Assembly (NCBI GenBank): GCA_009773475.1
Contig: WSXV01000010.1
Location: 1-64,000 of the forward strand
Length of the DNA stretch: 64,000 bases
Source of the DNA: Desulfobulbaceae bacterium
GTDB lineage: Bacteria; Desulfobacterota; Desulfobulbia; Desulfobulbales; Desulfocapsaceae
Direction: 5' to 3'
The first letter of the stretch is position 1. Each line of letters opens with the position of its first letter. Of this stretch, positions 1-64,000 are shown piece after piece. The notes below the pieces were generated by a model. That model saw only the letters and a list, made by a program, of their open reading frames with translations. It was not told the DNA's origin and did not search any database. A program made the translations under genes and the position numbers.

Positions 1-296
1 CTGAAAATTACGACTTGTCTTGTTGTTTTGATAAGTTATCGCTGATCATCCTGTCATGTGGGATAATGTCAACCCGTGTAAGTCCGACAGGCTCCTAGGC
101 CCCCGGAGTCTCGCACACTCGCTTCCCTGTAAAATACCCACATTGTCATTCCCTGAGTGCTTTTATCGGAAATCAAGTTTGGTCAATTTCGAGTGGTATG
201 GATTCTCGCCTGCGCGGCAATGACGCCTCGTGGGCATAAATCTTCATTCTGCAGGACAGCGAGTATTTGAGACTCCGAGAGGCCCTGGTTTGAGTC
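1..296. other. Intergenic end of cluster with a decayed palindromic repeat
   Basis: No convincing gene is seen here. Positions 200-224 resemble the widespread proteobacterial palindromic repeat whose usual form reads GGATTCCCGCCTGCGCGGG followed by AATGACG; here it is degraded (GGATTCTCGCCTGCGCGGC). It lies just downstream of the last flagellar gene. No clear T-tailed terminator is visible. The identification of the repeat rests on remembered consensus only. Confidence 0.4.
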
Positions 297-584
297 CTAT
301 TTTTTAAGCTTGTTTTTAAACTGCTCGTTGACCTTATAGACAAAGGCCAGAACCTCGGCGACCGTTCGATAGAGTTCGGCAGGGATTTCCTGTCCCAGGG
401 GGATCTTGGCCAGTAGTTCCACAAGGTCAGAGTCTTCCTGGATGTGCACTCCGGCCTCGCGGGCCGTTTCTATGATCTTTCGGGCAATTTCTCCCTTACC
501 GCTGGCGATGACCCTCGGCGCCCGGCCTTTGTCGGCATCATAGACAATGGCTACGGCCTTATCCATCTTCTCCGTTTCGGCCAT
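297..584 (-). CDS. FlhB cytoplasmic-domain homologue (FlhX/YlqH type)
   Basis: A 95-residue protein matching only the C-terminal cytoplasmic half of FlhB, the export-gate switch protein. Residues 9-88 follow the FlhB pattern (KAVAIVYD, then APRVIASGKG, then IPLGQEIPAELYRTVAEVLAFVY), but the four membrane helices and the NPTH self-cleavage motif of FlhB are absent. A full-length FlhB is encoded at 45.7 kb, so this is a paralogue, not a replacement. It follows a FliK-like gene by 9 nt, the two partners expected for substrate-specificity switching. In other bacteria such proteins can partly substitute for the cleaved FlhB C-terminus; a role here is inferred from that. Confidence 0.85.
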   Translation of the reverse strand: MAETEKMDKAVAIVYDADKGRAPRVIASGKGEIARKIIETAREAGVHIQEDSDLVELLAKIPLGQEIPAELYRTVAEVLAFVYKVNEQFKNKLKK

Positions 585-593
585 AACGCACCA

Positions 594-1652
594 TTACACC
601 TTGGTGTTCAGCAGGAATTGACCTGCCGGCACCAGCATTCTGACCAGATCCGCGCCAGGTGGGTTAGCCGTTCCAGCAAAGGAGATGCCTTGCAGCGGAA
701 GATCTGCCAGTTGCTCTTTGAGCTCGTCGCTGAACTGGGCTACGAATTCAGCCTTCTCCTGCGAATCACAGTTGAAGCGCATCCACAGGCCGCCCTCCGT
801 CTGAAGAAAATCGATATGCAGATTCCCCAGTCCGGTCAAAGCCAGATGCAGGGAAAAGTGCATCTGCCTGGCCTCTTCATGGGCCTCTGAGCCTTGTTCC
901 TGTTTGTTGTCGATGAGAAGATAGCCCTGGTCCAGAAAGGCGAAGGGCAGGGGAAGGATCAGCGTTTTGTCATGATCCAGCCGGAGCTGGCTGAGCTGAA
1001 AACTCTCGATGGTGGAAAGCAGGGTCTTGCCGGCTTCTTTGAGTGTTTCTGATCCTAGATCCTGTTGAACTATTTCGAGCAGTGCAGATTTGAGCGAATT
1101 GATCAGGGAACCTGCCTCCGCATTTTTCAAACCCTGACTTAACTGTGCTTCCGTCTGCAGGCCAATCCCTTCAAGCATCCGCCGCAAGACTTCCCCACCT
1201 TCATTGCCTGCTAGGGGCCTCTGCTGCTGGGCAAAGAAGCTTTCCAGCGTCTTGGCGCTGGCATCAGACAAATTCCCCATCCCCAAGCTCGTGGACTCTT
1301 GCAGTATCTGGATGAGAGGACTTAAGTCGAGGTTTTGAGCAAGAAAGGTCAGGGCTTTTCCCAGATATTGCTGCAGGGGAGCCGCGATGATCTTGAGTTC
1401 GAGTTGGGGCTTGGTGGCGGTTACCTGAAGCTGGAGTGATTGTCCAGGGCTGAGAGTGACGGAATCGGCTTTGGCGAGGAGGCGATTTTCGCCGATATTG
1501 AGGATAAATGTGTCCGCACTCTTTGTCTCTCCGACAAGGGCGTTAACAATTTGTCCCTCCTGCATCTGGAAAGTATTCTGCTGTTGACCTCCTGTGTTGG
1601 AGGTCGAGGAGCCGAGAATGGCGGAGGAGAGGATGGGGGCGATGGATTCCAT
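594..1652 (-). CDS. FliK-like hook-length control domain protein
   Basis: 352 residues from the ATG at 1652; a TTG 48 nt upstream would add 16 residues but is less likely. The N-terminus has a Gln/Ser-rich linker followed by a beta-rich stretch (about residues 30-90, with the LSPGQSLQLQV pattern). The C-terminal half (about 230-340) resembles the Flg_hook domain (a hydrophobic strand pattern ending in an amphipathic helix with EQLADLPLQG). A canonical FliK is present at 55 kb, so this is a second FliK-type protein, paired with the FlhB-domain gene immediately downstream. The function is likely export-related but not defined; the assignment rests on architecture and neighbour. Confidence 0.6.
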   Translation of the reverse strand: MESIAPILSSAILGSSTSNTGGQQQNTFQMQEGQIVNALVGETKSADTFILNIGENRLLAKADSVTLSPGQSLQLQVTATKPQLELKIIAAPLQQYLGKALTFLAQNLDLSPLIQILQESTSLGMGNLSDASAKTLESFFAQQQRPLAGNEGGEVLRRMLEGIGLQTEAQLSQGLKNAEAGSLINSLKSALLEIVQQDLGSETLKEAGKTLLSTIESFQLSQLRLDHDKTLILPLPFAFLDQGYLLIDNKQEQGSEAHEEARQMHFSLHLALTGLGNLHIDFLQTEGGLWMRFNCDSQEKAEFVAQFSDELKEQLADLPLQGISFAGTANPPGADLVRMLVPAGQFLLNTKV

Positions 1653-1766
1653 AGTGTTCTTTCGGCGGGAATTGAAGAAATCTTGACCCTTAACCGGCAA
1701 TCATGTCGAAAAACAGAAAGAACCTTATGCTCAGGTGAATGAGAGGAATCTATCCACCAAAGGTAT

Positions 1767-2438
1767 TTATATGGTCTGCACTCTCTCCCGAAGTTGCCTG
1801 CGTTGCTCACTCAGGCAGCAAGAGACGATGAAGTCGCGCTCTTTCTGAGACAGATTGTCAAACTGCAGGGCGATTTTCCAGCGCTCCTTGCGCAATCGTT
1901 GGGTGAACACCACATGTGCCTGGCAGATAATTTCTTTATTATCAGTGTTCGGGAGGGGGATGTGGATAAGGATGCGTTGCTTACTGGGGAACTCTTCCGG
2001 AAAAATGGCCAGAACACCGCCACCGGAGAGATCCAGCGTCTCGCCGTTGAAACTCCAGGGCTTTGCCCGCTCTTCAGGCCCAGGCTCATAACTGGCAGAG
2101 ATGGGAGTACGAAGATCTGCGCGGTAGAATGTGCGCAGGCTAACGGGATCAATGGTCTTCTGGGCAAACAGCTCTAAAATCCGGTCTCCCTTGATCTCTT
2201 CAATGCCGGCCTTGAAGGTAATTGACTGCTCTGTGCCTTTTACGGCGACAAGGCAGCCCTTGCTGGTGTCGATGTTGGTAGGAAGTTGTTTGGGAGGAAA
2301 GACCAGAAAGAAATTCGGAGATTCAGACTCTTTGTACACGCATCTGAGCTGCACCGAGCCGCCTTCCTGGAGTTGCAGGTTGATTTCAGCGGGCTGACTG
2401 TCCTGGATATTTTTTATGAGTTCGACGAGGGATGACAT
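1767..2438 (-). CDS. PilZ domain protein (c-di-GMP effector)
   Basis: 223 residues. The C-terminal half carries the PilZ signature: a basic loop FYRADLRTPI (about residues 104-113) and the DLSGGG motif (about 138-143), both used by PilZ domains to bind cyclic di-GMP. The N-terminal about 95 residues form a YcgR_2-like beta domain. It is the second of two tandem PilZ genes separated by 6 nt, at the end of the fliD-fliS block. YcgR-type proteins act as flagellar brakes, so a motility role is plausible but inferred. The first Arg of the canonical RxxxR is present as RADLR. Confidence 0.85.
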   Translation of the reverse strand: MSSLVELIKNIQDSQPAEINLQLQEGGSVQLRCVYKESESPNFFLVFPPKQLPTNIDTSKGCLVAVKGTEQSITFKAGIEEIKGDRILELFAQKTIDPVSLRTFYRADLRTPISASYEPGPEERAKPWSFNGETLDLSGGGVLAIFPEEFPSKQRILIHIPLPNTDNKEIICQAHVVFTQRLRKERWKIALQFDNLSQKERDFIVSCCLSEQRRQLRERVQTI

Positions 2439-2444
2439 CGGGCT

Positions 2445-3131
2445 TCAGATCCCCTTGACGACCTGTACTTTGAGGCGCAGCTGACGTCGCTGGGTAATCA
2501 GGCATTGGCCGATGATTCGGTCCCGGTCGTCATCATTGATCTCTTCAAAATAATAGGCGACAACATAGCGGTTATCTTCCACTTCTGTGACTCGGATCGG
2601 ACTTGCCAGCAGAGTGATTGGGTTGGGCAGCTCATCGGGCAGCGAGAACTGCAGCTTGACTAATTTGTCGGCTGGCGGTTCCTCGTTGAAAATTACCAGC
2701 AGGCCGCAACCACTAACATCAATGGTTGTCCCGGATATCTTCCAGTATTTTTCCGGGGCCTCAATCCCTTCAGGAATGCGGGAGCAGGCCTCTATGGGCA
2801 GGGTGTAGTCGATGCGAAAATATTCACGCATCTGTTCATGGCTGATCGTCTTGCTGGCGATCATTTCCAGAAGCTGGCCATTGACGATGCGCTGGATCAT
2901 GGCCTCAAGGGAGACGCTGCGACCGGCCATATCCAGGTTGATGATACAGGGATGCTTTATATCGATGGCGTGCACCGGCAGGGTGCCGGATTTAAACAGG
3001 AGGTTGAAACGGGGCGGGGTTGTCTTCTGGAAGATACAGAACTCGCGATGGCGTTTATCTGTATCCTGCATCGGCAAGAAGATCTTCACCGGTTTGGCTT
3101 CGGGGATGTCTTTGATGAAATCAGGTTGCAT
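2445..3131 (-). CDS. PilZ domain protein (c-di-GMP effector)
   Basis: 228 residues from the ATG at 3131 (a GTG two codons upstream, at 3137, is also possible). It has the same layout as the downstream neighbour: an N-terminal YcgR_2-like domain, then a PilZ domain with the loop REYFRIDYTLPIE and the motif DVSGCG. The second Arg of RxxxR is not in its usual place (REYFR/RIDYT), so c-di-GMP binding may differ from the neighbour. The two proteins are clearly paralogous and presumably cotranscribed. Their position in the late flagellar block suggests a flagellar brake or surface-sensing role; this is inference. Confidence 0.82.
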   Translation of the reverse strand: MQPDFIKDIPEAKPVKIFLPMQDTDKRHREFCIFQKTTPPRFNLLFKSGTLPVHAIDIKHPCIINLDMAGRSVSLEAMIQRIVNGQLLEMIASKTISHEQMREYFRIDYTLPIEACSRIPEGIEAPEKYWKISGTTIDVSGCGLLVIFNEEPPADKLVKLQFSLPDELPNPITLLASPIRVTEVEDNRYVVAYYFEEINDDDRDRIIGQCLITQRRQLRLKVQVVKGI

Positions 3132-3220
3132 GGTCACAAGGAAGATCTCTGATGGTTTAAGTTGCTGTGACGAAAATCTCTAAAAACTATTTTTTATAGT
3201 ATCAGTCTTGGCAACAACTA

Positions 3221-3667
3221 TCAAGATTTCTGTGGGTTGTCCAGTCTTTCGGCATTTTTTTTGATTTCTGTCATCTGTTCCCGTATCTGATCGCAGCTCA
3301 TGATAACTTTTGTCAGGATTAGCCGATAGGCCTTGATGAAGTCGGCGTTAAGGATTTCCGGGCCCGCAAGCATGAGGATGGAGATAAGCTGATCATCCTG
3401 TATGACCAGATCCTGCTGCATGGAGGAGACCTGGCTGGTGCGCAACAGAAGCTGCTCCGGCGATAAGGCCGCCATGTCCACAATCAGGGAAGCTGCCGCC
3501 TGATCGAGGAGGGAATAGCGGCCAATGGCGTTGCGGAAGGAGAGCTCGGTGTCGAGGATTGTCTGGTCGGAAAAGGGGATAAGATCGGTGAGAGTTGGAA
3601 ACGCAATATCAGCGGGAGGCATTGAGGATGCTGCCCTGATGTGAGGAGGTAGTCTGGCGATATCCAT
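3221..3667 (-). CDS. Small helical protein of unknown function
   Basis: 148 residues if the ATG at 3667 is used, but this overlaps the upstream gene by 59 nt; the in-frame ATG at 3622 (133 residues, 14-nt overlap) is equally plausible and neither has a strong ribosome-binding site. The protein is predominantly helical, with no signal peptide or membrane helix. I do not recognise a family. It sits between a FliT/FlgN-like gene and the PilZ pair in the fliD-fliS block, so a role in filament export or assembly is possible, by position only. Confidence 0.55.
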   Translation of the reverse strand: MDIARLPPHIRAASSMPPADIAFPTLTDLIPFSDQTILDTELSFRNAIGRYSLLDQAAASLIVDMAALSPEQLLLRTSQVSSMQQDLVIQDDQLISILMLAGPEILNADFIKAYRLILTKVIMSCDQIREQMTEIKKNAERLDNPQKS

Positions 3668-4067
3668 GCAGGGCGGCGCGTCCGCCCTGCATTTCCCTGA
3701 TCTCGTGGGCCAAGAGGGATTTTATATTATTGGCGGTTGAGAGCAATGCCCGGTTATGGGTAAAGACCTGGTGCATGATCTCCAGCCGTTTTTCCAGAAG
3801 AGGCAGTGCCGATGCGGGCGGGCTAGTTTCTTCCAGGGCGTTCATCAAGAGCTGATCGGCGAGCTCGGCCTGTTCCTGCAGTTGCAAGAGTTCCGTCCCC
3901 CAAGCCTCCAAGGTCTCGGCGTTTTTGTTGCCGCTCTCACTGTTAATGGCGATAAACAGGGCCAGCATTTTCTCGTAATGGATGATGGAGGACTGGAGCA
4001 GGGAAGCAACGAATCCCGGGTCTTGCGGTGGTGCTAAAGGCACTTTCATCTTGGTCTCGTATTTCAT
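3609..4067 (-). CDS. Helical protein in the FliT/FlgN chaperone position
   Basis: 152 residues, almost entirely helical with heptad-like hydrophobic spacing (residues 20-135), the shape of type III export chaperones of the FliT/FlgN kind. It starts 14 nt after the fliS stop, exactly where fliT lies in many bacteria. Sequence identity to FliT is not recognisable by eye. An internal ATG at 4049 could also be the start. The likely role is a filament-cap (FliD) chaperone or regulator, inferred from size, helicity and gene order. A dedicated FlgN is encoded separately at 32.5 kb. Confidence 0.5.
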   Translation of the reverse strand: MKYETKMKVPLAPPQDPGFVASLLQSSIIHYEKMLALFIAINSESGNKNAETLEAWGTELLQLQEQAELADQLLMNALEETSPPASALPLLEKRLEIMHQVFTHNRALLSTANNIKSLLAHEIREMQGGRAALHGYRQTTSSHQGSILNASR

Positions 4068-4081
4068 CCTCTGCTTAACAC

Positions 4082-4558
4082 TTAACAGGCGGCGTTCAGG
4101 GCCACATAAGGTTTATCCGCCGTTGCCCTTTGTGGCTGTACTGCCACTGGTTTTGCTTCTCCCTGTTGCTGGCGGTTGTTGATGTCAACGGCCTGGCCCC
4201 AGGTCTCACGGAGGCCAACCAGCAAATTCTCAACGGTCTTTAGCTTTTCGCCGGAATCATCCTTGCGGGCGGCATTCAGTTCACGAATCATGAATTGATA
4301 GAGGCCATCGAGGTCGGCGGCAATCTGACCACCAATTTCATGGTTGAGGGTATTAGAAAACTCGGTGATAATGGCCAGGGTTTTACTTATTCGTCCCAGT
4401 TTTTCTGCCTGATTGCCATTTTCTCCAGCCATCATTGCCTGACGGGTAAAACGGATGGCGCCATCGTAGAGCATGAGCAGAATTTGTTCAGGAGTGGCTG
4501 TATTGATCTGATTCTGTTGATATTGTTGTTGCTGGTACTGATTGTGATAGGCGTTCAT
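4082..4558 (-). CDS. fliS: Flagellin export chaperone FliS
   Basis: 158 residues. The N-terminus has a Tyr/Gln-rich opening followed by the diagnostic FliS core NTATPEQILLMLYDGAIRF (about residues 18-36) and a four-helix body containing the IITEFSNTLNHEIGGQIA segment. FliS binds the C-terminal helix of flagellin in the cytoplasm and keeps it unfolded until secretion. The last about 30 residues are a Gln/Ala-rich extension. It follows fliD by 19 nt, the usual fliD-fliS order. The start is supported by an AAGGGA sequence a short distance upstream. Confidence 0.95.
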   Translation of the reverse strand: MNAYHNQYQQQQYQQNQINTATPEQILLMLYDGAIRFTRQAMMAGENGNQAEKLGRISKTLAIITEFSNTLNHEIGGQIAADLDGLYQFMIRELNAARKDDSGEKLKTVENLLVGLRETWGQAVDINNRQQQGEAKPVAVQPQRATADKPYVALNAAC

Positions 4559-4577
4559 GATTAAGTCCCTTTAATCG

Positions 4578-5999
4578 TTAACCTTTTAACATGTTGCTCA
4601 GCATATCCATTTGCTGAGTGAGAAAAGACCCTTGAGCGTTCAGGCCGCTGACGATGTTTTCCATTGCCGTATATTGGGCGCGGAGCCTGGCCTCTTTCTT
4701 GACCATTCGTGGTTCCATGTTCAAGATTTGGTCATCGATTCGTTTGGCGCTCAGGCTGTAGTTTGCTTTTTTGGTGGCATAAAGGCCGGTGGTGCCGCTG
4801 GTGACAGTCAGCAGGTAGGAATTGAATTTTTTCATCACGCCGTCGGTACTGTCTTCGCCGGCCAGCAGTTTGACCACGCCCTCAAAATTGTCGGCAAGGG
4901 CGGCGTCCATCTTGACATTGTTCTGGCTCAGGGTGCCATTGAGTTGGGTGGTGATCCCCAGTTCGGACAAGAGTTTCATCGAACCGCTGGTGTTAATCAC
5001 CGAGCTTAAGGCACTCTGTAGGCCACGTTTAACACTACTGATCGAGGAGTCGCCCCGCAGGACCGAACCAAGAAGATCAACCGTGTCCGGGTCGTCGTCG
5101 GGAACAGTAGCACCGCCGAATTCTGCATAGCCGGAGAGGATCCAGTCCATGGTCTTGTTGTAGCTGCTCACAAAATTGGTCAATTTTTCCTTCAAGGCAC
5201 CGGTGTCGGACTTGATCTCCAGCAGGGAGGTCTTGTAGGGTGGTGTTGGGGGTACTGTAACTGGCACCACCGCAGCCTCGCTCACACCATTGAGATTAAG
5301 GGTAACTCCGCTGATGGCCCCGCTGATGGTGTTGCTGTTGCTGACGACTTTGATACCATCAATATAGGCCTCGGCCTGTTGAGCGGCTTGCGTGGTGGTT
5401 GTGACCATGGCGGTCGGGGCCAGGGTATTTGTTGTGGTAAAGGTGGTACCGGAATCGACACCGGTTAAGGCCAGACGATACGGAGTGGCCGAGCCGTCAT
5501 TGATAATAGCAGCCTTGATGCCGGTGGTTGCAGATTGTTCATTGATCGCTGCGGCCAGACCAAGCAGGGAATTGTTGGTTGAATCAACCGTGATAACCGT
5601 GTCCGTTCCACCCTTGCTCAGGGTGAAGGTACCGTTTCCCAACAACGCATCGGTTTGCGATGTATAGCCGGCACTGCTCGTTTTCTGCACCTGGGCCAAT
5701 TGTTTTACAGAAACATTATAACTCCCGCTGTTGGCATTGGCACTGGTGGCGGTAAATGGAGCACTGCCACTCACAGAGACTGTATTCGAGCGGACCTGAC
5801 TGGTGAGGGTCATGTCGCTGACCGCAGTTTTCAGGCCGTCGAGGGTGGTCTTGAATTGGGCGTAAGCCTCAAGACGGGCGGTTTCGTTTTTCTTTTTGGT
5901 TTCTAACCGGGTGATGGGATTGCGTTCAATCTCCATCAACTGAGTGAGGATTTTGTCGGTGTCTAAGCCGGTGGCAAGTCCACTGAATGTGATTGACAT
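4578..5999 (-). CDS. fliD: Flagellar filament cap protein FliD
   Basis: 473 residues, a normal length for FliD (HAP2). It opens with FSGLATGLDTDKILTQLMEI, the typical FliD N-terminal helix, has a Thr/Ser-rich variable centre, and ends with the coiled coil and AQGSFLTQQMDMLSNMLKG expected for the C-terminal D0 region. FliD forms the cap at the filament tip that folds and places incoming flagellin subunits. It lies between flaG and fliS. The region upstream (6000-6193) shows no recognisable sigma-28 box, so fliD probably depends on read-through from flaG or on an unrecognised promoter. Confidence 0.95.
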   Translation of the reverse strand: MSITFSGLATGLDTDKILTQLMEIERNPITRLETKKKNETARLEAYAQFKTTLDGLKTAVSDMTLTSQVRSNTVSVSGSAPFTATSANANSGSYNVSVKQLAQVQKTSSAGYTSQTDALLGNGTFTLSKGGTDTVITVDSTNNSLLGLAAAINEQSATTGIKAAIINDGSATPYRLALTGVDSGTTFTTTNTLAPTAMVTTTTQAAQQAEAYIDGIKVVSNSNTISGAISGVTLNLNGVSEAAVVPVTVPPTPPYKTSLLEIKSDTGALKEKLTNFVSSYNKTMDWILSGYAEFGGATVPDDDPDTVDLLGSVLRGDSSISSVKRGLQSALSSVINTSGSMKLLSELGITTQLNGTLSQNNVKMDAALADNFEGVVKLLAGEDSTDGVMKKFNSYLLTVTSGTTGLYATKKANYSLSAKRIDDQILNMEPRMVKKEARLRAQYTAMENIVSGLNAQGSFLTQQMDMLSNMLKG

Positions 6000-6193
6000 A
6001 ATTGTTTACCTCCGAGAAAACACACCTTTCCTGTTTGCGGTAAAAACGACATTTTTCGTTCGCCGCAATCAAGAGAATTCGGGTTGAAGCCCAACAAACA
6101 TTTGCCCTTGAATCAAGTTGTTGAAAACCGACCTACATGATCAAAAAAAACAGATTGCAGGTCGGACTTCAGCCCGATTTGCAGGGGCTAATC

Positions 6194-6544
6194 CTACACT
6201 TCGGTATCGACAAAATTTCCGCGAAGATCGTTCAGAGCCTTTTGCAGAGCGATCAATTCCTCAGTGGGAATCTGGCGCACGACCTTGTCGGTCTTCTGGT
6301 CAAAGATCTTGACGATCAGGTCGGCGTTGTCATTCTGCTCAAAACGAACGCTGTACAAGCCGTCTTCGGTCAAGGCTTTGATCTGAGTGAGCAGCTCTTC
6401 GGCCTGTACACCCTTTTCAGCGGGTGCTGTCTGTGGAGTATCGGCGGCTTTTGCCTTGTTCTTACGCTGGGTGTCTATCTGTTCGGATGCCTGTGGTCGT
6501 TGCTGGACGGCTCCACCGACACTGGCGGTTATATCTATATTCAT
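6194..6544 (-). CDS. flaG: FlaG family protein
   Basis: 116 residues. The C-terminal half (about 55-112) is the FlaG domain: LYSVRFEQNDNADLIVKIFDQ followed by KVVRQIPTEELIALQ, the DxxTxEVIRQIPxEE-type pattern. The N-terminus is Gln/Ala-rich and disordered. FlaG proteins influence filament length in several bacteria and are commonly encoded next to fliD, as here. The ATG at 6544 is preceded by GGAG at a suitable distance. A strong hairpin separates it from the upstream flagellin gene. Confidence 0.93.
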   Translation of the reverse strand: MNIDITASVGGAVQQRPQASEQIDTQRKNKAKAADTPQTAPAEKGVQAEELLTQIKALTEDGLYSVRFEQNDNADLIVKIFDQKTDKVVRQIPTEELIALQKALNDLRGNFVDTEV

Positions 6545-6571
6545 TATCTGCTCCTTCCCTTGCTGCCAAGG

Positions 6572-6607
6572 AAAGAGGGGCCGGCCGTGAGAAGCCGGCC
6601 CCTCTTT
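6572..6607 (-). terminator. Hairpin downstream of flagellin 1
   Basis: A perfect 14-bp inverted repeat (AAAGAGGGGCCGGC and its complement) around an 8-nt loop, 67 nt beyond the flagellin stop. On the minus strand the T-tract after the stem is short; on the plus strand a better T-run follows. It probably limits read-through from the highly expressed flagellin gene into flaG-fliD. Confidence 0.75.
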
Positions 6608-6674
6608 GTTTTATCAGCCTTAAAGCTGTTGACCTTCTTCAGTCTTCAACCTTTAGCCTTCAGCCCTCTTCTCA

Positions 6675-8201
6675 TTAACCCAACAGTGACAGTGCCAACT
6701 GTGGAGCCTGGTTAGCCTGTGCCAGAATCGAGACACCAGCCTGTTGCAGGATGTTGTTCTTGGTCATGGCTGAGGTTTCCTGGGCAATGTCTGCATCCAG
6801 AATCCGGCTGCGGGCAGCAGACAGGTTTTCAGAGACGTTAGACAGGTTGGAGATGGTGGATTCAAAGCGGTTTTGAACCGCACCAAGCTCGCCGCGCATG
6901 GTATCAACCTGGGTCAAAGCACCGTCAACGGCCTTGATGGCGTTGGCTGCACCGGCAACAGTGGTAATATCAATGGAGTTGATAGAACTCAGGAGACTGG
7001 TGTTGGCGGCACTGGCCCCAGTAGAGAAGAGTGACCCAGCGGAAGCCGCAATACTGCTTGTTACATTGAAACTTGAGGAGCTGGAGAAAGAAATTTCTCC
7101 GCCCACGGTAGAAGAATCACTGGTGCCATTGGAACCACCTGCACCGAGGGCAACAGCAGTTGGGGTAGCAGCCTCACTACCTGCAAAATCAATGGTTGTA
7201 CTGGCACCACCAGCATGGGCACTATGGGTAAAGGAGTCAATTTTAATATCATATCCTGCTGCTTGCCCAAGAGTGACACTGGTCTTGTCATTACTCAATG
7301 TTGCGGTGATTCCGGTGTTTCCGGATTGATCATTGATGGCAGTTGCCAGGTTGGTCAGATCGGTAGTGAGAACAGTTGCCGAAATAGCAACAACACTGGT
7401 GTTAGTGCCCTGGATATTAAAGCCAATGGTACCATCAGTATCAAGCCCACCTAAAGTGGCGGTTGTTTTGGCGGTGGCGTTTACGCCGGTAGATGAAGAA
7501 ACGCCATTGATTGTGCCCGCAATAACCGCAGCCGATTGTCCAGCAGTAACAGCCGCCGTTTTGGAGCCTTCGCCACCGATAATAGTCAAGGTCTGAGAGG
7601 CGACATCGTTAGCTGCACTGGCAGCAGCGGCTGATGTAGCCCGTTCAATGGACATATCTGCCGTGGCGTTGGTGGAAGTTGAGGCATTGTTGCCAAGTGC
7701 TGTAGCTTTGGCGGAATTGATGCCAAAGGAAATAGTTTGATCGGCGTTGGCGCCAACCTGGAACTGGGCGGAGGTCATGCTGCCGTCCAGCAGCTTCTTG
7801 CCGTTGAACTCAGTCGTGTCGGCAATACGGGTCATTTCCTGCTTGAGCTGGTTAACCTCAGCTTGCAGGGAGGTACGGTCGGATGCGCTGTTGGTATCGT
7901 TGGCTGACTGAACGGCCAGCTCACGCATACGCTGGAGAATGTTGGTGGTTTCCTGTAATGCACCTTCAGCCGTCTGGGCCAGAGAGATGCCGTCATTGGA
8001 GTTACGGGCTGCCTGATTCAGACCGCGGATCTGCGAGGTCATACGATCTGAAATACCCAAACCGGCTGCATCATCCTTTGCGGAGTTGATGCGGAGACCG
8101 GAAGAGAGGCGTTGCATTGATTTTGCCAGCGCGGTTTGAGAAGAACCCAGGTTACGCTGAGCATTGAGAGACATTACGTTTGTGTTAATTGTGAGTCCCA
8201 T
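6675..8201 (-). CDS. fliC: Flagellin 1 (508 aa)
   Basis: Flagellin filament subunit. The start is the ATG at 8201 ([18 protein letters not shown]), preceded by GGAGG with an 8-nt spacer; an upstream in-frame extension lacks flagellin similarity. The N-terminal D0/D1 (about 1-170) and C-terminal D1/D0 (about 410-508, ending [11 protein letters not shown]) are conserved; the middle is a Ser/Thr/Ala-rich variable domain with abundant candidate O-glycosylation sites. It is one of two flagellins flanking the glycosylation island. A sigma-28 promoter and a CsrA-type hairpin lie upstream. The paralogue at 25.9 kb is 187 residues longer; the ends are near-identical and the centres differ. Confidence 0.97.
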
Positions 8202-8209
8202 GATATATT

Positions 8210-8214
8210 CCTCC
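8210..8214 (-). promoter_or_regulatory. Flagellin 1 Shine-Dalgarno overlapping an ATGGA motif
   Basis: GGAGG sits 8 nt upstream of the flagellin ATG. The sequence ATGGAGG contains ANGGA, the core of CsrA binding sites, so CsrA binding here would block ribosome entry. It sets the start at 8201. Confidence 0.7.
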
Positions 8215-8242
8215 ATGAATATTGGTTGATGGGGTACTGCTT

Positions 8243-8256
8243 GGGCTTCCTTGCCC
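8243..8256 (-). promoter_or_regulatory. Putative CsrA-binding hairpin in flagellin 1 leader
   Basis: The minus strand reads GGGC-AAGGAA-GCCC: a 4-bp GC stem presenting AAGGA in a six-base loop, the preferred presentation of a CsrA site. It is about 35 nt upstream of a second ANGGA at the Shine-Dalgarno, the two-site arrangement known from Bacillus subtilis hag. The csrA-fliW pair in the same window makes this functionally plausible. Binding itself is inferred. Confidence 0.6.
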
Positions 8257-8357
8257 GGTTTCAAAAAGTCTACTGCTCTATTTACTGTCGGTTTGTTCTT
8301 GTGATGTTTTCTGGGTTGGCGGCACCTCCTTGCTGGAATTTTTCCTTCTTAAATTTT

Positions 8358-8385
8358 GTATCGGTCGTTTGTTTTCTAAACTTTA
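8358..8385 (-). promoter_or_regulatory. Sigma-28 (FliA) promoter of flagellin 1
   Basis: The minus strand reads TAAAGTTT, 12 nt, ACCGATAC. The -35 box is a perfect match to the sigma-28 consensus and the -10 matches GCCGATAA at 6 of 8. The start of transcription would fall near 8350, giving a leader of about 150 nt. The region between 8386 and 8564 holds nothing else recognisable. Confidence 0.8.
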
Positions 8386-8564
8386 GGATAAAATGATAAA
8401 AATATTTTTTCCCTTGAAATACATTTCGGTGCCTGCAACGGAATAGTTTAGTGCGTTATAATTTTTTTTTCAGTTCGTTTATGGTGCGTGCCTTGTACTG
8501 CAGAATTGTTCTACAGATATCCAATGGTTTTATAGAGGATTTCCCTTTCCCCAGTCTAAAAAAG

Positions 8565-9215
8565 TTAACGGCGAAAGTATTCATCAACTGCATCTTGTTG
8601 CGATCGAAAAACCAGATCGCCGGCGACTCCCTGAAAGACCAGACAGTCACCGGGGGTTTCATGGTTGATGACACTTACGCCCTGTGCTATGACTGATCCT
8701 TTGCGTACATGACTGGCACCGATTATCGCAGCATGAGGGTACATGATGACTCCCTCACCGATAACCGGGGCAATGCCATGATTTTTTCCCACCGTGGAGT
8801 TTTGATACAGGACGAGATAATTGCCATACGTTGCTTTGGCCAGCACAATGCCCACCGAGTGGCCGATAAAAAAAATGTCCGGCATCTCGATTTCGTAGAA
8901 ACAGTCGATGCCGTTAAGAGATTTGTTGAGGAAAAACACTTTGGTACAGATCCTTTTGTCGCCTTCTTTTCGCCACAGAGTATTGGCGAGAAAATAGAGG
9001 AAGATGGCGTATTGCGATGAATGTAGATAGTCAAATTCACCTGGTCGCCACATGCGCACCGCATTGATGCAGTTTTCAAGACGGGCGAGTGCTTCATCCA
9101 GGCAGGCATCCAGAATCGGTTTTGTCCCGGATTGCTCATCGGGAAAAAAATGTTCTAACTGGGTAGCCACATACGTGAGTAGTCCTTCACGGCTGGAGTG
9201 CAGCAACTTCAGCAT
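8565..9215 (-). CDS. Hexapeptide-repeat acyltransferase, serine acetyltransferase-like
   Basis: 216 residues. The N-terminal about 100 residues are helical as in CysE-type enzymes; the C-terminal half is a left-handed beta-helix (VGIVLAKATYGNYLVLYQNSTVGKN, then IGEGVIMYPHAAIIG and the conserved VINHETPGDCLV end). Such enzymes transfer acetyl from acetyl-CoA to an OH or amine. Being last in the sugar operon, overlapping the SDR gene by 7 nt, it more likely acylates the flagellin sugar than serine; this is contextual inference. The ATG is preceded by GGAGAA. Confidence 0.75.
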   Translation of the reverse strand: MLKLLHSSREGLLTYVATQLEHFFPDEQSGTKPILDACLDEALARLENCINAVRMWRPGEFDYLHSSQYAIFLYFLANTLWRKEGDKRICTKVFFLNKSLNGIDCFYEIEMPDIFFIGHSVGIVLAKATYGNYLVLYQNSTVGKNHGIAPVIGEGVIMYPHAAIIGASHVRKGSVIAQGVSVINHETPGDCLVFQGVAGDLVFRSQQDAVDEYFRR

Positions 9216-10036
9216 TGGTGGTTCTCCTCAATAATGGAAGTTATTTTGTTCAGCACCGATAAGGGATGCCAGTTGAATTCCCGCTGCATTTTTTCAATAC
9301 TGATTCTGGCCGGAGATGGGGATACATCGTTGCGAAGAGGGATGATTCGGCAGCCGCTTGCCAAGGATATAGTTGCAAACAGGGTTTCATTGTCGATGTT
9401 TTCACCGCCGGCTACATTGTAAACCCCTTCTTTTCCTCGCGTGGCGATCAGAACCAGGGCATCGAGTACGTCATCCAGATGGATATAATCCCTGGCGAAG
9501 GCCGGTGAGGAATCAACTTCCAGATAGGAAGGTTGATCTTTGATAATCTGTCGCAATAAGCCGGGCAGAAAACCGTCGTCATCGGTGTGATTGTTATAGA
9601 CGCAAGAGAGACGGGCGATACGGGCCCGCCCCTTGCCTGTTGTCAGACAGAGCGATTCGCCCAGAGCCTTTGAAAGATCATAGAGGTGTCGAGGATTGGT
9701 CGGGGTGAATACCAACGGCATTTCTTCACTTCCAAGTATCCCCGGTTGACTGTCGTAGAGGCGGGTCGAGGAAAGATAGACCAGCGATTCAAAGCGGCCG
9801 GTCCGCAGGATTCTGCTTAAGAGCGACACATGCGCCTCTATGGTGTCGAATGGGCGACGAAGATAGTCGGCGGTCAGGCCTGCGCAATAAAACACATGCC
9901 CCATCTCTCCCTGCTTCTCATAGTCTGCATGTCGGTCGGGAACATGACAGTTCCAGTTTGCGGCAAGCAGCCGGGCGGTAAGATGGCGGCCGATAAAACC
10001 TTGGCCGCCGATGATTGTGGCCTTTAATTGGTGCAT
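9209..10036 (-). CDS. NAD-dependent epimerase/dehydratase-type SDR (putative sugar ketoreductase)
   Basis: 275 residues from the ATG at 10036, which has GGAGAGG upstream; a TTG start 24 nt earlier is rejected. The Rossmann motif GGQGFIG is at residues 10-16 and the catalytic YDLSK follows a YLSST motif near residues 90-130. It belongs to the extended SDR superfamily. Within the operon the expected missing step is C4-ketoreduction of the CDP-4-keto-6-deoxyhexose, the step done by NovS in noviose synthesis, so that is the favoured role. Epimerase activity cannot be excluded from sequence. Confidence 0.75.
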   Translation of the reverse strand: MHQLKATIIGGQGFIGRHLTARLLAANWNCHVPDRHADYEKQGEMGHVFYCAGLTADYLRRPFDTIEAHVSLLSRILRTGRFESLVYLSSTRLYDSQPGILGSEEMPLVFTPTNPRHLYDLSKALGESLCLTTGKGRARIARLSCVYNNHTDDDGFLPGLLRQIIKDQPSYLEVDSSPAFARDYIHLDDVLDALVLIATRGKEGVYNVAGGENIDNETLFATISLASGCRIIPLRNDVSPSPARISIEKMQREFNWHPLSVLNKITSIIEENHQC

Positions 10037-10056
10037 TTCTTGCCTCTCCGTGAGAA

Positions 10057-11127
10057 TCAAAGACCGTCCGTGGGGTGATGTAGGGCCGGATCTTTATGGA
10101 GGAGCAGTTTAGGACTGACATTTTCAACAATTTTGTATCCTGGGCCGGCGAAAATTGCGACATCCTGCACAGCGACCATATTGAAACCATGGGGGGGGCC
10201 TTCCAGATAAACTTTGTCGGCGGGGATCAGTTCCACAGGTTTACCGGGCATTTCATAATGGGAATTAAAGTCTCGAATGGCGAAAATAGTGTAGCCTGCC
10301 TCAAGGAGCATTCTAAGAAGTTCGGTGTTTTCCAGGCCGTGCGACCAGTCGACATAGTCTTTGTGAACTTCAAAGATTATATGCGGTTTGAATTGTGCAA
10401 TCGTTTTTTCCGCTCCCCGCAATGTTCCCAGTTCCGCACCTTCGATATCAAGCTGGATCAGGCCGATTTCAAGGTTTGATTGATTCCGGTAGTCGTCGAT
10501 GGAGATCGTTTCAAAGCCGTCTTCGTCCGCATCAGCTTGAATTGCATTAGCAAATGAATCGAAACCATCAAGTTTTAGGCGGACACTGCTTTCCGACCAT
10601 AATCCCAGGGTGTTGATCCGGACGTTGTCGAGGTTGTTAATCTTGAAATTTTCCCTTAACATTGCTGCCTGATCGAGGTTTGGCTCGAAACAGTGGATGG
10701 ATCTTCCTGAGGTTTTGATGTTTTTGGCAACAAGGACCGCCTGATCACCGAAATAGGCTCCGCCGACGATCACATCGCCTTTGATGCCTGATGTCAGTCC
10801 AAGCAGCAGTTTTGTTGTTTGTGGTTCCCATACATGGGATGGATGTTCTTGAGGGGACATCAGGAAATCCCGGGCGATTTTGGTTCGGAATAGAATCCTG
10901 AATCGGGTGCCGTCAGAGAGCGATTTTTCATAGACGTCCTTTTCATCATGCAGGGCATCAACAATGGGCCCGGTTATTTCATCGCGCACGGAACCGTCGA
11001 AAATCAGATCTTGTTCTGCGTCCCTCAAAAAAAACATCAATTGTTTGCGGAGAGATTCATTTCTACCCAGCATATATAATGCATTTTGCAGGCGCTTTCC
11101 ATCCAGGTCGCGAGGATCATTTGCCAT
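10057..11127 (-). CDS. FkbM family SAM-dependent methyltransferase
   Basis: 356 residues. The C-terminal two thirds carry the FkbM fold: GDVIVGGAYFGDQA (the SAM-binding glycine region, about residues 115-128), the FEPNLDQAAMLREN acidic loop, and IQLDIEGAELGTLRGAE, the family hallmark. FkbM enzymes O-methylate sugars or polyketides. The first about 90 residues are a helical extension. It sits inside the flagellin sugar operon, so O-methylation of the glycan is likely. The gene is separated by about 60 nt from the upstream C-methyltransferase; AGGTGA precedes the ATG. Confidence 0.85.
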   Translation of the reverse strand: MANDPRDLDGKRLQNALYMLGRNESLRKQLMFFLRDAEQDLIFDGSVRDEITGPIVDALHDEKDVYEKSLSDGTRFRILFRTKIARDFLMSPQEHPSHVWEPQTTKLLLGLTSGIKGDVIVGGAYFGDQAVLVAKNIKTSGRSIHCFEPNLDQAAMLRENFKINNLDNVRINTLGLWSESSVRLKLDGFDSFANAIQADADEDGFETISIDDYRNQSNLEIGLIQLDIEGAELGTLRGAEKTIAQFKPHIIFEVHKDYVDWSHGLENTELLRMLLEAGYTIFAIRDFNSHYEMPGKPVELIPADKVYLEGPPHGFNMVAVQDVAIFAGPGYKIVENVSPKLLLHKDPALHHPTDGL

Positions 11128-11188
11128 ATAATCACCTTCTGTAGAGTTTGCTTGATGAGTCAGTCTGTGAAAAGTTGTTGAAGTTGTC

Positions 11189-12415
11189 TTACTGAATCTT
11201 TAGTTGTGGCACCGCCGTCACAAATTGTCCGCCCCATTCTTTGATATAGCTTAATTGCTGCATTACTTCACCACACAGATTCCAGGGCAGGATAAGTACC
11301 CGGTCCGGCTTGTTTTGCCGTAGATGGGCCTCGTCAACAATGGGAATCCTGCTGCCGGGCATGAATTTCCCCTGTTTGGCCGGGTTGCGATCAACCACAT
11401 ACCTTACCAGATCAGGACGAACTCCGGCGAAGTTGAGCAAGGTATTGCCCTTGGCCGCCGCGCCATAGGCGGCGACGGATAAACCCTGGCGTCCGGCCTC
11501 GATCAAGAAGAGGAGCAGATCGTTCTTGACCTGCTCGGCCTTTTCTTGCAGACCGGCATAAAAATCAGCCCCGGTCATTCCGGCAGCATTTTCTTCCTGA
11601 AGGAGATTTGCCACCCGGTCACTCTGTTCATGTTTCCCAAGGTCGGCCCGCTGAGCGTAGACTCTCAGGCTGCCGCCATGGGTGGGCAAATGTTCCACGT
11701 CAAAGATCTGCATTCCCTGACTGGACAAGATGGTTTCCACTGAAATGAGTGACAGGTAGGAATAGTGTTCGTGGTAGACGGTATCAAACTGATTTTCCCG
11801 CACCAGTTTCAGGAGATGGGGAAATTCAAAAGTGGCCACGCCCTGGGGCTTCAGCAGGATTGTAAACCCTCGCACAAAATCATTGATATCTGGGACATGG
11901 GCGAGGACATTGTTTGCCGCGATCAGATCGGCTGCATGTCCTTCCTGAACAAGGGATTGAGCCAGTTTTACACCAAAGAAATCCTCGATGATCTCCAGCC
12001 CTTTTTTTCGGGCCGCTCTGGCCGTCCCGGCAGTGGGTTCAATGCCCAGACAGGGGATTCCGGCCTGTTGAACAAATTGCAGGAGATAGCCGTCGTTGGC
12101 GGCGATCTCCACCACCGTGCTCTGCGCTCCCAGGCCAAATCTTTTCACCATGGCGTGGACGTACTGGTGCGCATGTTTGAGCCAGGTATCGGAAAAGGAG
12201 CTGAAATAGGCGTAATCAGCGGCAAAGAGGGCATCCGCACGGGAAAAATCCTCGGTTTGCACCAGCCAGCATTGTTCACACACCATCACTCGCAGGGGAA
12301 ACCACTGCTCTGGGGCATGCAGGGTGTCCAATGTGAGATAGGCGTTGGATGGCGGCGCCGAACCCAGATCAAGAAAAGGCCGTTGCAGCGCGGCCCCGCA
12401 ATGGCGGCAGTTCAA
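11189..12415 (-). CDS. Sugar C-methyltransferase (TylC3/NovU-like)
   Basis: 408 residues with the three-part layout of nucleotide-sugar C-methyltransferases: an N-terminal zinc-binding module with CxxC pairs (CRHCGAAL near residue 3 and CEQCWLV near 46), a central SAM-binding Rossmann domain (VVEIAANDGYLLQF, about 100-113) and a C-terminal domain. The YHEHYSYLSLISV motif (about residues 214-226) includes the catalytic HEH region of this family. These enzymes add methyl to C3 or C5 of a 4-keto-6-deoxysugar. Its start overlaps the epimerase stop by 4 nt (ATGA), indicating translational coupling. Confidence 0.88.
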   Translation of the reverse strand: MNCRHCGAALQRPFLDLGSAPPSNAYLTLDTLHAPEQWFPLRVMVCEQCWLVQTEDFSRADALFAADYAYFSSFSDTWLKHAHQYVHAMVKRFGLGAQSTVVEIAANDGYLLQFVQQAGIPCLGIEPTAGTARAARKKGLEIIEDFFGVKLAQSLVQEGHAADLIAANNVLAHVPDINDFVRGFTILLKPQGVATFEFPHLLKLVRENQFDTVYHEHYSYLSLISVETILSSQGMQIFDVEHLPTHGGSLRVYAQRADLGKHEQSDRVANLLQEENAAGMTGADFYAGLQEKAEQVKNDLLLFLIEAGRQGLSVAAYGAAAKGNTLLNFAGVRPDLVRYVVDRNPAKQGKFMPGSRIPIVDEAHLRQNKPDRVLILPWNLCGEVMQQLSYIKEWGGQFVTAVPQLKIQ

Positions 12416-12972
12416 GGACAGACTCCTTTAAAACCAAGAGAGATGAAGGGATGGGACTGATCCCGCTCCGATATCTCCGTTACCGGGAGCGGCCAATCAA
12501 TGGCCAGTTTTGGATCCCGAGGATTCAGGCCACCTTCCGATCCGGCGGCATAGGCCGCCGAGTGGCAGTAGAGCAGTTCTACGTCATCGCTCAGGGTTTG
12601 AAAGCCATGAGCGCAACCCACCGGGATCAGCAGGGCCAAACCGTTTTCAGCGGACAGGCAGGCTCCATGCCAATGAAGAAAGGTGGGAGATCCAGGCCTG
12701 AGGTCAACAGCCACATCCCAGACTTCACCGCGCAGACAGCTGACCAGCTTTATCTCGCAATGGGGCAGGTGTTGAAAATGCATGCCCCGTATTGTACCTT
12801 TGCGGATGGTGGCCGTGTGATTGATCTGGGCGATTGGTTTATTCCAGCCAAAGGCGGCCAATTCTTCAGCACAGAACAGCCGGGACAGAAAGCCCCGGGA
12901 GTCGGCCAGTTTTTGCCGTTGCAGCTCCAACAAACCGGTCAAAGGCGTTTTGGTGATCAGAAAACGGTTCAT
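12412..12972 (-). CDS. RmlC/RfbC-type nucleotide-sugar 3,5-epimerase
   Basis: 186 residues, the usual length of dTDP-4-dehydrorhamnose 3,5-epimerase family cupins. Conserved features are the DSRGFLSRLF opening, the catalytic-His region RGMHFQ (about residues 64-69), and the CAHGFQTL strand with the family His. Next to CDP-glucose genes it most likely epimerises CDP-4-keto-6-deoxyglucose at C3 and/or C5, as NovW does on the dTDP sugar. It overlaps rfbG by 4 nt upstream and the C-methyltransferase gene by 4 nt downstream. Confidence 0.88.
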   Translation of the reverse strand: MNRFLITKTPLTGLLELQRQKLADSRGFLSRLFCAEELAAFGWNKPIAQINHTATIRKGTIRGMHFQHLPHCEIKLVSCLRGEVWDVAVDLRPGSPTFLHWHGACLSAENGLALLIPVGCAHGFQTLSDDVELLYCHSAAYAAGSEGGLNPRDPKLAIDWPLPVTEISERDQSHPFISLGFKGVCP

Positions 12973-14027
12973 GATTGGCCCTCAAACTCGGTAATTTCCG
13001 ACAAACAGAGGGTTTGCGGGTCATCCCCCCGGCTTTGCCGGCTGGACCAGCGCATCGTTCGTGCAATGGCCTCTTCCAGTGACCATTTTGGCGCTACACC
13101 CAAAGTCGTTCTGGCCTTGGCGATTTCCAAGGCCAGCCAACCGGCTTCATGCGGCCCTTCACTGCCGTCACCCCAAACGACCTGACCCCGGCCGTAGCTT
13201 GCGCGCGCCAGTTCGATGACTTCCCGAACCGTTGCGGCACTGCTTGTTTCCGGGCCGAAATTATAGGCCCCGGCCAGATCGGGTGTGCGCCAGAGTTTTT
13301 CGGCGAGGAGCAGATACGCTGCCAGTGGTTCAAGCACATGCTGCCAGGGGCGGATGGCCTGTGGGCGACGTACTTCCAGTGGGGTTCCCGACTCCCAGGT
13401 CCGCACGGCGTCAGGGATCAGGCGGTCTGCCGACCAGTCGCCGCCGCCGATGACATTGCCGGCCCGGGCAGTGGCCACGGCCACACCCTGTTTGCCGAGA
13501 AAGGCGTCACGGTAGCTGGCGGTCACAATCTCGGCGGCGGCCTTGCTGGCACTGTAGGGGTCATGACCGCCCAAGGTGTCTTCTTCCCGGTAAGGATAGG
13601 GCCATTCCTGATTTTTATAAACCTTGTCTGTGGTGATGATGACTGCCACTTTGACGCTGTCAATCCCGCGCAGGGCATCAAGCACATGGGCGGTGCCCAT
13701 GATGTTGGTGGCAAGTGTCGCCAGGGGTTGGTGATAACTGGTGCGGACCAGGGCCTGAGCGGCTAGATGAAAAACAATGTCGGGGGCGGCCTCTTTGATA
13801 ATCCCGGCAAGCTGCTCCGCGTCTCTGATATCTGCGTATCGGCTGTCGATCAGTTCACTCACCCTGGCCAGAGAGAAGAGATTGGGGGTGGTAGCGGGCG
13901 GCAGGGACACCCCGGTTACTTTGGCGCCAAGACGGGAGAGCCACAAGGCCAGCCAACTGCCCTTGAATCCGGTGTGGCCGGTGAGCAGTACCCGCTTGTT
14001 TGCCCAGAATGATCTGTCCGGATTCAT
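12969..14027 (-). CDS. rfbG: CDP-glucose 4,6-dehydratase
   Basis: 352 residues from the ATG at 14027, which overlaps the rfbF stop as TAATG; an ATG 15 nt upstream is less likely because the family begins near the NPDRSFW segment. GHTGFKGSWLALWLS (residues 17-31) is the characteristic NAD-binding start of CDP-glucose dehydratases; ITTDKVYKN and YSASKAAAE carry the catalytic Thr/Asp/Lys and Tyr/Lys. The enzyme converts CDP-glucose to CDP-4-keto-6-deoxyglucose in the cytoplasm. No RfbH-type C3 dehydrase is nearby, so the product is not expected to be a 3,6-dideoxyhexose. Confidence 0.95.
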   Translation of the reverse strand: MNPDRSFWANKRVLLTGHTGFKGSWLALWLSRLGAKVTGVSLPPATTPNLFSLARVSELIDSRYADIRDAEQLAGIIKEAAPDIVFHLAAQALVRTSYHQPLATLATNIMGTAHVLDALRGIDSVKVAVIITTDKVYKNQEWPYPYREEDTLGGHDPYSASKAAAEIVTASYRDAFLGKQGVAVATARAGNVIGGGDWSADRLIPDAVRTWESGTPLEVRRPQAIRPWQHVLEPLAAYLLLAEKLWRTPDLAGAYNFGPETSSAATVREVIELARASYGRGQVVWGDGSEGPHEAGWLALEIAKARTTLGVAPKWSLEEAIARTMRWSSRQSRGDDPQTLCLSEITEFEGQS

Positions 14028-14797
14028 TACCACACCTTCCATGGGGCCTTACCGCTTTGCCATAGATCTTCCAGCATGTTTTTCTCGCGCAGGGTATCCA
14101 TCGGCTGCCAGAAGCCATCGTGCTCAAAGGCCATCAGCTCACCATCGGCGGCAAGGCCGGTCAGTGGTTCAAGCTCCCAACTGGTTGTGTCGTCGGTGAT
14201 TCGATCCAAACATCCCGGAGAGAGCACAAAAAAACCGCCATTGATCAGGCCGCCGTCGCCGCGTGGTTTTTCGGTAAATCCCTGAACCCGATCTCCGGCG
14301 ATGGCCAGGGCGCCATAACGACCGGGAGGTTGCACCGCCGTCACCGTCGCCAGTTTTTTATGGGAGCGATGGAAGGCAATAGCCGCCGAGATATCGACAT
14401 CGGCAACACCGTCACCGTAGGTAAAGCAGAAGGCCTTGTCATGTTGTATGTATTCGGCCACCCGCCGCAGACGGCCGCCGGTCATGGTCTCCTCGCCGGT
14501 GTCGACAAGGGTTACTCGCCATGGTTCGGCGTGACGTTGATGGACCTCCATGTTGTTGTTGGCCATATCAAAGGTGACATCGGACATATGGAGGAAATAA
14601 TTGGCGAAGTACTCTTTGATGACATACCCTTTATAGCCGCAGCAGATCACGAATTCGTTGACTCCGTGCGCTGAGTAGAGCTTCATGATATGCCAGAGAA
14701 TGGGCTTGCCGCCGATCTCGATCATGGGCTTGGGTTTGAGATGGGTCTCTTCACTGATCCGGGTGCCTAAGCCCCCTGCCAGAATGACGGCTTTCAT
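14027..14797 (-). CDS. rfbF: Glucose-1-phosphate cytidylyltransferase
   Basis: 256 residues, standard for Rfb[21 protein letters not shown] at residues 6-25 is the nucleotidyltransferase signature in its cytidylyltransferase form; [14 protein letters not shown] is the metal-binding region. It makes CDP-glucose from CTP and glucose-1-phosphate, the first committed step of the local sugar pathway. Its ATG overlaps the stop of the upstream glycosyltransferase gene by 4 nt and its stop overlaps rfbG, so glycosyltransferase and donor synthesis are translationally linked. Confidence 0.96.
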
Positions 14798-17217
14798 TGT
14801 TGTTCCTCACACCATTTTGTAAACATTGCTCTATATGCCTCTTCTACCTTACGGGTAAAACCGGGTTCATCCATGAGTGGACTTTGTTCCATTTCTTGGC
14901 GGAGATCGGCACGAATGGTGGTAAGTTTTAGAAGATCGCCAGCAAGTGCTACCGTTTTTTCAATATATTCCTCTTCTGTCTGCGCGATCCATTCCGGGTG
15001 GCCAATAGCTTCAAGGATGGAGCTACCAAGGCGGCCGACACTGGGGCGGTCGGCAAGCGTGATGAAAGGTACGCCCATATAGAGGGACTCAATAAGTGTA
15101 GTCCCTGAATTGTGGGGGAAACAGTCAAGTCCGATGTCTATACTTCGCAGGACATCCCATGGAGGACTGGTGTAGCCGATTTTTAGACGATTTCGCTCAA
15201 TCCCATGGTCGGAGAATTTTGCCGATAATATCTCCTGCATAGAAGAATCTTTGAAACTACCACTGTTTATTACCAGTATGGATTCCGGTATCTGTTTGAG
15301 TATCTCCGCCCAGACCCGAATCGTTCGATGATTGATACGAACCACCCTGCTTAAACATCCGAAGGTGATGTGGCCGCGTTCCATGGCTGGTAATAAATTT
15401 ACAGGCCCCATGCCTTCTGTGGGGCGATAGGCAAGACAAGGTGTCTCTAAATGCCATGGGGTTTCTGAAAACAAATCTTCGCTTCCCGCAGGAACACAGG
15501 CATTGTCGGCAAGGTAATAGTCAATAGCTGTCAAGCCGGTGGTATAGCCAAAATCGAGCCAGTGCAGGGAGACCGGCGCCGGTTTGCGTGCAAAGACCAG
15601 AAGGCGGTTACCGCCGGTGTGACCGGCAATATCAACCAGAATGTCAATGCCATCGGTACGGATGCGCTGTGCCATGTCGTTATCGGTCATCCCTTTAGTT
15701 GGTATCCAGTGATCCATATAGGAACGGTATCGGTCAGTGTCCGCATCTTCTTTATTAAGTTCGGCATAGGCGTAGAGCTCAAACATATCTTTGTTGTGAA
15801 GGGACAGTAATGGTTCGAGAAAGTTACGGACAGGGTGCCGGCAGAACTGGGGTGACACATAGCCTATTCTCAGGCGGCGGCCTTTGGCTTGAGTGTTGTT
15901 ATGTGGTTTCCATTGGGAACGGAGGGGCAGGCCAAAGTGTTCGTCAAATCTGAGATATTCTTGAAATATTTCCTTTCCTGTCTTGTCGGGATGGTTATTC
16001 AGGAGGAAGAGGAGATTGCTATATGCCTCTGTAACATCTGGATTCGAGGTAAGAATATTACGGAAAATGATCTCTGATTCATCAAGACGACCCTGCTCCT
16101 GCAGGATATTCCCCAGATTGTTATAGGCCATCTTGTTGTCAGGATATGCGTGGAGCACGGCGCGATAGCTTTTTTCGGCCTCGATAATCCTGCCCTGTGC
16201 CCTAGCGCTGTTTCCTAAATTGATCAAGGCCTCGGGGTAATCGGGTTTGAGTCTTAGGGCTTGAGTGAAGCAGTCTTTGGCCTCACTGTGTCGATCCTGG
16301 CCGGCAACGGCGATGCCAAGATCGTAAAAGGCCTCGGCATTGTCTGGTTCCATTGCCAGTACTTGCCGGCAGTAAAACTCGGAGTCTGCATGTTTGTATT
16401 GATGGGAGAGTGTTCTGGCAAGATTATGTGATACGGCGAGAGAGAAAGGGCTTATCGCCAAGGCCGTCCTGTAAGCTGTTTCCGCTTCATCATAACGCAT
16501 TTGCTCGTTGAAAAGACCACCCAGTGAATTGTAAGCTTCTGCATAATCCGGCTTCAGGGTAAGTGCCTGGCGGCAGGCGGCCTCGGCCTCATCTTGTCTG
16601 TCAGTGGCTTGCAGGGTGAGGCCCAAGCCACAATATGCCTCCGCAAAAGATGGATTTAATACCAATGCCTGACGATAACATATTTCTGCTTCAGAAAAGG
16701 ATTTCCTGTCATGGAGAATGAGGCCAAGGTTCGCAAGGTATTCCGTGGAATTTGGCTGTAGCTTCAGGGCTCGTCGGCAACTCTGTTCGGCGGCGGCTAG
16801 ATTGTTTTGTGACCTCAAGGCGATACTCAAGGTATTGTGGGCATCGGCGTAATCTGGTTGCATGGTCAATGTTCGCCGGCTGTACTTTTCGGCATCAACA
16901 TATCTTCCCAGATCGCAGAGGAGAGTGGCGATGTTACGCAGACAGATATAATCTTCCGGCATAACGATACTTGCCTGTTTCATTGCTGATAAGGCCTCGT
17001 CGAATGCGCCCTGTTGTCTGCGGATGGCGCCCAGCACTTTCCAAGCGAGATTGTGTCGCGGAAAATGCCTGATCAGTGATTGAACGACGGATTCAGCCTC
17101 GCTAATATCCCCTTGCTGGAAAAGAGCGATCAGTCTGCTTGTCTCTTCGGGGGGCGGGGAGATGGTTTTGTTTCTGCCCCCTGTTTGTCGCTTTGATTTG
17201 TTTCTTTGGATTCTCAT
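14794..17217 (-). CDS. TPR plus GT41 (SPINDLY/OGT-like) glycosyltransferase, single module
   Basis: 807 residues from the ATG at 17217, which overlaps the stop of the giant upstream gene (ATGA). Residues about 1-30 are basic; about 35-400 are tandem TPRs (NLG/AEAY pattern every 34 residues); about 430-800 form a GT41 catalytic region with [42 protein letters not shown] and [18 protein letters not shown]. It is the fifth module of a series, closely related to the four in the preceding protein. Probable role: O-glycosylation of flagellin in the cytoplasm before export, inferred from family and position. The residue aligning with human OGT Lys842 is Arg ([14 protein letters not shown]). Confidence 0.9.
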
Positions 17218-20200
17218 GGTAGTTTCTTGGAGGGGACGGGAAGGGCCGATGCCGGTGCAGGTGTATGCTTTCCGTCCGTGCACCATTTTGTAAACATTTT
17301 CCGGTAGGCTGTCTCCACCTTGCGGGCAAAAGCGGGTTCGTCCATCAGGGGGCTTTGTTTCATTTCTTGTCGCAAGCCAGCGCGAAGTGTTGCCAGTTTC
17401 GGCAGATCACCAGCAAGTGCTACCGCCTTTTCAATGTAATCCTCTTCTGTTTGTGCGATCCATTCCGGGTGTCCGGTACTTTCGAGAATGGAGCTGCCAA
17501 GGCGGCCGACGCTGGGGCGGTCCGCCAGTGTAATGAAGGGGCTTCCCATGTAGAGGGTTTCAATAAGGGTTGTGCCTGAGTTGTGGGGAAAGCAGTCAAG
17601 GCCAATGTCCATGTCGCGCATAAGATCCCATGGAGGACTGGTAAAGCCTATTTCCAGTTGTTCACGGTTGACACCCTGGGCGATAAATTTCTCTGTTAAA
17701 GCGTGCTGGGTGGTAATATCTTTGTAATTGCTGCTATTGACAATCAAATGTGCGCCTTGTACCCGGTTGAGTATCTCGGACCATACCCGTATTGTTCGGT
17801 GATTGATGCGAAGAGCCCGAGTAAGTGTGCCAAAGGTGATATAATTCTTCCGTAATGCGGGTAGAGAGCCTACCTCTCCCATTCCTTCAGCCGGACGGTA
17901 AACCAGGCAGGGCGTTTTCACCCGCCAGGGAGTTTCAGCGAAGAGTCCTTCGAAACCTTCGGGGACATTGGTAGGGTCGGTTAAATAATAGTCAATTGCC
18001 GTTAGCCCTGTCGTATATCCGAAATCGAGCCAGTGCAGGGATACAGGAGCGGGTTTTCTGGCAAAAACGCCTAAGCGGTTTCCTCCGGTATGGCCTGATA
18101 TGTCCACCAGTATGTCAATTCCGTCTGTCCGAATACGTTCAGACAATGCGGCATCATTGAGACTTGATGTTTGTAGCCAGTGATCAGCATATGCTATATA
18201 ACGACGGGTTGCTTCAACTTCAGCGAAAAAGTCTGTGTAGATGTAAATTTCTACCTGGGCCTTATCATGGGAGGCAAGCAGAGGTTCAAGGAAGTGTTGT
18301 GTTGAGTGCTTGCCAAGTGTTGATGATATATATCCAACTTTTAACCGTCGATTTGCTTGGCGATTATTGGTAAAAGGCTTCCATTCTGTTTGCAGGGGAA
18401 TGCCAAATAACTTGTTAAATTGTTTGTACTCGGCATAAATATCCTTTGCTGTTTTGTCGGGGTAATTATTAAGAAGAAAAAGTAAATTACTATATAGTCC
18501 AGGAGAATCAGGCAATAATTTTATTGCCTGACGATAATTTGCCTCTGATTCCTCGAGTCTGCCTTGTTCCTTGAGTAGGTTCCCGAAATTATTATATGCT
18601 TCGGCGTAATCAGGTTTTAGCAAAAGTGCTTTGCGAAAATAGGCTTCTGCTTCGGAGTATCCCCCGTTTTTGAGTTGTGAAATTCCTAAGTTGTTATAAG
18701 CTTCGGCATAATGAGGATTATATTCGATTGCTTTTAAGTAATAGCTATAAGCCTCGGAGGGGAGTCCTTTGTCGTTTAGTGCCAGTCCGGCACAGTTATA
18801 AGCCTCTGCAAATGAAGGGTGAATTTGTATTGCTTTCTTGCAACAATCCACCGCTTCCGTTGGGCGTCCTTGTTTGATGAGTGTTTTCGCAAGGTTACAA
18901 TAAGCTCTTGAGCAGTCTTGTTTTAATGTTATTGCTTGCCTGTAATTTGACTCAGCCTCTGAGTATTGTTCTTTGTGTTGTAAAATATCTCCTAAATTCA
19001 AGTAGGCTTCCGCGAGTCCTGGGTTGAGTTTTAAGGCGGCCCTTGTTTCACTTTCTGCCTCCCCGTATTGACCCTTTCCGAAAAGAATGATGGCATAATT
19101 ATTATGATAGTCAGCATCATAAAGCAATAATGGTGATGCTTGTTGCATAACTGAAAGCGCCTCGTCTAATTTTCCTTGTTGTTGAAGGGCAGCCCCCAGC
19201 ACCTTCCACGAAAAACCGTCTTTTGGAAACCGCTGAATGAGTGATCGCGCAAGTATTGCGGTTGCGGCGAAGTTGCCTTGATTAAAGAGGGAGAGTATTT
19301 TTTTTATTTCATCTGGATGTGGCTTGGCGATTTTATGGCTTGTGGTATGGAGTTGCGCGGATGCCGTTTTCTGATTTGTGTCTTGGGTTGATGACTGCTC
19401 ACTGTTGCTCCAAAAGGCAAACATCTCTTTGTAGGCTGCTTCAACTTTGCATGTGAAGGCGGGCTCGTCCATCAATGGGCTATTGCTCAATTCTGCGCGG
19501 AGGTTTGCGCGCAAGGCGGATAGCTGAGATAAGTCAGAGGCAAGTGCTACCGCTTGTTCTATATATTCAAGTTCGGTATGGGCGATCCATTCTGGATGTC
19601 CAAGCCCTTTAAGTATCGCACTGCCGAGACGTCCAGTGCAGGGGCGATCTGCCAAGGTGACAAAAGGGATGCCTAAATACAGGTTCTCCAGGAGGGTGGT
19701 GCCGGAGTTGTGGGGGAAACAGTCAAAGCCGATATCAATGCCTCGGAGCACATCCCAAGGTGGACTATGGAAACCGATTTCTAGCTGCTCGCGGGCGATG
19801 CCATGAGTGATAAACTTGCTTATGAGTTCATCCTGGCTGGATTTGTCTTTGAAGTCGCTACTGTCGATTATGAGATGTGAGCCTTCGACCCGTTTGAGTA
19901 TTGCAGACCATACCGAAATTGTTCGGTGATTGATACGAAGGGATCGCGTTAGTGTGCCAAAAGTAACATAGCCACGCTCTAAAGCTGGTAAGGGGGAAAC
20001 CTCTCCCATCCCTTCTGCTGGGCGGTACACGAGACAGGGCGTTTTGATTCGCCAGGGAGTTTCTGACAATAAATGTTCACTACCTTTCGGAACTGTTGTC
20101 TCGTCGGTGAGATAGTAATCAATTGCTGTCAGGCCGGTGGTGTAACCAAAATCGAGCCAGTGCAATGAAACAGGAGCGGGTTTTCTGGCAAAAACTCCAA

Positions 20201-23200
20201 GGCGATTGCCTCCTGTATGGCCTGCCAGGTCAATGAGTATGTCGATATTGTCGGAGCGAATACGTTCTGTGAGGGCGACGTCGTTGATTCCCGTGCATTT
20301 TACCCAATGGTCAACATAGGATTTGTATCGATCAGTGACCTCATCCTCATTAATTTGATCGGTATACACATAAATTTCAAAGGCTTTTTTATGATGATGC
20401 GCAAGCAAAGGTTCAAGGAAGTGTCGTGTTGAATGCTTACTAAAGTTTGATGAAACATAGCCTATCTTCAGGCGACGCTTTGTTTTGTGATTGTTGGAGA
20501 AGGGTTTCCATTCTGTTTGTCGAGGAATGCCGAATATGGAATCAAATATTCGGTATTCCTCGTAAATTTCTTCGCTGCTTTTGTCGGGATGGTTGTTTAG
20601 GAGAAAGAACAGGTCGCTGTAGGTGCTTGGGGATTCCGGTTGCAGTGCTATGGCTTTGCGTAAGTAGTTTTCCGCATCCAAGAGTGTCCCTTGTTTGACA
20701 CAGGTGTTGCCAAGATTCTGGTATGCAACCGCATAATCCGGTTTAATTGCCAATGCCAGTTGATAACATGCTGCGGCCTCTGTTAATTTGCCCTGGTCCT
20801 GATAGATGAGTCCAAGATTGTTGTTTGCTTCGGGTAAATCAGGATTAAGGATAAGTGCCTGTTTACAGATATCTTCAGCTTTGGTCAACGAACCTTGTGT
20901 CCTGAGTGCAAGCCCGAGATTATTTAGTGCTTCCGCAGAATCCGGCCGGATTTGTAAGGCCGTTTGAAAGGTGTTGACGGATTCTGAGAGCTTGCCTTGC
21001 GCCCTTAGAATATTGCCTAAATTACAATGTACTTCGAAAATATCCGGTTTAATTTCTATGATGCGGCGGTAACAGTTCTCTGCCTCTGTCAGTTGGCCTT
21101 TTCCTTTGAGAATATTTCCAAGGTTATACAGTGCCTGGGTGTGATTTCTGCTGATCTCTAAAGTCCTGCCATAGCTGTTTGCTGCTTCAGTCAAAAGACC
21201 AGACCGTTCACGGGAGATGCCGAGATTGAAGTGTGTATCCGGATCATCTGGAAGACAGATTGTCGCTTGCAACATAGCCTGGCCAGCCTCTTCATACAAT
21301 CCCTGCTGATGAAGAAGTGGTCCTAATACTTTCCAGCCGAACCCGTAGTGTGGAAACCTGGTTGTTAATGACCGAGCAAGTGGTGTGGCATCATTTAGAT
21401 TGCCCTGATTAAACAGTTCAATGAGCTTGTTGATCTCGATATTTGAAGGAGTTAGGGACTCTATTTCTTTGGCACGTTTTTTTTGGGAAACATTTTTGTC
21501 CAGTTGTCGCGTCGATGTATCCTTTTTTGATTTATGATCCTTTACGGTGGTTTTTGGCTGAGCATCACACCAGAGCCTAAACATCTCCTGATATGCATTT
21601 TCTACTTTCCCGGCGAAACCCTGTTCATCCATTAAGGGGCTCTTTTTCATATCCTGTCGGAGATTGGTACGGATCTCTGAAAGTTTCAACAGATCTGCAG
21701 CAAGTGATACAGCTTTAAGAATATATAGATCCTCGTTTGCGGCGATCCATTCCGGATGACCTATTCCTTTAAGAATGGCGCTGCCAAGCCTGCCGACGCT
21801 TGGCCGGTCTGCAAGGGTAATATAAGGCACTCCCATATAAAGGCTTTCTATCAGTGTTGTTCCTGAATTGTGAGGAAAACAGTCTAGTCCTATATCCATT
21901 TTTCGTAACACATCCCAAGGTGGGCTGGTGTAACCGATATCTAGGCGTTGTCGTTCGATGCCGTGTTCAAGAAAACGAGCGGCAAGGATCTCTTGCATGG
22001 CCGGTTCACTGTAGCTGCCGCTGTTGATGATAAGACGAGAGTCTGGGCATTTCTTGAGGATTTCGGCCCACCGCAAGATCGTCCGGTGATTGATACGCAC
22101 GGCCCGTGTCAAGGTGCCAAAGGTAACGAACCCGTTTGTCAGTGCCGGCAGGGCATTGATATTTCCGGTTTGTTCTGGAGGACGATAGGCCAAAGCCGGT
22201 GTTGTGAGGTACCAGGGTTTCTCCGAGAAGAATTTCTTGCTTCCATCAGGGACTGATATGTGATCGGTCAGGTAGTAGTCAATGGCGGTCAGTCCGGTGG
22301 TATAGCCAAAATCCAGCCAGTGCAGGGAGACCGGGGCGGGTTTTCTGGCAAAGACACCGAGTCGGTTATGAGCAGTATGACCGGCCAGGTCAATGAGTAC
22401 ATCAATGGCGTCACTGCGGATACGCTCGCTGAGCTGTTCGTCAGTCATTGCCTGGGTGGGAACCCAATGATCTACAAAGCTATAAAACAAGTCATTTTTT
22501 GCTTCATCCTCAGAGAGTTGGACATAGGCGTAAATTTCCAACAGCGATTTGTCATGATGGGCAAGCAAAGGGCGAAGGAAATATCGGGATGGATGCTTTC
22601 GGTAATCAGGTGCGACATATCCGACTCGCAAGCGCCGATTCTTGAGCGGGGAATTTGTGTGTGGTTGCCAGGCTGTATGATGGGGTAGGAAAAACCGGGA
22701 GTTGGCATCCTCATAGGCCTGGAAGATTTCTTCCTGACTTTTATCCGGATCATAGTTCAGGGTGTATAAAAGGGTGCTGTAGGCATCAATATTGTTGGGG
22801 TCAAGGACCAGAACGTGTCGGAGGCAGGTTTCTGCCTCTTCCTGGCGACCTTGTTCTTGAAGATTATTGCCCAGGTTATACAGGGCATTAATGTGATCGG
22901 GCTTGAGCTGAAGCGTTTTTCGATATGCTTCCTCTGCTTTGAGGAGTATGTGCTTGAGTTTATAGGTATTACCCAGATTATACCAGGCATCAGCGTAATC
23001 CGGGTTCAGGGCAAGGGTACGAAGAAAACATGCTGCCGCGTCATCGAACTTTCCTTCCTGCTGAAAAATGACTCCTAAATTGTTACTGGCCTCGGTGAAA
23101 GTGCTGTGAAGATTAATTGCCTGAATATATGCTTTTTTTGCCTCACTGAGTCGATTTGCTATCTGGTGTTGAACTCCAAGGTTATAGTAGCGAATCGCAG

Positions 23201-25625
23201 TATCTTTTGTAGCAGAAATTTTTTCGGTAGTGGTGAGAGCATTGTCTTTGGTCTGGGATATTGCGGATGAGGATGTTGTGCTCCATTGTTGAAACATTTG
23301 TTGATAGGCGTCTTCGAATATTTTCGTAAAACCCTGTTCGTCCATCAGGGGAGATTTTTGTAATTCACTCCTCAGATTACTGCGAATAGCTGCTAATCCA
23401 GGAAGATCGGAGGCTAGAGTGACCACCTTTTCAATATATTCTTCTTCATTGAGGGCGATCCATTCCGGATGACCCGCTCCTTCCAGAACGGTGCAGCCAA
23501 GTCTCCCGATGGCTGGTCGGTCTGCCAGGGTGATGAAAGGGACACCAAGATACAGGCTTTCGAGTAAGGTCGTGCCTGAATTATGGGGGAAGCAGTCAAG
23601 GCAAATGTCCATGTCCCGCAGTACATCCCATGGAGGGCTATGGTACCCGATCAACAGGCGGTTGCTGTCTATTCCGTGCGATGCAAAGCGTGCCTTCAGA
23701 TCCTCTTGTATTTTCTGATCCTTAAAGTTACCACTATCGATAATCAGTTGAGCCCCCTTGACTCGGTGGAGAATTTCCGACCAGACTCGGATGGTACGGT
23801 GGTTGATACGTATAGCGCGGGTCAGGGTGCCGAAGGTAACATGTTTCCGGTTTAAAGCAGGTAGTGAACTGACGTCACCCATCCCCGCTGCCGGGCGGTA
23901 GACAATTGCAGGGGCCGGCAGGCGCCATAATTGTTCAGAAAAGAGGTGCTCGCTGCCCATGGGAGCATTATGAATATCGGTGAGGTAGTAATCAATGGCG
24001 GAGAGCCCGGTTGTATAGCCAAAATCCAGCCAGTGGAGAGAGACTGGGGCTGGTTTTCTAGCAAAAACTCCTAGTCGGTTCCGTCCTGTATGTCCAGCCA
24101 GATCAATCAGAATGTCGATCCTGTCATCGCGGATTTGTTGAGCCAGTGTATCATCGGAAAGCCCACTCGTCGGTATCCAGTGATCCATATGCTGTTTGCA
24201 GGATAGCGTCGCCTGATCTTCTCTGATTGTTTCCGAATAGGCAAAGATCTCAAATTTGCTTTTGTCATGATGGGCAAGCAGGGGTTCAAGAAAAAGGAAG
24301 ACCGGATGGCTGTAGAAGGCGGGCGAAACATAACCGATTTTCAGGCGGCGTTGAGTGTTATGGCTGTTAATGTGGGGTTGCCATTGACTTCGTAGAGGAA
24401 GACCAAATTGCTTGTCGTACTCACGATAGAGCTGAAAGATATCATCAATACTGGCATCGGGATGGTAGTTTGAAGCAAAGAGCAGGCCATCGAAAGCTTC
24501 GGCGTAATCTGGCTTAAGGGCGAGTGCTTTTTCATAACAGCTTTGGGACTCTGTCAGACGTCCTTGGCAATGAAGGGTATTGGCAAGATTATTCCAGGCG
24601 ACAGCTAAATCTGGTTTGAGTTCCAACGCCTTGTGTAGATGGGATTCTGCATCCGACAATCTGCCCTGTCCCTGCAAAAGATTCCCAAAGTTGTTGTATG
24701 CTTCTGCAGAAGACGGATTGAGTTGCAGGGCTTTCTGAAAGCTTGCCGCTGATTCGGTCAGACGCCCCTGGTCTCTCAGGTTGATTCCGAGATTGCAGTG
24801 GGCCTCGGCATAATCTGGCTGCAATACCAAGGCTTGACGCAAGAATTTTTCTGATTCGGTCAACCGTCCCTGCGCCATGAGGGTGACGCCAAGATTGTTG
24901 TGGGCCTCAGAAAATCCTGCACGAAGGGTAATGGCCTGTCGAAGGGAGGTCTCTGAACCTTTGAGATCTCCTGTGTTTTTGAGAGTAATGCCCAGATTGT
25001 TATGAGCATCAGGGTCGCTGGGCAGCAGAAGCACTGCTTGTTGCATTGCAAAAATAGCTTCTTGGGGCCGATTTTGTTGCTGAAGAGTAGCTCCAAGAAT
25101 TTTCCAAGTGAAGCCATTTTTTGGAAAATTTTCGAGAAGGTGGAGAGCTAATTGTTCGCAGGCAGAAAAATTGCCTTGCGTGTAGAGAGAGAGCAGATCG
25201 TCGTTGTCTTCTGGTTTACTGATAAATTTTTGACTGATTTTTGCATTCAGACGTGCAGTCAGGGTATCTACTTCTCGGCCTGTCAGGCCGGCCTGTTGTG
25301 CCATTGCCAAAGTTTGGCAGGCGGCATCTGTTTGACCAGCCTGGTCAAGAGCATCGATATAGGCAAGCCAGTAAGGCCCGTACTCGGGATTTTGGTCGAT
25401 GGCTGCTTCGAAGTGAGCGAGGCTTGCATCAGCGTGATTTCCACGAATGGCGAGCAAACCAAGGAGATAATGGGATTCGGGATGATTAGGCTGAATCTCG
25501 AGAATGGAGTTGCAAATTTCTGCAGTTTTAACGTCCTGACCATTTGTGAAGCTGCTATGGGCCTGTTCCAGTAACAACTCGAGCGTTGAGTTGGGGGAGT
25601 GGTCAATAATGGGAGGCTGAGGCAT
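17214..25625 (-). CDS. Giant four-module TPR/GT41 glycosyltransferase (2803 aa)
   Basis: One uninterrupted 2803-residue protein with four TPR-plus-GT41 units, roughly residues 1-780, 780-1355, 1355-2070 and 2070-2803. Each unit ends in a catalytic region with GYxxxxxxxHP/HS, [17 protein letters not shown], [11 protein letters not shown] (near residues 533, 1102, 1822, 2532), INHRTI and [11 protein letters not shown]. All motifs are intact in all four, so all may be active. Residues 1-140 are an extra N-terminal TPR-like domain. Units 1, 3 and 4 start with a shared FPxxGFxWKxLG cap; unit 2 lacks it. It lies between flagellin 2 and the sugar genes, so flagellin is the likely acceptor. Signal peptide and membrane helices are absent. 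The ATG at 25625 has no strong Shine-Dalgarno. Substrate and processivity are unknown. Confidence 0.9.
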   Translation of the reverse strand: MPQPPIIDHSPNSTLELLLEQAHSSFTNGQDVKTAEICNSILEIQPNHPESHYLLGLLAIRGNHADASLAHFEAAIDQNPEYGPYWLAYIDALDQAGQTDAACQTLAMAQQAGLTGREVDTLTARLNAKISQKFISKPEDNDDLLSLYTQGNFSACEQLALHLLENFPKNGFTWKILGATLQQQNRPQEAIFAMQQAVLLLPSDPDAHNNLGITLKNTGDLKGSETSLRQAITLRAGFSEAHNNLGVTLMAQGRLTESEKFLRQALVLQPDYAEAHCNLGINLRDQGRLTESAASFQKALQLNPSSAEAYNNFGNLLQGQGRLSDAESHLHKALELKPDLAVAWNNLANTLHCQGRLTESQSCYEKALALKPDYAEAFDGLLFASNYHPDASIDDIFQLYREYDKQFGLPLRSQWQPHINSHNTQRRLKIGYVSPAFYSHPVFLFLEPLLAHHDKSKFEIFAYSETIREDQATLSCKQHMDHWIPTSGLSDDTLAQQIRDDRIDILIDLAGHTGRNRLGVFARKPAPVSLHWLDFGYTTGLSAIDYYLTDIHNAPMGSEHLFSEQLWRLPAPAIVYRPAAGMGDVSSLPALNRKHVTFGTLTRAIRINHRTIRVWSEILHRVKGAQLIIDSGNFKDQKIQEDLKARFASHGIDSNRLLIGYHSPPWDVLRDMDICLDCFPHNSGTTLLESLYLGVPFITLADRPAIGRLGCTVLEGAGHPEWIALNEEEYIEKVVTLASDLPGLAAIRSNLRSELQKSPLMDEQGFTKIFEDAYQQMFQQWSTTSSSAISQTKDNALTTTEKISATKDTAIRYYNLGVQHQIANRLSEAKKAYIQAINLHSTFTEASNNLGVIFQQEGKFDDAAACFLRTLALNPDYADAWYNLGNTYKLKHILLKAEEAYRKTLQLKPDHINALYNLGNNLQEQGRQEEAETCLRHVLVLDPNNIDAYSTLLYTLNYDPDKSQEEIFQAYEDANSRFFLPHHTAWQPHTNSPLKNRRLRVGYVAPDYRKHPSRYFLRPLLAHHDKSLLEIYAYVQLSEDEAKNDLFYSFVDHWVPTQAMTDEQLSERIRSDAIDVLIDLAGHTAHNRLGVFARKPAPVSLHWLDFGYTTGLTAIDYYLTDHISVPDGSKKFFSEKPWYLTTPALAYRPPEQTGNINALPALTNGFVTFGTLTRAVRINHRTILRWAEILKKCPDSRLIINSGSYSEPAMQEILAARFLEHGIERQRLDIGYTSPPWDVLRKMDIGLDCFPHNSGTTLIESLYMGVPYITLADRPSVGRLGSAILKGIGHPEWIAANEDLYILKAVSLAADLLKLSEIRTNLRQDMKKSPLMDEQGFAGKVENAYQEMFRLWCDAQPKTTVKDHKSKKDTSTRQLDKNVSQKKRAKEIESLTPSNIEINKLIELFNQGNLNDATPLARSLTTRFPHYGFGWKVLGPLLHQQGLYEEAGQAMLQATICLPDDPDTHFNLGISRERSGLLTEAANSYGRTLEISRNHTQALYNLGNILKGKGQLTEAENCYRRIIEIKPDIFEVHCNLGNILRAQGKLSESVNTFQTALQIRPDSAEALNNLGLALRTQGSLTKAEDICKQALILNPDLPEANNNLGLIYQDQGKLTEAAACYQLALAIKPDYAVAYQNLGNTCVKQGTLLDAENYLRKAIALQPESPSTYSDLFFLLNNHPDKSSEEIYEEYRIFDSIFGIPRQTEWKPFSNNHKTKRRLKIGYVSSNFSKHSTRHFLEPLLAHHHKKAFEIYVYTDQINEDEVTDRYKSYVDHWVKCTGINDVALTERIRSDNIDILIDLAGHTGGNRLGVFARKPAPVSLHWLDFGYTTGLTAIDYYLTDETTVPKGSEHLLSETPWRIKTPCLVYRPAEGMGEVSPLPALERGYVTFGTLTRSLRINHRTISVWSAILKRVEGSHLIIDSSDFKDKSSQDELISKFITHGIAREQLEIGFHSPPWDVLRGIDIGFDCFPHNSGTTLLENLYLGIPFVTLADRPCTGRLGSAILKGLGHPEWIAHTELEYIEQAVALASDLSQLSALRANLRAELSNSPLMDEPAFTCKVEAAYKEMFAFWSNSEQSSTQDTNQKTASAQLHTTSHKIAKPHPDEIKKILSLFNQGNFAATAILARSLIQRFPKDGFSWKVLGAALQQQGKLDEALSVMQQASPLLLYDADYHNNYAIILFGKGQYGEAESETRAALKLNPGLAEAYLNLGDILQHKEQYSEAESNYRQAITLKQDCSRAYCNLAKTLIKQGRPTEAVDCCKKAIQIHPSFAEAYNCAGLALNDKGLPSEAYSYYLKAIEYNPHYAEAYNNLGISQLKNGGYSEAEAYFRKALLLKPDYAEAYNNFGNLLKEQGRLEESEANYRQAIKLLPDSPGLYSNLLFLLNNYPDKTAKDIYAEYKQFNKLFGIPLQTEWKPFTNNRQANRRLKVGYISSTLGKHSTQHFLEPLLASHDKAQVEIYIYTDFFAEVEATRRYIAYADHWLQTSSLNDAALSERIRTDGIDILVDISGHTGGNRLGVFARKPAPVSLHWLDFGYTTGLTAIDYYLTDPTNVPEGFEGLFAETPWRVKTPCLVYRPAEGMGEVGSLPALRKNYITFGTLTRALRINHRTIRVWSEILNRVQGAHLIVNSSNYKDITTQHALTEKFIAQGVNREQLEIGFTSPPWDLMRDMDIGLDCFPHNSGTTLIETLYMGSPFITLADRPSVGRLGSSILESTGHPEWIAQTEEDYIEKAVALAGDLPKLATLRAGLRQEMKQSPLMDEPAFARKVETAYRKMFTKWCTDGKHTPAPASALPVPSKKLP

Positions 25626-25814
25626 GGGAATGATGTTGCCTTATTAGTAGAGATTTTTTTTTGCAACGAGTATGTCGTTATCAGTCAAAGAGGCAATTAT
25701 CTTATTATCATCTGCTTATTATTACACAATCTGTCAAGTGATATTTGAAAAGTTGTAGTATGTCAGGTTGCTTACTGCTGGCAGTGTGTTAAGGAAATGA
25801 GGTGTGATGGAAGA
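25626..25814 (-). other. AT-rich leader of the giant glycosyltransferase gene
   Basis: About 190 nt between the flagellin 2 terminator and the giant gene. It is AT-rich and includes TTGACA-like sequences on the minus strand, but none is followed by a well-spaced -10 box, so no promoter is called. No sigma-28 box was found. Confidence 0.4.
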
Positions 25815-25850
25815 CATTAAGGGCCGGTTGTTGAAAACCGGCCCTTAATG
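25815..25850 (-). terminator. Hairpin terminator of flagellin 2
   Basis: A perfect 15-bp inverted repeat (CATTAAGGGCCGGTT and its complement) with a 6-nt loop, 14 nt after the flagellin stop. The T-tract on the minus strand is weak. It resembles the flagellin 1 hairpin in position and GGGCCGG core. Confidence 0.75.
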
Positions 25851-25864
25851 AAGGGGAGAAGGAT

Positions 25865-27952
25865 TTATCCCTGCAGTAACTGCAGTGCCAACTGTGGAGT
25901 CTGGTTGGCCTGGGCGAGGATGGCGACGCCGGCCTGCTGGAGAATATTGTTCTTGGTCATGGCTGAGGTTTCCTGGGCGATGTCGGCGTCGAGAATCCGG
26001 CTGCGGGCGGCAGACAGGTTCTCAGAGACATTCTGCAGGTTGGAAATGGTGGACTCAAACCGATTCTGGATCGCGCCCAGATCGCCACGAATGGTGTCGA
26101 TCTGGCTGACGGCGCCGTCGATGGCTTTAATGGCGTCGGATGCGCCTTCGACGGTGCTGATGTCAACTTCATCAATAGAGCTGAGGTCGCTGGCGTTGGC
26201 AACCCCTGCCGCACTGTTAAAAAGGGAACCAGCTGATCCTGCCAGACTGCTGCTGACATTAAAGGTCCCTGTGCTGTAAAAAGTGACCTGGCCGCCAATA
26301 ACCGTAGAGTCGTTTGCACTGCCGGTATTGCCAATGAGTGCGACACCCGGGCCTTCATTGCCGTTGATGGTCATGGTGGCAGCGGCACTATTCAAACTGT
26401 GGGTATAATCACCAATCTGTATATCATATCCAGCGGCCTGAGTCAGGGTAATGCTGGTCTTGTTACCACTCAGGGTGGCTGTGATACCGGTATTGCCTGC
26501 CTGATCATTAATTGCTTCAGCGAGTGTGGAAAGATCATCTGTGGATACAGTGGCACTGATTGGAATTTTTGTAGCATTACTGCCTTTCAGGGTGAAGCCA
26601 ATGGTACCGTCACTGACCAGTTTGGAAATGGTGGCGGTGGTTCTGGCCTCAGCAGTCACACCGGTGATCGCTGATTCGAGATTGATGGTATGGGCGATGG
26701 CATTGGCACTGTCGTCTGGGGCTATAACGGCGGGTCTGGTATTTTCGGGACCCACGATGGACAGCACCTGGCCAGCGACGTTATTGCCAGCGTCGGTATC
26801 AGTCGTGCCAAGACCGCTCAACCCTTCTTCCCCTGCTACGACGCCAAGAGAGGTGCCATTTGAAACTACGGAGGCAACAGTTGAGGCTGCATCAAAGGTG
26901 TAAACAGCAGTAGCTCGTTGATCATATCCAACATCTGCCGTATTTGAAGATGATGGAAATGTTCCTGTCGTGCCATCTGCTTTGTCAAAAGTAATGTTCC
27001 CGACTAGACTCGTGCCACCAGTCACTGCATTAACTGCGAGATTGGTTCCATCGGTAATGGAATAAGTCAGTGTTTTAGCAGTATTGTCAAGCGTGAAACC
27101 GGCTACAGGTGCAGTTTGTGTTAAAGTGTTAGGAGCAGTTACTGTAAAGGCATAAGCAGTGCCTCCGATAGTTATACTCACACTGTTATTTGCAGCAGCT
27201 CCAGTAATTCCAGAAAGATCAAAAACCAGGGAATTCGTGTAAGTTGCACTAGTGGCTCCGAGGGTTATTGCGAGAGCGGCGGCATCGGCACCTGCAGCGA
27301 TTGTTGTTTCCGTACCAGCAAGATTAGTTACTGTAAGTGCTTCTGTGGGTGTTGCCAAATTCGACACTGACAGGGTGGTGCCCGTTGCAGAATGGGTCGC
27401 AGCCTCAATACCAATAGCGTTGGTTGATGCAAGGGCGTTAATTCCAAGATCCCCGGCCTTGGCAGAGGGAATGGAAAAAGAAATGGTCTCGCCGGCATTG
27501 GCGCCCACCTGGAACTGGGCATTATTCAGATTGCCGTCGAGGACGTTTCTGCCGTTAAACGAAGTGCTGCCGGCGATACGAGTCATCTCTTGCTTGAGCT
27601 GGTTGACTTCGGCCTGCAGGGAGGCACGGTCAGAGGCGCTGTTGGTGTCGTTGGCGGACTGGATGGCCAGTTCGCGCATACGCTGGAGGATATTGGTGGT
27701 TTCCTGGAGCGCGCCCTCAGCTGTCTGGGCCATGGAAATGCCGTCGTTGGAATTTCGGGCGGCCTGGTTGAGTCCCCGGATCTGGGAGGTCATCCGGTCG
27801 GAAATGGCAAGGCCTGCCGCGTCGTCTTTGGCCGAGTTAATTCTCAGGCCGGAGGAAAGCCGCTGCATGGAGCGGGAAAGGTCGTTCTGTGATTTACCAA
27901 GATTGCGTTGCGCGTTTAATGATGGAACGTTTGTATTGATTGTGAGTGCCAT
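25865..27952 (-). CDS. fliC: Flagellin 2 (695 aa, enlarged central domain)
   Basis: Second flagellin. Residues 1-175 ([18 protein letters not shown] onward) and the last about 100 (to [12 protein letters not shown]) are the conserved D0/D1 regions, nearly the same as in flagellin 1. The central domain is about 190 residues longer, Thr/Ser/Ala-rich, with immunoglobulin-like beta repeats, and would form a large outer D2/D3. It is likely heavily O-glycosylated by the adjacent GT41 proteins (inferred). GGAGG precedes the ATG by 8 nt. A sigma-28 promoter is about 115 nt upstream, but its leader lacks the CsrA-type hairpin seen in flagellin 1. Confidence 0.96.
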
Positions 27953-28066
27953 GGTCGATCCTCCTTGAAAGGGTAGCTTGGCGTCGTAATCTTTACAAAC
28001 GTAATGTCGGTGTTCTTTCGGTTTCTCAGGCCGTTATGCTTTACTTGTACCTCGCAGGTAACTCAC

Positions 28067-28094
28067 TTCTCGTCATGGTGTTGGAGAAACTTTA
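28067..28094 (-). promoter_or_regulatory. Sigma-28 promoter of flagellin 2
   Basis: The minus strand reads TAAAGTTT, 12 nt, GACGAGAA. The -35 is perfect and the -10 matches GCCGATAA at 6 of 8, with the same 12-nt spacer as flagellin 1. The nearest repeat unit of the DUF559 element begins only 40 nt upstream of the -35 box. The region 27953-28134 holds only this promoter and the leader. Confidence 0.75.
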
Positions 28095-28134
28095 GGGGGT
28101 TGTGTGTAAAATGTTGGTACGGTGAAAAAAGTTT

Positions 28135-28287
28135 ACCACCCCCGGCCCCTCCTAAAACAGGAGGGGAGTCAAAGCAGAAGTGCTTTCTTGAAACGGGAGG
28201 GGGATTGTGCTGGAAACGCTTTTTTAAAACAGGGGGGGCATAAACAAAAAGCCCCCTCCTTGTTTTTAAGGAGGGGTTGGGGGTGGT
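28135..28287 (+). repeat. Left unit of DUF559-associated repeat, with terminal inverted repeats
   Basis: A 153-bp unit starting ACCACCCCCGGCCCCTCCT and ending with its near-complement (AGGAGGGGTTGGGGGTGGT), 17 of 19 matching. It is a direct repeat of the unit at 28678-28835 on the other side of the nuclease gene. Its right end supplies AAGGAGGGG and a GTG that probably start the nuclease gene. Internal hairpins are terminator-like on the minus strand. Confidence 0.8.
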
Positions 28288-28720
28288 TTTCAATATTAAT
28301 TTTAAGGATATTATACCAATATTTCATAATCGCTCGGAACTAGAATCCATTCGTAAAGAATTGCGTAACAATGCTACCCCTGCAGAAATTAAACTCTGGG
28401 GTAGGTTGCAACGGAGCAATCTGGACGGGTATAAATTTCGGCGACAACACAGTGTCGGTCCATATATTTTGGATTTTTATTGTCCTTCTGAAAAGTTGGC
28501 CATTGAGCTTGACGGAGATTCACACTTTACGAACGAAGCGATAACGTATGATACTGCGAGGACGGCGTATTTAAATGCGCTCAATATCAAGGTGCTTCGG
28601 TTTTTGAATACGGATGTCTTTGACAAACTGATAGCGGTTTGTGAAAGAATTTTGGTGGAGTTAAAAGGGGAAAGCTTACCACCCCCGGCCCCTCCTAAAA
28701 CAGGGGGGGAGTCTTGGTAA
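28283..28720 (+). CDS. DUF559 endonuclease-like protein (Vsr/PD-(D/E)XK fold)
   Basis: 145 residues from a GTG at 28283 preceded by AGGAGGGG from the flanking repeat; TTG at 28277 is an alternative. The core matches DUF559: RKELRNNATPAEIKLWGRLQ, YKFRRQHSVGPYILDFYCP and KLAIELDGDSHF, giving the D...ExD catalytic pattern of PD-(D/E)XK nucleases (Asp of ILDFYC, Glu and Asp of AIELDGD). The last about 15 residues (SLPPPAPPKTGGE) are encoded by the right repeat unit and look like read-in, not domain. It is the only plus-strand protein gene and interrupts the flagellar cluster, consistent with acquisition. Confidence 0.85.
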   Translation: MVFNINFKDIIPIFHNRSELESIRKELRNNATPAEIKLWGRLQRSNLDGYKFRRQHSVGPYILDFYCPSEKLAIELDGDSHFTNEAITYDTARTAYLNALNIKVLRFLNTDVFDKLIAVCERILVELKGESLPPPAPPKTGGESW

Positions 28721-28835
28721 AAGTGCATTTCTGAAACAGGAGGGGGATTGTGCTGGAAACGCCTTTTTAAAACAGGGATGTAGGCATAAACAAAAAAGCC
28801 CCCTCCTTGTTTTTAAGGAGGGGGTTGGGGGTGGT
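28678..28835 (+). repeat. Right unit of DUF559-associated repeat
   Basis: A 158-bp direct copy of the left unit, with the same terminal inverted repeats and the same internal order (TGCTGGAAACGC, CATAAACAAAAA, GCCCCCTCCTTG). Its left end encodes the Pro-rich tail and stop of the nuclease gene. Its right end lies 12 nt from the fliW stop. Confidence 0.8.
28792..28824 (-). terminator. Rho-independent terminator after fliW, supplied by the repeat
   Basis: On the minus strand a 10-bp stem (CCCCCTCCTT and complement, loop AAAAAC) is followed by C or G and TTTTTT. It lies 24 nt after the fliW stop and is the inner hairpin of the right repeat unit. A similar hairpin occurs in the left unit. Confidence 0.8.
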
Positions 28836-28847
28836 TTTAGCTAGAGA

Positions 28848-29270
28848 TCAGGCTGTCGGCAGCGGAGTGCGTGACTGGTATTCGGTATTCTCCAGGATCA
28901 CCTGGATAGCCCGGTTGGTCTTGGGTGCAAAGAGAACGGGGGCAGCGAGATTGAGGGTGATGTTTTGATCTGGCGGCACTGTCACCACGGTGAGGACAAA
29001 ACACTCATCCTCTTCATCTATCTGCAGAGAGCTTCTTTCTGCGGTGTCAGGCTTGACGATGTAATCGAGAAAGAAGTTGGTGGGATCGGTGAGGACAAAG
29101 GCGATTTCGGGTTCATCGACGCTCTGGATCCAGAATAGCGGCCCCTGTTTCCGGTTGGGCATGACGATAAAGGAGCGCAGGTTGGGAAAGCCGATAAGGC
29201 CGGCGGGAAAGACAAGCAGGTTGTCTGGATCGTATTCAACTTCGCCAAAGCGTGTCATTATTTTAATCAT
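28848..29270 (-). CDS. fliW: Flagellar assembly factor FliW
   Basis: 140 residues. TRFGEVEYDPDNLLVFPAGLIGF (split: TRFGEVEYDPD then LLVFPAGLIGFP, residues 6-29) is the family start, and VLTDPTNFFLDY is the second conserved block. FliW binds both flagellin and CsrA; when flagellin is exported, free FliW holds CsrA and relieves repression of flagellin translation. It overlaps csrA by 4 nt, so the two are translationally coupled. A CsrA-type hairpin in the flagellin 1 leader completes the circuit in this window. Confidence 0.96.
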   Translation of the reverse strand: MIKIMTRFGEVEYDPDNLLVFPAGLIGFPNLRSFIVMPNRKQGPLFWIQSVDEPEIAFVLTDPTNFFLDYIVKPDTAERSSLQIDEEDECFVLTVVTVPPDQNITLNLAAPVLFAPKTNRAIQVILENTEYQSRTPLPTA

Positions 29271-29509
29271 TTTTTTGTAATTCCCGTTGAAAGGTTGTCA
29301 CTGAGGGTGTCGAGATCTGTCATATTCCACTGGGAAGCGGCCTGATTTTCCATGGTAATGCGGTCATAGATCTCTTGCCGATAGATTTTCTTGTCATGGG
29401 GCGCCTCGATGCCGATACGGACACCGCCGCCTTTCATCTCGACGATCTTGATAATAATATCGTCCCCGATAACAAAGCCTTCACCGGGTTTTCTGGTAAG
29501 CACCAGCAT
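29267..29509 (-). CDS. csrA: Translational regulator CsrA
   Basis: 80 residues. LVLTRKPGEGFVIGDDI (residues 2-18) and VRIGIEAPHDKKIYRQEIY (31-49) are the canonical CsrA strands, with the RNA-binding Leu4/Arg6 and the Arg-containing IYRQEIY end. The C-terminal tail (about 25 residues) is longer than in E. coli, as in flagellar CsrA proteins that bind FliW. It lies after flgL and before fliW, a common order in FliW-containing bacteria. Confidence 0.96.
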   Translation of the reverse strand: MLVLTRKPGEGFVIGDDIIIKIVEMKGGGVRIGIEAPHDKKIYRQEIYDRITMENQAASQWNMTDLDTLSDNLSTGITKK

Positions 29510-29701
29510 GATTAAACTCCATAAGAATGAATGATAAGGCCTTGTTATAGCCTGATGGTTGAGAAATGTATAAAAAAAGAGAGTGTGGATTTTTTGAACT
29601 ATTCACTGTGTGGGGAGAGGACCTCCTGGTTGGCCCAAAAAATCTATAACCTCCATTCATAGAGCAAACAATGAACACTGTTTGCAAAAATATGCTATCT
29701 G

Positions 29702-30757
29702 CTAAAAATAATCAAGGATAGAGATTTTTGATACCTTGGAGGTAATGCTGAGGGCCGCTTGGAATGCCGTCTCCTGTTTGGTGATTTCGGCAAAGGTTTC
29801 GATGGCATCGGCGTCCTGGTAACGGGAAAGAATCTGGTCCAGATCAATAAGGACATCCTCCTGGTGAGTCATGGCGGTCTCGACCCGGCTGGCCCGGTTG
29901 CCTAGCTGGCTGCGCAGACGCCGGTTCTGGTCGGCGGCGATGTCGAGATTTTCCATCTGATGTTTGAGCCCACCGCCTGCCCCTACTTCGTTCGAGTCAG
30001 TGACATTGCCGATGTTACCGGCACGCAGGGATTCTTCGACACGGGTGAGAACACTCATGATGTCAATACGGCCGAGGTCAGAGGGGTACCCAGTGGCGGG
30101 TGGGATAGGGCCTGCCTGCATGACGCTGTTGCTGATCCCCATAAACAAGTCGTTTCCGGTCAGATTTGTTTTCAGATATTCGCCGGGGGTGATCTCAAGC
30201 TCGGTGGGATTCGGGGTTCCCTGATAGATATAGGGCCAGGTGGTGGAGTCTGCCGGGTCGTAGGGAGGATTGAGGTTGAGTGGGTCCGTGGGCGGGTTGG
30301 GGTTATAATTGGGGTTTTCAATAAACGGCTTAACATCTTCGTTGTAGCCACTGAAGATATACTTGCCATCTACCATGCCATTGGCTGCGTCAAGAAGCTC
30401 CTGCCGCATCTGACTGACCTCGTCTGCCAGGACGGTCATATCCGGCTGGGAAAGGGCGCCGTTAATGGCGTTGACGGTAATCTCCTGGACCCGTTGCATG
30501 ATGTTTTCCACATGATCAAGGTGGCCGTCGGTGGCCTCCATCTTGTCCAGAGAGATGCCCATGGTTTCCAGGTAGCGCTCGGTGCTTCTCATCTGGGTGC
30601 GGGTGGTGAGCACCGGCCGGATAGCTGCCGGATCATCGGATGGCTTGCTGAGCTTGATGCCCGTTGCGCCTTGATTGCGGAGATCCTCAAGTCGGGTGCT
30701 GATCCGGCCCAGGTTGGTTTGAAGCATGCGGTAGGTGGTGCCGTCGGTTACTTTCAT
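29702..30757 (-). CDS. flgL: Hook-filament junction protein FlgL
   Basis: 351 residues. The N-terminus TYRMLQTNLGRISTRLEDLRN and the LSKPSDDPAA motif (about residues 36-45) are typical of FlgL/HAP3; the C-terminal helix (FAEITKQETAFQAALSITSK) is the flagellin-like D0 end. FlgL forms the upper junction ring between hook and filament. It is 49 nt downstream of flgK. The Pro/Asn-rich insert near residues 150-180 is unremarkable for this variable part. A 192-nt gap to csrA shows no clear terminator. Confidence 0.95.
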   Translation of the reverse strand: MKVTDGTTYRMLQTNLGRISTRLEDLRNQGATGIKLSKPSDDPAAIRPVLTTRTQMRSTERYLETMGISLDKMEATDGHLDHVENIMQRVQEITVNAINGALSQPDMTVLADEVSQMRQELLDAANGMVDGKYIFSGYNEDVKPFIENPNYNPNPPTDPLNLNPPYDPADSTTWPYIYQGTPNPTELEITPGEYLKTNLTGNDLFMGISNSVMQAGPIPPATGYPSDLGRIDIMSVLTRVEESLRAGNIGNVTDSNEVGAGGGLKHQMENLDIAADQNRRLRSQLGNRASRVETAMTHQEDVLIDLDQILSRYQDADAIETFAEITKQETAFQAALSITSKVSKISILDYF

Positions 30758-30806
30758 TGCGATTTCCCTGAAGTAATATTCGTTTTAAATCCTGTCATTT
30801 GCAATT

Positions 30807-32222
30807 CTATCGTTTTAAATCCATGAGGGAGGCCATCATTTCATCAATGGTGGAAAGAAATTTGGCGGATGATTCGAAGCCACGCTGGAACTGGATGAGG
30901 TTGATCATCTCTTCTTCAAGGGAGACACCAGCCAGGCCGTCGCGCAGATTTTGCAGCTGAACCATGGCATCCTCGGCGCCTCCTAAAGAAAGTGTATTCT
31001 GGTTGGTCATGATGCCGACGGTGGCAGTCATCTTGCCATAATACGAGTTAAAGGTGTCGGAACCAATGAGAGATTTTTCGCCTAGGTTGGCTATAAGCAG
31101 GGCATTGCGGTTATCCCCTTTGGCCACGGTTGCCGGTGGTGTGGGGGCAGCGGCAGCGGCAACCTGGCTGGAGTCAGTGAGGGCCACCCCCATATTGCGA
31201 GCTGCATCCTGCCAGGCGTTGGCTGGTGGGACGACTGCTACGTTTGGAGTGAAGAAATTCCGGCCGGATACAGAGTCAAGGCCTGCTCCAGCCGCATGGG
31301 CGGTGTTGACGGCCTCGGTGATCCCGTAGGCGAGCTGATCCAGGTTGTCCTGCAATCCAGGAATCACAACGTCACGGATGTTGACTAAGCCGAATACTTC
31401 TCCGCCAAGATTGTTCAGGCCGATGGATCGGGTGACGCCGCCGGCTTTCAGTTTGAGGTCAAGTTCCTGACCATTTTGGACCGCCTCGATGGTCATGGTC
31501 GAATTTCCCTGGACCAGGGGTAAGCCACCGGGGAGTTGGACGGCCATCATTCCTTTGGAGTCATAATAGGTCTGGGCGCCAAGGCTTGTTGCCAGATCCT
31601 TGGCTAATACGTCGCGTCGATCGCGGGCGCTGTTGGCGGTCTGTCCCTGGATCTCGACATTGAAGATGCGCGTGTTGAGCTCCCCAATCTCGGTTATTTT
31701 TGAGTTGATGTCATCAACCTTGGAGACAATGGCGTCGTTTATATTTAATTGCACCGAGTTTAGATTGTTGGTGATGGAATGGAAATTCTCGGAAAGCAGC
31801 TCTCCGCGTTGAATGACGATATCTCTTTCCACCAGGCCGCTTGGGTTGGCGGAAAGTTCCTGCCAGGAATCAAAAAAACTGTCGATTTCAGTGGAGAGGT
31901 TGTCGTCAGTGATATTAAAGATCCGTTCCAGTTCTGCTAAAGGGTTAGCCTGTCCGTTTTGGAGGCCGAATTCAATGGATTTTTCCTGAAGCTGATCCGT
32001 AATAAAGGCGTCATGATCACGCCTGACGTCAGAAACCAGAACCCCCTGGCCAATGAAAAAACCTCCGAAGTTCATGGACGGATAGGGGGTGAGCACCGCG
32101 CTTTGTCGGGAATACCCTTCGGTATTGATGTTGGAGATATTGTTGCCGATGATCTCAATGGATTTTTGATTGACTTCCAGAGACGTTCTGCCAGCATTGA
32201 GGGCGGTGAATAATCCGGCCAT
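30807..32222 (-). CDS. flgK: Hook-associated protein FlgK
   Basis: 471 residues, slightly short for FlgK. The N-terminus FTALNAGRTSLEVNQKSIEI with NNISNINTEGYSRQ is the flagellar rod/hook motif; the C-terminus NLIQFQRGFESSAKFLSTIDEMM is the conserved D0 helix. It forms the lower junction ring at the hook tip. A sigma-28 promoter (32295-32322) lies about 75 nt upstream, so flgK-flgL-csrA-fliW can be transcribed as a late operon. Confidence 0.96.
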   Translation of the reverse strand: MAGLFTALNAGRTSLEVNQKSIEIIGNNISNINTEGYSRQSAVLTPYPSMNFGGFFIGQGVLVSDVRRDHDAFITDQLQEKSIEFGLQNGQANPLAELERIFNITDDNLSTEIDSFFDSWQELSANPSGLVERDIVIQRGELLSENFHSITNNLNSVQLNINDAIVSKVDDINSKITEIGELNTRIFNVEIQGQTANSARDRRDVLAKDLATSLGAQTYYDSKGMMAVQLPGGLPLVQGNSTMTIEAVQNGQELDLKLKAGGVTRSIGLNNLGGEVFGLVNIRDVVIPGLQDNLDQLAYGITEAVNTAHAAGAGLDSVSGRNFFTPNVAVVPPANAWQDAARNMGVALTDSSQVAAAAAPTPPATVAKGDNRNALLIANLGEKSLIGSDTFNSYYGKMTATVGIMTNQNTLSLGGAEDAMVQLQNLRDGLAGVSLEEEMINLIQFQRGFESSAKFLSTIDEMMASLMDLKR

Positions 32223-32294
32223 ATTATATATCCTGGGTTGGTGATAAATGGGCTGCCTTGTTTAAAGGAAACTGTTCAAGGCTGTATGGTAATA

Positions 32295-32322
32295 ATATCG
32301 GCAGAATGGGGGTGGGGGTTTA
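32295..32322 (-). promoter_or_regulatory. Sigma-28 promoter upstream of flgK
   Basis: The minus strand reads TAAACCCC, 12 nt, GCCGATAT. The -10 is 7 of 8 to GCCGATAA and identical to the Gram-positive SigD -10; the -35 keeps TAAA. The spacer is the same as at both flagellin promoters. The rest of 32223-32530 is purine-rich with no other recognisable feature. Confidence 0.75.
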
Positions 32323-32530
32323 GGGATGTGGGGAGAAATTATGAAAAAGAGGGGGTGAAAGCGAAGAAAGGAGAGAGGGGGGAAGAGGATTAAGAAAGCG
32401 ACAACGCATTCACGAGTTTAGTTTACAAGGTGAATGCGGTGTCGAATTTAAAATTTTCCGCTTAAGATTCACGCAGGAATGCAGGGCAAAAAAGAAAATC
32501 GATAGATTAGGACACTTATTCAGTCATTGC

Positions 32531-32884
32531 TTAGACTCTACCGGAGAGCAGTCTGCCGTTGACGCTGGCGGAAACGGTTCCGGCGTTGGCCGAGTAGGTG
32601 TTGGTGACGGTTCGTTGGCCGAAGAACTCCATGGTCTTGCGAATCCAGCCCAGGGTCGCCTTAAAGAGATAGGCGTTGCGGCGATTTTCATGACGAATCT
32701 GAACCGCGATGGATTTATCGGCCGGGTCAGTGAGCTTGGTGTGGTTGAGAATCTGCAGGAGCTCTTCTTTCTCGGCCATGACCCTGGCCATTCCGGTAAG
32801 ATCCATGGCCTTGGCGTATTCCCTCTCTTCGAGGATTAGATCGCGCATACGTATCAGGTACGCATGGATTTTGTCGCTGCTCAT
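32531..32884 (-). CDS. flgN: FlgN family export chaperone
   Basis: 117 residues, helical, with the FlgN-type helix LILEEREYAKAMDLTGM near the N-terminus and the tail TYSANAGTVSASVNGRLLS characteristic of FlgN C-termini. FlgN delivers FlgK and FlgL to the export gate, fitting its place just before flgK. It overlaps flgM by 4 nt. Confidence 0.85.
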   Translation of the reverse strand: MSSDKIHAYLIRMRDLILEEREYAKAMDLTGMARVMAEKEELLQILNHTKLTDPADKSIAVQIRHENRRNAYLFKATLGWIRKTMEFFGQRTVTNTYSANAGTVSASVNGRLLSGRV

Positions 32885-33171
32885 AGTTGTCTCTCCTCGA
32901 GGAGGAATTGCATCAAGCTGGTGGCAACCTTGTTCAAGTCAGGTTGATAGGAGCCATCGGCAATCTGGGCCTTCAGTTCCTGAACGCGTTCGTTGCGGCC
33001 TGAATTAGCTGCCGCGCTGGTGGTTTGAGCCTTCTGTACATCCTGGAGAACAGAAGAGAACTGCACCTGGTCGCCCTGGCTTGCTGATTTTTTGCCGGCC
33101 TGTGATTTTTCAGCCTTTTTCATTGCGCCTATTTGTCCAAGTCCGCCTACTCCAAGAAATTCTACACTCAT
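32881..33171 (-). CDS. flgM: Anti-sigma-28 factor FlgM
   Basis: 96 residues. The N-terminal half is disordered and basic; the C-terminal sigma-binding part reads RVQELKAQIADGSYQPDLNKVATSL (in pieces: RVQELKAQIADGSY, then VATSLMQFLLEE), matching FlgM. FlgM holds FliA inactive until it is secreted through the finished hook. Together with fliA at 40.5 kb this gives the usual late-gene checkpoint. Confidence 0.92.
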   Translation of the reverse strand: MSVEFLGVGGLGQIGAMKKAEKSQAGKKSASQGDQVQFSSVLQDVQKAQTTSAAANSGRNERVQELKAQIADGSYQPDLNKVATSLMQFLLEERQL

Positions 33172-33207
33172 GATATCACCTGAAATATTTTCTGTTCAAA
33201 ACTCTTA

Positions 33208-33807
33208 TTATGACTGGCTGGCAGCTGTATTTTCAGCCCAGTCGTCTAGTTTTTTCATTACTGCGTCATAGGTATCATAGGATATGTCGGGAAGCTGCCC
33301 GCCAAAGGCTTTCAGCGCCTCGGCAAATCCTTTGTCCACCCCTTCCTTGATAGCATCCAGTCGGGAAGGATCACCGCCGGCTATCCCTATGGCAAAGTCT
33401 ACTATACGACTTGAGGTCTTATCAACTCCAAAATACCCGTCATCGGCGATGAGGGCCTGAGCATCTTGTTGGGTAAGCTGGCTGATGTCGATTTCTTCGG
33501 CGCCAGTCTCACCCGTGGCTATTTTAAAATCAATGCCCTGTTCCTTGAGCATGTTCAGTACCAGGCCACGCAGGAGGTCGAACCCATCTCCCTTGATGTC
33601 CCGATTGATGGTCAAAGAGCTGGAATAGGTAACGGTAGTCTCACTTGTTTGGCTGATGGTAACCGTATCAGTAGCAGATGTTTTTTGTTCTATGGGAGTT
33701 TCAGTCGCGGTTGTAATTTTTGGTTCCAGCGGCTGAAGATTTTTATTGTTGTGCTGCCGAAGAGTCTGTGGATCAATGTGAGCTATGGTGCTGATGGTAT
33801 TTGCCAT
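33208..33807 (-). CDS. DUF5610-like protein in flagellar operon
   Basis: 199 residues. The N-terminal about 75 residues are Thr/Ser-rich and disordered; the C-terminal domain (about 85-190) has GYFGVDKTSSRIVDFAIG, GDPSRLDAIKEGVDKGFAEA and LPDISYDTYDAVMKKLDDW, a pattern I associate with DUF5610 (sometimes mislabelled hydrogenase-4 component G). No signal peptide. It lies between flgJ and flgM, next to an array of intergenic hairpin repeats. Function unknown; a flagellar link is by position. Confidence 0.65.
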   Translation of the reverse strand: MANTISTIAHIDPQTLRQHNNKNLQPLEPKITTATETPIEQKTSATDTVTISQTSETTVTYSSSLTINRDIKGDGFDLLRGLVLNMLKEQGIDFKIATGETGAEEIDISQLTQQDAQALIADDGYFGVDKTSSRIVDFAIGIAGGDPSRLDAIKEGVDKGFAEALKAFGGQLPDISYDTYDAVMKKLDDWAENTAASQS

Positions 33808-33931
33808 GATTGTCGCCTCCGTGCGTTAATCCTAAGCATCCTTGCTTGGGGTATCCGATAGTAAAAAAGGGTTGTCAGGAAATAATTTGTTTATCCTGTT
33901 GTAAATAATATCGTCAGGGAAGGGATTAAAG

Positions 33932-34190
33932 TTTAGGTGCCGTTATAAAATAAGCAGCGTTTTTCTGCTTATTTCATTACGGCACCTTATGCCACGTCCC
34001 TGAAACAGCAATCAGTTCAGCTGTTTCAGGGCGTGGCGACCACCCATAATCACCATAATAGATAAAATAAGCAGCGTTTTTCTGCTTATTTCATTACGGC
34101 ACCTTATGCCACGTCCCTGAAACAGCAATCAGTTCAGCTGTTTCAACAGCAATTTTTTTAGCTATTTCCTGCGTGGCGTCAGCCCATAAC
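33932..34190 (-). repeat. Two-hairpin intergenic repeat array, locus A (flgJ side)
   Basis: Two units 117 bp apart. On the plus strand: TTTAGGTGCCGTTA, hairpin II with arms AAATAAGCA (33948-33956) and TGCTTATTT (33966-33974), ACGGCAC, linker CTTATGCC (33986-33993), then hairpin I with arms CCCTGAAACAGC (33998-34009) and GCTGTTTCAGGG (34020-34031) inside GCCACG/CGTGGC. About 85 bp are identical between units. The constant elements recur at four other loci, here in the minus orientation. The 33808-34272 gap contains only this array and an AT-rich flank. Confidence 0.85.
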
Positions 34191-34272
34191 CAGCGTTGTT
34201 CTACTTATTAGTAAAGTCATTAAAAGGATTATATGACAAAGGACAAATGATTTGCAACAGCGGTGTGAAAAA

Positions 34273-34578
34273 TTATTTATGCGGAACGATCTTTCCTTTC
34301 ATCTGTTGATACATAGCCTCGCCAATCCCGTTACCCTTGCCGGCCGCACTGGCCTTGGCCATTTCCATATCGAGCATTTCCCGGTAGAGCCCATCGGCCA
34401 TATCTTTTTCAAAAAGACCACCATCAGGGACGGTTTTACGCATTGCCTTATACATCTCCTGGACATAAATGGCCTCAAAATCCCGGCAGGATTTACGGAG
34501 TGACTGCAAATCCTTGCTGGACTTGTCTGTATTTACGGAAGAAGCTGCGGCCGTTCCAGGTAAATTTGTTACTTTCAT
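34273..34578 (-). CDS. flgJ: Rod-binding protein FlgJ (no muramidase domain)
   Basis: 101 residues, only the N-terminal rod-cap domain of FlgJ: CRDFEAIYVQEMYKAMRKTVP (in pieces CRDFEAIYVQEMYKAMR) and the LYREMLDMEMAKASA helix. The C-terminal peptidoglycan hydrolase domain of enterobacterial FlgJ is absent, as in many non-gamma bacteria, so a separate hydrolase must open the cell wall. It follows flgI by 30 nt. Confidence 0.92.
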   Translation of the reverse strand: MKVTNLPGTAAASSVNTDKSSKDLQSLRKSCRDFEAIYVQEMYKAMRKTVPDGGLFEKDMADGLYREMLDMEMAKASAAGKGNGIGEAMYQQMKGKIVPHK

Positions 34579-34608
34579 CGTTAATCCTTTGGTAATTCCA
34601 ATAAATTA

Positions 34609-35721
34609 CTATAGAACAACAAGTTCTCCCTGCATCGCCCCGGCAGCCTTGATCGCCTGAAAGATCGCAATTAGATCGCGCGGGGTGGCGCCGATGGCAT
34701 TGAGAGCATCAGCCACAGCGCTGATACTGACTCCTTCTTTAACCACCATAAGCTCGCCATCATCTTCGGTAACCTCGATGGTGGTTTTAGGGACGATAAC
34801 GGTTTCGCCGGGGGCCAGGGGGTTGGGTTGGATCACGTCCGCTGATTCCTTGATGACGATGGAAAGATTGCCATGAGAAACAGCAACCGTTGACAAGCGG
34901 ACATCCTGACCCATGACGATGGTGCCGGTGCGTTCGTTGATCACCACTCTGGCGCTGGTTTCAACCTTAAGGTCAAGAGATTCAAGCTTCGAAATAAAGG
35001 TTACGGGCTGATCCTTGAATTCATCGGGGATAACCACGCTGACCGTTGTTGAATCAACAGGGCTGGCAGTTTCCTTACCAAAAGCGGCATTGATGGCGTT
35101 GCTCATGTTCGATGCGGTGGAAAAATCCGACATCCGCAGACGGTAGGAGAGGACTCCGTCATGGCCAAGGGCAACGGGTACCGTTTGTTCGATAATGGCT
35201 CCATTGGCGACACGGCCGACAGTGGGATGATTTTTCTGGGCCTTGGCAGCCTTGCCGCCAAAGGCAAAAGCGCCGACAGTCATAGGGCCTTGAGCTACGG
35301 CATAGACCTTGCCGTCCGGGCCTTTCAAGGCTGTCATAAGCAGATTGCCACCGGCCAGATTTTTGGCGTCACCGATGGATGCCACCTCAATATCAATGGT
35401 GGAACCCGCCTTGCCAAAGGGAGGAAGAGAGGCCGTAACCATAACAGCGGCTACATTCTTCGATTTAATTTTGGCAAAATCCGTGGGGTTTACTGTGATT
35501 CCCTGACGTACCATCATATTATACAGGGCCTGGCGGGTGAAAAGGACCTTTTGCAGATCGTCGCCAGTTCCGGCAAGGCCGGTCACCAGTCCGTATCCGA
35601 TTAACTGATTCTCACGCACTCCGCCGAGCTGGGCGATATCTTTGATTCTGGTAGCACTTGCTGTTTGCACCAGGAGTATCGAGAGGAAAAGCAGGACGCT
35701 AAGGGGTTTTATGATTTTCAT
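34609..35721 (-). CDS. flgI: Flagellar P-ring protein FlgI
   Basis: 370 residues. A Sec signal peptide (about 1-23, LLFLSILLVQTASA) is followed by TRIKDIAQLGGVRENQLIGYGLVTGLAGTGD (seen as RIKDIAQLGG and LIGYGLVTGL), diagnostic of FlgI, and the C-terminus ALNAIGATPRDLIAIFQAIKAAG. It forms the periplasmic bushing around the rod in the peptidoglycan layer. Its presence with flgH shows a Gram-negative envelope. Confidence 0.97.
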   Translation of the reverse strand: MKIIKPLSVLLFLSILLVQTASATRIKDIAQLGGVRENQLIGYGLVTGLAGTGDDLQKVLFTRQALYNMMVRQGITVNPTDFAKIKSKNVAAVMVTASLPPFGKAGSTIDIEVASIGDAKNLAGGNLLMTALKGPDGKVYAVAQGPMTVGAFAFGGKAAKAQKNHPTVGRVANGAIIEQTVPVALGHDGVLSYRLRMSDFSTASNMSNAINAAFGKETASPVDSTTVSVVIPDEFKDQPVTFISKLESLDLKVETSARVVINERTGTIVMGQDVRLSTVAVSHGNLSIVIKESADVIQPNPLAPGETVIVPKTTIEVTEDDGELMVVKEGVSISAVADALNAIGATPRDLIAIFQAIKAAGAMQGELVVL

Positions 35722-35816
35722 TTGGTCTTTCCGCCAATTGAGAAGTTACTGAACGATATGAATGGCATCTTTAGCATGTATAATCTTCGGTGAATGAAAT
35801 TAGCCGGTTGCTACAC

Positions 35817-35976
35817 ATAAAAGCAGCTGTTGCTCTTTCTATTCACTGCGGTGCGTATTTGCCGCACGCCACGCTCATAAACAGCTGAACTGATTGCTGT
35901 TTCAGAGGCGCGGCATAAGAGGCCGTAAGCTCTCCGGGCAACTAAGAGCTGTTGCTCGGAGAGCAACGGCCTCTAA
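35817..35976 (+). repeat. Two-hairpin intergenic repeat, locus B (flgH 3' end)
   Basis: About one and a half units. Hairpin I: GCCACGC (35868-35874) with GCGCGGC (35908-35914), inner arms AAACAGC/GCTGTTT; linker GGCATAAGAG (35912-35921); hairpin II with arms GCTCTCCG.GCAAC and GTTGC.CGGAGAGC; terminus AACGGCCTCTAAA. The terminal CTA at 35973-35975 is the complement of the flgH TAG stop. A partial earlier hairpin II lies at 35817-35839. Confidence 0.85.
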
Positions 35977-36677
35977 AAAGGCCAGACATTATCAACAATT
36001 CGTGTTAGCCAGCCCGGTTCTTGCTTGTCGCTAATCGCGCCCTTACCGGTGTAAGAGATCCTGGCGTTGAGGACGTTTTTGGAGTCAATGGTATTGTTGG
36101 CCAGAATATCCACCGGGCGGACGATGCCGGTGAGATAAATGATCTGGGTTTCATCGTTCACCCGGACTTCCTTTCCCCCTCTGATCTTCAGATTGCCATT
36201 GGGGTACACCTCGATCACCTGGGTGGTGAGTGAGGCGACCAGGTCTTCCTTGCGCACGGTTTTGCCGGCACCCTGGAAAGAGTTGGCAAACTCGGCCTTA
36301 ATCAGGGCCTCAAGATTGACATTGGGATTTTTGCCCATGGGGGATTTTTCGAGACCCAGCAGGTTGGGGATGGACGCCGAGGTGCTGCTGTCACGGCTCG
36401 TATCGGTGGAGGCCTCTTTGCTGGCGCTGGCCTTTTCTGAGATGGTAACAGTGACAATATCTCCAGTGACCCGGCCTTTATGATCGGCATAGAGGGAATG
36501 CTGTTCTCCAGGCCAGAGCGAACCATCCGAAGCGGGACGGGCAACCTCGGTCTGGATCTCTTCGAGTGGTTCCGGGATGTTGACGATCTTTTCGTGTGGC
36601 TGCTGGGCACAGGATGTTAGAAGAACACCTGTTGCCAGAAAGATAAAAAGCAGGGAGTGCGTGATGAGTTTGTTCAT
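35973..36677 (-). CDS. flgH: Flagellar L-ring lipoprotein FlgH
   Basis: 234 residues from the ATG at 36677, which overlaps the flgA stop (TAATG); an upstream in-frame extension is rejected because the signal peptide begins here. Residues 1-22 are a lipoprotein signal ending in LLTSC, so Cys is lipidated. The segment SLWPGEQHSLYADHKGRVTGDIVTV (seen as SLYADHKGRVTGDIVTV) and the C-terminal WLTRIVDNVWPF are typical. It forms the outer-membrane ring. Its TAG stop is fused to the end of a two-hairpin repeat. Confidence 0.96.
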   Translation of the reverse strand: MNKLITHSLLFIFLATGVLLTSCAQQPHEKIVNIPEPLEEIQTEVARPASDGSLWPGEQHSLYADHKGRVTGDIVTVTISEKASASKEASTDTSRDSSTSASIPNLLGLEKSPMGKNPNVNLEALIKAEFANSFQGAGKTVRKEDLVASLTTQVIEVYPNGNLKIRGGKEVRVNDETQIIYLTGIVRPVDILANNTIDSKNVLNARISYTGKGAISDKQEPGWLTRIVDNVWPF

Positions 36678-37702
36678 TAGATTTGGACCTCTACGAATCC
36701 CGGAGCAGTCACCCGGCAAAAGATTTCTTTTTCTGAGCCTGAATTTTTAACCTTGATGACCTGCCCTTCTTTGCCGTCGGTCTTGGCTATCCCGGTGGCG
36801 GTTAATGCGAGACCGTTTTTCTGACCAAGGATCTTGACCAGCGCCCCTTTCTTGACCATCGGCGGAAACTCTATGTTGGTAAGCTCAATCGCAGAACCGG
36901 CCTTGATGGTGCGGAGTACTTTTTTGCCAACTACCTGTTCTTTCTGAAGGCATGGAGCCCTGATTGAGGAGATATCAGTGGGTTCCATGCGGATCTGGGA
37001 TGCCGAAATCACATCATCACGCTGAAGATTTAAGACCGCGACAGCAACTGGGGCCATAGCCTTAAGGGTTCCGCGGACGGAAAAGTTTTTGATGACTTGC
37101 GTCTCCATCCGAGCAATCAAAGAAAAACGGTTACTACCGATAATTGCTGGGTTTGACGGCGTGACCTCCCATTGCAGATTTCCCGTGGGAACGATGAACG
37201 GTATGGGGTGATCAGTGGGGGTGAAGGAGCAGCGAACGCCGGCAAGCTCTTTGCTGTGTTCCGTCAGAAATGCGTCAATGATGCCCTGGATGGTCTGCGG
37301 GGTGATGGTGACTCCTTGGCGGGTAATGGTGACAGCCTCAGCTCCACCCCAGTTGATGCTCTCGGGGGAATCAATGATTTGAGTGAGTTTATGAATGATG
37401 TTGCGGGTCGCAAGGCTGCTTTTTTGACCGGCTTCAGGGCTAGACGCAACGGTCTGAGCAGCGAGAGTTTTGGCCAAGTCAGGTTGATCGGAACGATTGT
37501 TAAAGTCCGCTATGTCACCCAGGGTAACAGACGAGCCGACAACAGTGGCTGTGCTGCGAAAGATGACCTCCAAGGCATGACATGGGAGGGCCGTTGTCAA
37601 AAACAGTATAGGGATGAGCAGAAAGACGATGTTTTGTATTCTTCCATTCTTCTGGTTTGGTTGATTGTCGAAGCTGTATTGTCCTGCGGATTTCGTTTTC
37701 AT
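36677..37702 (-). CDS. flgA: P-ring assembly chaperone FlgA
   Basis: 341 residues. A hydrophobic signal segment (about 23-43, IVFLLIPILFLTTALPCHA) follows an unusually long 22-residue basic leader. The C-terminal half has two SAF/ChapFlgA-like parts: AVLNLQRDDVISASQIRMEP and KKGALVKILGQKNGLALTATG with the final VKNSGSEKEIFCRV. FlgA is the periplasmic chaperone for FlgI. It lies 28 nt after flgG. Confidence 0.93.
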   Translation of the reverse strand: MKTKSAGQYSFDNQPNQKNGRIQNIVFLLIPILFLTTALPCHALEVIFRSTATVVGSSVTLGDIADFNNRSDQPDLAKTLAAQTVASSPEAGQKSSLATRNIIHKLTQIIDSPESINWGGAEAVTITRQGVTITPQTIQGIIDAFLTEHSKELAGVRCSFTPTDHPIPFIVPTGNLQWEVTPSNPAIIGSNRFSLIARMETQVIKNFSVRGTLKAMAPVAVAVLNLQRDDVISASQIRMEPTDISSIRAPCLQKEQVVGKKVLRTIKAGSAIELTNIEFPPMVKKGALVKILGQKNGLALTATGIAKTDGKEGQVIKVKNSGSEKEIFCRVTAPGFVEVQI

Positions 37703-37730
37703 CGCTGGTCAATCTGCGAAACTATGAAGG

Positions 37731-38516
37731 TTAAACGAGATTATTGGTCGTCTGCATCATCTCATCGGATGTCTGGATCGTTTTTGAGTTTATCTCGTAT
37801 GCCCGTTGGGTGGTGATCATGGCAGCCATCTCTTCAACGATATTGACGTTAGAGGTCTCGATGTAGTTTTGAGCCAAGGTGCCATACCCAGCATCTCCAG
37901 GGGTTCCAGCCTGGGCGGTGCCGGATGCCGCCGATTCAACAAGGAGATTGCGGCCAATGGAGGTCAGTCCTGCATTGTTGGTGAAAGTGACGGTTTCGAA
38001 GGTACCAATCTCGGTGCTGACAGTGTCATTTCCGATGATAGCACTGACGATTCCGGTTTCCCCGATGGTGATTTGCTTAGCTCCATCTGGAATGGTGATG
38101 GAAGGGAGGATCGGATAGCCATCCGAGTTTGTCAGGCGGCCATCGCTGTCTCTTTTGAAGGATCCTGAACGGGTGTAAGCTGTGGTGCCATCAGGCATCT
38201 CCACCTGAAAAAAACCGGCGCCTTCAATGGCCACATCGAGTTCATTTCCGGTCTGAATGATATCGCCTTCGGTAAAGATCTTTTGCACCGCCGCTGGGCG
38301 GACACCAAGGCCAATCTGGATTCCGGTGGGCGATTGGGTGTCTGCGGAAGACTGGCTGCCTGGAACCTTCAGCACCTGATACATGAGATCCTGAAAGTCC
38401 GCCCGACTTTTTTTGAAGCCGGTGGTGGAGGTGTTAGCCAGGTTATTGGCGATGACATCCATATTCAGTTGCTGGGCATTCATGCCGGTGGTGCCTGTCC
38501 AAAGTGAGCGAATCAT
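37731..38516 (-). CDS. flgG: Distal rod protein FlgG
   Basis: 261 residues, standard for FlgG. The N-terminus RSLWTGTTGMNAQQLNMDVI with ANNLANTSTTGFKKSRADF is the rod signature; the C-terminus SNVNIVEEMAAMITTQRAYEI is the matching helix. It is the main component of the distal rod. It follows flgF by about 170 nt that contain a mini repeat of the GACTGAAGGCTGAAA kind also found near other genes here. Confidence 0.97.
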   Translation of the reverse strand: MIRSLWTGTTGMNAQQLNMDVIANNLANTSTTGFKKSRADFQDLMYQVLKVPGSQSSADTQSPTGIQIGLGVRPAAVQKIFTEGDIIQTGNELDVAIEGAGFFQVEMPDGTTAYTRSGSFKRDSDGRLTNSDGYPILPSITIPDGAKQITIGETGIVSAIIGNDTVSTEIGTFETVTFTNNAGLTSIGRNLLVESAASGTAQAGTPGDAGYGTLAQNYIETSNVNIVEEMAAMITTQRAYEINSKTIQTSDEMMQTTNNLV

Positions 38517-38685
38517 TTGTGTATCCTTAATAATAAAAGGTTCTGGACTGAAGGCTGAAAGTGTACAGCCTCAATATTGCAGGGAATATTCCAGACAATA
38601 TCCAAGGCTTAATCTATAAACTTCACCTTGATGTCCTGGGAAATGTACCTTTCAATCTCTATTTTCAAGACCTCGGCCTGTTGTC

Positions 38686-39435
38686 CTATCCAAGGCTTCC
38701 CAGCTCATCCTGCTTCTGGCTGAGGTCTGAGTAGCTTTTCAATACCTTATGATAGGTCTCAAACGTTCGCAGGCTGTCAATCATCAGTGTCATCTCCTCA
38801 GTCATGTTGACGTTGGAGGTCTCAATGCTGCCAACAACCAGAATGGGTTCAGGGACGAGGGTTTCCTGACCATCCTCTGCCAGAGAAAAGGTTGTGTCCG
38901 TCTCCCGTTTCAATTTGCTGGTGTCGTCAACGGTGACAATGCCAATGACCCCGGCAGTGGAGGAGTTTCCTTCCGAATCGATCACTGCCACCTCGCCAAG
39001 ACTGTTCACTGTAATCCTGCTGGTATTGCTGTCTGGTATGGTGATTGGACCATTGGCCTCGTCGAGCACAGGCATGCCATTGCTGGTTTTCAGGGTTCCG
39101 TCCTGATCGAGGACAAAGTCGCCGCGCCGGGTGTATAACACCCCTTCCGGTCCTTGAACCTTAAAAAAGCCATCCTCATGGATTGCCATGTCAAGGGGGT
39201 TGCCGGTTTCAATAATAGGGCCGGGTGAAAACTCGGTAACGTTTTCTTTGATCCGGGTATAATTGATCCCTTTCGCCTCAGCTGTCTGTTTGGCGCCCTC
39301 TAACAGTGATTCAAAGCTGACACTTGCCTTTTTATAACCAACGGTGTTGACGTTGGCCAGATTGGCGGCAATATTAGCCATGCACTGTTCGCGGGAAACC
39401 GCTCCAGTAAGCGCGCTGTATTTACCTGATACCAT
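38686..39435 (-). CDS. flgF: Rod protein FlgF
   Basis: 249 residues. SALTGAVSREQCMANIAANL with NVNTVGYKKASVSFESLL marks the rod-protein N-terminus, and SNVNMTEEMTLMIDSLRTFE the C-terminus; size and order before flgG identify FlgF. A weak sigma-28-like sequence lies about 95-120 nt upstream. Confidence 0.94.
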   Translation of the reverse strand: MVSGKYSALTGAVSREQCMANIAANLANVNTVGYKKASVSFESLLEGAKQTAEAKGINYTRIKENVTEFSPGPIIETGNPLDMAIHEDGFFKVQGPEGVLYTRRGDFVLDQDGTLKTSNGMPVLDEANGPITIPDSNTSRITVNSLGEVAVIDSEGNSSTAGVIGIVTVDDTSKLKRETDTTFSLAEDGQETLVPEPILVVGSIETSNVNMTEEMTLMIDSLRTFETYHKVLKSYSDLSQKQDELGSLG

Positions 39436-39528
39436 AGCGTCTGATCATGGATTCAAAGATGAATTGTAAGTGTTTCTTCAGGCCGGACGAAGGCCGCAAA
39501 AATCCTTTCTCTGGTGCATCTGTAGTAC

Positions 39529-39556
39529 TTATCGGTAGAAAAGAGGGGCTTTGTTA
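39529..39556 (-). promoter_or_regulatory. Possible sigma-28 promoter upstream of flgF
   Basis: The minus strand has ACCGATAA (7 of 8 to the sigma-28 -10) with TAACAAAG 12 nt upstream; only TAA of the -35 is kept. The spacing equals that of the flagellin promoters. Sigma-28 control of a rod gene would be unusual, so this is a weak call. Confidence 0.35.
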
Positions 39557-39694
39557 GGAGCTGCCGGGAAATAATTTGCCGCATCAAAGTATTCCTGAAC
39601 AAATCCTTCAACCGAAATCTTTCTACACTTTTCACAGAGCCCTAAGGCATTCAAGCTAAAGGTGAAAAAGGCTAATCTAGAAGATAAACCGCTG

Positions 39695-40396
39695 TCATGT
39701 GTAACCCGATAATGGATCGCAGAGCAGACTGGTTTTGTTGGGCAAGGGATTGCGGGGTGGTTCCCGACCTCCCTGTTTTCGGAGACTGACAGAAGAAGCG
39801 CGAAGCTTCAGCCAACGGGCAAGTTTTATGGATCTACGAACAACCACTGATTGTTGAGGAAGTGAAGGTACTTGGGAGACGGCTTGCAAAACGGCTTGTT
39901 CTGTAGCAGGAACGAGCCGGCTTTGAATGTTGGACTCATTCGTTGATGGCCGGGGTGGGGCCGCCGCATCCAATTGTCTTGGGGTTGCGATTCTGATCAA
40001 GGCGATAATCTGTGTCGTTTCATGCAGGGACATGGAAAGGGTGGAGGCGATATCCTCTGCACTCAATCCCTTTGTAAGCAATGACTGGATGTAACGATAC
40101 CGTTCGGGTGCAGAGCTGGAATTGCTGTTTTGCTGAACAGTGAGACGAGGTTGCTGTAACTTAGTGGTGATCTCGGCTGAGCGCAGATTCTCCTCGAAGA
40201 AAGTAGTATCCTGTTCAGTATTCGGTGCATTGTCCCCGGTCAGGTCGCTCCCCTGCAAGGAGCGCAACGCTGCCTGCATTTCAGCAAGCAGCTTGTCCTT
40301 GCTGCTGTTGGATCGCAATAGCAGAACTGCAAGCACGCAGGTGCCGAAGCAGAACAGGATGCTAAGCAGCATGATGATGAGAGAGGAGTGAGTCAT
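39695..40396 (-). CDS. Membrane-anchored HTH-like protein downstream of fliA (DUF2802/SwrB-like layout)
   Basis: 233 residues. One N-terminal membrane helix (about 6-27, IIMLLSILFCFGTCVLAVLLL), a short coiled segment, a Gln/Ser-rich linker, then a helix-turn-helix-like stretch YIQSLLTKGLSAEDIASTLS with LHETTQIIALIR (about 99-131), and a basic Pro-rich tail. This is the layout of DUF2802 proteins found after fliA in proteobacteria and of SwrB after sigD in Bacillus. SwrB promotes export-apparatus activation; a like role here is a guess from layout and position. Confidence 0.6.
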   Translation of the reverse strand: MTHSSLIIMLLSILFCFGTCVLAVLLLRSNSSKDKLLAEMQAALRSLQGSDLTGDNAPNTEQDTTFFEENLRSAEITTKLQQPRLTVQQNSNSSSAPERYRYIQSLLTKGLSAEDIASTLSMSLHETTQIIALIRIATPRQLDAAAPPRPSTNESNIQSRLVPATEQAVLQAVSQVPSLPQQSVVVRRSIKLARWLKLRASSVSLRKQGGREPPRNPLPNKTSLLCDPLSGYT

Positions 40397-40459
40397 GAAC
40401 GTTGTTAATAAATTTGGAAAAAGTTGTAACTACGTTTGGTAAAGAAAGCTGAGCTTTTG

Positions 40460-41197
40460 TTATCTGTCGCCCATTCTCATCTGCACCTTGGTTTTCAGTT
40501 TGAGCAGAGCCTGACTATGGAGTTGTGATATTCTTCCTTCCGAGACATCAAGCACCTCGGCGATTTCCTTCTGGGCCAGCTCTTCGTAATAGTAGAGTGA
40601 GATCACCAGTCGTTCCTTTTCAGAGAGTTCTTGCAATATGCTTGCCATTATCTGGGTGAGTTCTTGTTTTTCAATACGGGCCGAGGGAGAGATATCTGCC
40701 CGCTGATCGGCCAAGGAATCAAGGAAAGAGGCGCCATCTTCTGAGTTATCCAGGGTTTCATTAAGACTGACACAGCCGAGATGGGAAACCTCACCCAAGG
40801 TCTTCTGGTATTCCTCAAGGCTGACTTCCATAGCCGCAGCCATCTCCTCTTCTTCCGGGCTTCTTCCCAGCTTTCGCTCAAGCTTGGTCATGGTGCGGCT
40901 GAGTTTATTCTGTTTGTCGCGCAGGGAGCGGGAAAACCAGTCCAGCTTGCGCATCTCATCAAGGATTGCGCCTCTGATCCTATGTTCAGCAAAGGTCTTG
41001 AAGAGGATATTCTTGCCTGGGTCGAATTTGTTGGAGGCATCGATCAGCCCCAGCATGCCGGCACTGCGCATATCGTCGCGGTTCATGAAGGAGGGGACAT
41101 GGGTGACCATCCTGCCCACCAGGATATCGACGAGGTAGAGGTGATCACGAATCAGGGAGGAGTGATCATCCAGCGGAGGGGTATGAAGATAGACCAT
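40460..41197 (-). CDS. fliA: RNA polymerase sigma-28 factor FliA
   Basis: 245 residues. Region 2 has YLVDILVGRMVTHVP, DDMRSAGMLGLIDASNKFD and FKTFAEHRIRGAILDEMRKLDW, region 4 has LPEKERLVISLYYYEE-type sequence (here LSEKERLVISLYYYEEL) and the HTH KEIAEVLDVSEGRISQLHSQAL. It directs late flagellar genes; matching promoters lie before both flagellins and flgK. It is inhibited by FlgM. It starts 2 nt after flhG. Confidence 0.97.
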   Translation of the reverse strand: MVYLHTPPLDDHSSLIRDHLYLVDILVGRMVTHVPSFMNRDDMRSAGMLGLIDASNKFDPGKNILFKTFAEHRIRGAILDEMRKLDWFSRSLRDKQNKLSRTMTKLERKLGRSPEEEEMAAAMEVSLEEYQKTLGEVSHLGCVSLNETLDNSEDGASFLDSLADQRADISPSARIEKQELTQIMASILQELSEKERLVISLYYYEELAQKEIAEVLDVSEGRISQLHSQALLKLKTKVQMRMGDR

Positions 41198-41199
41198 GA

Positions 41200-42087
41200 T
41201 CAGCTCCTGCCGCCAAAGTCGAGGAGTTTTTTCCAGAAGAACTGGATGCCGCCTTTGGGCTCACACGGAATCTGTTCGGAACAAAGGGTGCCGGCCAACA
41301 GGGTGAAGGCGGTGGTAATCCGAGAGGCGGGATAGAGATCAACAATGACTCGCTGCTTTCTGATCGCGTCAATCATTTGACGGTCTGCCGGAATGGAGCC
41401 AAGGAACTCAATGGAGATGTCAAGATACCGATTGGAAACCATGGTCAGTTTGCGGTACACGTCCAGCGCCTCTTCGTCACTCTGGATCATGTTGACAACC
41501 AGGTTAAAGCGTTTTTCATGGTACTGGGTGGAAAGCAGCTTCATCAGCGCATATGCGTCCGTAATGGCAGTGGGATCCGGGGTGGTGACCACGAGGATCT
41601 CTTGCGCTGCAGTATTAAAGTAGGTGACATTCTCAGAGATTCCGGCCTCGGTATCAATGAGGACAAAATCAAAGTCATTGTGCATGAGATCGAGGCCATC
41701 GAGCAGCTTTTGTTTTTGCTGGGAGTCAAGGCGGGTGAAGTTCTGGACCCCGGAACCTGCTGGCAATATTTTGACACCATTGGGGCCTTCCACCAGGATG
41801 GAACCGAGATCTTGCTCGCCTGAAAAGAAATGATTGAGGTTATATTTGGGGGCCAGGCCAAAAACCACGTCGATGTTGGCAAGCCCGAGGTCGGCGTCAA
41901 GGATCAGAACTTTTTTTCCAAGTTTAGCAAGGGACACGGCGGTGTTCGCGGTGACGGCAGTTTTGCCGACCCCGCCCTTGCCGCTGGTGATGGAATAAAC
42001 GCGAGTGGCCCTGTCTTTTTCCAAAGAAAGCGTCGGAGTCGCCGTCGCCCCCATGGAGCGTAATGTTGTCGCCTGGTCTGTCATCAT
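41200..42087 (-). CDS. flhG: MinD-like ATPase FlhG (FleN)
   Basis: 295 residues. The deviant Walker A SGKGGVGKT is at residues 35-43; LILDADLGLANIDVVFGL and FVLIDTEAGI are the MinD-family motifs. FlhG controls flagellar number with the GTPase FlhF, encoded just upstream. The N-terminal extension carries no obvious DQAxxLR repeat except DQATTLR at residues 4-10, which matches the FlhF-activating motif. Confidence 0.95.
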   Translation of the reverse strand: MMTDQATTLRSMGATATPTLSLEKDRATRVYSITSGKGGVGKTAVTANTAVSLAKLGKKVLILDADLGLANIDVVFGLAPKYNLNHFFSGEQDLGSILVEGPNGVKILPAGSGVQNFTRLDSQQKQKLLDGLDLMHNDFDFVLIDTEAGISENVTYFNTAAQEILVVTTPDPTAITDAYALMKLLSTQYHEKRFNLVVNMIQSDEEALDVYRKLTMVSNRYLDISIEFLGSIPADRQMIDAIRKQRVIVDLYPASRITTAFTLLAGTLCSEQIPCEPKGGIQFFWKKLLDFGGRS

Positions 42088-42169
42088 TTTTTATCTTTTT
42101 GTTATATTAACGTGTGGGAGAGGATTCCATTCTGTCCCCAACTAATTAAGGTTCCCTGTGTGACAGCAC

Positions 42170-43525
42170 TCAATTGTTATCCTGGATTTCTGTCGCAATT
42201 CCTTGGGATGAGCTCAATATCAGTCCAGCCACGATTTCCGCGCTGGCAGTCAGCAAATCTTCAGGAACCCTTTGTCCATTAGTGATCCAGGAAAAAGGGA
42301 TATTTTTACTCCGATCATGATTCTGGATGTCGAGCATTACGCCAAGGGTGGCACATTCATCGGTCTTGGTGACAATGGTGTTGTCGATCCCCAGAATGCT
42401 GAAACGTTTAATGGTCTCGAAAAGTTCAGACTCACGGGTAGTGGCTGAGAGAACCAGGTGTTTATCAATGGCAAAATCTGCTCGCAAAAATGTGGCGAGC
42501 TCCTTGATACAGAGCGAGTCTTTTGGACTGCGCCCTGCTGTGTCGATGAGGATGAGCTCTTTGTCGCAGTGTCGCAAAAGTGCCTGTTCCAACTGCTCCG
42601 GACTGATCACTACCTCCACAGGCAGGTTCATGATGGCGCCATAGACTTTGAGCTGTTCCACAGCGGCAATGCGATAGGTGTCAATGGTGATCAGGGCGAT
42701 GGAGTTGGAAAAATTGCTCAGATAATGGGCCGCAATCTTGGCAAGAGTAGTCGTTTTGCCAACTCCGGTTGGCCCGACAAGAGCAATCCGTCGCTGGGCT
42801 TTATCCTCCTGACAGAGTGGAGATGCTACCTGAACCATGCTTTCAATGGCCTGGGTCAGGGCTAAATGCATACGGTTTTGTTCCTGATTGGCAGATTCTG
42901 TTGTTTCCTCGGATGGTATGAGTCGGAGAACCTCCTGGGCCGTGGCCGCACTGATGCCTTGACTCACGAGCAGGTCAAGAAGATGGTTTCCGTCTTCATT
43001 CTGTGTTGATTGGTCATCCTGGACAACGGCTGTGGGAGTCTGGACGGTTGCCTCTACGTCTCTCTTCTGAATTCTCTCTTGACTCTCCTGTTTGCTGTTT
43101 AGCCGGGAAACCTCAACGCCCAGCTTCGCGACCATATCTTTCAGCTCATCAAGCTCATTGTGGCTTGCGGGTTCTTTTTCCACAGAAGGTTGCGGTTCCT
43201 GATGGAGGCGGAACTGGGAGTCGTAGGTGATGGTCTGGCCCGGTTGTACCGCAGTCTGGTGCGGGGTGGTGTCTTCGGCCCATTGGGTATAAGGCCTTTT
43301 TCGAGGCGATGTCACCCTGGTTGTTCTTGGTCTGGACTGTTGGGCTGTTTCCGGCCAGGGCGTATCGATGGCCGCTGTGATTTCAAGAACCGGTTTACCG
43401 ATGATGCCCAGCTTTCCGCTGCGGATGGTGCGGGTGGACAGAATAAGGGCATCCGGGCCCAGGGTTTCCTTGACCAGCTTCAGGCCCGAGGCCATGTCTG
43501 TGGATTCGAAGATCTTAACTTGCAT
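42170..43525 (-). CDS. flhF: SRP-like GTPase FlhF
   Basis: 451 residues. The N-terminal B domain opens VKIFESTDMASGLKLVKETLG; a Gln/Pro-rich linker (about 60-170) leads to the NG domain with GPTGVGKT at 251-258, LITIDTYRIAAVEQLKVYG and LILIDTAGRSPKD. FlhF sets the polar site of the flagellum. It overlaps flhA by 11 nt. Pairing with FlhG suggests few, polar flagella. Confidence 0.96.
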   Translation of the reverse strand: MQVKIFESTDMASGLKLVKETLGPDALILSTRTIRSGKLGIIGKPVLEITAAIDTPWPETAQQSRPRTTRVTSPRKRPYTQWAEDTTPHQTAVQPGQTITYDSQFRLHQEPQPSVEKEPASHNELDELKDMVAKLGVEVSRLNSKQESQERIQKRDVEATVQTPTAVVQDDQSTQNEDGNHLLDLLVSQGISAATAQEVLRLIPSEETTESANQEQNRMHLALTQAIESMVQVASPLCQEDKAQRRIALVGPTGVGKTTTLAKIAAHYLSNFSNSIALITIDTYRIAAVEQLKVYGAIMNLPVEVVISPEQLEQALLRHCDKELILIDTAGRSPKDSLCIKELATFLRADFAIDKHLVLSATTRESELFETIKRFSILGIDNTIVTKTDECATLGVMLDIQNHDRSKNIPFSWITNGQRVPEDLLTASAEIVAGLILSSSQGIATEIQDNN

Positions 43526-45611
43526 CGAGGGTCACGCTGCCAAGGGAACGGATTTTCAGGTTCGGAGTAATCTCATTGTGCGACAGCACCACGAGAGAGG
43601 GATAATAACGTTCGGTCAGCTTGCGCACATGGGGCCTGATCTGGGGGGCGGATAGCAGGGTGGGCCGCTGGCCGCCGGCAAAGAGGCTGATGGCTTTGCC
43701 GATGGAATCGAGGATAGTCTGAGCTGTACCGGGATCAATGGCCAGATAGCTGCCCGTTTCCTTGTGCTGGATGGATTTGCTGATGGCGTCTTCCACCGGT
43801 TTAGCCAAGGTAATCAACGGGATAACCCCGCCCATAGCCAGCCCGGCGCTGATGGTGCGAGCCAGCGCATGACGGACATATTCGGTGAGGATGTCAGGAT
43901 CGCGAGTAACCGGTGCCCAGTCAGCCATGGTTTCGAGGATGGTGCGCAGATCACGGATGGAGACCCCTTCCGCCAGTAGGTTCTGGAGAATGCGCATGAT
44001 CGTTCCCAGAGAGAGAATCGAGGGTACCAGTTCCTCCACCAGTTTGGGATAGGTTTTGGCGAGGTTGTCGAGCAGGTTTTGCACTTCCTGGCGGCCAATC
44101 AGCTCATGGCCATGCTGTTTGATGATCTCGCTGATATGGGTGGCCATGACCGTGGCACAGTCAACAACCGTATAACCGGCAATTTGGGCCCGTTCTTTTT
44201 TGTCTTCGGTGATCCAGATGGCGGGCAGGCCAAACGCGGGCTCGATGGTGGTAATCCCTTTGATGGTCTCGGTCACCATGCCGGGGTCCATGGCCATGAA
44301 ATGGCCGGGCAGCATCTCCGCTTCCGCGATCTTGATACCTTTGAGGGCCAGGGTATATTGGTTGGGATTGAGTTGGAGATTATCCTTGATATGCACGGGT
44401 GGAACAATAAAACCGTTGTTGATGGCAAACTGCTTGCGGATGGACTGGATGCGGGTGAGCAGCTCGCCGTTCTGGGCCGAATCGACAAAGGGGATCAGGC
44501 CGTAGCCAACTTCCAGCTCCAGCAGATCGACATTGAGCATCTCTTCGTAGTTTTCGGCCACCGGCATGGGGGCTTCCTGGGGTTTCTCGGGGACAACCTC
44601 AGCGGCTTTCAACTTCTTCTGGTCAAGCTGCCAGGCAAAAATGGCCAGGGAGATGGCAAGCAGCATGAAGGGGACAAAGGGAAAGCCAGGTATGAGTGCA
44701 AAGACCAGAAGCATCCCTGAGACAACCCAGAGGGCCACGGAATACCGACTGAACTGGATCTTGATGTCGGCGCCGAAATCGTTGTCCCCCGAGGATCTGG
44801 TGACAAGCAGACCGGCGGCAGTGGATATGATCAGCGCCGGTACCTGTCCGACAAGGCCATCACCTACAGTGAGGATGGTGTAATTCTTGGCAGCCTCGAC
44901 CATGGGCATGCCCTTCTGTAAAACACCGATGATAAAGCCGGCGCCTATATTGATAAAGGTGATGATGATACCGGCGATGGCATCGCCTTTGACAAATTTG
45001 GAGGCACCGTCCATGGCTCCGTGGAAACTGGCCTCGGCCGAGATCTGTTCTCGCCTTCTCTTCGCCTCGGATTCATTGATTAGGCCGGCGTTGAGGTCGG
45101 CATCGATGGCCATCTGTTTGCCGGGCATGGCATCGAGTGTGAATCTGGCCGCGACCTCGGCAACCCGGCCGGCGCCCTTGGTGATAACCATGAAGTTAAT
45201 CAGGACCAGAATGGCAAAGATTACGATTCCCACCACATAGTTGCCACCAACGACAAACTGACCAAAAGACTCGATCACCGCGCCGGCTGCGTCCGGGCCT
45301 TCGTCACCACGCAGAAGAATCAACCGGGTGGAGGCCACATTGAGGGCCAGTCGGAAAAGGGTGGTGGCCAGGAGGATGGCAGGAAAGATGGAGAAGTCGG
45401 TGGCTCTGACCGTGTACAGACTGATGACCAGGATCAGCAGGGCGATGGTGATGTTGGCGGACAGAAAGAGATCTAGCAGAATTGGCGGCAGAGGGATGAT
45501 CATGATCATCAGGATGGAGACCATGCCCACCGCCGCCATGATGTCGGTGCGTTTGAGCAGGTCATTCCAATGCAGGCCGCTGAACAGCTGTCGTTTTTCC
45601 GTCAGTTCCAT
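43515..45611 (-). CDS. flhA: Export gate protein FlhA
   Basis: 698 residues. Eight membrane helices are expected in the first about 320 residues (for example ILMIMIIPLPPILLDLFLSA), with the FHIPEP-type block FSIFPAILLATTLFRLALNVA (seen as ATTLFRLALNVASTRLIL) and the cytoplasmic loop EAKRRREQISAEASFHGAMD. The C-terminal cytoplasmic domain binds chaperone-substrate complexes. It is 58 nt downstream of flhB. Confidence 0.97.
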   Translation of the reverse strand: MELTEKRQLFSGLHWNDLLKRTDIMAAVGMVSILMIMIIPLPPILLDLFLSANITIALLILVISLYTVRATDFSIFPAILLATTLFRLALNVASTRLILLRGDEGPDAAGAVIESFGQFVVGGNYVVGIVIFAILVLINFMVITKGAGRVAEVAARFTLDAMPGKQMAIDADLNAGLINESEAKRRREQISAEASFHGAMDGASKFVKGDAIAGIIITFINIGAGFIIGVLQKGMPMVEAAKNYTILTVGDGLVGQVPALIISTAAGLLVTRSSGDNDFGADIKIQFSRYSVALWVVSGMLLVFALIPGFPFVPFMLLAISLAIFAWQLDQKKLKAAEVVPEKPQEAPMPVAENYEEMLNVDLLELEVGYGLIPFVDSAQNGELLTRIQSIRKQFAINNGFIVPPVHIKDNLQLNPNQYTLALKGIKIAEAEMLPGHFMAMDPGMVTETIKGITTIEPAFGLPAIWITEDKKERAQIAGYTVVDCATVMATHISEIIKQHGHELIGRQEVQNLLDNLAKTYPKLVEELVPSILSLGTIMRILQNLLAEGVSIRDLRTILETMADWAPVTRDPDILTEYVRHALARTISAGLAMGGVIPLITLAKPVEDAISKSIQHKETGSYLAIDPGTAQTILDSIGKAISLFAGGQRPTLLSAPQIRPHVRKLTERYYPSLVVLSHNEITPNLKIRSLGSVTLDAS

Positions 45612-45669
45612 TGAGTTGAATTACGAATTAAAAATTACGAATGAACAAGAGCTCTTTAGCCTGATTACC

Positions 45670-46743
45670 TTATACTTTTCGGTTGCCCTTCAGGGAATAG
45701 ATGTGGGCCAGGATCTCAGCCACGGCCTTAAACATCTCTTCCGGGATTGGGGCTCCCAGATCAATTTTATGCAATAACCGAGCCACAGGAGGGTTTTCAA
45801 TCAGCGGAACATTGTTTTCACGGGCAATTTCACGAATTCGCATGGCTACATAATCAGCGCCTTTGGCGACCACGATGGGAGCGGCCATGATTGTCTGATC
45901 ATATTTAATCGCCACAGCCAGATGGGTGGGATTGGTGATCACCGCATCGGCCTTGGGAACCTCCGCCATCATCCGTTTCCTCGCCATTTGCTGCTGCAGT
46001 GCACGGATCTGGGACTTGACGTGCGGATCGCCTTCGCTTTCCTTGAATTCCTCTTTTTGCTCCTGCTTGGTCATCTTAAGTTTTTGTTCCATCTCCCAGC
46101 GAACATAGAGAAAATCGATAAAGGCAAGGAGGATCAGGATTGCGGAGATCTTGGCAAGAATAAGACCTGCGGTTTTGGCGAGAAAGATCATGGTGGCAGT
46201 GATGCTGGTATCAACGAGGATCAGGGCTTCATTAAACTTGTTGATAACCGTGGTGGAAGCAACCCAGCCGATAAGGGTAACCTTGGCAATGGACTTGAAG
46301 CTTTCGAGGATGGCGCGTTTGGAAAAGATCCGGCCCATGCCGGCGATGGGGTCAAGTTTGCTGAAATCAGGGAGAAGGGGAACACCGGTCAGGAGCCAGC
46401 CGAACTGGAAAAAACTGGAGAAAAAACCGATGATCAGAATTAGTAAAAAGAGCGGGGCAAGCAGGATCCCCATCTCCTTGGTGAGGTGGATGGATAGGTT
46501 ATAGGTCGCGGAAGGGGTTCCCTGAAACTCCCAGGTTGATTGCCAGATTGAGGCCACCAGAGTTGTCAGGCTGTCCCAGAAGTGAGGCATATAAAAAAGC
46601 CAGAAGAGTAGGCCGATACTGAATATGGCTGCAGTCTGCACCTCTTTGCTCTGGGCAACCTGGCCTTTCTTGCGAAAATCGTCCCGCCGTTTCGCTGAAG
46701 GGTCTTCTGTGCGTTCTCCCCCGGTGGGAGCTTCTTCAGCCAT
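45670..46743 (-). CDS. flhB: Export gate switch protein FlhB
   Basis: 357 residues. GERTEDPSAKRRDDFRKKGQ is the family N-terminus, four membrane helices follow (about 38-215), and the self-cleavage motif NPTH is at 271-274 followed by LAVAIKYD. The C-terminal domain ends IPEEMFKAVAEILAHIYSL. FlhB switches export from hook to filament substrates with FliK. A separate FlhB-C homologue is encoded at 0.3-0.6 kb. Confidence 0.97.
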   Translation of the reverse strand: MAEEAPTGGERTEDPSAKRRDDFRKKGQVAQSKEVQTAAIFSIGLLFWLFYMPHFWDSLTTLVASIWQSTWEFQGTPSATYNLSIHLTKEMGILLAPLFLLILIIGFFSSFFQFGWLLTGVPLLPDFSKLDPIAGMGRIFSKRAILESFKSIAKVTLIGWVASTTVINKFNEALILVDTSITATMIFLAKTAGLILAKISAILILLAFIDFLYVRWEMEQKLKMTKQEQKEEFKESEGDPHVKSQIRALQQQMARKRMMAEVPKADAVITNPTHLAVAIKYDQTIMAAPIVVAKGADYVAMRIREIARENNVPLIENPPVARLLHKIDLGAPIPEEMFKAVAEILAHIYSLKGNRKV

Positions 46744-46902
46744 GGTCTATGATTGTGAAGTAAAGGGTTGTGAGTGTGTCTAAACTGATGGCCGATGGTT
46801 GAAGGATAAAGGGTAGGCTGAATGAGGGATATGCTCAGTTATTTAACAATGACTCTCTCACTCTCAAGCTCATAACTTTCAACCTTCAGCCAATTTCACA
46901 TG

Positions 46903-47679
46903 TCAGAGATACTGGAGAATGGTGATGATTCGTTCTCCCATTGCGTCAAATTCCCGTCTTAAGAGGCTGGTGACCATGTCAAGCGTCAATGCTATGACAA
47001 CAAACGAAATACCGATGTTCAGAGGGAACGACAGTAGAAAGACGTTGAGCTGGGGAAAGACACGGGCCAGGACGCCAAGGATCAGACCTGATAGGAGAAG
47101 AACTGCAAGAACCGGTGCGCTGAACTGGACGCCAAGTGAGAACATTCGAGAGGTGAGTTCCATAAGATAGGGGATGGCCTCACCGGAGAGATTGAGATTG
47201 CCGGGTGGTAAAAGCTGGTACGATTTAGCTGCAGTCTTGATAAAGATGTGGTGTCCATCGAGGGCAAGAAAAATGAGAATGGCAAAAACATTCTGAAACT
47301 GAGAGATGAGGGGAACCTGGTTTTCGTTCTGGGGGTCAAAGACATTGGCGGCGGCAAAGCCCATCTGGTAGCCGATAATGGTGCCGCCGAATTCAACAGT
47401 GGTGAAAATCAGACGGGAAATAAGGCCAAGCATCAGGCCGAGCAGGGTCTCATTGATAGTAAAAAGAAGGAAGGATATCGGGTTGAAACTTATCTCCGGC
47501 AGAGCCGGTGAGAGGACAGGGAATAGCACCAGGGAGATGGCGAAGACCAGACCTACTTTGATCCTTGCCGGAGTTTGACTGCCCAGGTAGACCGGAATTG
47601 CACCGATAAATCCTGCCACCCTGGCGGTGCAGATCAAAAAAATCTGGAACTGATGAACAGGGATAAGCTGGAGATCCAT
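46903..47679 (-). CDS. fliR: Export apparatus protein FliR
   Basis: 258 residues, strongly hydrophobic with about six membrane segments. Family features are FLICTARVAGFIGAIPVYLG near the N-terminus, ETLLGLMLGLISRLIFTTVEFGG-type sequence (ETLLGLMLGLISRL) and PQLNVFLLSFPLNIGIS. It forms part of the FliPQR export channel. It is separated from fliQ by nearly 500 nt of repeats, whereas the two usually lie side by side. Confidence 0.95.
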   Translation of the reverse strand: MDLQLIPVHQFQIFLICTARVAGFIGAIPVYLGSQTPARIKVGLVFAISLVLFPVLSPALPEISFNPISFLLFTINETLLGLMLGLISRLIFTTVEFGGTIIGYQMGFAAANVFDPQNENQVPLISQFQNVFAILIFLALDGHHIFIKTAAKSYQLLPPGNLNLSGEAIPYLMELTSRMFSLGVQFSAPVLAVLLLSGLILGVLARVFPQLNVFLLSFPLNIGISFVVIALTLDMVTSLLRREFDAMGERIITILQYL

Positions 47680-47746
47680 GGGGCGTCAGTGGCACGGAGT
47701 TAAGTTAGGGCAAAAATGAGTTTGGAGGTTGAGATGCTTCATCTGG

Positions 47747-48176
47747 GGGAACGGTTAAATTGCTTGGCGCCGCGCCGGCAAGAAAAACCTTGCTGGTTTC
47801 TATCCCCGGTATTGGTCTGTTGCCGGACGCCACGCCAGGGAACAGCTGGTAAAGGTTGCTGTTTTCTGGACGCGGCATAAGAGTCCGTAAAAGAAAAGAG
47901 CAAAACAGCGTTGCTCTTTTTTATCTTCTGTACTGGTTTGTTGCCGGACGCCACGCCAGGAAACAGCTGAAAAAGATTGCTGTTTCCTGGACGTGGCATA
48001 AGAGTTCGTAAAAGAAAAGAGCAAAATAGCGTTGCTCTTTTTTATCTTCTGTGCTGGTTTGTTGCCGGACGCCACGCCAGGAAACAGCTGGTAAAGATTG
48101 CTGTTTCCTGGACGCGGCATAAGAGTCCGTAAAAGAAAAGAGCAAAACAGCGTTGCTCTTTTCTTAACGGTCTCTA
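47747..48176 (+). repeat. Tandem two-hairpin repeat array, locus C (fliR-fliQ)
   Basis: Three direct units of 121 bp starting near 47820, 47941 and 48062, plus a degenerate part-unit at 47747-47819. Each unit: TTGCCGGACGCCACGC, hairpin I arms CAGGAAACAGC and GCTGTTTCCTG around a TGGTAAAGATT loop, linker GCGGCATAAGAG, TCCGT, hairpin II arms AAAAGAGCA and TTGCTCTTTT. The last unit ends AACGGTCTCTAAA, whose CTA (48174-48176) is the fliQ stop. Small ORFs within it are repeat artefacts. Confidence 0.9.
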
Positions 48177-48437
48177 AAAACTTGCCATGGATTCAAAGAT
48201 ACCATTGGTGAAAGTGATCATGGTATGCATGATCCAGGGGGCGAAGATGAGCAGAGAGAGAAAAACCACAACGAGTTTGGGAATAAAGGTCATGGTCTGC
48301 TCATTGATCTGGGTGGCCGCCTGAAAGATGGAAACCAGAAGGCCGATGATCATTCCCGACAGGAGCATGGGGGCCGAAACCAGAAGGGTGACCTGGATCG
48401 CCTTTCTGGTGATATCGATGACAAATTCATGGGTCAT
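48174..48437 (-). CDS. fliQ: Export apparatus protein FliQ
   Basis: 87 residues with two membrane helices. The family pattern runs AIQVTLLVSAPMLLSGMIIGL, FQAATQINEQTMTFIPK and the final hydrophobic helix. It belongs to the FliPQR channel. It is 81 nt downstream of fliP. Its TAG stop is fused to the terminus of the downstream repeat array. Confidence 0.96.
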   Translation of the reverse strand: MTHEFVIDITRKAIQVTLLVSAPMLLSGMIIGLLVSIFQAATQINEQTMTFIPKLVVVFLSLLIFAPWIMHTMITFTNGIFESMASF

Positions 48438-48518
48438 GATGTAATTTTACCTTGGATGGAAAGAGATTGCAGGCCGAAGACTGAAGGCCGAAATCATTAA
48501 ACTTTCAGCCGGCATTGA

Positions 48519-49292
48519 TTACTTGAAACTCTGCACCAGTGACCCGACAATCAGTGCCCAGCCGTCAACCAGAACGAACAGCAGCAGCTTAAAGGGCATG
48601 GAGATGATAACCGGCGGCAGCATCATCATGCCCATGGACATAAGGACCGAGGCAACAATCATGTCGATGACCAGAAAGGGGACATATATCATGAAGCCCA
48701 TCTGAAATGATCGTTTCAGCTCAGAAAGCATGAAGGCCGGGATCAGGGTCATGGTGGGGATGTCGTTTTGGTCAAAGGGTTTATTGTCCAGCGTGATGTC
48801 GGCAAAAAGGGTCAATTCCTCTTCCTTGACCTGCGAGAACATAAAGGTGCGCATGGGGGTAACGGCCTGCTTCAGCGCCTCTTCCTGGCTGATAGTTTTC
48901 TTCATGTAGGGCTGCAGGGCATTGTCATTAATGGCATTGAGGGTCGGTGACATGATAAAAAAGGAGAGGAACAGCGACAGGCCGATGATAATCTGGGTGG
49001 GCGGCATGTTCTGAGTGCCCATGGCCTGGCGGATAAAGCCAAGGACGATGACAATCCTGGTAAAGCAGGTGGTCATGAGCAGGATGGCCGGGGCGATGGA
49101 GAGGATGGTCAGGACAAAAAGCACCTGAATGGCCGTTGATACCTGTTCGGGGGTGTTGGCATCTTCCACCCCAAGGGTGATGGTTGGCAGGCCTACCGCC
49201 GCACTGATTGTCGGGGCAAACAGGATCGCCGAGAGCATCAGCATTCCGCAGGCCACTCCACCGCCATTTCTTTGTTGAATGTTTGCTGTCAT
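48519..49292 (-). CDS. fliP: Export apparatus protein FliP
   Basis: 257 residues. A cleavable signal (about 1-32) precedes the mature protein, as in FliP. Motifs include TCFTRIVIVLGFIRQAMGTQ and SLFLSFFIMSPTLNAIN, then FMLSELKRSFQMGF and the C-terminal MLPPVIISMPFKLLLFVLVD. It forms the core of the export channel. It begins 5 nt after fliO ends. Confidence 0.97.
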   Translation of the reverse strand: MTANIQQRNGGGVACGMLMLSAILFAPTISAAVGLPTITLGVEDANTPEQVSTAIQVLFVLTILSIAPAILLMTTCFTRIVIVLGFIRQAMGTQNMPPTQIIIGLSLFLSFFIMSPTLNAINDNALQPYMKKTISQEEALKQAVTPMRTFMFSQVKEEELTLFADITLDNKPFDQNDIPTMTLIPAFMLSELKRSFQMGFMIYVPFLVIDMIVASVLMSMGMMMLPPVIISMPFKLLLFVLVDGWALIVGSLVQSFK

Positions 49293-49297
49293 TCTAA

Positions 49298-49720
49298 TCA
49301 GGGATTCCCCGTTGATGCTGCAACCGTAAGGGCAGTAGCAAAGTCATTGGTATCTGGTGGTTTTATTGTATCTGGAGGGGCTGGATGGATCGCTGCAATC
49401 AGATTAATCTGGTCATTGCCAAGTCCGATGAGAAATTCCTGATCGCGAACTTTGATCAGGCACACTGATTTTTTAGGCATCAGATGCCGCATTTCAACGA
49501 TGGTGATGACCGATTTGCCACTGCCCCCACTGAGGAAAGAGAGTTTTTTCTTGACCAGGGCATAGACAATCAGAAGGACGCCAAGGACGATCAGAAGTCC
49601 CCAGAAAAGTCTCAGGCTGGCAGACAGCGAAAAAAGTGGCTCCGTGCCGGCCATGGCAGTTTGTACTGAAAGGCAGACAAGGAGAGGGGCGATCAGGAGC
49701 AGGCGTAGAGATAAGAGCAT
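49298..49720 (-). CDS. fliO: Export apparatus protein FliO
   Basis: 140 residues from the ATG at 49720; a TTG at 49738 overlapping fliN is possible. A signal-like N-terminus and one membrane helix (LFWGLLIVLGVLLIVYALV) precede the cytoplasmic FliO domain ITIVEMRHLMPKKSVCLIKV with QEFLIGLGNDQINLI. FliO assists FliP assembly. Sequence conservation in this family is low; gene order fliN-fliO-fliP makes the call firm. Confidence 0.9.
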   Translation of the reverse strand: MLLSLRLLLIAPLLVCLSVQTAMAGTEPLFSLSASLRLFWGLLIVLGVLLIVYALVKKKLSFLSGGSGKSVITIVEMRHLMPKKSVCLIKVRDQEFLIGLGNDQINLIAAIHPAPPDTIKPPDTNDFATALTVAASTGNP

Positions 49721-49730
49721 TCTTCTGAGG

Positions 49731-50093
49731 TCATCCAAGATTTTCGACGCGATCGGCGGTACTGACCACTTCTGTTAATTTAATTCCGAACTTTTCACCC
49801 ACCATGACCGCTTCCCCCCTGGCAATGAGTCGCGAGTTGACATAGAGATCCAGGGGCTCACCGGCCAGTTTGTCGAGTTCGATGACATATCCTTCGCCCA
49901 TTTTTAGGAGGTCACGCAAAAGAATCTTGCTGCGGCCAACCTCAACGGAGATCTGCAGGGGCACATCGTAAAGAAATTCAAGGCCGCGGTTGGCGCCAGG
50001 AAGTCTGCTATGGACGGAGTCGTCCTGGAGGAGCTCTTTTAATTCATCTGGGTCAGGTTTTCCATTCATTGGGTTCACAAGGGTGGATTCCAT
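49731..50093 (-). CDS. fliN: C-ring protein FliN
   Basis: 120 residues. The SpoA domain fills residues 40-115: LYDVPLQISVEVGRSKILLRDLLKMGEGYVIELDKLAGEPLDLYVN (seen in pieces as VPLQISVEVGRS, LLKMGEGYVIELDKLAGEP and GEAVMVGEKFGIKLTEV). FliN is the lower C-ring protein that helps dock export substrates and switch rotation. It follows fliM by 73 nt. Confidence 0.97.
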   Translation of the reverse strand: MESTLVNPMNGKPDPDELKELLQDDSVHSRLPGANRGLEFLYDVPLQISVEVGRSKILLRDLLKMGEGYVIELDKLAGEPLDLYVNSRLIARGEAVMVGEKFGIKLTEVVSTADRVENLG

Positions 50094-50166
50094 GGGTTGT
50101 TCTTTGAGGTACCTTCAAATACATTTATACTTTGGATAATCTGGTTACGACATTGATCCCGTTTTT

Positions 50167-51165
50167 TCATTCGTAGGCAGGAGAAGACAGGACGCCGGTC
50201 AGGCTGATTGCTTTTTTCCCAGCGTGCATCCCTGGCTTTGCCAAGAATTTAGGGCTCTCTTCAATGAGTACCCTGAGCGGAGCGTTGGGGTTGTAGTCCA
50301 ACGGGATGATATCATCTTTCTTGAAAGCGAGTATCTTGTGCAGAGGGAGAGAGATGGTCCCTGACTGGGCAATGATGGTGGCGGGCATATCGAGAATCTG
50401 GTCAATGATTCGGTCAGACCATTCACTGAATTTGCTGGTCTTGACGGAAAGAAGATCTTTGAGTTTTTCCTTCAGTGGTTCCAGTGTCGCCAGGGGGAAC
50501 AGCAGCTTGAGTTCCCCGGAAAGATTACCGATCTGGACCTTGAAGCAACCAACAAAGACCTCGGATTCAGCATCGGTGATGGACACCATCCTGGGGTTGT
50601 TTTCAACCTTGATGATAGAGGAATGTAAATTTATCAAAGGCTTCATGGTTTTGGTCAGGTCGTCGCAGGCCTTGGTGATGATCGATTTGAGGATATTGAG
50701 TTCTATCGTTGTCAGATTGCGGGCGAGTTTCAGGGGCTCCAGGTCGCTGGAGGCACCCAGCATGATCTCAATCATGGTAAAAGAGAGCTGCTGATCGAGG
50801 ATGCAGAGGGCACCCTGTTTTAAGGGCTCAAGATTGAGAACGCCTATGGCCCCCGAGTTTTTCTGGGAGGTCATGTATTCATGGAAAGTGGAACACTCAA
50901 TGGCGATACGACTGATGGAGAAAGTTCTTTGCAGTTGATTGGTTAAAGAGATTGAATAGTTCTGAGCAAAGGAATCGAGAATGATGTCAAAATTGGGAAT
51001 CCGCAGTTGGCAGTTATTCTTATTGGATGCATGAAAGAGGTTGACGGTCTGGGCATTTGCGAATTTAGCCGATTGCTCAGATGGGGCTGCCTCAATGGCG
51101 ACTCGACCCTCTTTGATGGCGGAAAGCAGGTCCGCAATTTCTTGTCTGGAAAGAATAGGTTCCAA
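50167..51165 (-). CDS. fliM: Motor switch protein FliM
   Basis: 332 residues. It starts with TTG at 51165, since ILSRQEIADLLSAI at residues 4-17 is the conserved CheY-binding N-terminus and no ATG is nearby. The CheC-like middle domain (about 45-230) includes NLEPLKQGALCILDQQLSF; a SpoA domain is at the C-terminus (DMPATIIAQSGTISLPLHKIL). FliM controls motor direction. No chemotaxis genes are in the window. A two-hairpin repeat lies just upstream. Confidence 0.95.
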   Translation of the reverse strand: MEPILSRQEIADLLSAIKEGRVAIEAAPSEQSAKFANAQTVNLFHASNKNNCQLRIPNFDIILDSFAQNYSISLTNQLQRTFSISRIAIECSTFHEYMTSQKNSGAIGVLNLEPLKQGALCILDQQLSFTMIEIMLGASSDLEPLKLARNLTTIELNILKSIITKACDDLTKTMKPLINLHSSIIKVENNPRMVSITDAESEVFVGCFKVQIGNLSGELKLLFPLATLEPLKEKLKDLLSVKTSKFSEWSDRIIDQILDMPATIIAQSGTISLPLHKILAFKKDDIIPLDYNPNAPLRVLIEESPKFLAKPGMHAGKKAISLTGVLSSPAYE

Positions 51166-51188
51166 TGCTGTTCTCAGGTGAAGTCTTA

Positions 51189-51292
51189 TTTAGGGGCCGT
51201 TAAAAAATATCCATTACATTCTTATCCATTTTTTTACGGCCCCTTATGCCGTTTACGAGGTCAGAATGTTAAAGTTATTTCTTTACGGCGGC
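51189..51292 (-). repeat. Two-hairpin intergenic repeat, locus D (fliL-fliM)
   Basis: Plus strand: TTTAGGGGCCGTTA, hairpin II arms AAAAAAT and ATTTTTTT, TACGGCCCCTTATGCC with linker CTTATGCC (51243-51250), then a degraded hairpin I (GCCGT/ACGGC) and a second TTACGGCGGCTTAT fragment near 51282. Orientation as at locus A. Confidence 0.75.
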
Positions 51293-51379
51293 TTATTTGA
51301 ATAAAAGGTTTTTGATACGATAAGGCAGAACTAGAAGTTTAATCGTCATTTCTGCTTCTACTTTCGATAGTTCTTCCCG

Positions 51380-51964
51380 TTATTGAACTATAAAGTCAGT
51401 AAAGTAAATCTCTTTAACCTTCCCTTTGTGCAGAATCGAGTTGAGCTTACTGATCAATTCGGCCTTGAGTTGTTTCTTTCCTTGTATGTCCTGGAGCTCA
51501 TCGTAGGTCTTGTTGCCAATGAGCATGATGATGCTGTCACGAATCTGAGGCATACGCTGGGTCACTTCTTCTGTGGCCGGATCTTTGCCGGTGGGTGCTG
51601 CCGCGCCGTGACCACCTCCGCCTGCAGCCCCTGCTGCCCCAGCACCGCCGACGAGCTCAATGGTCATGGATGCCTTGACATAGTGCCTGTCACCCTCACT
51701 GATAATATTGACAATAAATTCCTTTATTTCAACCATGGGGCCAATGGTGGCGGAGGGATTGAGATCAGGCGCATGAACTACTGCGGCCTCCTCCCCGTGT
51801 TTTTCCTCCTTGGCAGGGCTTTTTTTGAGAAGAAAAAAGGCTGCAACTCCAATGATGATGAGGAGCAGCAAAGCGCCACCACCAATGATGATGAGCTTCT
51901 TCTTTTTGGCGCCCTGGTCGGAAAGGGCGGCTGGTTCGGGCTTTTTGGCATCTTTTTCCGCCAT
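51380..51964 (-). CDS. fliL: Flagellar basal body protein FliL
   Basis: 194 residues. One membrane helix (about 24-46, IIIGGGALLLLIIIGVAAFFLL) follows a Lys-rich cytosolic start; the periplasmic domain has EIKEFIVNIISEGDRHYVKASMTIEL (seen as FIVNIISEGDRHYVKASMTI), a Gly/Ala-rich insert, and the C-terminal KVKEIYFTDFIVQ. FliL stabilises the stator and increases torque. About 400 nt separate it from flgE. Confidence 0.95.
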   Translation of the reverse strand: MAEKDAKKPEPAALSDQGAKKKKLIIIGGGALLLLIIIGVAAFFLLKKSPAKEEKHGEEAAVVHAPDLNPSATIGPMVEIKEFIVNIISEGDRHYVKASMTIELVGGAGAAGAAGGGGHGAAAPTGKDPATEEVTQRMPQIRDSIIMLIGNKTYDELQDIQGKKQLKAELISKLNSILHKGKVKEIYFTDFIVQ

Positions 51965-52240
51965 GATGAGTGAATCCTTTAGGGTGAAAGAAAGAAAATG
52001 AGTCCAGGGTAACTGTCAATTTAAAAACACGTTGTAGCCATTCGTACTGAGCAGTTGTGTCGCGCAATATTTGATAAGCTTGTTCCTGTGCCGCGTTGCT
52101 CCAGCAAAAATTGCTTACGTAATAATATTTTTTCTAAGCAACACGAAAAGTAGAATAATTTTTTCTACATCGTACGGCATTGTTATTGAAAAAATAACTA
52201 TGCAATTTTTATTCCAGAATAGAAGGCAGAGAAAATAACC

Positions 52241-52348
52241 GGGAAAGCTTGAGGACAGAGGTTGACGGAAAACCTCAGTATACGGGGGAGACTCCTGCGA
52301 ACAGGAGAGCGGGGGGCTGGCAATTCGGAACCAGCACCCCCGCTTTTT
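52241..52348 (+). ncRNA. Candidate GGA-rich small RNA with rho-independent terminator
   Basis: The flgE-fliL gap holds on the plus strand three consecutive hairpins: GAGGTT-GACGGAA-AACCTC (52258-52276), CTCCTG-CGAA-CAGGAG (52292-52307) and a 12-bp GC-rich stem with one bulge (52309-52343) followed by TTTTT. Six GGA motifs lie within about 90 nt, one as ACGGA in a loop. The T-run exists only on the plus strand, so this is not the flgE terminator. A weak promoter (TTGAAA at 52186) is possible. Expression is unproven. The rest of 51965-52371 is AT-rich with nothing else recognised. Confidence 0.4.
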
Positions 52349-52371
52349 GTAGTCAAGACTTTGACAGAAAA

Positions 52372-54027
52372 TTAACGTTTCAGATTGATCAGCTCACCAA
52401 GCAGTTCATCAACGGTGGTGATAATCTTGGAATTGGCTTGAAATCCGCGCTGGACAGTGATCATGTTGACAAATTCCTTGCCCATATCGACATTGGACTG
52501 CTCGAGGGAGTTGGTGAATATTTTACCAAGCTCAGGGCCAGGCAGGCCGATTCGAGGGACACCAGATTGATCAGAGGCCAGAAACAAATTGCTGCCAATC
52601 AGGTTAAGACCATTGGGATTGGTGAATTTGGCCAGGGTGATGTTGGCAATTTGAGTCTGTTCACCGTTGGAATAGGAAGCGATAACGACGCCCTCATTGT
52701 TGATGGTGACGTTAGTCAGATTGCCCGAGGCAAATCCATTCTGGTCTTGCGAGATAACCTTGGAAACATTGTTGAACTGGGTGGTGTCAAAGTTTATTGC
52801 AATAGCGGTTGGAGTCGAGCCATTTTGCCAGTCAAGTTCTGCTGCGGTAATGTTCCCCGTGCCGCCGCTGCTGAGGAGTCCATCCGCAGTAAATACTATT
52901 TGTCCTTCAGGTGAGCTGCCGGCTAAACTGCCCAGGGCCGCCCCAGTGGAATCTTCCGCACTCCAGAACCAGTTCCAGGTATTAGGGGCGGGATCTTTAC
53001 GAAAATAGGTGGTGACGATATGTGGATTGCCCAGGGTGTCATAGGTCTGGGTAGAAGCCGCATAGTCATAGGTCCTGGTATTTGCAGGATCAAAGGCAAT
53101 GCCGGACGCTGGCGTACCAACTTGTGCCGTACCAACCTGGTCTACCCCCCCTGCCAAGGGGAAGTTTGCGGGCGGGGTGCCAAGAGTGTTCACGTTGGCA
53201 CCTGTGGCACCGGTCCATGTGACTTGTGTTATACCGGCAGTAGTGAGCAGACCAGCAATTTGTGTATCGGTATAAGAGTTATTGGAGAAGTCTGCTGTGA
53301 TGGTAAGAGTGGATCCTGCAAATGAAGCAGTGTTTCCAGTATTTGCATCGACAAATGCGATATTGTAATTTGCTCCAGCGCCAGTTGCAACAGAAGTAAT
53401 TGCTAGACCTCCCAGAGAAGCGGTAGCAGTCGTAGCAGGGGCGTAATCGCTGCTGGCTGGCGTGTAACCGGGACTGGCAGCTACAAAAACGGGAATAGCA
53501 ACGGTGCTGGCGTCGAGGTTGCTGTTCAAGGTGAGGGCGTCGGTAACCTTCGCTGGAATCAGGCCAACGTTTTCAACCACGATATCGGTTGGGTCACCGG
53601 CAACGAGTTCGTTTGTGGCAGGATCAAAGGATTTGCCTTGAACCCGTAATCCTTCAGGGTTTACCAGATAGCCGGCTTCATCAAAGCGAAAGGCGCCGGC
53701 ACGGGAGTAAAAGCTGGTATTGTTGCCGATCTCCTTGAGCATGAAGAAGCCGTCTCCTTCAATGGCCAGGTCAGTGTCGGTTTCGGTGGATTCAAAGGTG
53801 CCCTGGCTGAAGATACTGTCAACCTTGGACATGCCAACACCTCGGCCGACCTGGGATGCACCACCGGAACCAAAGACGGTGCTGGAGAGCAGGTCAGAGA
53901 AAACCGTCCGTGAGCCTTTGAAACCGAGGGTATTGGTGTTGGCCAGGTTGTTGCCGATAACACTCATGGCCTGTGAGTTGGTGTTCAGTCCGCTGACGCC
54001 GCTGTAGAGTGCGCTTGAAATTCCCAT
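52372..54027 (-). CDS. flgE: Flagellar hook protein FlgE
   Basis: 551 residues. SALYSGVSGLNTNSQAMSVI with NNLANTNTLGFKGSRTVFSD is the hook/rod N-terminus; the C-terminus has SNVDMGKEFVNMITVQRGFQ and ANSKIITTVDELLGELINLK. The Thr/Ala-rich middle (about 170-330) is an enlarged surface domain. FlgE polymerises into the hook. It is 54 nt downstream of flgD. Confidence 0.97.
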   Translation of the reverse strand: MGISSALYSGVSGLNTNSQAMSVIGNNLANTNTLGFKGSRTVFSDLLSSTVFGSGGASQVGRGVGMSKVDSIFSQGTFESTETDTDLAIEGDGFFMLKEIGNNTSFYSRAGAFRFDEAGYLVNPEGLRVQGKSFDPATNELVAGDPTDIVVENVGLIPAKVTDALTLNSNLDASTVAIPVFVAASPGYTPASSDYAPATTATASLGGLAITSVATGAGANYNIAFVDANTGNTASFAGSTLTITADFSNNSYTDTQIAGLLTTAGITQVTWTGATGANVNTLGTPPANFPLAGGVDQVGTAQVGTPASGIAFDPANTRTYDYAASTQTYDTLGNPHIVTTYFRKDPAPNTWNWFWSAEDSTGAALGSLAGSSPEGQIVFTADGLLSSGGTGNITAAELDWQNGSTPTAIAINFDTTQFNNVSKVISQDQNGFASGNLTNVTINNEGVVIASYSNGEQTQIANITLAKFTNPNGLNLIGSNLFLASDQSGVPRIGLPGPELGKIFTNSLEQSNVDMGKEFVNMITVQRGFQANSKIITTVDELLGELINLKR

Positions 54028-54081
54028 GGATGATGCCTCCTTGTATGTTCCGGTGATGAAACGGTATTGCCGGTGCAGGGT

Positions 54082-54939
54082 TTAGAGAGTTTTGATATAA
54101 TTAGTGATAATATCCTGTGCCGTCTGCTCATCATCCGTGGAAGCAGTTTTGTCAGCGGTTGTAGCGGCTACTGTCCCTGCAGCCGTATTCGTAGTTGTAT
54201 TAGTGGTGATAGCGGAATTCGTAAGTGCCGTTGTCTGAGCGCTGTTCGCTGACTCTGTGACTTTGATCAGATTGTTAAAAAGAACCTCACCGGCCTTGGT
54301 GGTCAGCATGCCATTGCTCAGGTCCACACCGGTTACCTCGGAGCTGATAAGAGGAGCTGCGGCAACACTGGCCCCGGATTTAGCGGCAGTGGCCGAGAGA
54401 ACTATCTTGTAGGTGCCGGCGGCGACAGTCTCACCGTCCATATCTGTTCCATCCCAGGTGATAAAATGATTGCCTGTCTTCAGCTCAGTGTCCTCGGCCT
54501 GCAGGGTTTTAATGGTTTTGCCGTCGCTATCCTGCAGGGAGATTGTAACGCCTGTGGCAACGCCGTCTAATTGGTAACCAACTGCGATGGGGTCACCCTC
54601 AAAGGAAAAGGAACTTCCATTGTAGGAGACCTCTTTGCCGATCAGGCTCAGGGCGGAAAGTTTTTGGGAATTGGCCTGGGCCGTGGTCAATCCTGCCATG
54701 CTCTCATTCAGATTGTATAACTGCTCCAGGGAGCTGAACTGGGCGAGCTGGGCGGTAAATTCAGTGGGGTCATCCGGGTTGAGTGGATCCTGATTCTGAA
54801 GTTGGGCCACCAGCAGGGTCAGAAAATCTTCTTTTCCCATAATGTCGGCAGTTTTTGAAGCCGATGTTGATGTGCTGGTTTTAGCACTGGTGCTGGCGGC
54901 AGTTGCGGTGGTGAAGGTGTCGGTGGCGATGGTGGTCAT
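54082..54939 (-). CDS. flgD: Hook cap protein FlgD
   Basis: 285 residues. The N-terminal part reads MGKEDFLTLLVAQLQNQDPL with TEFTAQLAQFSSLEQLYN, the FlgD signature (about residues 34-78); a FlgD Ig-like domain (about 100-190) includes GNHFITWDGTDMDGETVAAG. The C-terminus is a long Thr/Ala-rich tail. FlgD caps the growing hook. It begins 11 nt after fliK. Confidence 0.96.
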   Translation of the reverse strand: MTTIATDTFTTATAASTSAKTSTSTSASKTADIMGKEDFLTLLVAQLQNQDPLNPDDPTEFTAQLAQFSSLEQLYNLNESMAGLTTAQANSQKLSALSLIGKEVSYNGSSFSFEGDPIAVGYQLDGVATGVTISLQDSDGKTIKTLQAEDTELKTGNHFITWDGTDMDGETVAAGTYKIVLSATAAKSGASVAAAPLISSEVTGVDLSNGMLTTKAGEVLFNNLIKVTESANSAQTTALTNSAITTNTTTNTAAGTVAATTADKTASTDDEQTAQDIITNYIKTL

Positions 54940-54950
54940 GGCAGTCTGTT

Positions 54951-56408
54951 TTATATGCTCAGGTTGATGCCTGAGTCCATGGGGCCTACATAGAGCTCTT
55001 CGACTGAGTTTAGGGACGGTTCAAAAGAGGCGTTGCCGGGGACAACTGTTCCCCGGGGGGTAGAATCCTGCCTGGAAGAAAATTGTTGCTGAAAGAAATC
55101 ATTGCGGCTTGAATCTGTTGCCTCCAGGGTCACTTTGAAATCTTCCACGGTAAATCCCTGCTGCTCAAGGATTGCTCTCAACTTGGGCATATTTTTTTCA
55201 ATAGTGTCCTGGATTTGCTGAGTGCCGGCGGCAATATGGGCCTTGATGGAGTCACCTTTTACCAGGATGTCGATCTTGAGAGCGCCGAGTTCGGCTGGAT
55301 TAAGGTTTAGGCTTATCTTGCTTGTCTGCAGGCGGGGATTGATGCTGAAACGTTCGACAAGATGATTAATAAGTTCTTCAGCTGGAACTTGTACGGCAGG
55401 TGTTAAGGTTGCTGGTTGAGCAGCGCTGGTATGACCTGGCGTGGTGATGGCTGTTTGTGTTCCAAGGCCAGTGACAATAAATTGACTTGCTGATTCATTG
55501 TTGCTCTGGGAAACGGACAGGGGAGTGATGGTGTTCTGCTGACTGGCGTTATTCTCCTGTTGTCCCGTCTCCTGCTGTTGCTGTCCAGACGTGCGTTGAT
55601 CTGATACGCCCTCAATTTTTGTGTCCAGCGAGTGTTTGCCCATATTGTCGCGCAAGGATTTCCCTGTATCTTGTGTCAAATTTCCGTCAACATCAACTTC
55701 TGTCCTGGATGCCATCGGTTTTGACATGGTTGCAGATTCTATAGCAGATTGAAGATAGGGAGAGGTGAGGCCATTGAGCGAATCACTTGGTGCTGGCAGG
55801 GCAGATGTATGAACGGCAAGGGTATTCCGAGGGTCCCCATTGAGGATGGAATCGATTTGCTGAGTTAAGAGAGAAGCACTCTTTGGAGTGTTCACGCTGA
55901 AAGGCTCGGTTGACAATTCTTTACCTGCTTCGAGAGCAGTGTCTGCTGCAGCCTGCGATGTTGTCACCGGTTCATTGGTCGACATGGTCATTATCTGCTG
56001 TTGGGCGTTCACTTCAGTGTTGGCTGGTGTAGTAGGTGTAACAGGGATAGCAAGGGAAGCAGGAGTAACAACAGGAATTACAGGGGTAGCAGGTAATGCA
56101 GGATCAGCCATACCGGAAAATGTTAATGAAGCTTCCTGGCCGGTTAGAAGTTGTCTGACTGGCAGAGCCGGTATTTCTTGCAAGGAAAGGGCGGCCAATT
56201 CAGCTGCCATGACTTCCTGCTGGCTGGAAGTCGAAACGGATGTCTCTGTATCAACAGATTCCTGTGTTTCCTTGGGTGTATTATCTGCCGTTGCTGCATC
56301 CAGAAAATTACTGAATGAAGTGGTCTCATCACTTGCTGGAGCACTTTGCGCCCGAGTTTTAGGGGGAGGAACGGCTGTCGGGGTGATAGCAGGAAGGGAT
56401 GCTTCCAT
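54951..56408 (-). CDS. fliK: Hook-length control protein FliK
   Basis: 485 residues. Residues 1-330 are a long Pro/Thr/Gln-rich disordered ruler; the C-terminal Flg_hook domain (about 345-435) has LQTSKISLNLNPAELGALKI and EQQGFTVEDFKVTLEATDSS. FliK measures hook length and triggers the FlhB switch. It is 5 nt after the MotE-like gene and precedes flgD. Confidence 0.94.
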   Translation of the reverse strand: MEASLPAITPTAVPPPKTRAQSAPASDETTSFSNFLDAATADNTPKETQESVDTETSVSTSSQQEVMAAELAALSLQEIPALPVRQLLTGQEASLTFSGMADPALPATPVIPVVTPASLAIPVTPTTPANTEVNAQQQIMTMSTNEPVTTSQAAADTALEAGKELSTEPFSVNTPKSASLLTQQIDSILNGDPRNTLAVHTSALPAPSDSLNGLTSPYLQSAIESATMSKPMASRTEVDVDGNLTQDTGKSLRDNMGKHSLDTKIEGVSDQRTSGQQQQETGQQENNASQQNTITPLSVSQSNNESASQFIVTGLGTQTAITTPGHTSAAQPATLTPAVQVPAEELINHLVERFSINPRLQTSKISLNLNPAELGALKIDILVKGDSIKAHIAAGTQQIQDTIEKNMPKLRAILEQQGFTVEDFKVTLEATDSSRNDFFQQQFSSRQDSTPRGTVVPGNASFEPSLNSVEELYVGPMDSGINLSI

Positions 56409-56413
56409 AGTTT

Positions 56414-56995
56414 TTACTCCGTTGACAAGGTGGACAGGGTAGTGGTCAAAGACGATGCCTTCAGTTTATCAAGTTGCTCCATGAGCTTGGCCGCCGATTT
56501 CGTTTTCATACCGGCAATGATGTCCGCTGCCAGCTGTTGATCTTTAAGAACACTCAAGGCAAGAGCTGCTTTATCCGGTTCCATTTTCGAGTATATCTTG
56601 CTCAGCTCTTCAATTTTTTTAAGCTCTGCGGCGTCTTTCTGGGCGAGCAATTCTTCGGTCTTTTGCTGCACTTTTTTAAGTTCCTGAATTTTTTTCTCCA
56701 TTTGTTCAAATTTCTTATCGACTTCTTGCTCGAGGGTCTTTAGCTCCTTTTCCCGGTCTGCCAATACTTTTATCTTTTCCTGTAAACCTGCCCGTTCCTG
56801 TTCAAGGGTGTCGTAAAGTCGGCGCTCCTCCACGGAAGAGTAAGATTTTTCCTGAGGTGTGTTGGCCGGGGGAGCTTCTGTCTTGTCAGACTTTGTGTCT
56901 TGTTTCGGCTCATTAGCTGCCAGTAATGGGAGCGGAGTGAAAATAATTGCCAAAGACAAACAGAGAAACAATAAACAAGAGATTTCTTTTTTCAT
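56414..56995 (-). CDS. MotE-like periplasmic coiled-coil protein
   Basis: 193 residues. A signal or anchor helix (about 5-27) is followed by a charged coiled coil (about 55-130) and a short MgtE_N-like domain (about 133-190: LSKIYSKMEPDKAALALSVL with AADIIAGMKTKSAAKLMEQL). This is the MotE layout; MotE is a chaperone-like partner of the stator protein MotC in some alphaproteobacteria and similar proteins lie after fliJ in many deltaproteobacteria. The gap to fliJ is about 280 nt with nothing recognised. Confidence 0.75.
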   Translation of the reverse strand: MKKEISCLLFLCLSLAIIFTPLPLLAANEPKQDTKSDKTEAPPANTPQEKSYSSVEERRLYDTLEQERAGLQEKIKVLADREKELKTLEQEVDKKFEQMEKKIQELKKVQQKTEELLAQKDAAELKKIEELSKIYSKMEPDKAALALSVLKDQQLAADIIAGMKTKSAAKLMEQLDKLKASSLTTTLSTLSTE

Positions 56996-57277
56996 GATAG
57001 GTTCACAAAGGTAAAGGGAATGAATTCTTGGTGCTCAATCCTCACGTATCTCAATTGCATACAATGAAACCAGCAAAAGTGGAATGGAACAGCCAACACC
57101 CCTAAAAAAGAGGAGGTGCAGATTTTTGGTTAAGTATATTTTGAGGTATGGAAGAAATGCGGAGAAAGCTTCACTGGCCGCAGTTTAATGTCCCGAGAAG
57201 TATGAAAAGTACAAAAAAGGGACATGCCGTCATTTGACGGTGAGGATTGACTCCAAGCCCACTCTATGCCGTTGTTG

Positions 57278-57712
57278 CTATTTCCTGTTATGAAAGATAA
57301 CCGCAATTTCATCAAGGGTGGCGGTCTCTTTTTGATGCAGATAGAGCTGCCAGGCTTCATTCTGTTTTGTTTGCAGGGTTTCCATTATTTTCCGGTCTTT
57401 ACTGCGGGATATCAGATGCTTCTGTGCCCGGTTTGTTTCCTCTTTTTTGCCGCGCAGGATGGTCTGTAATGTCAGACGCTGTTTTTCAAGCAGGAGAATC
57501 CGCTGTTCGAATTGAGCCTGCTTGATCACCTCAATTCCATTGATTTGCTCCCTTGCCAATGTCTCAATAAGGTGTAAGAGGATTTCTTCATTTTTGTCGA
57601 GTTGCTGCTGAGCGTTATGTTCTGCCTCCTGCGCCTGGACCAGGCGATGAATGGCCTGGTCTTCCAGAATTTTTCGATGCTTGAGAACCGTGAGGAGTGA
57701 AAATGGCTTCAT
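57278..57712 (-). CDS. fliJ: Export chaperone-escort protein FliJ
   Basis: 144 residues, one long two-helix coiled coil typical of FliJ. The opening FSLLTVLKHRKILEDQAIHRL corresponds to the FRLQxVLxxRxxxExxA family start (seen as LLTVLKHRKILED). FliJ escorts chaperones and joins FliI to FlhA. It is about 50 nt downstream of fliI. Confidence 0.9.
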   Translation of the reverse strand: MKPFSLLTVLKHRKILEDQAIHRLVQAQEAEHNAQQQLDKNEEILLHLIETLAREQINGIEVIKQAQFEQRILLLEKQRLTLQTILRGKKEETNRAQKHLISRSKDRKIMETLQTKQNEAWQLYLHQKETATLDEIAVIFHNRK

Positions 57713-57764
57713 GGGAGAATAATTGAGCGCTAAAAGAGCTATCTGCTAACAGTCAAAAAGGTGT

Positions 57765-59138
57765 TCATTTCTTATCGAGGTCTTCGCCTCGGCGATCTCT
57801 TTTTTGGGGAGCATCATCTTTTCTGCCGCTGAGCAGTTCCCCAAGTTGTTCAATGGTTTGTTTCAACGGGGTGCTTTCGGTCATCCCCTGCTTGAGGAAG
57901 TCGTTGATAGAGTCTATTCTGGTGATGGCATGGTCAATTTTAGGGTTCGATCCTTTGGCGTAGGCTCCGATATTAATGAGATCTTCAGCCTCCTTGTGCG
58001 TTGCAAGAATGGATCTGACCTGACCTGCCAGTTCAAGATGACGTGGGGAGACGATGTCGCGCATGACCCGGCTGGTAGAGTTCAGAATATCGATGGCCGG
58101 GAAGTGGTTCTTGGCGGCAATGGCCCGGGAAAGAACAATATGACCATCAAGGATGGAGCGTACTGAGTCCGCTACCGGTTCGGTCATATCGTCACCATCA
58201 ACCAGGACCGTGTAGAGTCCGGTGATGGAACCCTTGCCGTTGAAGCGTCCAGCCCGTTCAAGAAGTTTCGGCAGGGTGGCGAAGACGGAAGGGGTGTACC
58301 CCTTGGTAGTGGGCGGTTCACCTACGGCAAGGCCAATCTCGCGCATGGCCATGGCAAAGCGGGTGACGGAATCCATCATTAACAGGACATTTTTCCCTTG
58401 CCCACAAAAGAACTCCGCGATGGCAGTGGCCACAAAGGCTCCCCGCATTCGCAGTAGCGGGGATTGATCCGAGGTGACCACCACAATTACTGAGCGAGCC
58501 AGGCCATCCTTACCAAGATCGCGCTCGATAAATTCCCTTACCTCACGTCCTCGTTCACCAATCAATGCGATGACGTTGATGTCAGCTCTGGCATACCGGG
58601 CCATCATGCCCAGAAGTACACTTTTGCCGACACCGGAACCAGCCATAATGCCCATGCGCTGCCCCATGCCACAGGTTGTCAGGCCGTTGATCGAACGAAT
58701 TCCAAGATCAAGGGATTCGGAGATGTTGGCCCGCTGCATTGGCCCGGGAGGCAGGGCATAGATGGCCTTTTCCTGAGTGAGCAAAGGGGCAGGAAGGCCG
58801 TCCAGAGGGTTTTCCATGGCATCAATGACTCGCCCCAGGAGGGTGTCGCCGACTTGGATGGTAGCGCTGTCCTTGATGATCCTGATCTGGCTGCCGGGTC
58901 CCAGGCCACGTAATTCACCCAGGGGCATGAGCAGGGCCCGCGAATCTTTGAAGCCGACGATCTCCGCCATTATCGGCTCCTTGTTTCTATCAAGCGGGGT
59001 CAACTGGCAGAGAGAGCCAATGGAGGAGGAGGGACAGAATCCTTCGACTACCAGCCCGACAATGCGGGTGACTTTTCCCCAGACCTTAATCGGGTTGAGA
59101 TTGGCAATGGCGGTGGCTGCTGGGGAGAGGGAGGACAT
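57765..59138 (-). CDS. fliI: Flagellum-specific ATPase FliI
   Basis: 457 residues. Walker A GSGVGKS is at about 167-173; IALIGERGREVREFIERDL, the Walker B NVLLMMDSVTRFAMA and the GSITGLYTVLVDGDDMTEPV segment are typical. FliI hydrolyses ATP to support substrate delivery. It begins 2 nt after fliH. Confidence 0.97.
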   Translation of the reverse strand: MSSLSPAATAIANLNPIKVWGKVTRIVGLVVEGFCPSSSIGSLCQLTPLDRNKEPIMAEIVGFKDSRALLMPLGELRGLGPGSQIRIIKDSATIQVGDTLLGRVIDAMENPLDGLPAPLLTQEKAIYALPPGPMQRANISESLDLGIRSINGLTTCGMGQRMGIMAGSGVGKSVLLGMMARYARADINVIALIGERGREVREFIERDLGKDGLARSVIVVVTSDQSPLLRMRGAFVATAIAEFFCGQGKNVLLMMDSVTRFAMAMREIGLAVGEPPTTKGYTPSVFATLPKLLERAGRFNGKGSITGLYTVLVDGDDMTEPVADSVRSILDGHIVLSRAIAAKNHFPAIDILNSTSRVMRDIVSPRHLELAGQVRSILATHKEAEDLINIGAYAKGSNPKIDHAITRIDSINDFLKQGMTESTPLKQTIEQLGELLSGRKDDAPQKRDRRGEDLDKK

Positions 59139-59140
59139 GG

Positions 59141-59941
59141 TTACAGGATTTTTTGTAGAGGTTCTATCGCGACGGAGGCAGTCAAGGGGCCAGATTCCTG
59201 AGAAGACTCAAGGGCTTCCCTGATGACTTGCAACTGGCTGTCGACGGTGGCATCAACGGTGCAATGGGCTGATTCTAGTATGCAACCACCGCGTTCTATG
59301 GACTTATCTGTCTTGAGAACGATATTGTCGAGTCCGCTGATGTCGTCAATGAGTTCTTTTTTCTTTGCCTGGATAGCCTCAAAATCTTGCGGGTTGATCC
59401 GAATCTGGAATTCTTCTGACTTAACTGCAAGGCGAATGGCATCCTCAATGGTAGCAAGAATTGTTTCACTTTGTTCATCAATGGAATGGCGGATGATCTT
59501 TTCGGCAATGATCATGACCAGCCTGTGCATCTCGTCGAGATTATTGCGCAGTATCGTTTCATGTAGGTTTGTTAATTGATTGCAGGCTGATTGCAGGGTA
59601 AGGGCAGCGTTCCCAAAATCTTTATCTGCCTGGCGTCTTCCTTCAAGCGCACCTTCATAAAAAGCCTGTTGTCGGATCAGGTCCAGGTCAACGGCGGGGG
59701 CGGGCGGTGCGAGAGGAGGAGCAGCGTCAGCAGAATTTTCTGCCTTTGCAGATTGACCAGGCAAGACAGGATTTTGATTAGAGTCAACCTTGGCTCCATG
59801 GGGGCCGTCAGCAACAAATGATTTTCGAGGTGCTAGTGCTGATATCTCCTGCCAGGATGATTCCGAGGAGGAACCTGGTGAAGGGAGAAGTTGTTTCGCG
59901 ACAAAGGAGTCACTGTGTTTGAAGATTTTAGACAAGCTCAT
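59141..59941 (-). CDS. fliH: FliI regulator FliH
   Basis: 266 residues from the ATG at 59941, preceded by GGGAG; a TTG 18 nt upstream is rejected. It overlaps fliG by 14 nt. The C-terminal domain (about 135-250) is FliH/YscL-like with LVMIIAEKIIRHSIDEQSET and VKSEEFQIRINPQDFEAI; the N-terminal half is low-complexity. FliH holds and inhibits FliI and links it to the C-ring. Confidence 0.93.
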   Translation of the reverse strand: MSLSKIFKHSDSFVAKQLLPSPGSSSESSWQEISALAPRKSFVADGPHGAKVDSNQNPVLPGQSAKAENSADAAPPLAPPAPAVDLDLIRQQAFYEGALEGRRQADKDFGNAALTLQSACNQLTNLHETILRNNLDEMHRLVMIIAEKIIRHSIDEQSETILATIEDAIRLAVKSEEFQIRINPQDFEAIQAKKKELIDDISGLDNIVLKTDKSIERGGCILESAHCTVDATVDSQLQVIREALESSQESGPLTASVAIEPLQKIL

Positions 59942-60932
59942 CGCCACTCCCTGATCCAAGCACTATTTTCCCTTCATCTTGAAGTTTCATGGCGATCTTG
60001 ACGATGGTCTGCTGCATGGCCTCAACCTCAGAAAGCCTCACCGGCCCCATGGCATCGAGGTCATCGCGGATCATATCACCGGCACGGGATGACATATTGG
60101 CAAAGATCTTCTCTTTCATTTCATCGGAGGCTGATTTCAAGGCCAGGGTCAGGGAGTCGTTACTGACCTCACGGAGAATGAGCTGGAGTGAACGGCCATC
60201 AAGGGCCACCAGATTTTCAAAGGTGAACATGCGTTTCCGAATTTCTTCCGCCATATCCGGGTCTGACTGTTCGATGGATTCGAGGATTTCCGTATCCATA
60301 CTGTTTTTCATATGATCCAGGAGATCGACAACTTTATCCAACCCTCCAACCTGCTTCTGCTCTTTGCTGCCGACCAGGCCAATCTCGCGATGCAGGGCAT
60401 CTTCAATACGATTGATAACCTCGGTGGAAACTTTTTCAATTTTGGCGATTCGGTAGATAACGTCAGCGCGAACCTCTTCGGGAAGATTGGCCAGGATTTC
60501 GCTGGCGTGTTCCACATGCTGGGTGGAAAGAATAAGGGCCATGGTCTGGGGATGTTCTTTTTCGAGCAGGCCGGCCACCATCTTTGGATGCATCAGGGCA
60601 ATGGTTTCCAGGGGCCGTGATTCGGTCCCGGAAACAAATTGCTCCATGAGCTCAGCCGTACGTTCTTCTGAACCTGCAGAGGAAATGGCCTTTTTGGCAA
60701 ATTCAGCGCCCTTGACAAACAGGCCGGCAAGCTCCTTCTGGGTCTCAGCATAATTAGCGAAGACCTTATCTTTAATAGTTTCAGGGATATGATCAATGGT
60801 AGCCATGGTGCGAGTCACTTGGCGGATCTCGTCGTCAGAGAGTTCCTGGAAAATCTTGGCGGTGGCCTCTTCGCCCAGGCAAATGAGCAGGACGGCAGCC
60901 TTGTTGATGCCGGTGAGGGTTTTAATATTCAT
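59928..60932 (-). CDS. fliG: Motor switch protein FliG
   Basis: 334 residues. ICLGEEATAKIFQELSDDEI near the start, the middle-domain EHPQTMALILSTQ motif (EHPQ near residue 130) and the C-terminal charged helix FENLVALDGRSLQLILREV are diagnostic. FliG binds FliF and interacts with the stator to make torque. It begins 13 nt after fliF ends. Confidence 0.97.
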   Translation of the reverse strand: MNIKTLTGINKAAVLLICLGEEATAKIFQELSDDEIRQVTRTMATIDHIPETIKDKVFANYAETQKELAGLFVKGAEFAKKAISSAGSEERTAELMEQFVSGTESRPLETIALMHPKMVAGLLEKEHPQTMALILSTQHVEHASEILANLPEEVRADVIYRIAKIEKVSTEVINRIEDALHREIGLVGSKEQKQVGGLDKVVDLLDHMKNSMDTEILESIEQSDPDMAEEIRKRMFTFENLVALDGRSLQLILREVSNDSLTLALKSASDEMKEKIFANMSSRAGDMIRDDLDAMGPVRLSEVEAMQQTIVKIAMKLQDEGKIVLGSGSGDELV

Positions 60933-60945
60933 TCATTATCCTATG

Positions 60946-62559
60946 TTATCCTTCCTGAATCCAGTTCTTTACAATATAGGCGGTTGGAACCTGATTCCTT
61001 GCAATGTCCTTGCGCATGTGCAGAATCATTTCATCGGGTGGCACTTCCGGTTCAGCTTCTTCCCTTGGCGGAGCGGCCTGCTCTCGTTCCATGTCGGCCA
61101 CGGTTTTATTGTGTTGGGTTACTTCTCCCTTCAATGTCTTGATGACCGGGCGGATCAGTAAAAAATAGGTAAGCAGTGCACCTATACCAATCAAGCCATA
61201 TTTGATAAAGGGAAGATATTCATACAGCTTGTTGGCAGGAGTTCCTTCGGTGATAACCGCATCTTTCGGAGGCTCGGTAAAGGGCATGGACACGATATTG
61301 AGACTGTCACCCCGCGCCTTCACCAATCCCAAGGCGCTTGTGACCATGTTTTCAAGGGATTTAAGCTCCTCTTCAGTCCGGGGCTGAGTGGTGGCTGGTT
61401 CCTTCTCTTTGCCGGGGATAATCTTGTCTGCCACCAGGACAGACACCGAGAGCTTGGTGATGCTGCCGACAGGGTTAATGGTTTTGCTGATGGTTTTGCT
61501 GATCTCGTAGTTCGTGGTACGTGAATTCTTGCTCGATGAGGGGCCGGATTTAGTCTGTTCGGGCGCATTGCCCTGGAGGTTGGATTGTACGCCCGGGACC
61601 CCTCCGCTGCTTTGACTGTTGCTGACTTCCTGCTGCTGTTGCTCGCTGCGAATTACCGGGTCATCGGCGTCAAAAAGCTCCTGGGTTTTTTCAACCTTAG
61701 CAAAATCCAAGGTCGCCGAGACGCGGACCATGGATTTGTCTACGCCCAGGGTCTTATCGAGCAGGTTCAAGGCCCGGGCCTCCATCCGCTGTTCCACTTC
61801 CTGCTGAAAGGCCAGCATGTCAAGGGAGAGGCTCTGGTCGGAGTCTTCTTTTTTTGTGCTGCTCAGTTCCTTGCCGGAGGCGTCGATGACCTTGACATTT
61901 TCAGGATTCATCCCCGTGACCGATCCTGCCACCAGATGCACGACCCCTTGAACCTGGTCTTTATCCAGTGTTCGACCGGGTTTCAGGGTAACAATGACGG
62001 AGGCCGTGGCCGCTTTCTGCTGGTTTTCAAAAAGGCGTTTTTCCGGAAGAGCCAGATGAACCCGGGTCGCTTCAACCGGCCCAAGGGAGCTGATGGTTCG
62101 AGCGAGCTCTCCCTGCAGAGCTCGAGTGTAGTTCACCTTCTGGACAAAATCGGTGAGGGCGAAACTCTGTTTGTCAAATATCTCAAAGCCAACCCCACCT
62201 CCGGATGGTAGTCCGCTTGCAGCAAGTTCAAGTCGGGTTTCATAGAGCTTGTCCGCCGGAACCCAGATGTTTTTGCCATCATTCTTCAGTTGATAGGGGA
62301 TCTTCTGCCCTTTGAGCCAGTTGATCACTGAACCGGCATCGGATTCATTGAGATTGGCATAGAGTAATTGCTGTGTTGCTGTTTGCGACTGGACGATGAT
62401 GACCGCAAACAGGGCAATTGAGATAAGGGCAACACCTGCAAGGGCTAATTGCCGGGAAAGTGGCCATTCAGTGATCAGCTTCAGAATATTTTTGCGTTCA
62501 ATGCCACCGCTTGCAGCGGTATCTCTGGTGAGCGGAGATGTTGTTTTTTCGTCTGCCAT
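60946..62559 (-). CDS. fliF: MS-ring protein FliF
   Basis: 537 residues. One membrane helix at about 36-55 and another at about 452-472 (LIGIGALLTYFLLIRPVI) enclose the periplasmic ring domains; LTDFVQKVNYTRALQGELAR and RVHLALPEKRLF are conserved. The short cytoplasmic C-terminus binds FliG. It is separated from fliE by about 360 nt containing repeats, although these genes are normally adjacent. Confidence 0.97.
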   Translation of the reverse strand: MADEKTTSPLTRDTAASGGIERKNILKLITEWPLSRQLALAGVALISIALFAVIIVQSQTATQQLLYANLNESDAGSVINWLKGQKIPYQLKNDGKNIWVPADKLYETRLELAASGLPSGGGVGFEIFDKQSFALTDFVQKVNYTRALQGELARTISSLGPVEATRVHLALPEKRLFENQQKAATASVIVTLKPGRTLDKDQVQGVVHLVAGSVTGMNPENVKVIDASGKELSSTKKEDSDQSLSLDMLAFQQEVEQRMEARALNLLDKTLGVDKSMVRVSATLDFAKVEKTQELFDADDPVIRSEQQQQEVSNSQSSGGVPGVQSNLQGNAPEQTKSGPSSSKNSRTTNYEISKTISKTINPVGSITKLSVSVLVADKIIPGKEKEPATTQPRTEEELKSLENMVTSALGLVKARGDSLNIVSMPFTEPPKDAVITEGTPANKLYEYLPFIKYGLIGIGALLTYFLLIRPVIKTLKGEVTQHNKTVADMEREQAAPPREEAEPEVPPDEMILHMRKDIARNQVPTAYIVKNWIQEG

Positions 62560-62639
62560 GAAAAAATCCTTTTTTATTATGGCTGTTTGCCAGGAAGGCG
62601 CCTGTTCAGAGAGCCAACCGGGAAAGAACGGCTGTTTCT

Positions 62640-62926
62640 TTGAGGAAGTTTAAAAAGTTCGAAGAAGGGTAGGCAGGGACAGACCCTGCTTACGTCTCAT
62701 TTCTTAGTGTTTTACAGCAGCCGATTCAGCGAACCAGCCGGAAAAGATTGGCTGGCCTCGCTGAATCGGCATAAGAGCCCGTAAATCATTCAGGCAAAAA
62801 AACTTGCCATCGGCGCTATTCTTGGTGTTTTTCAGCAGCCGCTTTGCCGAACCAACCGGTAAAGCGGCATAAGAGCCCGTAAATCATTCAGGCAAAAAAA
62901 ACTTGCCTGAATGATAACGGTCTCTA
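62640..62926 (+). repeat. Two-hairpin intergenic repeat array, locus E (fliE-fliF)
   Basis: Two units 118 bp apart with an older remnant before 62640. Unit 1 hairpin I has perfect arms GCCGATTCAGCG (62720-62731) and CGCTGAATCGGC (62759-62770), entirely different in sequence from loci A-C, then ATAAGAGCCCGTAA. Unit 2 hairpin I is short (GCCGCTTT/AAAGCGGC); hairpin II has 13-bp arms ATCATTCAGGCAA (62883-62895) and complement (62903-62915). It ends AACGGTCTCTAAA; CTA at 62924-62926 is the fliE stop. The whole 62560-62923 gap is repeat-derived or featureless. Confidence 0.9.
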
Positions 62927-63220
62927 AATCTGCATTCGCATTACTTCTTCATAGGCTTGAAGGGCCTTATTGCGCATCTGAACCAGCATCTTTAGAGAGA
63001 TATCAGCCTCTTCCACGGCAATCATGACTTCATGCAGGCTCTCGGCATTACCGGTGTTCATCTGTTGGATCGCCTGTTCCCCGGTATTCTGAATCTGGTT
63101 CACCTGCTGAATGGTGGATTTCATAATATCTCCAAATCCACTTTTGGCAGAGGACACAGGGCTGGTGTCTGCCGGGCGCAGGGACATTGATGTCCCGATT
63201 CCGCTCATCTCTATACTCAT
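62924..63220 (-). CDS. fliE: Basal body protein FliE
   Basis: 98 residues. The C-terminal half, EVMIAVEEADISLKMLVQMR with KALQAYEEVMRMQI, is the FliE signature. FliE joins the MS ring to the proximal rod. It follows flgC by 6 nt. The C-terminus looks natural although the TAG stop belongs to the repeat terminus. Confidence 0.96.
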   Translation of the reverse strand: MSIEMSGIGTSMSLRPADTSPVSSAKSGFGDIMKSTIQQVNQIQNTGEQAIQQMNTGNAESLHEVMIAVEEADISLKMLVQMRNKALQAYEEVMRMQI

Positions 63221-63226
63221 ATTCTG

Positions 63227-63658
63227 TTACCTCCCTATCTCAAGTGCTTTCAGAGCCATTCGTTTAGCTGATTTAATGACCGTGGTATTGGCCTCATAGG
63301 CCCTGGTCGCCGATGTCATGTCCACCATCTCTTTTAACACATTGACATTGGGCATCGCAACATAGCCATCTTCGCCCGCATCGGGATGGGATGGGTTGTA
63401 AATACGGAGCGGTTCATCCTGATCTTCGAGGATTTGTGTAACTTCCACCCCCTGGATGGTGTTTTTGAGTTTTCCATCCAACTGTTCTTTAAAGGAAAGT
63501 GGCTGGCTCTGAAAATGAACGGATTTTTTCTTGTAGGGGCCACCCTCAGGGGTCGAGGTGGTTTCCACGTTGGCCAGATTAGAACTGATGGTGTCGAGAC
63601 GAATTCTCTGTGCCTTCAGGGCGGAGGCACTGACATCGAATGTGTTGAAAATATCCAT
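63227..63658 (-). CDS. flgC: Proximal rod protein FlgC
   Basis: 143 residues. FDVSASALKAQRIRLDTISS with NLANVETTSTPEGGPYKKK and the C-terminal NVNVLKEMVDMTSATRAYEA identify FlgC. It is part of the proximal rod. It lies between flgB and fliE in the classic order. Confidence 0.97.
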   Translation of the reverse strand: MDIFNTFDVSASALKAQRIRLDTISSNLANVETTSTPEGGPYKKKSVHFQSQPLSFKEQLDGKLKNTIQGVEVTQILEDQDEPLRIYNPSHPDAGEDGYVAMPNVNVLKEMVDMTSATRAYEANTTVIKSAKRMALKALEIGR

Positions 63659-63692
63659 GAATAAATTTCCTCGGATGGATGATTAAGAAAAG

Positions 63693-64000
63693 TTATTGGC
63701 CGCCTTGAACGACGTAGCTCAGTAGGGATAACTTCTTCTTCAATAATTGTGCCGCAGTTTCATACAATAGCTCATTTTCAGAGAGGGCGAGCATTTCCTC
63801 ATCAACGCTGACTCCATTTTGATCCCCAATGCCTGTCGTGTCGGAATCCGTTGTCAGGGTGCCGGAGACGCCTTGAAGGTCAGAGGTTCCAATGGGGAAA
63901 TGGTCAGGATGGGTCGCTGTGGTTTTGCCTTTTCCCTGTACTGCCTGCTCCAGTTCTTTCTCAAATTCAAAGCGGGACGGGGAAAAACCGGGGGTGTCGG
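63693..64000 (-). CDS. flgB: Proximal rod protein FlgB (C-terminal part, runs off the window)
   Basis: The stop TAA is at 63693-63695 and the frame stays open to the window edge, giving 101 visible residues. The end reads NGVSVDEEMLALSENELLYE followed by TAAQLLKKKLSLLSYVVQGG, the FlgB C-terminal helix. The start is beyond position 64000. Gene order flgB-flgC-fliE supports the call. Confidence 0.93.
   Translation of the reverse strand, partial: DTPGFSPSRFEFEKELEQAVQGKGKTTATHPDHFPIGTSDLQGVSGTLTTDSDTTGIGDQNGVSVDEEMLALSENELLYETAAQLLKKKLSLLSYVVQGGQ

Follow-up and report, generated by a model that had tools for sequence, protein, structure and literature searches.

The window analyzed here, a stretch of 64,000 nucleotides from a Desulfobulbaceae bacterium, is a flagellar gene cluster by its Pfam content and encodes five intact modules, each a TPR array followed by a GT41 catalytic core. 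Four of them lie in one 2803-residue protein and the fifth in the next gene. The cores are conserved by their position in the chain, carry the same substitutions in the donor part of the active site, and adjoin a cassette for a CDP-linked sugar. We infer a flagellin acceptor, a CDP-sugar donor, and a division of labor among the positions, and slightly favor the reading that the two genes specify a cytoplasmic flagellin O-glycosyltransferase of five ordered TPR-GT41 modules, which would take a CDP-6-deoxy-3-C-methyl hexose as donor and serve position-specific acceptor sites. The GT41 features are as follows:

17214–25625, minus strand: four-module TPR-GT41 protein, 2803 aa (frame and Pfam)
24504–25481, minus strand: module 1 TPR array, 7 TPRs detected (TPR profile)
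23241–24470, minus strand: module 1 GT41 core (profile/alignment)
22794–23189, minus strand: module 2 short TPR array, 4 TPRs (TPR profile)
21528–22757, minus strand: module 2 GT41 core (profile/alignment)
20631–21326, minus strand: module 3 TPR array, 7 TPRs (TPR profile)
19368–20597, minus strand: module 3 GT41 core (profile/alignment)
18504–19199, minus strand: module 4 TPR array, 7 TPRs (TPR profile)
17247–18470, minus strand: module 4 GT41 core (profile/alignment)
14794–17217, minus strand: fifth module, separate gene, 807 aa, 11 TPRs and a GT41 core at 14797–15999 (profile, TPR count, and tree)

Translated on the minus strand, 17214–25625 is a single ATG-to-TGA frame, and the plus-strand translation of the same interval is riddled with stops. 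Pfam PF13844 (Glyco_transf_41) matches the protein with 529 bits in eight stretches, alongside long TPR arrays, which fits the N and C halves of four cores. In a profile search of the genome, the two GT41 genes together gave five N-half and five C-half matches, all ten above the curated cut-off that places each core in GT41. The motif [20 protein letters not shown] recurs in the four-module protein at residues 522, 1093, 1813, and 2522, and [11 protein letters not shown] at residues 677, 1248, 1968, and 2677; the residue after the His of the HP/HS motif is P, P, S, and S in cores 1 to 4. Module order is TPR(7)-core-TPR(4)-core-TPR(7)-core-TPR(7)-core, with repeats counted by a TPR profile built in this analysis, and the five cores of the locus can be aligned over 411 columns at a mean column identity of 74%. 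The protein does not belong to the HMW1C-type N-glucosyltransferases, since it scores 76.9 bits with NF049992 against a cut-off of 1000. An earlier note on this DNA had described four full TPR-plus-GT41 modules in one frame, and the domain search confirms it, finding four catalytic cores and not fewer.

That note had also named an assembly collapse as what would undo the claim. Core-to-core DNA identity is 61–67% and the longest exact match is 26 nt, so the array is neither chance nor a collapsed repeat; position-orthologs in other genomes, and relatives that carry versions with two to five cores beside the same neighboring cassette, likewise rule out a repeat artifact.

The fifth-module gene, next downstream and absent from the earlier note, has a listed frame that begins at 17286 (830 aa), but the ATG at 17217, which overlaps the stop of the four-module gene as ATGA, looks the likelier start. 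These five cores are exactly the GT41 complement of the source genome assembly (3.03 Mb, 26 contigs, 91.5% complete). In a 40-core tree, the fifth module groups with position 5 of five-core chains (98/99); therefore, the 4+1 arrangement of the window reflects either the splitting of an old five-module chain or an unfused state of that chain.

The predicted structure of module 5 (mean pLDDT 91.4) is a TPR superhelix joined to a two-lobed GT-B core, an architecture that modules 1 to 4 share by sequence. Against the PDB, this model matched full-length SPY (E = 1.6e-52), Thermobaculum terrenum OGT (TtOGT; TM 0.91 on target length), and also OGT, with SPY among the best matches by sequence and the best by fold; PHROGs gave no match for the module 5 core. 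Structure prediction of each unit, which the earlier note had proposed, thus succeeded for module 5, whereas a model of core 1 with module 2 (pLDDT 66.8) was too poor for inter-module geometry. Arabidopsis SPINDLY (7y4i, 8dtf) and human OGT share the TPR superhelix and GT-B core, but they have one core each and use GDP-fucose or UDP-GlcNAc. TtOGT (5djs) is similarly a bacterial GT41 without intervening domain and also has one core; its wild type keeps the donor-site Lys according to PMC4683255, the Met at that place in 5djs being the engineered K341M mutant.

Active-site residues were assigned by alignment to SPY, with residue roles taken from PMC9715652. None of the five window cores has lost the equivalent of His495 or of Thr748. 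SPY Lys665 (OGT Lys842), the donor-phosphate lysine of OGT and SPINDLY, is Arg in five of five, and the Y744 position of the donor pocket (Cys in OGT, Tyr in SPY) is His in five of five. PMC9715652 names Tyr744 as the likely sugar-holding residue. It also reports that mutation of SPY K665 abolishes activity; therefore, either the Arg works with a different donor or the cores are inactive. The substitutions extend to a clade of 66 cores, which has Arg at K665 in 66 of 66 and His (61) or Gln (5) at Y744, against Lys at K665 and Tyr or Phe at Y744 in seven other GT41 cores of the same alignment. Among the single-module cores, four have Gln at the place of His495, and Thr748 is missing from two; in the cores of the window and of its multi-core relatives, the equivalents of His495, GHT, and Thr748 are all present.

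Because Lys is replaced by Arg and Tyr by His, and because the gene abuts a CDP-sugar cassette in 42 of 45 related loci, the donor is probably neither UDP-GlcNAc nor GDP-fucose. The name OGT/SPINDLY used in the earlier note is therefore not supported as regards the donor, Arg, His, and a cassette for a CDP-linked branched deoxysugar all pointing elsewhere. The fold and the best solved relatives (SPY and TtOGT) might suggest an enzyme of OGT/SPINDLY type that puts O-GlcNAc or O-fucose on many cytoplasmic proteins, but this is highly improbable in view of both substitutions in every window core, the loss of activity on mutating SPY K665, and the flagellar locus with its CDP cassette.

The GT41 genes and the sugar cassette sit between two flagellin genes. 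On one side of this island are FliS, FliD, and one flagellin, and on the other the second flagellin, FlgL, FlgK, FlgI, FlhA, FlhB, FliP, FliM, FlgE, FliK, the export ATPase, FliG, and FliF. The flagellins and the cassette genes are:

25865–27952, minus strand: flagellin 1, 695 aa, candidate acceptor (PF00669/PF00700)
14027–14797, minus strand: glucose-1-phosphate cytidylyltransferase, RfbF (TIGR02623 479.8 bits, cut-off 300; 1tzf E = 6e-132)
12969–14042, minus strand: CDP-glucose 4,6-dehydratase, RfbG (TIGR02622 474.7 bits, cut-off 278; 1rkx E = 4e-108)
12412–12972, minus strand: RmlC-like sugar 3- and/or 5-epimerase (PF00908; only 137 bits against a cut-off of 156 for the rmlC equivalog)
11189–12415, minus strand: sugar 3-C-methyltransferase-like protein, relative of TcaB9 (PF08421/PF08484; 5t64 E = 1.5e-68)
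10057–11127, minus strand: FkbM-family methyltransferase (Pfam/NCBIfam)
9209–10060, minus strand: NAD-dependent epimerase/reductase (SDR), candidate 4-ketoreductase (PF01370; weak relatives only in the PDB)
8565–9215, minus strand: serine-acetyltransferase-like protein, candidate sugar acetyltransferase (no Pfam match; NCBIfam matches below cut-off)
6675–8264, minus strand: flagellin 2, candidate acceptor (PF00669/PF00700)

A flagellin neighborhood, taken in this analysis as a mark of FlmG-like transferases, is present on both sides of the island, and the earlier description of four intact GT41 modules beside flagellin genes holds. RfbF and RfbG belong to the CDP-glucose route to 3,6-dideoxyhexoses. 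The window cassette shares these two enzymes but continues with a C-3 methyltransferase and an RmlC-like epimerase, and no C-3 deoxygenation gene was found among the seven cassette proteins scanned with Pfam and NCBIfam, nor was any gene of a nonulosonic acid donor pathway. From the known chemistry of these enzyme families, the product would be a CDP-6-deoxy-3-C-methyl hexose. No other glycosyltransferase was found among the 37 window proteins scanned with Pfam, a scan that left aside some frames of at least 150 aa and short frames.

The nearest relatives are in Desulfocapsaceae and Desulfobulbaceae. Among 93 family genomes, 11 carry this type (best score above 600 bits), each with at least two core matches, and same-genus genomes with flagellins but without this GT41 exist. 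G008, G059, and G095 (Desulfobulbaceae bacterium BRH_c16a) each have five cores in a single frame, G079 has four, G016, G062, and G078 have three each, and G033 has two, compared with 4+1 in the window; the locus of G035 is cut by contig ends. In the single-contig genome G030, a five-core gene (L046, 3417–14886) has two frame breaks, from decay or sequencing error. A wider contig scan gave 45 related loci, including Undibacterium, Acidovorax, Rhodoferax, Simplicispira, Maritalea, and other proteobacteria. Outside the family these mostly have one core, with two in one frame in four loci (L063, L065, L066, and L067) and two adjacent one-core genes in L085. No relation was seen by eye between module number (2–5) and either flagellin number (0–3 matches per genome) or flagellin length, and a dependence of the one on the other was set aside.

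RfbF overlaps the GT41 gene or follows it within 114 bases in 42 of the 45 related loci, which differ in core number; the same cassette thus accompanies one to five modules. Of the three exceptions, L068 and L100 run into contig ends, and L070 has a flagellin downstream and its other side cut. Near other GT41 types, RfbF was found in none of 16 loci, although for seven of these the flank was only ∼1.5 kb. Of the family genomes, all 11 that carry this GT41 have a CDP-glucose dehydratase, versus 9 of the 82 others (Fisher 2.8e-9, with shared ancestry ignored).

Three intermediate-score GT41s from a separate sample of 397 Pseudomonadota genomes, chosen before their residues or neighbors were known, extend the comparison. 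Those of G725 and G650 (Pseudomonadota) combine Arg, His, and Thr with adjacent RfbF, RfbG, and C-methyltransferase genes at flagellar loci, an RmlC-like neighbor not being found at the GT41 locus of G650; that of G634 has Lys, His, and Val at the three sites, in a genome with no dehydratase. In G448 and G500, Arg occurs with Tyr, Phe, or His and with Ile at Thr748, and the cassette is not next to the genes read; one G500 core has both Arg and His, and no CDP-glucose dehydratase was found in that genome. These two cases refute a strict rule that Arg means a CDP donor; by itself, Arg is no predictor of the donor. A dehydratase somewhere in the genome (8 of 13 genomes overall, none of three from the window's own phylum) was discarded as evidence in Pseudomonadota, since 8 of 10 have it whatever their GT41 type, carriers of the Lys/Tyr type included; there, only cassette adjacency informs on the donor.

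The cores group by chain position and not by genome. A 73-core tree was built from the window, 29 of the 45 related loci (near-duplicates omitted), and 9 of 15 loci of a second set, three of those omitted from the latter being the same DNA as loci among the 45; cores covering ∼340 model columns or fewer were dropped, including the frame-broken ones of G030. The position-1 cores of nine genomes group together with 100/100 support, and so do the position-2 cores of nine genomes (100/100); support is weaker for a 3/4 group (81/72) and a position-5 group (85/91). Neither tree cleanly separates positions 3 and 4, and the long branches flagged in the larger one lie outside the clade of interest. In the 40-core tree, forcing the five window cores into one clade costs 333 log-likelihood units (p-AU 2.5e-44), ruling out a recent duplication of all five within the window genome, and the labels change 7 times by position versus 28 by genome, counted without a shuffled-label control. 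The last module of G016, with only 6 TPRs, falls in the position-5 clade of the 73-core tree (85/91) and outside it in the 40-core tree.

Cores of position-2 type are preceded by 3–4 TPRs in all nine chains that have one, and position-5 modules have 9–12 TPRs in G008, G059, BRH_c16a, and the window and 11 in both modules of G033. Of the alignment columns, only that of SPY Ser496, which in SPY sets the orientation of the acceptor serine, is fixed within every class yet differs between classes (four position classes in ten genomes, read off the tree): it has Pro in classes 1, 2, and 5 and Ser in 3/4, in 38 of 38 cores. The position clades show non-equivalence, not different acceptor sites.

Should the modules instead do the same job at the same sites, tandem copies would serve only to increase the local concentration, or the processivity along the stream of flagellin. 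A donor-site signature common to all cores, the range of two to five modules among relatives, and single-module versions beside the same cassette in Undibacterium and Maritalea agree with this. We nevertheless find it rather doubtful, because positions keep separate cores, and position 2 its short TPR array, across genomes, whereas turnover within genomes would be expected of interchangeable copies and has seemingly happened in G033, which has two position-5-type cores and none of the other positions. That some modules lack activity and act solely as scaffolds for recruiting flagellin, a reading compatible with the others, is suggested by the variation of the Ser496 equivalent among positions and by the change from Lys to Arg. 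We consider it unlikely: all five positions are similarly constrained (pN/pS 0.17–0.31 in 24 orthologous core pairs, with synonymous sites near saturation), the His495, GHT, and Thr748 equivalents persist in the window and its multi-core relatives, and purifying selection on the cores at all positions argues for their predicted activity.

The earlier note had proposed multi-site or sequential modification of one acceptor. The multi-site part remains the best reading, given ordered, non-equivalent positions and the TPR number of position 2, whereas sequential addition of different sugars is disfavored because all five cores share one donor-site signature. An assembly line in which successive modules add successive sugars and build a glycan on one site would suit an ordered chain, but we regard it as very unlikely with a single signature in all cores and a cassette that is one nucleotide-sugar pathway; moreover, GT41 enzymes with a known acceptor act on protein.

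In the multi-site reading that we favor, the four fused modules and the fifth, made from the overlapping next gene, would form an ordered five-module chain. Each TPR array would hold a flagellin and present Ser/Thr to its own core, and all cores would draw on a single CDP-activated 6-deoxy-3-C-methyl hexose, which the downstream cassette would make and might also O-methylate or acetylate. Because the positions have kept distinct cores, each would most likely serve its own acceptor site or flagellin, so that one binding event could yield several modifications before export. More tentatively, and with somewhat less than even confidence, the five non-equivalent GT41 sites may amount to a programmed multi-site modification of flagellin with a CDP-linked C-methyl deoxysugar, their module set being inherited as a unit and shrunk, duplicated, or split across species. 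We know of no GT41 with such a donor. What guides TPR glycosyltransferases such as OGT in their choice of site among many is an open question, and cores in fixed order with their own TPR arrays, in relatives with one to five modules, fused and split, could make site choice mappable module by module. With the Arg/His active site beside a CDP-sugar cassette, a further kind of GT41 donor can likewise be tested directly.

GT41 proteins in flagellin islands of Enterobacteriaceae (PMC4875605) and the TPR-GT flagellin transferase FlmG (PMC7591256) are already known. FlmG of Caulobacter crescentus, as described in PMC7591256, is a soluble protein with a TPR domain that interacts with flagellins and a C-terminal GT domain, and the window modules have this architecture (N-terminal TPR, C-terminal GT); it differs in having one module, 596 residues, and a pseudaminic acid donor, compared with 4+1 modules and a CDP-deoxysugar cassette. 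The likeness is to the description of FlmG, not to its sequence; PF13844 matches do occur in a Caulobacter vibrioides control genome, in a gene unassigned to FlmG. The enterobacterial islands place a GT41 with a SPINDLY domain in flagellin loci, but these GT41s are mostly fused to methyltransferase domains, and the available sections of PMC4875605 describe no multi-core chain; their authors suggested GlcNAc derivatives while allowing wider specificity. Among the island types, one (23) encodes synthesis of CDP-4-keto-6-deoxyglucose. Among the matches listed from open-licence PMC papers, none concerned multi-core GT41 proteins or a CDP-sugar GT41.

The earlier statement that GT41 enzymes have one TPR array and one core fits published descriptions in part, but the four-core window protein departs from it and genomes elsewhere hold proteins with two to four cores. 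In the sample of 397 Pseudomonadota genomes, at least 122 have matches at E 1e-20, a lower bound with at most four candidates scored per genome. Eleven regions from nine of these genomes, picked for long frames or high scores, were read. They contain frames with four cores (G504), three (G472 and G512), and two (G472, G488, G512, G516, and G448, the last Arg-type), and one core per frame in G491, G500, and G781. Since Lys-type chains of two to four cores and the Arg-type frame of G448 occur elsewhere, polymodularity is recurrent in GT41, and a four-module chain unique to this family or type is ruled out. In 296 genomes of the window's own phylum, 29 have a match, and one region was read from each of three of them; the survey suggested by the earlier note yielded two-core frames in these three (G308, G335, and G154), a three-core frame of another type in G031, and the two- to five-core relatives. 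What is distinctive here is the module number, the position-wise inheritance, and the CDP-sugar context.

Some of these loci merit description in their own right. In G504, L117 (254–11596) spans 3781 codons with four Lys/Tyr-type cores and ∼34 TPRs. Frames with two to three cores lie in the loci L118–L121, L123, and L124. In G031, of the same family as the window, L047 (6601–13554) has 2318 codons and three Lys/Phe-type cores, one reported as two pieces, with no RfbF in the available flank. In G500, L126 (1656–11161) holds a run of three TPR-GT41 genes in which Arg replaces Lys665 and Ile replaces Thr748, next to genes that by eye are metK- and ahcY-like: another variant active site in a different context.

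Two further features of the window lie near flagellin 1. A GC-rich inverted repeat at 25815–25848 (minus strand), seen by eye, immediately follows the stop codon of the flagellin and precedes the GT41 start by ∼190 bases. It may be a terminator, in which case the GT41 gene would be transcribed separately; it is absent from the output of a terminator scan. At 28128–28838, a DUF559 gene (28277–28720, PF04480) is flanked by direct repeats of 107 nt and 45 nt. Elsewhere in the genome, short pieces of this repeat occur at 18 places, 16 of which have its palindromic final ∼45 nt, and the segment looks like a small dispersed or mobile element between the flagellin and FliW/CsrA (named by eye).
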